Made by a program: the position numbers and the translations under genes. Positions 1 through 31,708 of a stretch of DNA of 31,708 bases are shown here, in pieces. The number at the start of each line of letters is the position of its first letter. Within the stretch, counting starts at the first letter, position 1. The stretch is from a virus, in IMG/VR virus record IMGVR_UViG_3300030406_004314, positions 1 to 31,708 of that record; one strand, 5' to 3'. The notes under the pieces are model-generated. The model saw only the letters and a program-made list of their open reading frames with translations. It was not told where the DNA came from and ran no database searches.

Positions 1-752
1 TGATGCCAACGATTGAAACGCCACACGACGCTGGCCACGTCTGGGTGCAGGTCTGCCAGCATCTGACTTTTCGGTTTGGTGCCTTCCTCTGCATAAAACT
101 CTTTGGTGTTGCCGCCTTTCATCCGCTGGGTCGTGACTTTGCCGCACAGGAACGCATTGAACTGCACAGTGCAGTAACCGTCTTTCAGCACGCGCAGTGA
201 AAGATCGGTGTCTTCGTTATAGCGACCGCGCCAGCGATACGGGATGTCGTTGCGTATCAGCAGGCAGGAATAGATTCGCGTGTTCAATACGAAGGGCGGC
301 ACCGGATCTGCGGCTTTGGCAAAGCTGTAATAGTTGAAGCCAGCGATGGCGACATTTATATACCTATTTACAAAATCCTCTGCAGCAGCAAAAGTTGCGT
401 CTCCCCTCACTCGGATTTTTTTGTTTCTGTTGAGCCGGTGAAAGTTTTCGAGATTGTCATCGAGAACCCAGTGCCAAGCATGACCCTCTGCTATAGCGTG
501 CTCCCACGCGAAATTACGAGCAGAGCCGGGCCCTTTGGACCTGCCTATCAAAGAGTCGCAGGTGTCGTACTCATCGAGATAGCTTTTTGGCAGGGTCAAT
601 AGATTTTCTGCGCCGTATCGATGGGCATAAAGATCGAACTCCTGCTCTTCGACAATAATCTGAAAAGGAACGCCCATGTTTGTGAGCGCTCTCATTGTGA
701 CTGCGTTTTCTGACCTACCCTTGCTGACTATGTAAATGGGATATTTTTTCAT
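1..752 (-). CDS. TAGT-like DNA glycosyltransferase (3' end beyond window)
   Basis: An open frame of 250 codons runs leftward from an ATG at 752 and leaves the window before any stop, so the C-terminus is missing. It begins MKKYPIYIVSKGRS and contains a DDN motif (VLDDN, about residue 95), an RYNEDTDLSLR block near residue 190, a downstream FLCGK segment and a GGNT motif. This order (nucleotide-binding N-terminus, metal-binding DDN in the DxD position, NEDTDLSLR) matches, from memory, the TET-associated glycosyltransferases of phages, which are thought to put sugars on 5-hydroxymethylated pyrimidines in phage DNA. The start overlaps the end of the upstream gene by 38 bases, so the two are probably co-translated. 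The hydroxylase and methyltransferase expected to work with it are not in this window. The acceptor base is inferred from the family, and another glycosyl transfer is possible. Confidence 0.72.
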   Translation of the reverse strand, partial: MKKYPIYIVSKGRSENAVTMRALTNMGVPFQIIVEEQEFDLYAHRYGAENLLTLPKSYLDEYDTCDSLIGRSKGPGSARNFAWEHAIAEGHAWHWVLDDNLENFHRLNRNKKIRVRGDATFAAAEDFVNRYINVAIAGFNYYSFAKAADPVPPFVLNTRIYSCLLIRNDIPYRWRGRYNEDTDLSLRVLKDGYCTVQFNAFLCGKVTTQRMKGGNTKEFYAEEGTKPKSQMLADLHPDVASVVWRFNRWH

Positions 753-999
753 CAACGTAGATCAACTGATTATGCTCGGCACCCCAATGCGACCGGAACG
801 GATACCAGATGCTTTTGGTTTTATGGGTCAACGTCTGGCCGATCAGTTGTGCAAACTCTTGCAAATCCGCCTCGGTCTCGAAGCGGATGTTGATGCAAGC
901 GTGTGGTTCCTGACGATCCTGCACAAACTCTGGCATATCCTGCCAATGCTCATCCCACCAGTTGGGCTCCTCGCCAAACAGCGTCTGCTGTTCACTCAC
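715..999 (-). CDS. Conserved small phage protein (KTKSIWYP motif), function unknown
   Basis: This 94-residue protein most likely starts at the GTG at 999, which overlaps the stop of the DUF3310 gene (GTGAGTGA). An AGGAG lies seven bases upstream. An in-frame ATG at 1086 would bury 90 bases in the upstream gene and gives a low-complexity Arg/Ser tail, so I reject it. The body reads EEPNWWDEHWQDMPEF, then FETEADLQEFAQLIGQ and KTKSIWYP. I recognise this combination from many phages, where it sits near nucleases, ParB-like or DNA-modification genes, but I know of no assigned function. Here it lies immediately upstream of, and overlaps, the glycosyltransferase, so a link to DNA modification is possible but only inferred. 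Confidence 0.75.
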   Translation of the reverse strand: MSEQQTLFGEEPNWWDEHWQDMPEFVQDRQEPHACINIRFETEADLQEFAQLIGQTLTHKTKSIWYPFRSHWGAEHNQLIYVDEKISHLHSQQG

Positions 1000-1285
1000 C
1001 CTCGGTCTCCTCGATCCAGCGACGGGCATACCAGATCTGCTTACGCATATCCTCGACGCCGCCCTTCTGGTCCGCTCGCCAGCCATACTTTATGATGTTG
1101 CCGTGTAGGTAGGCTTTGAAACCTTCGGGCCCCAACACTTCTTTGATGGCGTCGATGCACTCGATGGCGCCGTTCTTGTTGTAGTGAGCTGGCTTCTGCA
1201 CCACGTCATACTTGTCAGCCATATCTTTGAACTTCTGAGAGGAGCGATCCCACTCCTCGGGGGTTGCGTCATCAATTGACATCAT
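992..1285 (-). CDS. DUF3310 family protein
   Basis: About 97 residues. The core YDVVQKPAHYNKNGAIECID, then LHGNIIKYGWRADQKGG and MRKQIWYARRWIE, is the DUF3310 (SaV-like) signature found in many phages, usually among replication and nucleotide-metabolism genes. Biochemical function is not established; some databases label relatives 'nucleotide kinase-like', which I cannot support from sequence. Two adjacent ATGs (1285 and 1282) are possible starts: the first overlaps the preceding stop as ATGA, and the second has better spacing from a GAGGG at 1290-1294. An in-frame ATG at 1342 would add an unconserved Leu-rich leader. The gene is third in a tight leftward operon and its stop overlaps the next GTG start. 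Confidence 0.85.
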   Translation of the reverse strand: MMSIDDATPEEWDRSSQKFKDMADKYDVVQKPAHYNKNGAIECIDAIKEVLGPEGFKAYLHGNIIKYGWRADQKGGVEDMRKQIWYARRWIEETEGE

Positions 1286-1563
1286 TGATCCCTCAATAAT
1301 CTTTTCGACCTTTCGAGGCAACGGTAGTAAGAGTTGCAGCACCAGTCTCGGTCAGTTGGCGATAGCGTGACATCCAAGATGCGTCGCACCAGATGCCACA
1401 CCGAATCCAAGTCAGAGCGGAAGGCCCGCGAGCTGATCGTCTCCGCAGGATTGCCCAGCAGTAATCCATTGAGGCACTGCGAAGCGGTATCCATCAGGTG
1501 TATGCCGATCAGCCCAACCGCTTCCAATCCACCAATAGTCGGAGGATTAGAACGGTATGTCAT
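1282..1563 (-). CDS. Small hypothetical protein in the leftward operon
   Basis: A 93-residue frame fills the space between the SSB-like gene and the DUF3310 gene. It starts with an ATG at 1563, 17 bases inside the end of the upstream gene, and its stop overlaps the next start (ATGATG). The N-terminal 25 residues are weakly structured (SNPPTIGGLEAVGLIG). The second half (RSDLDSVWHLVRRILDVTL, then DWCCNSYYRCLERSKRLL) is helical and rich in Trp, Cys and Arg. I do not recognise the family. The exact fit between its neighbours argues that it is real. The ribosome site is weak, so an internal start such as ATG 1494 cannot be excluded. Confidence 0.55.
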   Translation of the reverse strand: MTYRSNPPTIGGLEAVGLIGIHLMDTASQCLNGLLLGNPAETISSRAFRSDLDSVWHLVRRILDVTLSPTDRDWCCNSYYRCLERSKRLLRDQ

Positions 1564-2251
1564 CTTCTGGCAGATCCGGTATGGGTTTGGCAGGTGGGGC
1601 CTCGATGGATCCGCCGCGCTTCATTGCAGCCTGCATTTCGAAACACGGGGGCACTGGCTCACGACCGACCTCATCGCAACCGGCAATCCGATGCTGAATG
1701 AATCGAGGCAACTGCTCAAAAATGTCGCAGGCACGTTTGCTCGCTGCATCCGACTTACCGGCAAACTCGTTGCAGTAGTCCTCTAAATCAAAGACGCACT
1801 GCTCGTTCTTGGTAGGGAAGGTCTTCAGCTCTTCATTGGCATCGAACGCCTCGACCGCTGTGAGCACAGCCGTCACTTTGGCTCGACCGTTGACTGTGTG
1901 ATCGACAGCCAGCTTGCAACCTTTACCCACAAACATCGACGGGTCGAAACCTTGCTTCTCCTGATCAGTGAAGCCTCGGTTCATCCAAGCCATCGCTGCT
2001 TTGTAGAGATTGCTTTTCTCATTCAACGAAGCAGTGTACTGTGCAAAGATAGACATTGGTCTACCATCTTCCATCAGTAAATCTTTGAGTTCCCAAAACA
2101 GGAATATCTTATGCTTGTTGCTCTTCTCGCCCTGATACTCCTCTTCGGCAGTACCAGCGTCCACAACGCGATAACAGATCGCTTTGTGCTCGCCCTTCGG
2201 CACCACCTCGTACTCTGTGTCTCCCCCGTCAAACTTCAAATTCATAGCCAT
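1547..2251 (-). CDS. Phage single-stranded-DNA-binding-like protein with acidic C-terminal tip
   Basis: A 234-residue protein starting at ATG 2251, where AAGGAG lies nine bases upstream; the ATG at 2278 is upstream of that ribosome site and is rejected. The N-terminal two thirds looks beta-rich (FDGGDTEYEVVPKGEHKAIC, then HKIFLFWELKDLL, SLNEKSNLYKAAMAWMNRGF, VGKGCKLAVDHTVNGRAKV), like a phage OB-fold DNA-binding protein. The C-terminus is a Pro-rich linker ending in PDLPEDDIPF, the acidic-plus-IPF tip that SSB proteins use to recruit partner enzymes. As first gene of the leftward operon, divergent from the primase gene, it fits a replication or recombination role. It is not a standard bacterial SSB. 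Proteins of this type are also annotated simply as 'phage hypothetical', so the name is inferred from the tip, layout and context. Confidence 0.6.
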   Translation of the reverse strand: MAMNLKFDGGDTEYEVVPKGEHKAICYRVVDAGTAEEEYQGEKSNKHKIFLFWELKDLLMEDGRPMSIFAQYTASLNEKSNLYKAAMAWMNRGFTDQEKQGFDPSMFVGKGCKLAVDHTVNGRAKVTAVLTAVEAFDANEELKTFPTKNEQCVFDLEDYCNEFAGKSDAASKRACDIFEQLPRFIQHRIAGCDEVGREPVPPCFEMQAAMKRGGSIEAPPAKPIPDLPEDDIPF

Positions 2252-2318
2252 GCGTAATTTCTCCTTGAGTGTTTGCACAAACTTGCACTAATATACACCG
2301 CGCACACAGGGAGTTGCA
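2252..2318. promoter_or_regulatory. Divergent promoter region with operator-like inverted repeat
   Basis: This 67-base gap separates the leftward operon from the rightward primase gene. On the minus strand, TTGCAA (2314-2319) and TATATT (2290-2295) lie 18 bases apart and make a fair sigma70-type promoter for the leftward operon. On the plus strand, TTGAGT (2265-2270) and TAATAT (2289-2294) are 18 bases apart, which is weaker. Between them is a palindromic GTTTGCACAAAC (2271-2282) followed by a second TTGCAC (2283-2288), which could be a shared operator. All of this is by eye against consensus hexamers. Confidence 0.4.
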
Positions 2319-4454
2319 ATGGCTATAAAAATAAAATCGCAGTCGAAGGACTTGAGCCGACCGCTGAGCGGCGATGTCAGGCGCGAGTTTGTGGACTGGT
2401 TGGCGGGCCATGGTGTCGAGCCAGATAGGCGCAAGGGTCTGGTCGAGAATGAGATTGGACGCGGCACACTGCTGGTGGACAACCGACGCAAGAATCTCGT
2501 GTGGTATATGTGTTGGTTCGATCAAGAGAAGCCCTTCGGATTCTTCGAGCGCTACGACACAAAGGAGCGGGTAGAGTGGCGCACGGAAAACTCAGGCACA
2601 CACAAACTCACCGCTCAGCAGCAAAAAGAGATCGAGCAGGCAAGAGAGCAGGTGCGCATTGCACAGGAGATCGAGCACTCGAAAGCCAGCAAGAAAGCGC
2701 AGACCATGTGGGACGAAGCGAAGCCCTGTGACCTGCACCCCTATCTCGAAACGAAGAAAGTGCAGAGTTATGGTCTAAAGCAATACAACGACGCGCTGAT
2801 GATCCCAGCGTATAACCGCGATTTTGCGGTGCAGACCTTACAGTTCATCTATCCTGATGGGACGAAACGATTTCTCAGGGGCGGCAAGAAGAAAGGTGGC
2901 TTCTTTTGTATTGGTATTGAACACCTCGACACGGCGCACATTATCAATTATGCAGAGGGATACGCGACTGCCGCGAGCTATCACGAGCACAGGAAGGAGC
3001 CAGTGATAGTGTCATTCGATGCGGGCAACCTGCCACCCGTCGCAGACGTCATCTTTTCGTTGTACCCGCAGGCTAAGCACGTCTTCATCGCGGATTTCGA
3101 TGAGAGCAAAACTGGTGAGCGCTATGCGGTCGAAGCGGCGCAGTTGATACGCTCGCAGAGCGGGCAGGCAGATGTCTTGATGCCCACGGAGGTGGGGGAT
3201 TACAACGATCACGCGCAAGCGTTGGAAGGCGAACTAATGCCTAACCTGCAAGAAGTGAACGTGCCGCAGGCGTTCGAGTTCGAGAGAACGGAACGCGGGA
3301 GGGTGCTGCAAACCAAAGAAAATCACCGAGGCGTGCTGATCGTCAATAACATCGACGTGGCTTATGACGTCATCAAGAAGCGCATGAATATCAACATCCC
3401 CAACCTCGACCTGATCAGCGATTTAGAAGAGGATGCCGCCGTGACCGAGATCGAAGATCGAGCGATACAGCTCGGCGTACCGCATGACCGAGTGCGGTTT
3501 AATCTCAAGCTGCTGGCCCGCGAATCCAACCCTGTTGCTGAGTGGATTACGAGCAAGGTATGGGATGGGCAGAGCCGATTGCAGGCGCTTCTCGACACCG
3601 TAAGCGCAGAGGACGATGCGCTCAAAGAAATCCTCATGCGCAAGTGGCTGATCAGTTGTGTAGCTGCGGCGTGTGGGCCCGAGGGTGTATCGAGCGAGGG
3701 CATACTGGTGTTCGTGGGCAGGCAGGCAATCGGCAAGACGCAGTGGATGAAGCGGCTGGCCCCGCAGGCTGACTGGCTGCTCGAAGGCGCCACGCTGAAT
3801 CCGAGCGACAAGGACAGCGTGAAGCAGTGCGTTTCTCACTGGATTTGCGAGCTTGGCGAGCTGGGCAGTACGTTCAAGAAGGCAGACCTCGATCAGCTCA
3901 AGGCATTCATCACGAAGAGCCACGACGAGTTACGCCTGCCCTACGACCGTGGCTTCAGCCGATACCGCAGGCGCACTTGCTTCTACGGGTCGGTGAACGA
4001 GAACGAGTTTCTATCCGACAGCACGGGCAACCGACGCTTCTGGGTCGTGCGCGTCAGCGCAATCAACTGGCGGCACGGCATCGATATGCAGCAGGTTTGG
4101 GCGGAGATCAAGGAGCGATATTATGACGTCGGAGACGGCTGGTTCCTCACTAGCGAGGAGCGCGAGCTGCTGAACGAAAGCAATGAGATGAGCAGGACAC
4201 AGAGCGCGGTCGAAGACCTCATCCTCCAGCACGTCAGGTTCCAGTCCCAACAAACAAAGCCAGTGCAGATGACCGAGCTACTGCGGGACTTCGGGATCAA
4301 GTCGCCACGCGCCGCTGACTTCAAGGAGGCTTCGCGGGTGCTGCAGGCAAATGGCATCACGCCGCGCAGATCGAACGGGCGCAAGATATATGATCTTGAC
4401 TGGGATCGCATCGAAGATGGCGGCGGTTACAACGCGCCCAACTGGAACGACTGA
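2319..4454 (+). CDS. Primase/helicase: TOPRIM-type N-terminus plus VirE-type AAA+ ATPase
   Basis: A 711-residue replication protein. Residues about 130-300 resemble the TraC/TOPRIM primase region: WDEAKPCDLHPYLETKKVQS, then FIYPDGTKRFLRGGKKKG, YAEGYATAASYHE and VIVSFDAGNL/HVFIADFDE, the last two supplying the acidic residues expected of TOPRIM. Residues about 410-640 match virulence-associated E (VirE) ATPases: a Walker A GRQAIGKT at 467-474, a Walker B-like WICELGELG at 508-516, then FYGSVNENEFL and TGNRRFWVV. The C-terminal 90 residues look like a winged-helix tail. Such fused proteins prime and unwind phage DNA. A GGGAG lies seven bases before the ATG at 2319. It is followed directly by a repeat array (4455-4752) that may be its origin. 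Confidence 0.85.
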   Translation: MAIKIKSQSKDLSRPLSGDVRREFVDWLAGHGVEPDRRKGLVENEIGRGTLLVDNRRKNLVWYMCWFDQEKPFGFFERYDTKERVEWRTENSGTHKLTAQQQKEIEQAREQVRIAQEIEHSKASKKAQTMWDEAKPCDLHPYLETKKVQSYGLKQYNDALMIPAYNRDFAVQTLQFIYPDGTKRFLRGGKKKGGFFCIGIEHLDTAHIINYAEGYATAASYHEHRKEPVIVSFDAGNLPPVADVIFSLYPQAKHVFIADFDESKTGERYAVEAAQLIRSQSGQADVLMPTEVGDYNDHAQALEGELMPNLQEVNVPQAFEFERTERGRVLQTKENHRGVLIVNNIDVAYDVIKKRMNINIPNLDLISDLEEDAAVTEIEDRAIQLGVPHDRVRFNLKLLARESNPVAEWITSKVWDGQSRLQALLDTVSAEDDALKEILMRKWLISCVAAACGPEGVSSEGILVFVGRQAIGKTQWMKRLAPQADWLLEGATLNPSDKDSVKQCVSHWICELGELGSTFKKADLDQLKAFITKSHDELRLPYDRGFSRYRRRTCFYGSVNENEFLSDSTGNRRFWVVRVSAINWRHGIDMQQVWAEIKERYYDVGDGWFLTSEERELLNESNEMSRTQSAVEDLILQHVRFQSQQTKPVQMTELLRDFGIKSPRAADFKEASRVLQANGITPRRSNGRKIYDLDWDRIEDGGGYNAPNWND

Positions 4455-4752
4455 CAGGGTACGACACAGGGTACAGGGTACGGTTTGGGGCGAAATGTGA
4501 TGATTTGTAAACTGTATACACTTTACAATTGTAAACGTGGCGAGCTTACAAATTCGGGTGTTTTCGGTGAGGGTAGTACACTGTACCCTGCATCGAAGAT
4601 GGGTAAGGTGTTGATTTGCAGAGGTAATAAGTTAGGGTAGTGTAGTGTACTACAGAGTATATATTGATAGTTTTATGTTTATAAAATGGTGATTTGTAAA
4701 GGTGTAACCAGCTACTGTATGGGAAGCCTACCCTACACTACCCTGTACCCTG
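4455..4752. repeat. Intergenic repeat array: CAGGGTAC copies, inverted repeats and AT-rich core (candidate origin or operator)
   Basis: The 8-mer CAGGGTAC occurs three times head-to-tail (4455-4462, 4467-4474, 4474-4481) and twice inverted as GTACCCTG (4583-4590, 4745-4752). A 12-base inverted repeat, AGGGTAGTGTAG at 4634-4645, pairs with CTACACTACCCT at 4733-4744. A local palindrome GTACACTGTAC lies at 4575-4585. GATTTGTAAA occurs twice (around 4501-4510 and at 4691-4700), with a variant near 4613. The interval about 4655-4700 is strongly AT-rich. Iteron-like sites around an AT-rich core, directly behind a primase/helicase gene, are what a phage replication origin would look like. A regulatory array controlling the terminase small subunit gene is the alternative. 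Confidence 0.55.
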
Positions 4753-4764
4753 TTGGATTTTGAG

Positions 4765-5295
4765 ATGAGCGAAGAGCCGAAACGCAAACGCGGGCGTCCG
4801 CGTAAAAGCAAACCGGAGCTGGTCAAGACGCCGATGAAGTTCGAGGCTGATCCTGAGCTGGAGCTGACAGAGATGCAGGCAGCTTTCGTGTGGTATTACA
4901 CCGAGGGCGCGTGCGGTCAGACTGAGGCAGCTCGACGTGCTGGCTTCAACTTCCCCGGTTCTTCTGCGAGCAGACTACTGGATGGCGAGACGCATCCGAA
5001 TGTGGTGAAAGCGATCCGCATGAAGCAGGAGGAGCTGCGAGCCAAGTACGCGATCACACCGGAGAAGACTGGATCGATGTTGTGGAAAATCGCGGAGACA
5101 AGTTTCGAGGGGGGAAACTACAACGCGGCAGTGAGCGCAGTGAAAGAGTTGAACCAACTCGCTGGCCTGACGATACAGCGCAGTCAGAATCTCAACATCA
5201 ACGCGAACGTGGACAAGATGAGCAAAGAAGATATCAAGGCGAGACTGAACGAGCTGCTAGGCATGGAGGCTGGTTTCGACAGCAAAGATCACTGA
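4765..5295 (+). CDS. terS: Terminase small subunit
   Basis: A 176-residue protein of the Terminase_2 type, which recognises phage DNA and loads the packaging motor. It opens with a basic AT-hook-like segment (KRKRGRPRKSK), followed by LTEMQAAFVWYYTEGACGQT, then EAARRAGF and SRLLDGETHPNVVKAI, the helix-turn-helix region of this family. ITPEKTGSMLWKIAETS and AVSAVKELNQLAGL then form the oligomerisation helices. ATG 4765 is chosen. A TTG at 4753 in the same frame would add four residues, and neither has a convincing ribosome site. Its usual partner TerL is 18 kb downstream at 23198, an uncommon separation. Confidence 0.88.
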   Translation: MSEEPKRKRGRPRKSKPELVKTPMKFEADPELELTEMQAAFVWYYTEGACGQTEAARRAGFNFPGSSASRLLDGETHPNVVKAIRMKQEELRAKYAITPEKTGSMLWKIAETSFEGGNYNAAVSAVKELNQLAGLTIQRSQNLNINANVDKMSKEDIKARLNELLGMEAGFDSKDH

Positions 5296-5805
5296 CAGCA
5301 AAAATGTTCATGTGTGCATAAAAAAACTGAGAGAGAGCCCTCTCTCTTTCGCCCCCGAAAAATCCCCAAAAAAACGCCGATAATCGCTCGGCCCGCATAA
5401 AACCTTGGTTTTTTAGTCGATTTTGTAATAAATCAAATGCGCCATCCCCGCGCACGCGCAAAAGTGCGCTCTAACTGACGTAAATTTGCATTTAAGGAAG
5501 TTAGAATCGCCCGGCTTTTTTGATTTTGGGTCTCTATGGATTTGGATTTTTAGATCGAAGATCGGATTGGTCGGGGGGGCGGCACCCCGCAGCGGCCGGG
5601 CTTTTGTAAGGCTAGAGCTAAAGCAAAGTTTGGTACATTCAGAGCCCAAAAAAATAACTCGGCAAAAGAAGAGGGCCCCGCAGCCCCGCCAAGGCAGGGA
5701 GTCCTCGGCCTCAAGGGTAGGGGCCACGGGGCCCAAAGATTCGGGCCCCCTCATGGGGCCCCTATCGATTAGAATTTTGCGTCACTTGCGGTACTATCGC
5801 AAACC
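5296..5805. other. Non-coding G/C-rich stem-loop region
   Basis: About 510 bases lie between the terminase small subunit and the nuclease without a convincing gene. Frames exist on both strands (plus 5486-5854, minus 5413-5754), but they are low-complexity and the plus one overlaps the nuclease start. The right part is packed with self-complementary G/C blocks: GGGGCCC (5728-5734) pairs with GGGCCCC (5743-5749) around an 8-base loop, GGGGCCCC (5755-5762) is a palindrome, and GGGCCCC also occurs at 5673-5679. A GGGG...CCCC hairpin lies near 5573-5588. A short TTGCG/CGCAA stem (5786-5790 with 5798-5802) sits just before the next start codon. A packaging site, a structured RNA and a transcription-termination zone are all possible. 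Confidence 0.5.
5322..5350. terminator. Possible terminator after the terminase small subunit gene
   Basis: GAGAGAG at 5329-5335 can pair with CTCTCTC at 5340-5346 around a four-base loop. The hairpin is flanked by a run of seven As on the left and TTT on the right. It begins about 30 bases after the terS stop. The U-tract is short on the plus strand and longer on the minus strand, so it may work better for leftward transcripts. This is a by-eye call without a folding energy. Confidence 0.33.
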
Positions 5806-6210
5806 ATGGTGGACAGCAGAAACAAGGGCGCGGCTTTCGAGAGAGACATTGTAAAACGTCTCAATGTTTTTTTTGAGGAAAACGATCTCGAAGTGCGTTG
5901 CAAAAGGAATCTTGACCAGTATCAGGCGAGAGACCTCTGCGATATCGAAATACCGGACTACGCCATCGAGTGCAAAGCGTACAAAGATGGCTGGTGGTTC
6001 TCGAAGAACTGGTGGGAACAGGTCTGCGATGCGGCAGGCGACAGAACTCCCGTTCTCATCTGGAAGTTTAACAACAAGCCGATTCGCGTTACTCTACCGA
6101 TCAGCGCCCTTAACCATGGTTTGGAGTGTGAAGGCGTGGCTGTCATTTCATTCGAGGATTGGCTGGCGTTCCTTCGCGAAGGCTGGGTTGAGGATCAGAG
6201 GGTCGCATGA
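5806..6210 (+). CDS. PD-(D/E)XK nuclease, Holliday-junction-resolvase-like
   Basis: A 134-residue protein that is probably a metal-dependent endonuclease cutting branched phage DNA during recombination or before packaging. NKGAAFERDIVKRLN supplies the N-terminal helix with E12. RDLCDIEIPDYAIECKAYKD supplies the core: D46 at the end of a strand, then E55-C56-K57 as the (D/E)xK pair. WWEQV with Q72 sits where Hjc-like enzymes have a conserved helix residue. Length is typical of archaeal-type Hjc and phage resolvases. There is no clear Shine-Dalgarno before ATG 5806. The stop overlaps the next start as ATGA, so the polyvalent gene is probably translated from the same message. A related very short patch or restriction-type nuclease is possible. 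Confidence 0.7.
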   Translation: MVDSRNKGAAFERDIVKRLNVFFEENDLEVRCKRNLDQYQARDLCDIEIPDYAIECKAYKDGWWFSKNWWEQVCDAAGDRTPVLIWKFNNKPIRVTLPISALNHGLECEGVAVISFEDWLAFLREGWVEDQRVA

Positions 6211-8600
6211 GTAGATTCGGCATAATGCGGCCCGGTCGTAATCCAACCGTCAATCGCTACGCGGGAGAAGAGCAGCCGCTTGGCAGTCCAGCGCAGACGG
6301 CAAACATTGCGGGTGCTTTTGCGGATCCGCTTGGCCTGATTGACATCTTCGGTCAATACCCAGCTTTTCCAGAAGAGGGCATGACAGTCGCGGAAATGGC
6401 GGCGGGCCCGCGATCCCCAAGCTTGGCGCAGAACATTGCAGACAAGGAATATCTGACGGCTATTATCCAGTTGGCGGGGGCAATACCTGCCATGGCGCCC
6501 GTGAGCAAGGCCGCTCGACAGGCGCTGCGTGCATATCATGGGACTCCGCATAGGTTCCCTGCCGCTCAAAGAATCCGCAACAAAGTGTCAGGCGAAACTT
6601 TTGTCGCTGAATTGGACAATCCGGTACATCGATCCATTTTAGAAGGCAAGTTCGGCGACAACTATGAGCTTGTCGGAGAGCCTAGCGATCTTGGCTTGTT
6701 TGACATGAACCGGATTGGCCAAGGCGAGGGTGCCCAAGCATTTGGTCGCGGTCTTTATTTCTCTGGCTCCGAAAATATCGCGAAAGACTATCGAGAAGAT
6801 CTCACAGGAATTACTCAAAGAATGCTCGACAATCTTCCCAATATGGAGATTGGCAAGCAGGCGGGATCAGGCAGATACGCTCTTTACGACAAAGAGACCG
6901 GATTCCTCGATACAGATTATCCTTCATTTGCGACAGAAAAAGAGGCTCAGGAGTATATCGACAACCCGCCAACGGGGGCCCTCTACTCCGTCGATCTGGA
7001 CGTTGATGAGTCAATGCTTCTGGATTACGACGCACCTCTAATCGATCAGTATTTCAAGGTAACCGATGCGGTTTTCGAAACGCCGTTTGTGAAAAAGCTC
7101 GTGAAAGCCATGGAAGAGCGAGGCGGATATGTTGACATGGCAGGCGACGTTCTCGATAACAGAGGCGTTGATGTTCCAGAAGGGGCAGATATTTATGAGC
7201 TTCTGGAAAATTCTACTTTCGAAGACATCGAAAATTTCGCCAGTAACTTCCCAGACGAATTAGGGGGTCCAGAGCAACGCGCCAGAGATCTAGCCAAACA
7301 ACTGAAAGAAGCAGGAGTGCCCGGCATTTCTTACGAGGCGGGTCGCCATAGTGGGTTTATCGGAGACGATGCCGACAAAGTAAAAAATTATGTGATCTTC
7401 GATGACGAGCTGATTAAGATCGTAGATCGGAAACGGGAGGGCGGACCAGTCATGGACCCCACGATTGACATCTTCGAGCCAGAAGAGCCCATGAATCGTC
7501 GCGAACGTGCTCAGGCACAGCGGGAAATGCTGGCCCGCGCCAACGATCCCATCTTGACACCAGCGCAGGCGGCTAACGTCGGCGGAGGATTTGCGCCCGC
7601 TGCTGGCCTTGCGGATGTGCTCGGCTTGTATCCTGCGTTTCCTGATGCAGACATGACGGTTGAGGAGATGGCTATGGGCCCGCGCTCGCCGAGCCTTATG
7701 CAGAACGTCATGGAAGGCAACCTTCTGGATTCAGCTCTGCAACTGGCGGGTGTTTTGCCTGTTATTGGGGGCGTCGCGAAAAGCGCCCGAGTGGCCCGTG
7801 GAATCCGGTCGCTGCCTATTGATGAGCAGATTCAGACCGTTGCCCGCGCAAAAGAAGGGGTCCACGGCGGAGAGTCAGTATTTGCTCCTGATCTGTTCAA
7901 GCAGACCGGCACTCAGGATGTAAGGCGAGCAGAGGAGGCGTTGAAGAGCAACCAGTCGGATTTGCAAACCATAGATCAGATGGTAGAGCGTGCCGAGTCA
8001 GTCAATACAGATTTTCAACAAAACATTGCTGACATCGCTTCAAGTAACGGCGCCAAGAAAGCAGACAAGTTCATCACGCTCCGCGACGGAAGTCCCTTTG
8101 ACGTCGAGGTGAAAACCAAAAAAAGCATAAATGAGAAAATAGAAAGAAAAGGTCTTGCGCCAAATCAGTTCACAGATGGCGTGCGCACATCTGTATACGT
8201 CGATTCTGCGGAGCAAGCCGAGAAAATTGCATCAGAGATTGGGCAAGCGTATCCGAGCATTGATCGTGGATGGCAAGTGATGCCAGAGACTGGATACTTT
8301 GATCGCAAGATGAATGTCGCAATCACGGATCCGAAAACGGGCGGCGTGATTATCGGTGAGGTTCAGATCAAGACGCCAGAGATGGCAGAGGCAGGAGTGG
8401 TGGGACACAGGTGGTACGAGATTACTCGAAAGCTGGAGGGTCGATACAACCAAGACATACCGCCGCAGAAATACAAAACTTATGTGGATGCGCGTGCTGA
8501 GCAGCAACGCATTTATGGTGGTGCTACTGAAGCAGCAGACCCGAATATCTTGGACCTGCTGCTGGAGAAGTTTAGGCTTGGGGGATTGGTGGCAAGGTAG
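6207..8600 (+). CDS. Polyvalent protein: duplicated leader, ADP-ribosyltransferase-like and RelA/SpoT-like domains
   Basis: A 797-residue multidomain protein. Residues about 32-105 and 448-525 are two copies of one leader: NIAGAFADPLGLIDIFGQYP matches NVGGGFAPAAGLADVLGLYP, and AGPRSPSLAQNI matches MGPRSPSLMQNV. After the first leader comes an ART-PolyVal-like ADP-ribosyltransferase: AYHGTPHRF (H111), GEGAQAFGRGLYF (179-185) and a closing GISYEAGRHSGF with NYVIFDDELIKI (373-408). After the second leader, residues about 635-760 resemble a RelA/SpoT nucleotide-pyrophosphokinase: KKSINEKIERKG, then TDGVRTSVYVD, MPETGYFDRKMNVAI and GEVQIKTPEMAEAG, with the Asp and Glu in the places of the metal-binding and catalytic residues. 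Polyvalent proteins of phages are often injected with DNA to act on the host; that role is inferred here. ATG 6207 overlaps the nuclease stop. Its 3' end overlaps the convergent gene by 29 bases. Confidence 0.75.
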   Translation: MSRFGIMRPGRNPTVNRYAGEEQPLGSPAQTANIAGAFADPLGLIDIFGQYPAFPEEGMTVAEMAAGPRSPSLAQNIADKEYLTAIIQLAGAIPAMAPVSKAARQALRAYHGTPHRFPAAQRIRNKVSGETFVAELDNPVHRSILEGKFGDNYELVGEPSDLGLFDMNRIGQGEGAQAFGRGLYFSGSENIAKDYREDLTGITQRMLDNLPNMEIGKQAGSGRYALYDKETGFLDTDYPSFATEKEAQEYIDNPPTGALYSVDLDVDESMLLDYDAPLIDQYFKVTDAVFETPFVKKLVKAMEERGGYVDMAGDVLDNRGVDVPEGADIYELLENSTFEDIENFASNFPDELGGPEQRARDLAKQLKEAGVPGISYEAGRHSGFIGDDADKVKNYVIFDDELIKIVDRKREGGPVMDPTIDIFEPEEPMNRRERAQAQREMLARANDPILTPAQAANVGGGFAPAAGLADVLGLYPAFPDADMTVEEMAMGPRSPSLMQNVMEGNLLDSALQLAGVLPVIGGVAKSARVARGIRSLPIDEQIQTVARAKEGVHGGESVFAPDLFKQTGTQDVRRAEEALKSNQSDLQTIDQMVERAESVNTDFQQNIADIASSNGAKKADKFITLRDGSPFDVEVKTKKSINEKIERKGLAPNQFTDGVRTSVYVDSAEQAEKIASEIGQAYPSIDRGWQVMPETGYFDRKMNVAITDPKTGGVIIGEVQIKTPEMAEAGVVGHRWYEITRKLEGRYNQDIPPQKYKTYVDARAEQQRIYGGATEAADPNILDLLLEKFRLGGLVAR

Positions 8601-8805
8601 AGCCGATCACGCCAAAGACTTCCTCGAACTTTTCTTTGGTCAGCTCTTGGCCTTCCTTGAACCAGTCAACGACATCCCGCTCGGTGACTGACTCCCACTT
8701 GTCATCGCCGTCTTCGAGTAAGAGCCCGCGAAAAAACTCGCCATAATCTACGACAACAGCGGGTTGCGTTTCCCAAGACCAGTAAGTGTCAACTTTTCCG
8801 CTCAT
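8572..8805 (-). CDS. Small acidic hypothetical protein
   Basis: A 77-residue protein with a perfect AAGGAGGT ribosome site five bases before ATG 8805, which is the main reason to accept it. It is acidic and aromatic (VDTYWSWETQPAVVVDYGEF, then ERDVVDWFKEGQELTKEKFE). I do not recognise the family. It is the last gene of the leftward accessory operon and ends 29 bases inside the convergent polyvalent gene, with no terminator visible between them. Confidence 0.7.
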   Translation of the reverse strand: MSGKVDTYWSWETQPAVVVDYGEFFRGLLLEDGDDKWESVTERDVVDWFKEGQELTKEKFEEVFGVIGSTLPPIPQA

Positions 8806-8842
8806 GTGTTACCTCCTTGAACATTCTATCACGGCGCACCAT

Positions 8843-9010
8843 TTACGCTCTAGGCGTATATTTTTTGCGCAGCACTTTGCAGGCGGCTTCAAGCCGTCGC
8901 TCTTCTTCGTCGGTGTTGTGCCACCTGTGCATCGAAAGAGCCTTGTGCATATTTTTCAGAAAAACACCATTCGTGCGGCCGATGATTTTCTTCGCTTCTT
9001 CGTTGGTCAT
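8843..9010 (-). CDS. Small basic helical hypothetical protein
   Basis: 55 residues starting at ATG 9010, which shares a base with the TAA stop of the upstream gene (TAATG). An upstream in-frame ATG at 9058 lies inside that gene and gives an unrelated leader, so it is rejected. The sequence begins MTNEEAKKIIGRTNGVFLKN and continues with a charged helix (EEERRLEAACKVLRKKY). Family not recognised; the tight coupling suggests it is co-expressed with its neighbours. Confidence 0.6.
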   Translation of the reverse strand: MTNEEAKKIIGRTNGVFLKNMHKALSMHRWHNTDEEERRLEAACKVLRKKYTPRA

Positions 9011-9597
9011 TAGTGTCCATACCCCCATGCAGTTCGGTGCTTCGGCTTTCCATCCCACTTGTGAGCACTGGAGTAGCTGCTGATTCGGAAAGAGCCATAC
9101 TCATTCACCATTTTGTCGAATGGCTCACCAATATAGGCTAAGGGAACTGCGACCACGTTTTCGTAGGTAGTGTGATCATCAACAACTCGTGACCCAACCT
9201 CGATCAAGGTCACTTTGTGGCCCGTCTTTCCGATGACTTTGTAAAAATCGACGTTGGTCTGATCGTAGCCCCAAGAGCAGTAGTAGATGTCGCCGACGTT
9301 GACCGCTTCAGCCGCCGCAGCTTTCTTGGCCTTCGCGGCCGCTTTGGCTTCGGCCTTCTTCAGCAGATGGGCCTCGTAGTTTGCGATGAAGCATTCTATG
9401 TAAGCCTTCATGTTTTCGACAGTTGAAAAAATAATGTTGAAAGTAGGCTTGACTGCCTTGCCTTTCCAACCAACGGCGGCATAACCGAGGCCGTTGTAGT
9501 TTTCGAAAGTCCGAGTGTAAATCTCGATCCCGCCGTCGCACGCGAGAATCTTCTCGTCGTACTCTTTGGGAATCCAGCACTGTCTAGTCTTCTTCAT
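9010..9597 (-). CDS. Conserved phage/plasmid protein (SWGYDQTNVDFYKV motif), function unknown
   Basis: 195 residues from ATG 9597, which has AGGGAGA six bases upstream; ATG 9651 lies before that site. The N-terminal half (IPKEYDEKILACDGGIEIYT, then YNGLGYAAVGWKGKAVKP) is followed by an Ala/Lys-rich helix (residues about 80-100). A C-terminal domain with YCSWGYDQTNVDFYKVIGKT then follows. I recognise that last motif from many phage and plasmid proteins of unknown function, usually encoded among anti-host or accessory genes. A promoter-like site carrying the shared CGACACG element lies just upstream (9642-9670). Confidence 0.75.
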   Translation of the reverse strand: MKKTRQCWIPKEYDEKILACDGGIEIYTRTFENYNGLGYAAVGWKGKAVKPTFNIIFSTVENMKAYIECFIANYEAHLLKKAEAKAAAKAKKAAAAEAVNVGDIYYCSWGYDQTNVDFYKVIGKTGHKVTLIEVGSRVVDDHTTYENVVAVPLAYIGEPFDKMVNEYGSFRISSYSSAHKWDGKPKHRTAWGYGH

Positions 9598-9641
9598 ATC
9601 AATCTCCCTGTTTCGGTCAGGACCACCCCAACCACAATAGA

Positions 9642-9670
9642 ATTGTCTCACCTTTCCGTGTCGATGTCTA
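9642..9670 (-). promoter_or_regulatory. Predicted promoter with shared CGACACG element (copy 1)
   Basis: On the minus strand, TAGACA (9665-9670) and GACAAT (9642-9647) are 17 bases apart, with GACATCGACACGG spanning the -35 box and spacer. The 17 bases at 9651-9667 are identical to 11955-11971. It lies 45 bases upstream of the gene starting at 9597. Confidence 0.55.
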
Positions 9671-9690
9671 CACTTTTATACAAGTTTTTT

Positions 9691-10863
9691 TCAGTGTTTT
9701 GTCTTACCTTTTAGGTCGTAATCGTGAAGAATCGTGCCAAGTGAGGCGTCCCCAACCCACTGCTCGGCAATCCAGCGCTTAGTGACAAGCCCGTTCTTGT
9801 GGACCTTGCGGCGCCAATGTCCGCGACGATAGTGGCGTCGCTTCTTCCTGCCGCAACCCGAGAAAATCTTTTCGTACTGTGTGGTGCCTCGCGGCTTCGG
9901 AAGATCCAGCTCGACGGTGCGCAGCTCATTGCGCGGCACCGGCCTGCCCCATGCGATGCGCCGTGCTTGCGAGGATTCTGTATCGCGCTCGATAATCGTG
10001 TGCGTGTAGTTGATGAGTCCGAGCGTGGCTATCATCAGAACTGGCGCATACTTCCATGCGTCCAAAGACTGGCGTTGCGCCTCCGCTACTCGCTCAGGGT
10101 CGAAGCCTAGCGAATGCCTATTGAAAGCGTGTTTGCCAAAATACAGGTCTGGGCAAAAAACAATGTGCTCATTGAATCTCAAGTGCCAAGGGTCTCTTTT
10201 TGGCTCGCCCGTTTCATCGTCATACCAGCCATGATGAATACAATAAGGATCCCCGAAAAAAGTTAGCGCGGACAACGCGAGTTGAGAATCCCTCATGGCT
10301 TCAAGTGTCTTCTCGACCACTTCCCCTGTCTTTTCATCACGCCGAACAAGAAGGGTGTGATCTATCGGAGACTTAGGATCAAACGCGAACGAAAGAGGAT
10401 TTGCTTTTAAAAATCCATCAGGCGCCAAATGATATTGATTGATTAAATAAAAATCGAAGTTCGGCCTCTTGTTGATGTGGAAGCCAACGGTAAGATCGTT
10501 GACGCCATTCAGAACGCGCTCGTCAACGGTAGCGCCATCAGGCAAGAGGCCGATCTCATTAATCATCTGCACTTGCGTGCGAGCCAAATCAGAAGCGTTA
10601 GTCTCGATCCACATATTCTCGAAAGGCGGTATCGCCTCTGAAAACATCTCCCACAATTTTTTGGGCGGCATCATCGAAGCCGTGACGATGTGCTTGTGCA
10701 TCGAATCACGCATGATGAATTTTTGAGCGCCGAGCAAGTCACGCCTGAGCATACTCGCATCTGCCTTCAAGTATTTGTCTTGGATCTCCCTGATGTACGG
10801 ATCGTTAAAAGCACGCTTCGGCTTATGCAACCCCGCAACCAGCAGATTAAAAAGATCAGACAC
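9691..10863 (-). CDS. Large phage accessory protein with AcrVA2-like C-terminal motif
   Basis: 390 residues from a GTG at 10863 that overlaps the upstream stop; the ATG at 10980 lies far inside the upstream gene. The N-terminal half is helical (LHKPKRAFNDPYIREIQDKY, then MPPKKLWEMFSEAIPPFENM), followed by alternating strands (MWIETN; DLTVGFHINKRPNFDFYLIN). The C-terminus reads KKRRHYRRGHWRRK, then EQWVGDASLGTILHDYDLK. The RRGHWR and GDASLG..HDY pair is, from memory, common in phage proteins of alphaproteobacterial origin. The RRGHW part also occurs at the same place in AcrVA2, the anti-Cas12a protein that lowers Cas12a synthesis. A relation to AcrVA2 is inferred only from this motif and overall length. 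Neighbours (SprT-like protease, DUF7694) are also accessory genes. Confidence 0.6.
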   Translation of the reverse strand: MSDLFNLLVAGLHKPKRAFNDPYIREIQDKYLKADASMLRRDLLGAQKFIMRDSMHKHIVTASMMPPKKLWEMFSEAIPPFENMWIETNASDLARTQVQMINEIGLLPDGATVDERVLNGVNDLTVGFHINKRPNFDFYLINQYHLAPDGFLKANPLSFAFDPKSPIDHTLLVRRDEKTGEVVEKTLEAMRDSQLALSALTFFGDPYCIHHGWYDDETGEPKRDPWHLRFNEHIVFCPDLYFGKHAFNRHSLGFDPERVAEAQRQSLDAWKYAPVLMIATLGLINYTHTIIERDTESSQARRIAWGRPVPRNELRTVELDLPKPRGTTQYEKIFSGCGRKKRRHYRRGHWRRKVHKNGLVTKRWIAEQWVGDASLGTILHDYDLKGKTKH

Positions 10864-11368
10864 TAACCTCTCCCCGCTGCTCGATGGATTCGGTGTAATC
10901 GACATCCCGCATTCCGTAACCAATTGGGAGCCTGATGTCTGCGGGAAACACCCAAAGGTGGAAGACGTTCGCAGTGTCATGGAGCACGTCTTCTTGCGGA
11001 TAGATTTCTACGCCTTGCCGATGCTCGCCGCACAAATCATTCTTGATGGCTTGGAAATCTCGCCAGTCGATCAGATGGCTTTCGCCATTGTCGATTCGGA
11101 TCGATAGCCAAGTGGTGCCCTCGAACATTTCGTTGTGGCAGAGACCGTCACCCACTTTGATTTCCTGACTGACAACCTTGTAGCGGCCGCAGTCCGAATA
11201 CCACACGTCGGCGTTGCGCAAATCGTTGCACCGAGACTTAGCCTTCTCTCGCGGGAACCCCTTGCTCATCAACATCTTGATGAACGCTTTCGGCTTGAGG
11301 CCGTGCTGTTGCAGACCGTTGCACCTGCGGGTCCAGCCGCCAAAGCGGGAAGAGGGTAAAGTAGTCAT
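10856..11368 (-). CDS. DUF7694-like phage protein
   Basis: 170 residues with AAGGAGG four bases before ATG 11368, which overlaps the stop of the metalloprotease gene (ATGA). Residues 1-50 are a basic helical segment (RRCNGLQQHGLKPKAFIKML). The rest matches, from memory, DUF7694: WYSDCGRYKVVSQEI, WLSIRIDNGE, HLIDWRDFQAIKNDLCG, VEIYPQEDVLHDTANVFHLW and a final LPIGYGMRDV. Members are widespread small proteins of phages and mobile elements with no known role. The usual member lacks the N-terminal helical part, so this may be a two-domain version. Confidence 0.7.
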   Translation of the reverse strand: MTTLPSSRFGGWTRRCNGLQQHGLKPKAFIKMLMSKGFPREKAKSRCNDLRNADVWYSDCGRYKVVSQEIKVGDGLCHNEMFEGTTWLSIRIDNGESHLIDWRDFQAIKNDLCGEHRQGVEIYPQEDVLHDTANVFHLWVFPADIRLPIGYGMRDVDYTESIEQRGEVSV

Positions 11369-11919
11369 GCCGCCTCCTTGACGTCATTGTTTAGAAACAC
11401 CGGATTGACAACTCGCGCTCGAAGGATTCGATAGATGTCTTTGAACCCATCGCCGTGCGGCCTTTTGTAAGACTTCTTCAGCCATCGAGTGCAAGGGCCG
11501 TATCGATACTGAACGTGGTGCGCCACTTCGTGGGCAACAGTCGCGGCGATGACCGCCTCAACATCGTCAGTCTTGAACGCTCCGATCACGGGATCGTTTT
11601 CGAAAGCCTTGTACTCGTGGAACTTGCCGACCTTGGCTTCTCGGTGAGCCATCTTGATGTCGATGTTGATCTTGTAACAGCCACCGTTAGAAACCTGTCC
11701 GCTGCCTTTGCAGTAAACATCAATGTTGTCGATCATGTCGGCATACTTGATTGGCTTCTCGCGGCCCGCGATAAAAGCCTCACGCCAACCGTCGAAATTG
11801 TCAGCGATCTCATAGTCTTTTTTCGCCAGCTCCTTGAGACACTTCTTGACCCACTTGGCAACCAAGTTCCGCTCAGCGACGCCGACGTTCTTGGCTTTGG
11901 CGATTCGCAATTTCATCAT
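11365..11919 (-). CDS. SprT-like zinc metalloprotease
   Basis: 184 residues from ATG 11919, with AAAGGAGA four bases upstream. The zincin motif HEVAHH places zinc ligands at H130 and H134 with catalytic E131. A third ligand is supplied by H155 in HGDGFKDIYRILR, an arrangement like SprT/Wss1-type proteases that cleave proteins bound or crosslinked to DNA. The N-terminal half (ERNLVAKWVKKCLKELAKKD, then GWREAFIAGREKP and CYKINIDIKMAHRE) is typical of phage members. It is the first gene of a five-gene leftward operon, about 30 bases downstream of a predicted promoter. The substrate (host DNA-binding proteins, or DNA-protein crosslinks on phage DNA) is unknown. Confidence 0.72.
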   Translation of the reverse strand: MMKLRIAKAKNVGVAERNLVAKWVKKCLKELAKKDYEIADNFDGWREAFIAGREKPIKYADMIDNIDVYCKGSGQVSNGGCYKINIDIKMAHREAKVGKFHEYKAFENDPVIGAFKTDDVEAVIAATVAHEVAHHVQYRYGPCTRWLKKSYKRPHGDGFKDIYRILRARVVNPVFLNNDVKEAA

Positions 11920-11946
11920 TTATCTCCTTTCCCAACCAACAAACCC

Positions 11947-11975
11947 ATTCTAGCCCTTTCCGTGTCGATGTGCAA
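11947..11975 (-). promoter_or_regulatory. Predicted promoter with shared CGACACG element (copy 2)
   Basis: On the minus strand, TTGCAC (11970-11975) and TAGAAT (11947-11952) are separated by 17 bases, with CACATCGACACGG across the box and spacer. It drives the operon starting at 11919 and has the best -10 match of the two leftward copies. Confidence 0.6.
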
Positions 11976-12042
11976 CCCCTTACACAAATAAATGTAGGGT
12001 GTGCGAATGTGAATATTTCACAATTACTTTTGTAGAAAGTTG

Positions 12043-12071
12043 TAGACAACGACACGGGGATATGAGAGACT
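12043..12071 (+). promoter_or_regulatory. Predicted promoter or operator with shared CGACACG element (copy 3)
   Basis: TAGACA (12043-12048) is followed by ACGACACGG, and GAGACT falls 17 bases later at 12066-12071, a poor -10. GACAACGACACGG aligns with the other three copies. It faces right, toward the gene at 12115, and is divergent from copy 2 within a 195-base gap. Confidence 0.45.
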
Positions 12072-12114
12072 GTACTTGAAGTCGAGGGGGTCTCGACATT
12101 GACAAGGAGGCGAG

Positions 12115-12357
12115 ATGATCAAAGCGGCAAAGAAGGACGGGCCAGTTCTGAACATTGACAGACTGGTCCGTTCCGCCGCGAGAGATGAAGAGTATTGCTC
12201 TTTCATTCTCGACGGGATCGGACTGGTGGATGGCAGCGACTACAGCATCGAATGGTTCGATTGGTTTTGGGACGAAGAGGTCGCGAAGTCTGACCTCACT
12301 GTCAAAGAGTTTTGCTTGGTCTGGAAGGCCAAGCTCGCGAAAGGAGAAGCGGCATGA
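12115..12357 (+). CDS. Small acidic hypothetical protein
   Basis: 80 residues with AAGGAGG four bases before ATG 12115. The protein has an aromatic stretch (SIEWFDWFWDEEVAKS) and ends KLAKGEAA. Family not recognised. It is the first gene of a rightward run of small genes, and its stop overlaps the next start. The junction sequence (12339-12358) is repeated exactly at the end of the following gene. Confidence 0.65.
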   Translation: MIKAAKKDGPVLNIDRLVRSAARDEEYCSFILDGIGLVDGSDYSIEWFDWFWDEEVAKSDLTVKEFCLVWKAKLAKGEAA

Positions 12358-12358
12358 A
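12339..12358 (+). repeat. 20-base gene-junction repeat, copy A
   Basis: The junction holding the ribosome site GAAAGGAG, the last codons (Gly-Glu-Ala-Ala) and the overlapping stop/start is identical over 20 bases to 12515-12534. Confidence 0.8.
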
Positions 12359-12533
12359 GGTAATCGAAATCAAAAAAAATGACGGTGGTGGAGTTGACCT
12401 GCTTGTTGGCAACAACGAGTACGACAAAAAGTATATAAGCACTGGCCCGGCGGAACGCTCTGAAAAGTTTTGGATTGACCTCATTAACGAGGCCCACAAC
12501 GCTCTCGATATTCTGAAAGGAGAAGCGGCATGA
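12354..12533 (+). CDS. Small hypothetical protein
   Basis: 59 residues from ATG 12354, which overlaps the previous stop as ATGA and has AAAGGAG upstream. An ATG at 12312 in this frame is inside the preceding gene and is rejected. It starts MKVIEIKKNDGGGVDLLVGN, which looks beta-rich, and ends in a helix (FWIDLINEAHNALDILKG). Family not recognised. Confidence 0.62.
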   Translation: MKVIEIKKNDGGGVDLLVGNNEYDKKYISTGPAERSEKFWIDLINEAHNALDILKGEAA

Positions 12534-12534
12534 A
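12515..12534 (+). repeat. 20-base gene-junction repeat, copy B
   Basis: Exact copy of 12339-12358, again providing the ribosome site, the Gly-Glu-Ala-Ala ending of one gene and the overlapping ATGA start of the next. Confidence 0.8.
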
Positions 12535-12763
12535 AAACTTAATCGGCAAAGAGGTGATCGGCAACTTCGGCGCCTGCTGGCGGATATGCGAAGGTGTGAT
12601 TGCGGGGGCAAAAGTTTCTGATGACTGTGCCCACCGCGAGGTACTGGTGAACTGGGATTACGGCGATAACGAGTGGATCCGACTGCTTGACATCAAAAAG
12701 CCCGACGAAAGAACTGCCAACGGATCTCCGATTGGCATCTTTTGGAAAATGGAGGCGATATGA
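12530..12763 (+). CDS. Small hypothetical protein, beta-rich
   Basis: 77 residues; ATG 12530 overlaps the previous stop and uses the repeated AAAGGAG. The sequence IGKEVIGNFGACWRICEGVI, then REVLVNWDYGDNEWIRLLDI, reads like a small SH3- or KOW-type barrel. That is a fold guess from hydrophobic pattern only. The stop overlaps the next start. Confidence 0.6.
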   Translation: MKNLIGKEVIGNFGACWRICEGVIAGAKVSDDCAHREVLVNWDYGDNEWIRLLDIKKPDERTANGSPIGIFWKMEAI

Positions 12764-13062
12764 ATATCGACGCACTGATGGAAGACGCATATAACTATAT
12801 GCCCAACTTCGACAAGGTGAACTTTGCGAAGTTCAAGACTGCAAAGGCGGCGGCGAACGCCGCTTACAAAGCGCTGGTCAAGGACTGCAAGTTGCACGAC
12901 ATGGACCCAGACTACGAAGTCTACAAACGGGAAGAGGATGGCTACCTGCGAGTCGGCTGGGAATCTGGTCCTTACGAGTGGGCAGTCAAGCGATTCGTCA
13001 ATGGTCCTTGGGGATACGCCGAGCCGTATTACTCTTTCGACTTCTGCTTTTATGACGAGTAA
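12760..13062 (+). CDS. Small hypothetical protein (CKLHDMD motif)
   Basis: 100 residues from ATG 12760, with GGAGG five bases upstream and an ATGA overlap with the previous gene; ATG 12742 precedes the ribosome site and is rejected. An Ala-rich helix (KTAKAAANAAYKALVKDCKL) is followed by HDMDPDYEVYKREEDGYLRV and an aromatic end. CKLHDMD recurs as CKLHDID in the gene at 13817, so the two may be distant paralogues. Function unknown. Confidence 0.65.
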   Translation: MNIDALMEDAYNYMPNFDKVNFAKFKTAKAAANAAYKALVKDCKLHDMDPDYEVYKREEDGYLRVGWESGPYEWAVKRFVNGPWGYAEPYYSFDFCFYDE

Positions 13063-13066
13063 CTGT

Positions 13067-13095
13067 TTGCACAACGACACGCAGTTTGCTATTAT
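13067..13095 (+). promoter_or_regulatory. Predicted promoter with shared CGACACG element (copy 4)
   Basis: TTGCAC (13067-13072) and TATTAT (13090-13095) are 17 bases apart, with CACAACGACACG at the box-spacer junction. It lies 33 bases before the (p)ppGpp hydrolase gene, implying that this gene has its own promoter. Confidence 0.6.
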
Positions 13096-13127
13096 TGGGA
13101 TGCAAGTTCAACAGGGAGGGAATTGTT

Positions 13128-13553
13128 ATGAAGGGCATTGAGGGCGCAATCGAGTTTGCGCTTCATGCTCATGCTGGTCAGGTTGACAAGGGTGGGGCGC
13201 CGTACATCACGCACCCCCTCCGAGTCATGGCCGCTGTCAATGGTCCTGAGCACGTCAAGATTGCGGCAGTTTTGCATGACGTTGTTGAGGACACCGACAC
13301 CACTGTGGGCGACATCGATGACCATTTCGGCATCAGGGTTGCGGAGTTGGTGTTGCTGCTGACGCGAGTCAAGGGAGAGAGCGACGATGAGTATTATGCA
13401 GAGATCCTCAAGGATCCCGAGGCAGTTGCCATCAAGATCGCAGATCTCGAAGACAACATGGACGTGACTCGACTCAAGGTGGTCGGTCCAGCAGATGCTG
13501 ATCGACTTGAAAAGTATGTTGCGCGACACGCGCTTTTATCAGGGAGAACCTAA
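13128..13553 (+). CDS. (p)ppGpp hydrolase-like HD protein (MESH1/SpoT-type)
   Basis: 141 residues from ATG 13128, with GGGAGGG about seven bases upstream; ATG 13086 lies within the promoter and is rejected. The layout matches small alarmone hydrolases that remove the 3'-pyrophosphate from (p)ppGpp: KGGAPYITHPLRV with H29, AAVLHDVVEDT with the H50-D51 pair plus E54-D55, an LLTRVKGES segment, and KIADLEDNM with D106. All expected Mn-binding and catalytic positions are present. There is no synthetase, TGS or ACT domain, so it is hydrolase-only and has typical length for the class. It may keep alarmone low during infection, or neutralise the synthetase-like domain in the polyvalent protein at 6207-8600. 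NADPH-phosphatase activity, known for MESH1, is an alternative. Confidence 0.85.
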   Translation: MKGIEGAIEFALHAHAGQVDKGGAPYITHPLRVMAAVNGPEHVKIAAVLHDVVEDTDTTVGDIDDHFGIRVAELVLLLTRVKGESDDEYYAEILKDPEAVAIKIADLEDNMDVTRLKVVGPADADRLEKYVARHALLSGRT

Positions 13554-13817
13554 ATGGCAAGTTATGCTTATCTTGACTATCCGACGCTCAAGCATCTGAA
13601 TGGCAAAGCCATCAAGCTGGGCCTCAACAGAACGCTGAGTTACAAGTTTTTCGACGATGTAGATCGCGAGAAGTTGTATCCAGTTACATTCAGTATCGAC
13701 CACAACGATGGTCGAGAAATCCGTGCGAAGTTCATTTACAACGAAGCGGCCGATGGTGCTTACATCGATATGCTGAGTGAGGACTTCAGCGCTTTACCGA
13801 CTTTCGATCATCACTGA
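13554..13817 (+). CDS. Small hypothetical protein
   Basis: 87 residues directly after the hydrolase gene, with GGGAGA seven bases before ATG 13554. The sequence (YLDYPTLKHLNGKAIKLGLN, then KLYPVTFSIDHNDGREIRAK) suggests a small alpha/beta domain. Family not recognised. Its TGA overlaps the next ATG. Confidence 0.62.
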   Translation: MASYAYLDYPTLKHLNGKAIKLGLNRTLSYKFFDDVDREKLYPVTFSIDHNDGREIRAKFIYNEAADGAYIDMLSEDFSALPTFDHH

Positions 13818-14050
13818 TGAACGCGGCTGAGAAGAAGGTTTTCTATAACCGCGTGCGGCGCACCTGCAAACTGCACGACATCGACATCGTGTATGAAGGT
13901 GTGCCGAAAGCCTACCGCTCGGTCTGTTTGGTCAAGGATGGCCACACGATGTTCGCAGATCGGGCAGAGGACTGGCGCCCTCTCGACATTAACTGGAAGC
14001 GACTCCACGAAGAGATGACTGACTACGGTTTTCGCGGCGGCATAAAATGA
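13817..14050 (+). CDS. Small basic hypothetical protein (CKLHDID motif)
   Basis: 77 residues from ATG 13817 in a TGATG overlap. It begins MNAAEKKVFYNRVRRTCKLH, and the CKLHDID block resembles CKLHDMD in the gene at 12760. Family not recognised. Its stop overlaps the recombinase start. Confidence 0.62.
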   Translation: MNAAEKKVFYNRVRRTCKLHDIDIVYEGVPKAYRSVCLVKDGHTMFADRAEDWRPLDINWKRLHEEMTDYGFRGGIK

Positions 14051-14847
14051 TCGTGAGGCCAGTCGGCCAGAGACACAATCGTGTGTATGGTTACATCAGG
14101 GTCAGTTTGGCAGACGTCAATTCCGAAGATCTTTCAGTCGAACGACAAAGGCGGTTAATCACCGCCTTTGCTGCATCTAAGTATGAAAAGTCCGTCGATG
14201 AGTTTTTCATCGACACTGAGTGCTTAGGGTCCACAAAAATTCTGGAGCGCGAGGCTGCTCGTGAGATGACCGATGTCATGGAGGAACATGACGTTGTGAT
14301 TACGACGCGGCTCGACAGGCTGAGTATGTCAGTGCCAGACCTGATGGAGATGATTCCGCACTTTCAGCACACTGGTGTACATTTGTACTTTTGTGAGCAG
14401 TTTGGAGATATGCCGATTGCTCACCGCGAGCCTGATCGCCAGATCGAGGGGATGGAGCATCACGTCGATCTTGATAGCCGAGTCCATGGTGTTTTTACGA
14501 TGGCGCTGCAAGCGATCAATCAATTGGCAGCAGCCGCGAAGCGCGACAAGTGTGAGCACAAAAAAATCGAGTTGGTCAGAAAGGGGTTTTGGTCAGGCGG
14601 GCCCAATATCCCGTATGGATTCAAACTCAAGCGAGTGGAGCATGAAGGCAGAATACGCCCATGGCTTGAGCCGGTGCCCGAGCAACAACGCTGGGTCCAG
14701 TTAATTTTCAAAATGCGTGAGCGAAAAATGAATTACTCCAAAATCGCTCGCGAGATAAATTCCCTTCAAAATGATCGGGTGTGGAACCCGTCGCAAGTGC
14801 GCAACGTCTTGCGTCAGCCCGAAAGGTACACTGTCCAATCCTCATAG
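14047..14847 (+). CDS. Short serine recombinase, atypical active site
   Basis: 266 residues. The N-terminal resolvase/invertase domain shows YGYIRVS with nucleophile S20, QRRLITAFAASKYEKS, and the DRL helix near residue 95. Residues about 175-260 form the 'Recombinase' DNA-binding domain (GFWSGGPNIPYGFKL, then SKIAREINSL and WNPSQVRNVL). Large serine integrases run on for 200 or more further residues with a zinc ribbon and coiled coil; these are absent here. The family's LDRLGR(D/S) motif is LDRLSMS here, so the second of two active-site arginines is replaced by Met. It could be a divergent invertase or resolvase acting on fibre or accessory DNA, or a weakened remnant. No att-like repeat was found beside it. 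ATG 14047 overlaps the previous stop. Confidence 0.78.
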   Translation: MIVRPVGQRHNRVYGYIRVSLADVNSEDLSVERQRRLITAFAASKYEKSVDEFFIDTECLGSTKILEREAAREMTDVMEEHDVVITTRLDRLSMSVPDLMEMIPHFQHTGVHLYFCEQFGDMPIAHREPDRQIEGMEHHVDLDSRVHGVFTMALQAINQLAAAAKRDKCEHKKIELVRKGFWSGGPNIPYGFKLKRVEHEGRIRPWLEPVPEQQRWVQLIFKMRERKMNYSKIAREINSLQNDRVWNPSQVRNVLRQPERYTVQSS

Positions 14848-14860
14848 AAGTTTGTATGAT
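14832..14860 (+). promoter_or_regulatory. Possible promoter before the virion gene block
   Basis: TATGAT at 14855-14860 matches five of six -10 positions, and TGTCCA lies 17 bases upstream as a weak -35. It sits between the recombinase and the first structural gene and overlaps the recombinase end. Low confidence. Confidence 0.3.
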
Positions 14861-14892
14861 AAGTCTGCGATTTTTTGGGGCGCGGCTTTTTT

Positions 14893-15195
14893 ATGTCAGC
14901 TTTAACAGGTTGGGGCAGACAGGGCTGGGGATCCGGTGGATGGGGAGAAGCTGCTCCGGTCGAGCCGACTGGTGTCGCAATCACCTCCGGTGTTGGCACA
15001 GCAAGCATATCTCTGAGCAACGTCGGTCAGCCTTCTGGTGTGGCAGTTTCTGTCGGCTTGGGAAGCGTATCAGGAGTGCCGGGCACTAACGTCAATGCCA
15101 CTGGCGTCGAGATTAGGGCAGTTGCTGGCACGCTATTTTTATGGTTTCCAATTGATACTAGCCAGACTCCAAACTACACTCCCATAGAGAGATGA
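14893..15195 (+). CDS. Gly/Trp-rich phage structural protein
   Basis: 100 residues from ATG 14893. It opens MSALTGWGRQGWGSGGWGEA, followed by Val/Gly/Ser-rich beta repeats (VAITSGVGTASISLSNVG). Short proteins with this GWG...WGSGGWG start are common at the head of tail-fibre gene clusters in marine phages and are presumed virion appendage parts. The ribosome site is poor. An ATG at 14875 would add six residues without improving it. Confidence 0.65.
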   Translation: MSALTGWGRQGWGSGGWGEAAPVEPTGVAITSGVGTASISLSNVGQPSGVAVSVGLGSVSGVPGTNVNATGVEIRAVAGTLFLWFPIDTSQTPNYTPIER

Positions 15196-15204
15196 GGATT
15201 ACTT

Positions 15205-16128
15205 ATGGCTACTTATGTAAATAACCTGCGGCTAACCGAGCTGGCCACTGGCGAGGGCTCGGGAACTTGGGGCACGACAACCAACTCGAATCTCGAATTT
15301 ATCGGAGAGGCGCTTGGGTTCAATACTCAGGCGGCTTTCTCTTCGGACGGCGACGCAACCACCACGGTGGCGGACGGCGCGACTGACCCAGCCCGAGCCT
15401 TTTATTTTAAAGTCACCAGCGGCACAAGCCTTACCGCCACCCGCACGTTGACGATTGCGCCGAATACCGTCAGCCGAGTCATGTACATCGAGAACGCTAC
15501 CAGCGGCTCACAGTCCATCGCCATCAGTCAAGGTTCTGGTGGTAATGTCACCATCGCGAACGGCGAAGCAGCGATTGTTTATCTCGATGGCGCAGGCTCC
15601 GGTGCCGCAGTGGTTGACGCCAACACCGCATTGTCTACCACCAAGATTAATACCGCCACTTTGGCAATTGGCGGCACAGCCGTGACTTCTACGGCAGCGG
15701 AGCTGAATCTGACAGACGGCGCGACTGCTGACACAGTGGTAAACAGTAAAACTGTGGTCTATGGCGCTGCTGGGCAAATCACCGCCAACGAATTGGATGT
15801 CGATAATATTCAGATCGACGCAAATGCCGTTAAGTCCACCAACTCGAATGGGAATGTCCAGTTGTTTCCAAATGGCACGGGATTTACCGAGCTGTATGGC
15901 AACACAAATCCCGGCACGATTCGCTTTAACTGTGAGAGTAATTCCCACGGGGTCACACTCAAAGGTCCGCCTCATAGCGCGAGCGCAACATATTCACTTG
16001 AACTGCCTGATGCAGTTGCAACCAGCAACGGGATGGCACTGGTTTCTACAACCGCAGGCAAGTTGAGTTTCAGTAGCAGTTTCGCAAGTACGGGCAAAGC
16101 CATCGCTATGGCAATAGTCTTTGGATAG
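15205..16128 (+). CDS. Tail fibre-like structural protein
   Basis: 307 residues. It begins MATYVNNLRLTELATGEGSG followed by TWGTTTNSNLEFIGEALGF, a start I recognise from many marine phage fibre proteins. The body is beta-rich and low in charge (NTVSRVMYIENATSGSQSIA, then TSTAAELNLTDGATADT, a motif frequent in fibre shafts). It ends with KGPPHSASATYSLELPDAVA before a short hydrophobic tail. It probably forms a trimeric fibre contacting the host surface. It lies next to other appendage genes in the late module. Confidence 0.75.
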   Translation: MATYVNNLRLTELATGEGSGTWGTTTNSNLEFIGEALGFNTQAAFSSDGDATTTVADGATDPARAFYFKVTSGTSLTATRTLTIAPNTVSRVMYIENATSGSQSIAISQGSGGNVTIANGEAAIVYLDGAGSGAAVVDANTALSTTKINTATLAIGGTAVTSTAAELNLTDGATADTVVNSKTVVYGAAGQITANELDVDNIQIDANAVKSTNSNGNVQLFPNGTGFTELYGNTNPGTIRFNCESNSHGVTLKGPPHSASATYSLELPDAVATSNGMALVSTTAGKLSFSSSFASTGKAIAMAIVFG

Positions 16129-16138
16129 GAGATAACTC

Positions 16139-16513
16139 ATGGCCGCACCAAATATCGTCAACGTCGCTACCATCACGGGCAAAAGCGCCGTTGTTAATTT
16201 AAGCTCGACTTCTGCAACCGCAGTGGTTTCTAACGCCGCAAGCTCTGGCAAGGTGTTTAAGATTAATTCAATCCTAGTCGCCAACGTAGATGGTTCGGTT
16301 GCGGCAGATATTACTCTTGCATATTACAGTCAGGACGATATCGGCGGGACCGCTACGGAACTGTTGAAAACGGTATCAGTGCCGCAGGATTCAACGCTGG
16401 TAGCCTTCGACAAGAACACGGCGTTCTATCTGGAAGAGGATAAAAGTATCGGCGCTACCGCCAGCGCCGCAAATGACCTGAAGGTTTTCGTAAGCTACGA
16501 AGAAATCAGCTAG
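16139..16513 (+). CDS. Small virion appendage protein
   Basis: 124 residues with AGGAGATAACTC before ATG 16139. The sequence is Ala/Ser/Val-rich with regular strands (NIVNVATITGKSAVVNLSST, then VFKINSILVANVDGSVAADI and STLVAFDKNTAFYLEEDKSI). This pattern of a small beta-sandwich is common among phage structural proteins that decorate tails or fibres. Function is inferred from composition and neighbours. Confidence 0.62.
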   Translation: MAAPNIVNVATITGKSAVVNLSSTSATAVVSNAASSGKVFKINSILVANVDGSVAADITLAYYSQDDIGGTATELLKTVSVPQDSTLVAFDKNTAFYLEEDKSIGATASAANDLKVFVSYEEIS

Positions 16514-16522
16514 GTCTGAGCC

Positions 16523-18040
16523 ATGAAGTTCTTAGGCAAAGACCCCAACATCATTGATGCTTACTACACCGCTACGGCTGAAGGTGCGATTACGGCTGGA
16601 AAGCCAGTAATTGTGGAGACTGATGGTGATGTCGCGCAAGTAGCTTCAAGTAGTTCTGTGCTTTCTACGCCATCTCTCGGCACCTCCGCAGAATTTACGG
16701 GGAACACTGGCGGCGCTACGCCCATAGAAACGGTGTATGACGCCAACGCAGATAAGTTTTTAATATTTTACCAAGAGCGCGATACCGGCACATATTATGG
16801 AAGGGCCAAGGTAGCGACTGTCTCTGGTGACAGTGTTTCATTTGGCGCGGCCTCTGCCAATTTAGCCGCAGGCGCAGGGAATGGTCGTGGAATGTGCATT
16901 TTTCTTTCTGGTTCTTACGACTCAAGCGCACAAAAAATACTGATGGTTTTTAGGAACTCAAGCAACAGCAATTACAGCACAGCACAGGTTGCGACTATAT
17001 CAGGCACAACTGTGTCCTTTGGCACGTCAGCTATTTTTTATAGTAACAGTTCTCTGTATCACAGGGTGGTGTATGACGCAAATGCCGGTAAACATTTGAT
17101 TGTTTATCTAAACACGAGCCAACAAGCGGTTGGAATTGTAGCGACCATATCAGGCACCAACGTGAGTTTTGGCAGTCCCACCGCACTTAGCGCAGGAGCA
17201 ACTCGCTCAGAACATTTTGGATTAGCTTATGACTCAAACGCACAAAAATCCCTTTTGGTCTATGGCGACTCAAATAACAGCAACTACGGTACAGGGCAGG
17301 TTTGCACGATCAGCGGCACAGAGGTAAGCGCGGGCACAGCGGCTGTTTTTAACAGCGCAGACACTCAATTTTCTGAGGCTAATTATCAAACCACAGCACA
17401 AAAACACGCGGTTTTATATGCTGATGCAGGCGGCGATGATTATGGAGAGGGCTGCGTTGCAACCATTAGTGGTACAGATGTGACATTTGGTTCGGCGACA
17501 GCTTTCTGGACTGCTGTCGGGAGCGGCTCTTCTCCTCAAGATATGGGTGTAACTTACGACTCAAGTGCAGATCGCACAATTTTTGCATTTCAAAATGACG
17601 GCGGCACTGTTACTAGGGCCGTGATGATGGCGACGATCTCTGGAACATCTATTAGTTTTTCTAGTAGCGTAGAATTTGTCAGCGATAGTGCTAGCGGCGT
17701 AAGCGCCAGAATTGCTTACGGCTCTGGCGTAGACAGATCGTTATTGGTATACCGAGACACAACGGACGGCAATGCAGGCGACGCGAGAACGGTCAAAGCA
17801 AGTACCACGTCTACCAATCTGACTAGTGAAAACTACATAGGCATTGCCGCTGATACCTATGCTGATAATGAAGATTCAACCATCGGCATAGTCGGCTGCA
17901 TAGACCGTAATCAAACCAGCCTGACAGCAGGCCAGCAATACTTCGTTCAAACCGATGGCACATTATCGACTACAGCAGGCGATCCTTCTGTTCTGGCTGG
18001 CACGGCCATATCTGCCACAGAATTGGTTGTGAAAGAATGA
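16523..18040 (+). CDS. Seven-repeat beta-propeller-like adhesin, paralogue 1
   Basis: 505 residues. After a capping segment (GAITAGKPVIVETDGDVAQV), seven repeats of about 50-57 residues run from residue 71 to about 425. Each has the pattern YD(S/A)xAxKxLxVYxD...VATISGTxVSFG; for example YDANADKFLIFYQE and YDSSAQKILMVF. Seven such units suggest a seven-bladed propeller, a fold used for binding carbohydrate or protein. The C-terminal 80 residues (NLTSENYIGIAADTYADNED and LTAGQQYFVQTDGTL) are shared with the next two genes. It is probably a receptor-binding or fibre-tip protein. No enzyme motif is evident. The stop overlaps the next start. Confidence 0.72.
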   Translation: MKFLGKDPNIIDAYYTATAEGAITAGKPVIVETDGDVAQVASSSSVLSTPSLGTSAEFTGNTGGATPIETVYDANADKFLIFYQERDTGTYYGRAKVATVSGDSVSFGAASANLAAGAGNGRGMCIFLSGSYDSSAQKILMVFRNSSNSNYSTAQVATISGTTVSFGTSAIFYSNSSLYHRVVYDANAGKHLIVYLNTSQQAVGIVATISGTNVSFGSPTALSAGATRSEHFGLAYDSNAQKSLLVYGDSNNSNYGTGQVCTISGTEVSAGTAAVFNSADTQFSEANYQTTAQKHAVLYADAGGDDYGEGCVATISGTDVTFGSATAFWTAVGSGSSPQDMGVTYDSSADRTIFAFQNDGGTVTRAVMMATISGTSISFSSSVEFVSDSASGVSARIAYGSGVDRSLLVYRDTTDGNAGDARTVKASTTSTNLTSENYIGIAADTYADNEDSTIGIVGCIDRNQTSLTAGQQYFVQTDGTLSTTAGDPSVLAGTAISATELVVKE

Positions 18041-19533
18041 AGACTTTGGGCGACACGCTGGTAAGACGATTCAAGGCCAAGGCTAGCGGCTCAATTACCG
18101 CAGGCAAGCCTTGTCTTGTTGAGGCTGACGGTGATGTGGCGGAAGTATCAGGAACTACATTTTCGACCATAACAGGGACAGAATCTGTTGTTGAGTCTGC
18201 GGAAAGCTATTACATCAGAACTGTTTTCGATAGCACGGCAAACAAGTTTGTGATTGTATATTCAGATGGCGGTAATTCTTCTTACGGCACTGCGGTGGTC
18301 TGCACCCCAAGCTCTGATGGGACGAGAAGCTATGGCACTCCTGTGGTTTTTAACTCTGGAAGTTCCAATTGGATCGCCTGTACCTACGATAGCAACGCCG
18401 ACAAGACGTTAGTTTCTTTCAACACTGGCGCAGAAGGCAAGGCAATCGTTGGAAGTGTAAGTGGGTCGGCTATCAGCTTTGGTAGCGCGGCTACCTTTGA
18501 GTCTGCATCCTCAGAACACATTGATTCGTGTTTTGATTCGACTAACAACAAGGTTGTGATTGCTTATCAAGACAACGCAGACAGTTCCAAAGGCAAGGCT
18601 GTTGTAGCAACTATCTCAGGTACGAGTGTGAGTTTTGGCTCAGTGGCTCAGTTTGAGGCAGGCGCAACTACAGTGATTAGTTGTGAGCATGACAGCACAA
18701 ATGGAAAGGTGCTTATCGCGTATTGCGACGAAAGCAACTCTTTTTATGGAACGGCGATTGTTGGCACTGTTAGCTCGACAAGTATTAGTTTTGGCAGTGC
18801 TACTGTTTTTTATAGCGGCGATATGCGTAGTGTCCGTACAGATATGGCCTTTGATCCAAACGCAGGCAGATTTGCCGTTATTTATGCACAAAACTCAGGG
18901 GGCCAAAATGGGGCTGTCACCATAGGAACGATTAGCGGCACATCCGTCAGTTTTGCTGGAGGGTCGGTTGATTTTGATACCGGCGTAATATCGCGAACAA
19001 GGGGTATAGCCATCTGCTTCAACAGCGCCACAAATAAAATGAATATCTTTTTCGCAGACAATGCAGACAGCGGGAAGGGTTACGTTGTCCAAGGAACAGT
19101 TACCGGCACAAGTTCACCTTATCTTGGGTCAATTACTTCTAGGGTAGCCTTTCACAACATTGGCTATGTCCAAGACATAAGTGCCGCCTTCGACACTAAC
19201 TTGAATTTTTCTTTGGTGGCGTATCAAAGACAAAAAAGCTCAGTTCATGGGAGTACGCAAAATTACGCCGTTGCAAATATTATGCGCCCAGTGGCATTTA
19301 CTACGACCAACTTAACCTCAGAAAACTTTATTGGCTTTGCAGAGTACGCGGCGTCTGATACAGAAACAGCTACGGTGCTGATTAAGGGCGGCGTTAGCCC
19401 AGATCAGTCAAGCCTGACGCCTGGACAAACTTACTTCGTGCAAACAGACGGCACGATAACAACGTCAGCAGGCACTCCAAGCGTTACCGCTGGCACCGCT
19501 GTTACATCTACTAAGTTGATAGTGAAGGGCTGA
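18037..19533 (+). CDS. Seven-repeat beta-propeller-like adhesin, paralogue 2
   Basis: 498 residues, with the same architecture as its neighbours: cap (GSITAGKPCLVEADGDVAEV), seven repeats (first FDSTANKFVIVYSDGGNSSY, third FDSTNNKVVIAYQDNADSSK) and the shared C-terminal module (TTNLTSENFIGFAEY, LTPGQTYFVQTDGTI). Repeats 5 to 7 are more divergent than 1 to 4. The start ATGA overlaps the previous stop, so it should be translated in step with paralogue 1. Probably part of the same adhesin complex. Confidence 0.72.
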   Translation: MKTLGDTLVRRFKAKASGSITAGKPCLVEADGDVAEVSGTTFSTITGTESVVESAESYYIRTVFDSTANKFVIVYSDGGNSSYGTAVVCTPSSDGTRSYGTPVVFNSGSSNWIACTYDSNADKTLVSFNTGAEGKAIVGSVSGSAISFGSAATFESASSEHIDSCFDSTNNKVVIAYQDNADSSKGKAVVATISGTSVSFGSVAQFEAGATTVISCEHDSTNGKVLIAYCDESNSFYGTAIVGTVSSTSISFGSATVFYSGDMRSVRTDMAFDPNAGRFAVIYAQNSGGQNGAVTIGTISGTSVSFAGGSVDFDTGVISRTRGIAICFNSATNKMNIFFADNADSGKGYVVQGTVTGTSSPYLGSITSRVAFHNIGYVQDISAAFDTNLNFSLVAYQRQKSSVHGSTQNYAVANIMRPVAFTTTNLTSENFIGFAEYAASDTETATVLIKGGVSPDQSSLTPGQTYFVQTDGTITTSAGTPSVTAGTAVTSTKLIVKG

Positions 19534-19534
19534 T

Positions 19535-21019
19535 ATGAGCTACATAGGCAGACAGCTTAATCTACCAGCCAGCACGGTTCAGTTGACGGCGGGTGGCGCG
19601 ATTACCGCAGGCAAGCCTGTCGTAATTGTTCCACCGGGAGCATCAGTGGGTAGCGCGGTTAATTTTGAGTCATCAAACCTATCAGCAGATTGCGGCGTGG
19701 CCTCTGTTTACGATAGTAGCAATAACAGGATTGTTATTGCTTACGGCGCGGGTGGAGGAGAAAATGGAACAGCAGTCGTAGGCACTGTGAGCGGAGACTC
19801 TATAACTTTTGGCACTCCGGTAGTTTTTAAGTCGGGAAAAAGTTCAAAAATATCCATAGCCTTTGACAGTAATGCAAACAAGGTAGTGATTGCTTATGAG
19901 GACTTTAGTAATTCTTCTTATGGCACCGCGATTGTTGGAACCGTAGACCCTAGCGACAACTCAATAAGTTTTGGTAGCTCAGCAGTGTTTGAGAGTGCGG
20001 CTATTTCCGGTGACGCTGCATTTTTCACCTTCTCAACTTTCGACTCAAGTAATAATAAAGTGGTCATCGCGTACAACGACAACGGCAATTCAGACTACAT
20101 GACCGCTGTTGTTGGCACAGTTTCGGGGACGAGTATCAGTTTTGGGACTCCGGTAGTTTTTGAGTCGGCAAGCGGAGGCGTTTTAGGAGCAACATTCGAT
20201 TCGAGTGAAAACAAGGTGGTCATCGCCTTCAGAGATGGGGGCGATAGCGATAAAGGTAAAGGGATTGTTGGAACGGTCTCCTCGACGAGTATCTCTTTTG
20301 GAACTGCGGCACAGTTCAGCGCTTCAACTCGCGCTGGTTACGGCGGTGCTGTTTTTGATAGCTCAAACAATAAGGTCGTTTTTAATTATTCTGGAAGCAC
20401 GGATGGCGGCAGTAATTTTATTGGCTTGAGTGTTGTGGGAACGGTCTCCTCCACATCGATTAGTTTTGGCAGTGAGGCTACTTTTGAAACGGGTGAACCA
20501 AAAAATATTTCTGCGGCATTTGACTCAGTTGCTGGCAAGGTTGCCGTTTCCTATATGGATGACGCCGATAGCGACAAAGGCAAGGTTGTCATGGGGACTG
20601 TCAGTGGCACTTCAATAACTTTTGAAGACCCAGTAGTTTTTGAAAGCGGCGCTATCACCAAAAATACGGGAACCGCTTTTGACAGTTCAGCAGGGCGAGT
20701 GGTTATTAGCTTTGCAGACGATGGGGATAGCTCTAAAGGTAAATCAGTTGTTGCTAGAAATACTGTTTTAACAACAGCCGCTCAAGTAAGCTCCAACCTC
20801 ACCTCAGAAAACTTTATTGGTCTTGCAGAAAACGATGCTCCAGATGGGGGTTTAGCCACCGTACAGTTGGGTGGCTCAGTCAATGATAAGCAAAGCGGAT
20901 TGACGGCAGGTCAAACGTATTTTGTACAGACTGATGGCACAATAGGCACAACTGCCGACTCCCCATCCGTGACGGCAGGCACAGCAGTTTCAGCAACCGA
21001 AATATTAGTAAAGGGCTAA
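19535..21019 (+). CDS. Seven-repeat beta-propeller-like adhesin, paralogue 3
   Basis: 494 residues. The most regular of the three: repeats such as FDSNANKVVIAYEDFSNSSY, FDSSNNKVVIAYNDNGNSDY and FDSSENKVVIAFRDGGDSDK are nearly interchangeable, each followed by GTVSGTSISFG. It has the same N-terminal cap (GGAITAGKPVVIVPPGASVG) and C-terminal module (SNLTSENFIGLAENDA, LTAGQTYFVQTDGTI). The DxGDSDKGK loops at blade edges are acidic and could bind Ca2+, which is inference only. It starts one base after the previous stop. Confidence 0.72.
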   Translation: MSYIGRQLNLPASTVQLTAGGAITAGKPVVIVPPGASVGSAVNFESSNLSADCGVASVYDSSNNRIVIAYGAGGGENGTAVVGTVSGDSITFGTPVVFKSGKSSKISIAFDSNANKVVIAYEDFSNSSYGTAIVGTVDPSDNSISFGSSAVFESAAISGDAAFFTFSTFDSSNNKVVIAYNDNGNSDYMTAVVGTVSGTSISFGTPVVFESASGGVLGATFDSSENKVVIAFRDGGDSDKGKGIVGTVSSTSISFGTAAQFSASTRAGYGGAVFDSSNNKVVFNYSGSTDGGSNFIGLSVVGTVSSTSISFGSEATFETGEPKNISAAFDSVAGKVAVSYMDDADSDKGKVVMGTVSGTSITFEDPVVFESGAITKNTGTAFDSSAGRVVISFADDGDSSKGKSVVARNTVLTTAAQVSSNLTSENFIGLAENDAPDGGLATVQLGGSVNDKQSGLTAGQTYFVQTDGTIGTTADSPSVTAGTAVSATEILVKG

Positions 21020-21022
21020 GAC

Positions 21023-21289
21023 ATGAAAACCATTACCGAAAACACAACCAAGCTGTCTAAGTATTTGTTTGAGGATAACAAGGCCGTGGACATGGGTTCT
21101 GACAAGATTACTGTTGGCGATCCATCGTCACCAGATTTTTACATTGCCGATCTCAACTCCAGCAATGCTACGTTGACTGAGAGCGTGACGGATGCTCCAG
21201 AAAATTGGTCTGGGAACCGCTACACTTACGATCCTGCAGCGGACCCTAAGTGGGTGGCAAATCCCGATTGGGTTGATCCTAGTGCGTGA
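21023..21289 (+). CDS. Small conserved phage protein
   Basis: 88 residues from ATG 21023, three bases after the adhesin stop. It begins MKTITENTTKLSKYLFEDNK, with a beta-rich middle (DKITVGDPSSPDFYIADLNS) and an aromatic end (KWVANPDWVDPSA). I recognise similar proteins downstream of fibre genes in marine phages, probably small virion or fibre-assembly proteins. No assigned function. Confidence 0.65.
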   Translation: MKTITENTTKLSKYLFEDNKAVDMGSDKITVGDPSSPDFYIADLNSSNATLTESVTDAPENWSGNRYTYDPAADPKWVANPDWVDPSA

Positions 21290-21292
21290 TAT

Positions 21293-21493
21293 GTGGAGGT
21301 CATCGTCCTGTATTTGGTGCTGGACACCTACACCTACACATGGGCGATAGGCAGTAGAACACGGTTAGAACATTACCGAATTTGTAAATACAGGGAGCTG
21401 AACAGCGAGTCAGAGCAGACATACACTTGGTATCTGCCTTACTTCACGTCGTATTGTGATCCGTATGTGATCTACGAGGTTCCCGATGATTGA
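21293..21493 (+). CDS. Small Tyr/Cys-rich hypothetical protein
   Basis: About 66 residues, taken from a GTG at 21293; a GGAGG at 21295-21299 follows that codon, so a shorter start such as TTG 21311 may be the real one. The sequence VIVLYLVLDTYTYTWAIGSR, then LEHYRICKYREL, has a hydrophobic N-terminus followed by a Cys/Tyr-rich soluble part ending YCDPYVIYEVPDD. Its end overlaps the next gene by eight bases. Possibly a small secreted or membrane-associated lysis accessory; unproven. Confidence 0.5.
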   Translation: MEVIVLYLVLDTYTYTWAIGSRTRLEHYRICKYRELNSESEQTYTWYLPYFTSYCDPYVIYEVPDD

Positions 21494-21962
21494 CCCTGTG
21501 ACCGCAGTGGCAGCGGCCACTAAAGCCTACGCTGGCGTACAAGCCTTCATCCAGGCTGGGAAAAGTATCGAGGATACGTTTACTGTAGTCGCTCGGTGGC
21601 AGGGTCATGCGTCAGACGTGCTGTTTGCTAGCCAAAGACATAAGAAGCGCACCAACCCATTAAAGCAAGTTGTGTTTTCTTCTTCAGTCGAAGCGGAAGC
21701 GGCTGAACTCTATGCGCACCGCAAGCGCATAGACAATCAACGCAAGGAGCTTATCCAGCTTCTGCGCTACGCATACGGAAATGAGGGCGTCGAAGAATAT
21801 CGGAAATGCATGAAAGAGGTGCAGGAGCAGCGCAAACGCGAGGTCTACGCTCAACAGGAAGCTAAAGACGCGCTGGTAAAATCTGTGTGGATTGCTATTC
21901 TTGCAGCCGTGGCAGGTTACATAATTTGGATAATTGTACAGGCGATTACGGGGAGAGCGTGA
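21486..21962 (+). CDS. Membrane-anchored coiled-coil phage protein
   Basis: 158 residues from ATG 21486. The N-terminus MIDPVTAVAAATKAYAGVQA is typical of a family I recognise from marine phages. A long charged helix (residues about 65-125, with KRIDNQRKELIQLLRYAYG and EVQEQRKREVYAQQEAKDAL) precedes one C-terminal membrane segment (VWIAILAAVAGYIIWIIVQA). The layout (cytoplasmic coiled coil, C-terminal anchor) together with the following holin genes suggests a lysis or virion-membrane role. A spanin-like or internal virion function cannot be distinguished. Confidence 0.65.
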   Translation: MIDPVTAVAAATKAYAGVQAFIQAGKSIEDTFTVVARWQGHASDVLFASQRHKKRTNPLKQVVFSSSVEAEAAELYAHRKRIDNQRKELIQLLRYAYGNEGVEEYRKCMKEVQEQRKREVYAQQEAKDALVKSVWIAILAAVAGYIIWIIVQAITGRA

Positions 21963-21963
21963 A

Positions 21964-22173
21964 ATGCTGGATGAGCCTTCTAAGCAAATTGTAGATACAG
22001 TTTCTGTGGCCACGACTGTGGGGGCGCTTGCTGGAGTGCTGCCCGCCGTCGCCGCTTTGCTCACGATTTTTTGGACAGCCATAAGGATATGGGAAACCGA
22101 CACGGTGCAGGGTTGGTTCCGCAAAGAGCGGAAGCGCGACAAGAAAGGGCGCTACGTCAAGGAGGGTGACTGA
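21964..22173 (+). CDS. Small single-pass membrane protein, holin candidate
   Basis: 69 residues from ATG 21964, with GGGGAGAG about six bases upstream; ATG 21934 lies inside the previous gene. One membrane segment (VGALAGVLPAVAALLTIFWT) is followed by a basic tail (WFRKERKRDKKGRYVKEGD). One TM and a Lys/Arg-rich C-terminus next to a lysozyme is typical of small holins or antiholins. Its stop overlaps the next start. Confidence 0.58.
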   Translation: MLDEPSKQIVDTVSVATTVGALAGVLPAVAALLTIFWTAIRIWETDTVQGWFRKERKRDKKGRYVKEGD

Positions 22174-22574
22174 TGCTTCAAGCACTTATCGGTCCCGTCA
22201 CCGGCTTACTGGATAAGTTCATTCCAGATGCAGACACCAAACAAAAACTGGCCCATGAAATCGCCACGATGTCAGAGCGCCATGCGCAGGAACTGGCGAA
22301 AGGTCAGATTGAAATTAATAAGGCAGAAGCGGCGCATAAGTCAATGTTCGTTGCCGGGTGGAGACCGTTTGTCGGCTGGACCTGCGGCGTGGCTTTGGCT
22401 TGGCATTTCGTGGGTCAGCCTATTGCTGTTTTCGTCATCACATTCGCTGGCGTAGACACTCCTCCGCTCCCCGTTTTTGAGATGGAAAGCCTGCTCACCG
22501 TGCTTCTCGGTATGCTCGGTCTGGGTGGACTTCGGAGCTGGGAAAAGACGAAGCAGGTAGCGAGAGAGAAGTGA
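22173..22574 (+). CDS. 3-TM holin (gene-transfer-agent type)
   Basis: 133 residues from ATG 22173 in a TGATG overlap. KLAHEIATMSERHAQELAKG then QIEINKAEAAHKSMFVAGWR form the amphipathic helix and the RPFVGWTCGVALAWHF membrane entry that define the GTA_holin_3TM family. A second hydrophobic stretch (IAVFVITFAGV) and a third (LLTVLLGMLGLGGL) follow before RSWEKTKQVAREK. Such proteins permeabilise the inner membrane so that the endolysin reaches the wall. It lies two genes upstream of the lysozyme. Confidence 0.8.
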   Translation: MLQALIGPVTGLLDKFIPDADTKQKLAHEIATMSERHAQELAKGQIEINKAEAAHKSMFVAGWRPFVGWTCGVALAWHFVGQPIAVFVITFAGVDTPPLPVFEMESLLTVLLGMLGLGGLRSWEKTKQVAREK

Positions 22575-22765
22575 CGCCAGAGCAACTCAATGCATGGCGC
22601 ATTATTCCGCGCCTGTTGATGTTTGCGATGATCGCGATGACGTACCGCGTTGTCGAATGGTTCATGTCCCTGCCTGATCCGAATCCCGAGCAAGCGGCTC
22701 TGGTCAGCGTGATGACGGGCGCACTTACTGCTGCCTTCGGTCTGTTCCTCGGTAAAAAAGAATGA
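22571..22765 (+). CDS. Small two-TM phage membrane protein
   Basis: 64 residues from a GTG at 22571 overlapping the previous stop, with GAGAG upstream. LNAWRIIPRLLMFAMIAMTY then ALVSVMTGALTAAFGLFLGK give two membrane segments with a short loop (MSLPDPNPEQ). Small proteins of this form are common beside holin and lysozyme genes in marine phages, and it may be a second holin or an antiholin. The stop overlaps the lysozyme start. Confidence 0.65.
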   Translation: MTPEQLNAWRIIPRLLMFAMIAMTYRVVEWFMSLPDPNPEQAALVSVMTGALTAAFGLFLGKKE

Positions 22766-23205
22766 GGATTTCCCCCCACGGCATCGCTCTTATCAAACAC
22801 TTTGAGGGGTGTGAGACAACCGCATATCAATGCTCTGCAAATGTCTGGACGATTGGGTACGGGCATACGCGGGGTGTCAGAGAAGGCGATAAAATTACCG
22901 AAGACAAAGCGGAGTATCTTCTTCTTGAAGATCTGAAACACTTCGAAGGCTTTGTGGACCGCTTGGTCGAGGTCAGCTTGAATCAAGACCAATTCGATGC
23001 GTTGGTTGCTTGGACCTTTAACTTGGGCCCAACGAATCTTGGTGAAAGCACGTTGCTCAGAAAGCTCAATCAGGGACACTACGACGAGGTGCCCAGTGAA
23101 ATGGCACGCTGGAACAGATCTGACGGCAAGGTCTTGGAGGGTCTGAAAAGGCGCCGCAAGGCAGAGGGCCTGCTCTGGCAAGGACTCGACTGGAAGGATG
23201 TCTAA
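22762..23205 (+). CDS. Phage lysozyme (GH24 endolysin) with E-C-T triad
   Basis: 147 residues. A muramidase that cleaves the glycan chain of peptidoglycan for release of progeny. FEG gives catalytic E15. Counting E-x8-C-x5-T gives C24 and T30 (VWTIGYGHT), so the usual Asp of the T4-type triad is Cys, as in the P1/phage 21 class of endolysins. FDALVAWTFNLGPTNLGEST and RWNRSDGKVLEGLKRRRKAE complete the domain. There is no signal-anchor segment at the N-terminus, so export must rely on the adjacent holins. The start overlaps the previous stop, and the end overlaps TerL. Confidence 0.9.
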   Translation: MRISPHGIALIKHFEGCETTAYQCSANVWTIGYGHTRGVREGDKITEDKAEYLLLEDLKHFEGFVDRLVEVSLNQDQFDALVAWTFNLGPTNLGESTLLRKLNQGHYDEVPSEMARWNRSDGKVLEGLKRRRKAEGLLWQGLDWKDV

Positions 23206-24682
23206 TTTAGCACTAAAAGATTTTGACATTCTTTCTGAACAAGAGAAGCAAGAGGCTCTGGCCCTGCTTCAGCGTTACGAGACAATAGAGCAGCAGGAAG
23301 ACTGCCAGAAAGACTTCATTCGCTTTGTGAAAAGCCAGTGGCCCGAGTTTGTCGAGGGGCGCCATCATCGCATAATCGGTGAAAAATTTAATCGGATCGC
23401 TCAAGGAAAGCTAAAGAGGCTTATCGTCTGCTTGCCTCCGCGTCACACTAAGTCGGAATTTGCCTCTACTTTTTTCCCAGCATGGATGATGGGTCTCAAG
23501 GGCGATCTCAAGATTATTCAGACCACCCACACTGCTGAATTGGCAGTCAGATTCGGCCGCAGAGTGCGGAATATCATCGACTCTGATGAGTATCAGACCG
23601 TCTTTCCAGAATTGAAGCTGCAAGCTGACAATAAAAGCGCAGGCCGCTGGACCACAAACAAGGGCGGCGAATCGTTCTACGCAGGTGTGGGCGGTGCAAT
23701 TACAGGTCGCGGCGCTGATCTCCTTATCATTGACGATCCGGTCTCGGAGCAAGACGCTCTGAGCCCGACCGCCATGGATTCAGTTTATGAGTGGTACACC
23801 TCTGGGCCCCGCCAGCGTCTTCAGCCGGGCGGTATTATCGTGATCGTAATGACCCGATGGAGCACCAAAGACCTCGTGGGTCGCGTCTTGAAAAAGCAAG
23901 GCGATGATTATGCAGATCAGTGGGAAATTGTGGAGTTTCCCGCCATCATGCCCGAATCCGATACGCCACTTTGGCCAGAATTTTGGAAAAAAGAGGAACT
24001 TTTGAGTGTCAAAGCCTCTTTGCCTCTGTCCAAGTGGAATGCTCAATGGATGCAAGATCCGACAGCGGAAGAGGGGTCCATTGTTAAGCGGGAATGGTGG
24101 AACAAGTGGGAGCCAGATTATGTGCCCGAATATGAATACGTCATCCAAAGCTATGACACCGCTTTTTCGAAGAAAGAAACGGCGGACTACAGCGCCATCA
24201 CAACGTGGGCGGTTTTCAAGCCTAGAGATAGCGAGCCCGACGCCATCATTTTGCTCGATGCAAAGCGTGTCAGAGCTGATTTTCCAGAACTGAAAAAGCT
24301 GGCTTGGGAGGAGTATAAATATTGGGAGCCTGACTGCGTATTGATCGAGGCAAAGGCATCTGGCACCCCGCTCACACAGGAGTTACGGCGTATAGGCATA
24401 CCGGTCACCGCCTATACACCGAGCAGGGGGCAGGATAAGATTGCCAGAATGAACTCTGTGGCCCCTATTTTCGAGTCTGGCATGGTTTGGGCTCCAGAAG
24501 AGGCATTTGCGGAAGAAGTGATTGAAGAAATGGCTGCTTTTCCGTATGGAGACCATGATGACTACTGTGACTCGGCCACAATGGCCTTGATGAGGTTCCG
24601 ACAGGGCGGTTTTCTGTCACTTGGAGACGATTATCAAGTAGAAATTCACCCTATGAGACGTGACAGAAAGGTTTATTACTGA
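23198..24682 (+). CDS. terL: Terminase large subunit
   Basis: 494 residues. It is the ATPase and nuclease of the packaging motor. Walker A is a variant without Gly, PPRHTKS at residues 80-86; Walker B is LLIIDD with D179-D180; the coupling motif is VMTRWS at 218-222. The RNase H-fold nuclease follows: SYDTAF with D320, VLIEAKASGTPL with E384, and GDHDDYCDSATMAL with D454-D458. Length is normal and no key residue is missing. ATG 23198 overlaps the lysozyme by eight bases, placing lysis immediately upstream of packaging. The small subunit is far upstream at 4765. Confidence 0.95.
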   Translation: MSNLALKDFDILSEQEKQEALALLQRYETIEQQEDCQKDFIRFVKSQWPEFVEGRHHRIIGEKFNRIAQGKLKRLIVCLPPRHTKSEFASTFFPAWMMGLKGDLKIIQTTHTAELAVRFGRRVRNIIDSDEYQTVFPELKLQADNKSAGRWTTNKGGESFYAGVGGAITGRGADLLIIDDPVSEQDALSPTAMDSVYEWYTSGPRQRLQPGGIIVIVMTRWSTKDLVGRVLKKQGDDYADQWEIVEFPAIMPESDTPLWPEFWKKEELLSVKASLPLSKWNAQWMQDPTAEEGSIVKREWWNKWEPDYVPEYEYVIQSYDTAFSKKETADYSAITTWAVFKPRDSEPDAIILLDAKRVRADFPELKKLAWEEYKYWEPDCVLIEAKASGTPLTQELRRIGIPVTAYTPSRGQDKIARMNSVAPIFESGMVWAPEEAFAEEVIEEMAAFPYGDHDDYCDSATMALMRFRQGGFLSLGDDYQVEIHPMRRDRKVYY

Positions 24683-27189
24683 TGGCCATCGAGCGGAAAG
24701 AGTTAGGCACTGACACCAACCCAGATGTGAAGCCAATGGGCAACGCAATGACGGTGATCGCAGAACCATCGCGACAGGATCAGATTAGACAGGCAGCAGA
24801 AATTCTTGTCGCAGATGACGCCATCCTGATTGACGATGAAATCGATGCTCCAGTCATGGAGGCGGCACAAGCCCCGTTTACGGCCAACTTAGTCGATCAA
24901 ATCGATGACGCTGACCTGATGGTCGTGTCAAAAGAGATTTTGGCTGGAATCGAGCAAGATAAAGAAAGCCGTGCCGAGTGGGAACGGACGTATCTTGACG
25001 GACTCAAGTATCTGGGAATGAAGTTTGACGAGGCAAGAACCTCTCCCTTTCAAGGCTCCACTGGCGTCATCCATCCAATACTTGCCGAGGCTGTCACGCA
25101 ATTTCAAGCGCAAGCATACAAAGAGATGCTTCCTGCCAAGGGTCCAGTAAAAACAGAAATTATCGGCGCTCGCACTCCAGAAACAGAATCTCAGGCGACT
25201 CGCGTCGAAGAGTTTATGAACTTTTACATCCTTAACGTGATGCAGGAGTTTGATCCAGAGCTGGATATGCTGTTGTTTTATCTGCCACTCGCGGGTAGTG
25301 CGTTCAAAAAAGTATACTTTGACACGGCAGTCAATCGTGCCATGTCAAAATTTATCGAGCCGCAAGACTTGATAGTGCCCTATGAGGCGTCTGATCTGAC
25401 CAGCGCCGAGAGAGTCACCCACGTCTTACAAATGTCGAAGAACGAAATCCGTAAGCAGCAGCTCAACGGGTTTTATGCTGATATCGACATTTCTGAAAAC
25501 GGATACTCACTGGCGAGATCAGAAATAGAAGAGGAAATTGACAGTATCGAGGGCATGGAGCCCAGCAGTCAAAACACTCGGGATCACACGGTTTATGAAG
25601 TGCATACTGTTCTCGATCTCGCGGGCTTTGAGGACATGGGGCCTGATGGTCAACCGACTGGCCTCAAGCTGCCTTACATCGTCACCATTGACGATGTAAG
25701 CAAAAAAGTTCTTTCAATAAGGCGCAATTATTTAGAGACTGACGCTCTTAAAACGAAGATCAATTATTTTGTGCAATACAAGTTCCTACCGGGTCTCGGA
25801 TTTTACGGCCTCGGGCTGAGCCACATGATCGGAGGACTTGCCAAAGCGAGCACGTCCATACTGCGTCAGCTCATCGATGCGGGAACGCTTGCAAACTTGC
25901 CTGCTGGATTTAAGGCTCGGGGTATGCGCATCAGGGATGAGGACGAACCCCTTCAGCCCGGCGAGTTCCGCGACATTGACACAACGGGCGGCAATCTTCG
26001 CGAAAACTTGATACCCCTGCCAATCAAAGAACCGAGCAATGTGCTTATGAGCTTGCTCGGCTTGCTGGTGGAATCTGGCAAACGGTTTGCCTCAATCGCA
26101 GACATGAATGTCGGCGATATGAATCAGGCGATGCCTGTCGGAACAACTGTCGCCCTGCTTGAGCGCGGCACGAAAGTCATGTCCGCAATCCATAAAAGAT
26201 TGCACTACAGCCAGCGCGTTGAGTTTCAATTGCTGGCAAGAGTCTTTGCAGAGTTCTTGCCCCCAAGCTATCCATATCAAACAGGATCAGGCACGGCAGA
26301 AATCAAGGTGCAAGATTTTGACGGACGTATCGATGTCATCCCTGTAAGTGATCCCAATATTTTTAGTCAGAGCCAGCGGATAACGATGGCTCAAGAGCTG
26401 CTGCAGCTTGTGCAGTCCAACCCCCAAGTCCATGGGCCACAAGGAGTTTATGAAGCCTATCGCAGAATGTATGCCGCTTTGGGTATCGATAATGTGGAGG
26501 GTCTGCTTCAGCCCCCCGCACCTCCGCCACAACCTATGCCAGTGGACGCTGGCCTAGAAAACGCTGGCCTACTCGCGGGACAGCCACAGCAGGCGTTTCC
26601 TAATCAAAATCACAGGGCCCATGTGGATGCGCACAGGAGCTTATTCCTGACCGAGATCGTCAAAACGACGCCTCAAATACAAGCTCTAATTATTTCTCAT
26701 TGTTGTCAGCATCTTCAATTCATGGCCACAGAGCTTGCGACGCAACAGTTGCCTCCAGAGATTACACAGCAGACAGAGCAAATAGAGCAATTAGCTCAGT
26801 CTGGTCAAGTGCCACCAGATCAGTTAGCCCCCATGCAACAACAGGTAACCATGATGATTGAGCAAATGTCTGCACCGATATTGGCGCAGCTCACTCAAGA
26901 GTTTTTGCTCAGTATCGGTCAAGCTGACTCAGAAGACCCGCTTGTTGCGATTCGTCAACAAGAGCTTGACATTCGTGCTGCAGAGCTACAGCAAGATCAA
27001 AACCAGTTTGAGCAGAAGGAAGAAGCAAGAGCCAATGAAAAACTGCTTGAGGCGGAAATCGCCAAACAACGGATCGACGCGACCCGAAACAACAACGACG
27101 AAAAAATGGATTTGGCGATGGAACGCTTGCGGAATCAAACTGATTTGAAGTTGCTTGAGCTGCAAGCAAAGTATGGTATTCGATTATAG
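24682..27189 (+). CDS. Portal protein
   Basis: 835 residues from ATG 24682 (TGATG overlap with TerL). It forms the ring through which DNA enters the head and to which TerL docks. Recognition rests on position directly after TerL, the large size typical of podovirus-like portals and segments such as EWERTYLDGLKYLGMKFDEA, GSTGVIHPILAEAVTQFQAQ and GLGLSHMIGGLAKASTSILR. The C-terminal 200 residues are rich in Gln and Glu and look coiled-coil (QQELDIRAAELQQDQNQFEQ), which may form the barrel extending into the capsid. About 20 acidic residues in the first 60 form a disordered leader. Confidence 0.85.
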   Translation: MAIERKELGTDTNPDVKPMGNAMTVIAEPSRQDQIRQAAEILVADDAILIDDEIDAPVMEAAQAPFTANLVDQIDDADLMVVSKEILAGIEQDKESRAEWERTYLDGLKYLGMKFDEARTSPFQGSTGVIHPILAEAVTQFQAQAYKEMLPAKGPVKTEIIGARTPETESQATRVEEFMNFYILNVMQEFDPELDMLLFYLPLAGSAFKKVYFDTAVNRAMSKFIEPQDLIVPYEASDLTSAERVTHVLQMSKNEIRKQQLNGFYADIDISENGYSLARSEIEEEIDSIEGMEPSSQNTRDHTVYEVHTVLDLAGFEDMGPDGQPTGLKLPYIVTIDDVSKKVLSIRRNYLETDALKTKINYFVQYKFLPGLGFYGLGLSHMIGGLAKASTSILRQLIDAGTLANLPAGFKARGMRIRDEDEPLQPGEFRDIDTTGGNLRENLIPLPIKEPSNVLMSLLGLLVESGKRFASIADMNVGDMNQAMPVGTTVALLERGTKVMSAIHKRLHYSQRVEFQLLARVFAEFLPPSYPYQTGSGTAEIKVQDFDGRIDVIPVSDPNIFSQSQRITMAQELLQLVQSNPQVHGPQGVYEAYRRMYAALGIDNVEGLLQPPAPPPQPMPVDAGLENAGLLAGQPQQAFPNQNHRAHVDAHRSLFLTEIVKTTPQIQALIISHCCQHLQFMATELATQQLPPEITQQTEQIEQLAQSGQVPPDQLAPMQQQVTMMIEQMSAPILAQLTQEFLLSIGQADSEDPLVAIRQQELDIRAAELQQDQNQFEQKEEARANEKLLEAEIAKQRIDATRNNNDEKMDLAMERLRNQTDLKLLELQAKYGIRL

Positions 27190-27198
27190 GAGGCCCCC

Positions 27199-27408
27199 AT
27201 GCCACTCAAAAAAGGTAAATCTCAAAAAACCGTCAGCGATAACATCAAGACTGAAATGAAAGCGGGCAAGCCCCACAAACAGGCAGTCGCTATTGCAATG
27301 AAAACCGCCAAAGGAATGAGTCAAGGTGGCGAGGTAAAGCGCGTCAGGAAACAAGTTCGCGGCGGTGGCGCTGCGACAAAAGGGCTTAATTTTTATGAGA
27401 TCGAGTGA
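27199..27408 (+). CDS. Small basic conserved phage protein
   Basis: 69 residues with AGGAGG before ATG 27199. The motif MPLKKGKSQKTVSDNIKTEM, then AGKPHKQAVAIAMKTAK, is very widespread in marine phages beside the portal gene. The composition (Lys/Arg-rich with a Gly-rich middle) suggests nucleic-acid or head contact. No function is assigned to the family as far as I know. Confidence 0.78.
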   Translation: MPLKKGKSQKTVSDNIKTEMKAGKPHKQAVAIAMKTAKGMSQGGEVKRVRKQVRGGGAATKGLNFYEIE

Positions 27409-27590
27409 TGGATGATATCGACCTCGCAAATCGCTTGAAAAAAACTATTGAGGAAAGGAAGCAGCTCATTCAAGAAACCCTGATGAGCGGCCGACTTTCT
27501 GATATGGAAATGTACAAGAGTATACTCGGCGAGATTAATGCGCTAACCTTAATAGAACAGACCATTTCTGAATATTTTAAGGGGAGTTGA
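27408..27590 (+). CDS. Small helical phage protein
   Basis: 60 residues from ATG 27408, overlapping the previous stop; a GTG at 27405 would add one residue. Entirely helical and charged (LANRLKKTIEERKQLIQETL, then YKSILGEINALTLIEQTISE). Similar short proteins occur between portal and capsid genes in related phages; function unknown. Confidence 0.65.
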   Translation: MDDIDLANRLKKTIEERKQLIQETLMSGRLSDMEMYKSILGEINALTLIEQTISEYFKGS

Positions 27591-27591
27591 G

Positions 27592-28002
27592 TTGGGAGTT
27601 GAAGAGGCTTATGTACCACCGGATCAGGTTGTTCTGGATCCAACTATTTTGGAAAAAAGTGCAATTGAGAGGATGCCAGATCCTACGGGGTGGAGAATGT
27701 TGGTCCTGCCGTGGGCAGGCGTTGCAAAAAGTAAAGGCGGCATACACCTGACCAAAAGCACAATGGATCGAGAGGCTCTGGCCACTGTCATAGCTTATGT
27801 GGTCAAGATGGGCCCGTTATGCTACAACGACACGGAGAAATTTGGCGACACGCCTTGGTGCCGAGAAAAACAGTGGATCATGATCGGTAGGTACGCAGGC
27901 GCTAGATTCAAATTGGAGGACGGCCAAGAGGTCAGAATAATCAATGATGACGAGTGTATTGGCACGATTTTGAACCCAGCAGACGTGGTGAGCATCTTAT
28001 GA
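27592..28002 (+). CDS. GroES-like co-chaperonin
   Basis: 136 residues, starting at a TTG (27592) with GGGGAG five bases upstream. PTGWRMLVLPWAGVAKSKGG is the start of the GroES (Cpn10) barrel, followed by a mobile-loop region (GIHLTKSTMDREALATVIAY). The end carries RYAGARFKLEDGQEVRIIND and ECIGTILNPADVV, equivalent to the C-terminal strands. It is longer than bacterial GroES (about 97 residues), with an insert holding CYNDTEKFGDTPWCREKQW, typical of phage versions. Probably pairs with host GroEL to fold the capsid protein, as T4 gp31 does. It lies between portal and scaffold genes. Confidence 0.85.
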   Translation: MGVEEAYVPPDQVVLDPTILEKSAIERMPDPTGWRMLVLPWAGVAKSKGGIHLTKSTMDREALATVIAYVVKMGPLCYNDTEKFGDTPWCREKQWIMIGRYAGARFKLEDGQEVRIINDDECIGTILNPADVVSIL

Positions 28003-28952
28003 TTGACAACGAAGCAAGACAGCCCGAAGAAGAAATACAAATAGAAATTACAGATCAGCCTGACGCCGAGCCGCAAGGCTCTGAGGATGAGCTGACAGAA
28101 TATTCGAAACGTGTCTCCCGTCGCGTCAACAAGCTAAACGCAAGAGCGAGGGAGGCGGAAGAGAGAGCGGCCGCTGCAGAGCGATTGGTGCAAGAGAGAG
28201 AGCAACAACTGCATCAATTTAGAAATATTGCAGCCGAAAATGAATCTGCCGCGCTTGTTGCAGAAGAGGAAAAAATAAAAGCACAGGAATCGCAGGTAGA
28301 CGAAATTTTCCGTCAGGCGGTCCAGAGCGGCGACGCTGACCTACAGTCGAAAGCCACCACCTTGAAGAACGAGGTTGCGATTCGCAAAGAAAAATTAAAT
28401 ACCGCGAAGGCTAGGAGGCAGGCGCAAGAACAACAGCAGGCTCAATATCAAACTTATGAGCAGGCTCCGCAACAACAGCCCCAGCCTCAAGCCGAGCCTC
28501 AAGCCCAAGAGCCTACACAAGAGGCTTTAGCTTGGCACGAAAAAAATCCTTGGTATGGCGACGCAGAAAGCGAAGAGCACAAAGAAGCCACACAGTTTGC
28601 GTATTTTACGCATTACAATTTAATCAGCGAGGGCTTCGAGCCTGATTCAGAAGATTATTATCAGGCACTAGATTCCCGTGTCGAAAGGGCTTATCCTAAT
28701 CTACCAAGACAGGGCACAAGTGCCCCGTCACAAGAGATCGAGCAAAGTGAGAGTCAACCCGCCGTGCAACGAGTTGCCTCCGCCACAAATAGTGGTCGAT
28801 CACAAACACGAGTGAAGAAGGACGGTGTTCGTTTCACCAATAGTGAAATCGACCGGATTAGCGGATTAAAGCCGCATAATATGACCGACGAACAATGGTT
28901 GAAAATTGTGGCAAAAGAGAAGCAGAAAATCCAAGCGAGAGAGGCTAGATAA
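27999..28952 (+). CDS. Head scaffolding-like protein
   Basis: 317 residues from ATG 27999 (ATGA overlap with the GroES gene). The N-terminus is acidic and disordered. Residues about 35-130 form a long coiled coil (RVSRRVNKLNARAREAEERA, then EREQQLHQFRNIAAENESAA). A Gln/Pro-rich linker (QQPQPQAEPQAQEP) follows, then a folded part (EALAWHEKNPWYGDAESEEH) and a basic C-terminus (FTNSEIDRISGLKPH). Composition and position before the capsid gene are as expected for a scaffold that templates procapsid assembly. The call is from architecture, since scaffolds share little sequence. Confidence 0.68.
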   Translation: MIDNEARQPEEEIQIEITDQPDAEPQGSEDELTEYSKRVSRRVNKLNARAREAEERAAAAERLVQEREQQLHQFRNIAAENESAALVAEEEKIKAQESQVDEIFRQAVQSGDADLQSKATTLKNEVAIRKEKLNTAKARRQAQEQQQAQYQTYEQAPQQQPQPQAEPQAQEPTQEALAWHEKNPWYGDAESEEHKEATQFAYFTHYNLISEGFEPDSEDYYQALDSRVERAYPNLPRQGTSAPSQEIEQSESQPAVQRVASATNSGRSQTRVKKDGVRFTNSEIDRISGLKPHNMTDEQWLKIVAKEKQKIQAREAR

Positions 28953-29422
28953 TGGCTGAAACAAAAAAGAACACTCGGTCCAGCCGTGAGAGCGGAGCGC
29001 ACGATAATCAGGCTCGGCGAAAACCATGGCGTCCAGTGCGGAAGTTAGAGACTCCACCCCCTCCACCCGGCTTTGTTTACAGGTGGATTCGTGAGTCGAT
29101 GTTAGGAAACGAAGACAGAGCGAATGTTTCGCGACGTCTGCGCGAAGGTTGGGAATTGGTACGCGGTACTGATCTCCCGCCTGAGTGGCAGCTCCCAACA
29201 GTAGATAACGGCCGACATGAAGGCGTCATTTATAACGAAGGTTTGTTGCTGGCCAAGATCCCACAGGAGACGGTCGATGAGCGTAATGCCTATTACTCTC
29301 AAAAGACTGAACAGGCGAATGCAGCTTTGGACAACAATATGTTCAATGAAGCGTCGCAAGATTCTCGATATGTGCAATATGATCCTGACCGCTCAAGCCG
29401 TGTTTCTTTTGGCAAGCAGTAA
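28952..29422 (+). CDS. Conserved head-region protein, function unknown
   Basis: 156 residues from ATG 28952 (TAATG overlap). A basic N-terminus (ETKKNTRSSRESGAHDNQAR) leads to PPPPPGFVYRWIRESML and NVSRRLREGWELVRGTDLPP. A C-terminal half ends DRSSRVSFGKQ. I recognise the FVYRWIR...GWELV pattern from marine phage head modules, where it is annotated only as hypothetical. Position between scaffold and capsid genes suggests a head-assembly role. Confidence 0.65.
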   Translation: MAETKKNTRSSRESGAHDNQARRKPWRPVRKLETPPPPPGFVYRWIRESMLGNEDRANVSRRLREGWELVRGTDLPPEWQLPTVDNGRHEGVIYNEGLLLAKIPQETVDERNAYYSQKTEQANAALDNNMFNEASQDSRYVQYDPDRSSRVSFGKQ

Positions 29423-29437
29423 AAGGAGAAGTTCATC

Positions 29438-30025
29438 ATGGCAAATAAAGATGCCGCATTTGGACTAAAGCCAGCTCGGATGATGGGCGGTGCTCCGTAT
29501 TCTGGAGGTCAATCTCGTTATAGGATCGCCAACAATCAGTCGGGAGCTATCTTCCAAGGTGACTTGGTAAAGCAACTGACTGGCGGTACTGTTTCACGAG
29601 CGGCCGCTAGTTCTACTGTGCCCGTTGTCGGAGTATTCAACGGCGTGCAGTATACGGACCCAACCTCGAAAGAGACGGTTTTTGCAAACTCTTATCCCGG
29701 CAGTGTTGCTGCGGATGACATTATCGCTTTCATTATTGATGACCCCGACGTTGTTTTCGAGATACAGGCTGACGACACTTTTCCAGTCGCTGACCTCTTC
29801 GGAAATTTCGACATCGTGGATCAGTCAACGACAGGCGATACCACTTCTGGCAGATCGAACATGGAGCTTGATGTAACGACTGGTGCTACTACCACGACGT
29901 TGCCTCTCAAGGCTATCGACATCAGTCAGGATCCCGATAACTCAGACGTAGCGAGCGCAAACACCAATGTTATGGTTGTAATTCAAAACCATATTATGGG
30001 TGTGAAAGGCGCTGGCTTAGCATAA
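29438..30025 (+). CDS. Virion structural protein, candidate head decoration
   Basis: 195 residues with AAAGGAG nine bases before ATG 29438. MANKDAAFGLKPARMMGGAP, then YRIANNQSGAIFQGDLVKQL, is a widespread start of phage structural proteins encoded just before the capsid gene. The rest is beta-rich and uncharged (VPVVGVFNGVQYTDPTSKET, then GNFDIVDQSTTGDTTSGRSN). A decoration or head-stabilising role is inferred from position and composition. Confidence 0.68.
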   Translation: MANKDAAFGLKPARMMGGAPYSGGQSRYRIANNQSGAIFQGDLVKQLTGGTVSRAAASSTVPVVGVFNGVQYTDPTSKETVFANSYPGSVAADDIIAFIIDDPDVVFEIQADDTFPVADLFGNFDIVDQSTTGDTTSGRSNMELDVTTGATTTTLPLKAIDISQDPDNSDVASANTNVMVVIQNHIMGVKGAGLA

Positions 30026-30037
30026 GGAGGCTAGGTA

Positions 30038-30958
30038 ATGGCTATTTCACGAGCACAACTAGCCAAGGAATTAGAGCCAGGATTGAACGCTTTATTTGGA
30101 ATGTCCTACCAGGATTATGGACCCGAAGAATATGCAGAGATCTTCAGCATCGAAGACTCCGACCGGGCCTTCGAAGAAGAAGTGTTGATTACTGGTTTTG
30201 GTTCTGCGCCAGTTAAGTCTGAGGGTGCAGGTGTTGTTTTTGATACCGCATCAGAGGGCTTCACTGCACGCTATACGCACCAGACGATTGCTTTGGCATT
30301 TTCTCTCACCCAGGAGGCCATCGAGGACAATCTTTACGATTCCTTGGGTCGCCGGTATGTGAAAGCGCTTGCGCGTTCCATGGCAAATACGAAAGAAGTC
30401 AAAGGTGCGGACGTCCTCAACAATGCTTTCGACACCAACTTTGCTGGTGGCGACGGGCAACCGTTGATCTCAACCGCTCACCCGCTTGCGGGCGGCGGCA
30501 CCGAAGCTAATCGCGCTGCGACCATGGCAGACCTTAATGAGACTTCTTTGGAAGATAATCTCATTGACATCAGCACATTTACTGATGATCGCGGGCTGCT
30601 CATTTCGGTACAGGCGACCAAGCTAGTTATACCACCCCAGTTGGTTTTCGTTGCAGACAGGATTCTGAACTCGACCTTACGGCCGGGCACTGCTGACAAT
30701 GACGTCAACGCTATCAGGAACACAGGCGTGTTGCCGCAGGGCTACACGGTCAATCATTATCTGAGTGACCCTGACGCTTACTTCTTGTTGACCTCGGTCA
30801 CGGAAGCAGGCGAAGGCTTGAAAATGTTCCAGCGCACGGCGATGGAGACCAGCATGGAGCCTGATTTTTCCACCGACAACATCAGATACAAAAGCCGGGA
30901 GCGTTATAGTTTTGGCTTTTCTGATTGGCGTGGAATCTACGGCTCTCAAGGGGCTTAA
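30038..30958 (+). CDS. Major capsid protein (HK97-type, Mu gpT-like)
   Basis: 306 residues with AAGGAGG eight bases before ATG 30038. MAISRAQLAKELEPGLNALF and YGPEEYAEIFSIEDSDRAFE form the N-arm. TARYTHQTIALAFSLTQEAI, LGRRYVKALARSMANTKEVK and PLISTAHPLAGGG are the spine and P-domain features of the Mu gpT-like capsid family. PQLVFVADRILNSTLRPGTA and RERYSFGFSDWRGIYGSQGA close the fold. Length is normal. There is no visible protease gene nearby, and the protein starts without a long delta domain, consistent with use of the separate scaffold. A strong terminator follows immediately. Confidence 0.88.
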   Translation: MAISRAQLAKELEPGLNALFGMSYQDYGPEEYAEIFSIEDSDRAFEEEVLITGFGSAPVKSEGAGVVFDTASEGFTARYTHQTIALAFSLTQEAIEDNLYDSLGRRYVKALARSMANTKEVKGADVLNNAFDTNFAGGDGQPLISTAHPLAGGGTEANRAATMADLNETSLEDNLIDISTFTDDRGLLISVQATKLVIPPQLVFVADRILNSTLRPGTADNDVNAIRNTGVLPQGYTVNHYLSDPDAYFLLTSVTEAGEGLKMFQRTAMETSMEPDFSTDNIRYKSRERYSFGFSDWRGIYGSQGA

Positions 30959-30983
30959 TCCAAGCAAGACTCCTAAGAGTGTT

Positions 30984-31016
30984 GGGGCCTTCGGGCCCCT
31001 TTTTTTTATTTTTTTT
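30984..31016 (+). terminator. Rho-independent terminator after the capsid gene
   Basis: GGGGCC (30984-30989), loop TTCG (30990-30993), GGCCCC (30994-30999), then a T-rich tract to 31016. The UUCG-type tetraloop and long U-run make this the clearest terminator in the window. It starts 26 bases after the capsid stop. Confidence 0.92.
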
Positions 31017-31041
31017 GCGGAGTAAACTGAATCAGTCTAAT
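31015..31041 (+). promoter_or_regulatory. Weak promoter-like site after the terminator
   Basis: TTGCGG (31015-31020) and TCTAAT (31036-31041) are 15 bases apart, just after the terminator and before the last gene. The spacing is short, so this is a weak call, supported mainly by the need for a new transcript start after a strong terminator. Confidence 0.25.
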
Positions 31042-31084
31042 GGTCATTGCATAGAGCGATGGCTGGTTCAAAAGGAGAACTGCT

Positions 31085-31708
31085 ATGACAACCCATTTTA
31101 CCTCTGGCGTAACAAACGTAGGCGCGGGTAGCACGCTCGGCAAAGCCAAGATGCCTGCCCCTGCGAAGTACCACGTTTATCACAATGACTTCGACACCTA
31201 CTTGGCAAGCGACTGGACAATTACCACCACTGAGGGTGGCTCGGGCAACGCTTCCGAGGCTTTGGTCGATGGTGACGGCGGCTTACTGGCGATCACGAAT
31301 GATGACGCGGATAACGACAATGATTTCCTTCAGCTCGTGAAGGAAGGTTTTAAGTACGAAGCTGGCAAGCAGTTGGCGTTTAACGCACGATTCAAGACAT
31401 CTGATGCCGACGCCTCTGATGTCGTGATGGGTTTGCAAATTACGGATACTAGCCCGCTAAATACCACCGACGGAATTTTCTTTCTGCTGACAGACGGCTC
31501 GACTACTTTGACGTTCATTGTCGAAAAAGACAGCACGCAGAGCACTCTGGATTTGCCGACCGCGATGGCGGATGACACTTTTATGACAGTTGGCTTCATG
31601 TATGATCCAAAGGGTCAGAAATTTCACGTCTATCAGAACAATACTGAGGTCGGCACCGTTGCCTCTACGAATGCTCCAGATGACGAAGAGTTGACAGTCA
31701 GCTTTGGC
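31085..31708 (+). CDS. Virion structural protein with lectin-like fold (3' end beyond window)
   Basis: 208 codons are open from ATG 31085 (AAAGGAGA eight bases upstream) to the window edge, with no stop. It starts MTTHFTSGVTNVGAGSTLGK, then KYHVYHNDFDTYLASDWTIT, followed by beta-rich sequence (LAITNDDADNDNDFLQLVKE; FNARFKTSDADASDVVMGLQ; DGIFFLLTDGSTTLTFIVEK). This resembles, from memory, the concanavalin/laminin-G-like structural proteins common after the capsid gene in marine phages, thought to decorate the head or bind surfaces. Domain assignment is inferred. Confidence 0.72.
   Translation, partial: MTTHFTSGVTNVGAGSTLGKAKMPAPAKYHVYHNDFDTYLASDWTITTTEGGSGNASEALVDGDGGLLAITNDDADNDNDFLQLVKEGFKYEAGKQLAFNARFKTSDADASDVVMGLQITDTSPLNTTDGIFFLLTDGSTTLTFIVEKDSTQSTLDLPTAMADDTFMTVGFMYDPKGQKFHVYQNNTEVGTVASTNAPDDEELTVSFG

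Follow-up and report, generated by a model that had tools for sequence, protein, structure and literature searches.

A probable PICI/P4-type replication origin behind the primase-helicase gene of an uncultured marine phage

What is the function of a gap crowded with regular repeats that lies directly behind a phage primase gene? The window, the whole stretch of DNA analysed here, comprises the 31,708 nucleotides of IMG/VR virus record IMGVR_UViG_3300030406_004314. Its genes for a large terminase, a portal, a head protein/protease, a holin and a lysozyme mark it as a piece of a tailed phage, and its long relatives measure 50 to 55 kb. The phage may be temperate, given a serine recombinase with Resolvase and Recombinase domains at 14047-14847. 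Elsewhere, a 797-aa ORF (6207-8600) downstream of a RusA-like resolvase has no Pfam or PHROG match. The original prediction for the gap was a replication origin or an operator array. From comparative sequence evidence, we consider it very likely that the gap is a replication origin of the phage, of the PICI/P4 type, read by the phage's own primase. The conserved array, an iteron type that follows the primase, a winged helix in that protein and a placement found family-wide all favor the origin half of the prediction; an operator array as the main function, leaving the second dyad motif aside, is less likely. The features are collected in Table 1.

Table 1. Features of the gap behind the primase gene and of its two flanking genes (window positions)
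Feature	Position	Strand	Description
Primase-helicase (711 aa), proposed initiator	2319..4454	+	Toprim, VapE-like AAA+ helicase and C-terminal winged helix
Winged helix (aa 630-693), candidate reader of the iterons	4206..4397	+	AlphaFold models; many winged-helix matches
Gap	4455-4752 (298 bases)		From the primase stop codon (TGA, 4452-4454) to the terS-like start (TTG 4753 or ATG 4766)
Iteron block 1	4454..4481	+	Three direct copies of ACAGGGTAC; kept in relatives
Dyad cluster 1	4504..4553	.	TTTGTAA/TTACAAA half-sites in both orientations; includes the palindrome 4505-4528
Iteron block 2	4570..4591	.	AGGGTA (+4570), AGTGTA (-4577), AGGGTA (-4584); GTACACTGTACCCTG well conserved
Iteron block 3	4634..4650	+	AGGGTAGTGTAGTGTAC; relatives have AGGGTAGGGTA or similar
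AT-rich core	4648..4707	.	77% AT; proposed melting region; kept in the alignment of relatives
Dyad 2	4679..4699	.	TTATAAA-N7-TTTGTAA; half-sites co-vary between phages
Iteron block 4	4729..4753	-	TACCCTACACTACCCTGTACCCTGT; inverted relative to block 1
Small-terminase-like gene	4753..5295	+	Pfam Terminase_2 (E 6.8e-6), PHROG 51; start TTG 4753 or ATG 4766

The boundaries originally given for the gap were right, and so was the count of exactly five copies of CAGGGTAC, three direct (4455, 4467 and 4474) and two inverted (4583 and 4745). The impression that such regularity exceeds chance also holds, in that no 8-mer reached more than three copies, both strands pooled, when the gap was shuffled 2000 times with its dinucleotides preserved. 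Overall, there are 35 repeated 8-mers, against a shuffled mean of 3.2 and a maximum of 14, and GGGTA/TACCC occurs 10 times, against a shuffled maximum of 7. All four exact copies of ACAGGGTAC in the window lie within the gap or at its edge, and no other GGGTA cluster in the window, or in any of the five longer related contigs compared, is as dense as the gap array. The AT-rich core and the local palindrome, the latter matching at 11 of 12 positions, are present as predicted. Inverted repeats are present as well, although their extent had been understated: 4466-4480 pairs with 4739-4753 at 15 of 15 positions, and 4634-4649 pairs with 4729-4744 at 15 of 16. The second pairing contains the exact 12-mer of the original prediction, with an outer span of 111 bases rather than about 90. 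Nine AGGGTA sites, or 14 if AGTGTA is counted, fall into four blocks on both sides of the AT-rich core; the outer two blocks are in opposite orientation to each other, and the first iteron (4454-4462) begins on the final base of the primase stop codon. At the DNA level, the gap matched nothing among isolated phages, and a scan of viral contigs for the exact pattern GGGTACAGGGTACNG yielded mostly single matches, about what chance provides for a 14-base pattern in a collection that large.

Related loci were retrieved both by the primase and by the small terminase (terS), and 18 primase-to-terS gaps were aligned. Loss of the repeats in close relatives had been named as grounds for abandoning the prediction; instead, the alignment shows all four blocks again, similarly spaced, and the GTACACTGTACCCTG, AGGGTAGGGTA and TACCCTACCCTGTACCCTGT blocks are kept best. 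Block order and spacing are maintained among relatives whose primases are 64 to 100% identical, and the arrangement recurs across dozens of related marine phages. At about 55% primase identity, our survey of repeat windows missed eight loci or scored them weakly (L257, L258, L262, L266, L284, L296, L304 and L308), and their arrays are sparse, displaced or undetected. Many relatives have an additional small HTH gene between the array and terS, which the window does not have; it belongs to the HTH_23 or HTH_28 family in L028, L032, L034, L040 and L046, and different small genes occupy this place in other relatives. On the other side, 0.8 to 2 kb of other genes separate the primase from the array in L027, L265, L287, L289 and L291, with the array still 300 to 570 b upstream of terS. 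In L027, a 285-aa ORF (3501-4358) lies in this interval, and in L135 (~10050-12446) no primase gene occurs within some 2 kb of the array. With genes inserted on the primase side or on the terS side, neither neighbor of the array is strictly fixed. The other check that had been suggested, a change of cumulative GC skew at the gap, gave no turn; the curve is monotonic, and because skew follows the coding strand in these genomes, this test does not discriminate.

The protein encoded upstream is the proposed initiator. Pfam detects a VapE-like domain (VapE-like_dom, E 2.6e-54) and Toprim_3 (E 2.4e-6), PHROG assigns the product as DNA primase, and both profile comparison (E 3.9e-29) and Foldseek, as its best match (E 7e-19), lead to PDB 7pds, the SaPI initiator PriRep1. 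The Toprim residues E213, D259 and D261 and the Walker A residues G472, K473 and T474 are invariant in 28 relatives. PDB profile matches to ribosomal S13 (E ~0.8) were dismissed. For the winged helix, the top match was the C-terminal domain of AsfvPrimPol, the African swine fever virus primase-polymerase, with a middling Z of 7.1 that is evidence of fold only. We imagine that this winged helix would bind the iterons from both sides and that the AAA+ domains would assemble there as rings; the loaded helicase would then open the AT-rich core, and priming would start with the Toprim domain, in line with what has been proposed for P4 alpha and the SaPI/PICI Pri-Rep proteins. The interleaved TTTGTAA dyads are probably bound by a second factor. 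If this is correct, a group of marine phages that has not been cultured gains an origin that can be tested.

The closest known systems are the Pri-Rep-ori modules of PICIs and SaPIs, the alpha protein of phage P4 with its origin repeats, and plasmid pRN1. In PICIs, two sets of iterons flank an AT-rich region in an origin immediately 3′ of the rep initiator gene, a layout stated in 2018 to be common to no other known replicon (PMC6092414), and SaPI Rep binds this type of origin via its C-terminal domain (PMC7581432). The window has the same layout, its array following the primase-rep gene immediately on the 3′ side and its iteron sets flanking the AT-rich region, and it shares with the Pri-Rep-ori modules of PICIs and SaPIs (SaPI Rep; E. 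coli EcCICFT073) a VapE/Rep-type AAA+ helicase, PriRep1 (7pds) being its best match. It differs in that its primase is of the Toprim (DnaG) type, whereas those of SaPIbov1 and SaPI5 are AEP primases (PMC7581432), and in the second dyad family interleaved with the iterons. P4 alpha, which binds origin repeats via a winged helix and is described as having a hexameric helicase (PMC4234260), resembles the window protein in uniting a Toprim-type primase, a helicase and a winged helix at the C-terminus; the two systems differ in the family of the helicase, in the sequence of the repeats and in their genomic setting. In pRN1, the putative origin is likewise 3′ of the rep gene (PMC4234260), and ORF904 has the same primase-helicase-winged helix order, but its primase is of archaeal type and a structured stem-loop stands where the window has iterons. 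Satellites do not have a full structural gene set; unlike PICIs and SaPIs, the window carries its own large terminase, portal, major head (capsid), holin and lysozyme genes, and thus it has a probable PICI-like origin without being a PICI. Judged by sequence, the arrangement combines the layout of a PICI with a Toprim primase like that of P4, here in a full phage. We found no earlier report of the array in these phages in the open-access literature. The layout itself is familiar from phage satellites.

That leaves the question of which protein reads the repeats. Among 58 phages, the main iteron type is AGGGTA in 44 and GGGGTA in 14, and in these 14 the change runs through the whole array. On a FastTree phylogeny of 54 primases, the switch is a single change (support 0.98). 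The terS tree requires three such changes and rejects a single GGGGTA clade (p-AU 0.0011). L077 and L066, which look like natural recombinants, provide a direct comparison: their terS proteins are 93% identical and their primases 48% identical, and their iterons are AGGGTA and GGGGTA, respectively. This pair and the terS tree argue against terS as the iteron reader. The pattern fits an iteron type inherited with the primase lineage, not with terS, and the primase as the reader, although linkage may account for some of the co-inheritance, since the array usually adjoins the primase. Within the winged helix, residues 656, 668 and 686 (R, F and N in the window) separate AGGGTA from GGGGTA phages without exception; 668 belongs to the predicted recognition helix, and 686 lies in the wing. 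The winged helix holds no concentration of such columns, just these 3 of the 56 that differ strictly, so that the three residues are candidates, not proof. Coordinated changes of iterons and winged helix are natural material for work on a recognition code.

These data bear most directly on a packaging start site (pac or cosB), in which the repeats would be bound by the small terminase encoded just downstream. The next gene is indeed Terminase_2-like, and where genes have been inserted, the array tends to remain near terS. Nevertheless, we regard this explanation as improbable. The recognition sites of a packaging site would be expected to change with terS, and here terS proteins that are 93% identical face different iterons. 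In distant family members, an array is kept and no such terS was found in its vicinity, and in the isolated phage ECO1230-10 the array precedes a late activator, with the annotated terS/terL more than 2 kb further on. The large terminase gene of the window (23198-24682) is about 18 kb away from the small-terminase-like gene, which may act as no terminase at all. The ends of the long related contigs, which possibly are not true genome ends, do not fall at the array, and a crude 20-mer check found no terminal repeats at these ends.

We also examined 73 loci in bacterial genomes with distant VapE-like relatives of 27 to 42% identity; with flanks as short as those available, some of these loci may be satellites rather than prophages. 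Scored as repeat-rich at 15 or more repeated 8-mers in a window at the 3′ end of the gene, 68% of these loci qualified, whereas among 371 control gene ends the figure was 5% (Mann-Whitney p 5e-29); in a comparison with other intergenic gaps of at least 120 bases, with shuffled backgrounds, z exceeded 4 in 70% versus 14% (p 5e-10), both p-values being rough because the loci are not all independent. The repeat sequence varies from element to element, and the placement spans many bacterial groups with varied downstream genes. A simple rule follows: an element's own iterons should be sought directly behind its VapE-like primase-helicase gene.

Isolated phages have such arrays as well. In Marinobacter phage PS3 (L224, MF959999), seven GGGTGACC sites in both orientations (4954-5187) occupy a 265-base gap directly behind the VapE-like primase, and a Q-like antiterminator, not terS, comes next. 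The array is about 0.25 kb beyond the primase in Alexa and about 2 kb beyond it in ECO1230-10 and Persinger; directly behind the primases of FoX1, Mano, ep3 and ctype202, no obvious iteron array was seen. With the PICI-type layout in full phages, isolated ones included, a single origin module appears to serve satellites and phages alike. Pseudomonas phage PPpW-3 (L223) has a 300-base stretch, from 6201, with 153 repeated 8-mers.

The same isolated phages provide an argument for an operator or promoter array that would serve the downstream operon at the early-to-late boundary, without origin function: in PS3, Alexa, ECO1230-10 and Persinger, the gene after the array encodes a late activator or a Q-like antiterminator, and the second dyad motif resembles a repressor or activator site. 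We still find this reading highly unlikely. A scan of the region for sigma-70 promoters and terminators stayed near chance level, the sole promoter-like match being weak and on the minus strand, and an operator would leave unexplained both why the iteron type tracks the primase rather than the downstream genes and why arrays sit behind VapE-like genes with varied downstream genes. A large DNA stem-loop origin, in which the inverted repeats would act by structure and not as protein sites, has a model in the 100-nt stem-loop 3′ of the rep gene that pRN1 requires (PMC4234260) and could draw on the 15-bp pairing possible between the outer blocks, but it can be given almost no weight, since direct copies within blocks are conserved and the copies change together by sequence, neither of which structure alone requires.

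Along with the proposed primase-read origin, a second layer of information may be present. The second dyad motif is placed between the iteron blocks, and within one dyad the left half co-varies with the right (58 of 70 positions versus 49.4 when shuffled; p 0.002, 10 distinct pairs), a result that is indicative only because the halves were hand-picked from related sequences. One can tentatively envision two interleaved codes, with iterons for the primase and TTTGTAA-type dyads for a second, fast-changing protein or a host factor. The dyads could then serve as a switch for replication that governs compatibility, timing or superinfection exclusion. This idea draws on their turnover among related phages, in which they alternate among TTGTAA, TTTATAA and TCTTAA types; the TTTGTAA/TTACAAA of the window is replaced in other phages, largely array-wide, by TTTATAA/TTATAAA or TCTTAA/TTAAGA.

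Follow-up and report, generated by a model that had tools for sequence, protein, structure and literature searches.

The window, that is, the whole 31,708-nucleotide stretch analysed here, is an IMG/VR fragment that carries terminase genes, a portal gene (phrog_1216) and a Mu gpT-like capsid gene. Judged by portal and capsid, the phages closest to it among those cultured or annotated are DSL-LC04, 023Pt_psg01, HTVC023P/HTVC027P and CRP-901/902, and the phage group of HTVC023P/CRP-901 relatives has been described as abundant in the ocean (PMC10149686). Behind the genes for the small terminase subunit and a PDDEXK_15 nuclease lies a gene whose ATG overlaps the stop codon of the nuclease gene (ATGA), and which encodes a protein with two copies of an 80-aa segment, hereafter the leader, each heading a different putative enzymatic module (Table 1). 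A gene for an HD-domain small alarmone hydrolase, identified by TIGR00691 (E 1.3e-20), is located further downstream. The region 14047-21019 contains a serine recombinase gene immediately upstream of tail-fibre-like genes, which include three similar ~500-aa proteins, and this recombinase is possibly a fibre-switching invertase.

Table 1. Features of the window that bear on the two-leader protein and its surroundings.
Feature	Position (nt)	Residues	Strand	Remark
Small terminase subunit	4753..5295		+	Conserved neighbour upstream of leader genes
PDDEXK_15 nuclease gene	5806..6210		+	Near-constant neighbour upstream of leader genes
Two-module polyvalent effector protein, 797 aa	6207..8600		+	ATG start
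Cassette [leader 1 + ART]	6207..7449		+	Present in the window, missing from L003
Leader copy 1	6285..6524	27-106	+	
ART-PolyVal-like domain (likely)	6528..7421	108-405	+	Pfam score below cut-off; relatives score better
ART motif YHGT	6534-6545	110-113	+	
ART motif GEGAQAFGRGLYF	6723-6761	173-185	+	
ART motif NYVIFD	7386-7403	394-399	+	
Junction motifs EGGPV and TIDIF	7437..7475	411-415 and 419-423	+	Between modules
Leader copy 2	7557..7796	451-530	+	
GIRSLP motif		532-537		
RelA/SpoT-type synthetase core (predicted)	8109..8417	635-736	+	
Rel motif FTDGVR	8169-8186		+	Invariant
Rel motif GYFDRKMN	8292-8315		+	Invariant
Rel motif EVQIKT	8358-8375		+	Invariant
Rel motif GHRWY	8403-8417		+	Invariant
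C-terminal GGxV motif LGGLV	8577..8591	791-795	+	
HD-domain small alarmone hydrolase	13128..13553		+	ATG 13128, good RBS; candidate antidote or resetting enzyme for Rel
TerL	23198-24682			
Portal	24682-27189			phrog_1216

The two leader copies share 54% identity and 69% similarity over 80 aa without gaps (BLASTP E 1e-29), and their local alignment score of 212 compares with a maximum of 53 among 500 shuffles. The duplication proposed in the initial annotation was thus confirmed, with borders slightly shifted from residues 32-105 and 448-525. The DNA identity between the copies is ~61%, indicating that they are old rather than the product of a recent tandem duplication. The leader has no match in Pfam, PHROGs or NCBIfam, and AF2 confidence on it is very low. 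The window protein as a whole has no match in PADLOC or NCBIfam, and the full leader-bearing proteins likewise have none in PADLOC. No peptidase match pointing to a metallopeptidase domain for self-processing was found in the window protein with Pfam, and no MuF domain was detected with Pfam or PHROGs.

The region behind leader 2, previously annotated as RelA/SpoT-synthetase-like, retains this assignment on the basis of profile matches in its relatives and of its predicted fold. The RelA/SpoT profile PF04607 remains under its cut-off in the window (E 0.0067 with the full-length protein, 0.0014 with the segment alone). It matches all 15 relatives (best E 2e-6), with L018 attaining the 27-bit cut-off. 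The AF2 model of the segment is fair in the core alone (pLDDT ~60-83 over most of segment residues 140-300). Nearly all of its best 50 Foldseek matches in the PDB are SAS, Rel or SpoT proteins (E 2e-5 and weaker), with SAS1, Rel and SpoT on top at a probability of ~1.00 and low TM-scores, the model being partly disordered. This modelling confirmed a Pol-beta-type Rel fold for the leader-2 module, which is a predicted synthetase. Among PDB sequences, the Rel profile also hit a toxin B subunit, which is unrelated (E 0.3); this match was dismissed as chance. Residues D657, R660, Y697, E718, Q720 and H734 show no variation across the Rel family. The usual motifs of the RelA/SpoT family are of the DxxGxR type and YxSLH; the window module resembles RelA/SpoT-type small alarmone synthetases in its fold and in the invariant D/R, Y, ExQ and H positions, but has FTDGVR and GYFDRKMN in place of these two motifs.

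The module behind leader 1 is likely ART-PolyVal-like, as the initial annotation had suggested, an assignment that is carried by the motifs and by better-scoring relatives, and not by the profile score or fold of the window copy itself. ART-PolyVal (PF18760) stays under its cut-off in the window (E 0.37 for the whole protein, 0.018 for the segment; 12-16 bits against a cut-off of 31.2), whereas the relatives score better, with 28.5 bits (E 2.9e-6) for the aligned relative L108 and an E value of 5e-4 for L040. The AF2 model of this region (pLDDT 42) is too poor for use, and Foldseek returned nothing significant with it.

Leader profiles were built and used to scan viral contigs, yielding 100 matches, 77 of them distinct, in 64 distinct ORFs of uncultured phages. 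About 15 domain types follow the leader across these ORFs, so that the leader heads a family with many C-termini rather than belonging to one fixed protein, in line with the earlier proposal of a constant leader with varied partners. Under working labels for local families, the domains directly behind a leader are Rel_A (17), ART_B (15), ART_A (7), zeta kinase (7), U (5), a DUF3990-like ART-type region (4), V (3), GNAT (3), a short L102C type (3), ART_C (2), ARTexo, a second ART-like family (2), an L126 type (2), and Rel_B, X132a and L020mid (1 each). Pfam matches among these partners include Zeta_toxin (E 2e-19), ART-PolyVal (1.7e-18, in L114) and, weakly, GNAT, and a PBECR5 nuclease (E 3e-18) occurs further down one leader array (L160). 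A relationship between ART_A and ART_B was considered and dropped, as profile-profile comparison gave no significance. Several independent contigs encode two or three leader units per chain, the largest array noted being LEADER-ART-LEADER-U-LEADER-Zeta in one chain. Leaders and effectors do not always pair one to one, because some effectors have no leader directly in front and some arrays carry several domains behind one leader. From these domain families we infer an anti-host role for the effectors.

A search for the leader in 50,697 annotated genomes of phages gave no match at E <8, and the leader HMM had no match in the first 50 kb of each of five related phage records. Bacterial genomes yielded a single match, 32 aa long and located at the edge of a locus. 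Domains U and V, which are common behind the leader and have no Pfam match, are related to each other (hhalign probability 98%) and are carried by L016, L040, L050, L114, L132 and L123, as well as by gp72 of CRP-902. Residues ~471-745 of L108, after its ART module, form a metallopeptidase-like segment with the sequence HEFRH, which lacks Pfam support and is present in this leader protein alone.

Cassettes have been cleanly gained, lost and swapped between near-identical phages. The window and L003 are 95.5% identical up to base 6206 and 92.7% identical from base 7450, and differ by precisely leader 1 and the ART module. Most of the flanking kilobases of L009, L018 and L019 are ~97% identical; L009 encodes a leader-Rel protein, whereas directly behind the leader L018 carries an ART-like insert of ~567 nt and L019 a GNAT insert of ~363 nt. 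The leaders of L004, L023 and L025, with 86-88% amino acid identity, are followed by Rel_A, Rel_B and a zeta kinase, respectively, among which no significant similarity was found.

Short linear motifs mark the borders of the modules: DIDIF-type, GGxV and GIxSL motifs are repeatedly found at module borders and termini. In 39 non-redundant proteins, the DIDIF-type motif was observed 47 times against 0.7 expected from shuffles (43 of the 47 in linkers or termini), GGxV 93 times against 27 and GIxSL 55 times against 6.5, counts that are descriptive rather than an independent test, as the motifs were defined after the sequences had been read. In a DNA search with the N-terminal tag, all tagged ORFs that were read in the retrieved contigs bear a leader. 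DIDIF as a general virion tag was rejected, as it is absent from the other proteins of G018, G020 and the window. GGxV and GIxSL are also present in tape-measure-like proteins; these motifs are short, and the link is suggestive only. One tape-measure/transglycosylase-like protein (L083, G018 2307-4304) has a GGxV motif like those at effector junctions (YADGGNV vs YADGGSV).

Such cassette exchange could also arise if the leader were a linker that favours recombination and has a hydrophobic stretch but no docking role, spreading via homologous recombination at a conserved segment. Leader homology would itself permit unequal recombination, and the 19-residue hydropathy maximum, too modest for the leader to be called a membrane hairpin, is just ~1.0-1.6. 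However, polar and charged positions are conserved across diverged leader copies, the leader is kept at the first position in nearly all proteins, and the linear motifs recur at junctions and termini, making a mere linker very improbable.

The HD hydrolase is associated with the Rel effectors. It occurs nearby in 10 of the 12 Rel_A contigs with enough sequence, compared with 1 of the 20 other contigs (Fisher p 1e-5; ~0.006 once the contigs are collapsed by clade, approximately and by hand). Loci with a noted HD gene include L018, L037, L084, L137, L149 and L150. A phage precedent is the toxin Apk2 with its hydrolase immunity Aph1 (PMC12226406), which the HD-Rel pairing resembles. Rel and HD may accordingly be read as a toxin-antidote or superinfection-exclusion module, with the other effectors serving as weapons against competing phages or bacteria under a MuF-like logic; the G018 group, in which the HD gene is convergent with leader-Rel at 174-180 bp, and L038/L039, in which it is missing beside the zeta kinase, would fit this reading. 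Nevertheless, the pairing is not strict, since in the window and G020 the HD gene lies 3.5-4.5 kb from the leader gene and G020 carries a zeta kinase without Rel. The only lysogeny-type gene identified is the serine recombinase beside the tail-fibre-like genes. On balance, the toxin-antidote or superinfection-exclusion reading is rather improbable.

The genomic position of the leader genes bears on whether their products enter the virion. Most leader genes with retained upstream sequence come after TerS and PDDEXK, and in the main clade the gene lies outside the head operon, behind this block and near replication genes. This placement, together with the lack of any virion protein domain fused to the leader proteins, would suit early intracellular host-takeover enzymes that never enter the virion, with the leader serving in targeting, folding or regulation. 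In six loci (L078, L079, L102, L106, L108 and L156), by contrast, the leader gene lies between TerL and the portal gene, and proteins with this set of effector domains are predicted to be injected (PMC5512222), so an exclusively intracellular role appears unlikely. In the cultured phage CRP-902 (L094), gp72 (L094:43095-44405, minus strand) is a homologue of U (E 2e-27) and gp65 a homologue of the PBECR5 region (E 7e-19). These are the nearest homologues of the effectors in a cultured phage. The genes for both lie among the head genes that separate portal from GroES/capsid, and both proteins start with MANPVK...LG..VID, an N-terminus unlike the leader, suggesting a second leader type. The same effectors on another leader in a relative fit a delivery or docking role.

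The leader is probably a docking or delivery module that carries interchangeable effector cassettes into the virion, which the six TerL-leader-portal loci and the head-block effectors of CRP-902 make the best reading. This reading is weakened by the lack of a known packaging domain in the leader, by the very low model confidence and the main-clade position noted above, as well as by the loose leader-effector pairing, the weak ART assignment in the window and the restriction of DIDIF. The polyvalent chain consists of interchangeable cassettes, each typically an ~80-aa leader with one or more enzyme domains, strung together and joined by GGxV, DIDIF and GIxSL motifs. Under virion delivery, the machinery with which the phage packages or ejects its DNA would recognise the leader, and any effector fused behind it would enter a new host together with that DNA. 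Inside this cell, host proteins would be targets for modification by the ART, and the Rel-type enzyme would produce a nucleotide resembling an alarmone, bringing host synthesis to a halt. The HD hydrolase near a Rel effector would guard the producing cell, or else reset the signal.

Phages and conjugative elements are known to encode polyvalent proteins, a class of multi-domain effectors (Iyer et al. 2017, PMC5512222). The leader proteins share with them the presence of several unrelated enzyme domains per chain, at least two (ART-like and Rel) in the window protein, the encoding by phages with portal-terminase packaging, as in the window, and a repertoire of ART, RelA/SpoT, PBECR, GNAT and zeta-like kinase domains. 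They differ in the repeated leader without a family-library match and in the junction motifs; the metallopeptidase common in polyvalent proteins, and not found in the window protein, is not obligatory. MuF polymorphic toxins (PMC5576092), including Apk2 (PMC12226406), likewise combine a constant N-terminal part with a swappable C-terminal toxin, RelA-like toxins among them, and Apk2 has an HD hydrolase immunity, as Rel has an HD partner here. In contrast, the leader proteins have no MuF domain, can carry two or more leader-effector units in a chain, and their HD gene is not always adjacent. The effector repertoire is already known from polyvalent proteins and polymorphic toxins, and what is new is the reiterated leader, the linear junction motifs and the plug-in cassettes. 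More tentatively, the leader and linear motifs may together be an undescribed virion-loading and ejection tag of this marine phage group, with plug-in effectors, several per chain, and matching antidotes, which would constitute a MuF-independent polymorphic toxin system.

Near-identical phage pairs that are one effector cassette apart make the phage's choice and loading of virion proteins directly testable, and the U and V domains are candidates for new effector activities. The leader and junction motifs provide a sequence handle for finding injected effectors in the widespread uncultured marine relatives of HTVC023P and CRP-901.
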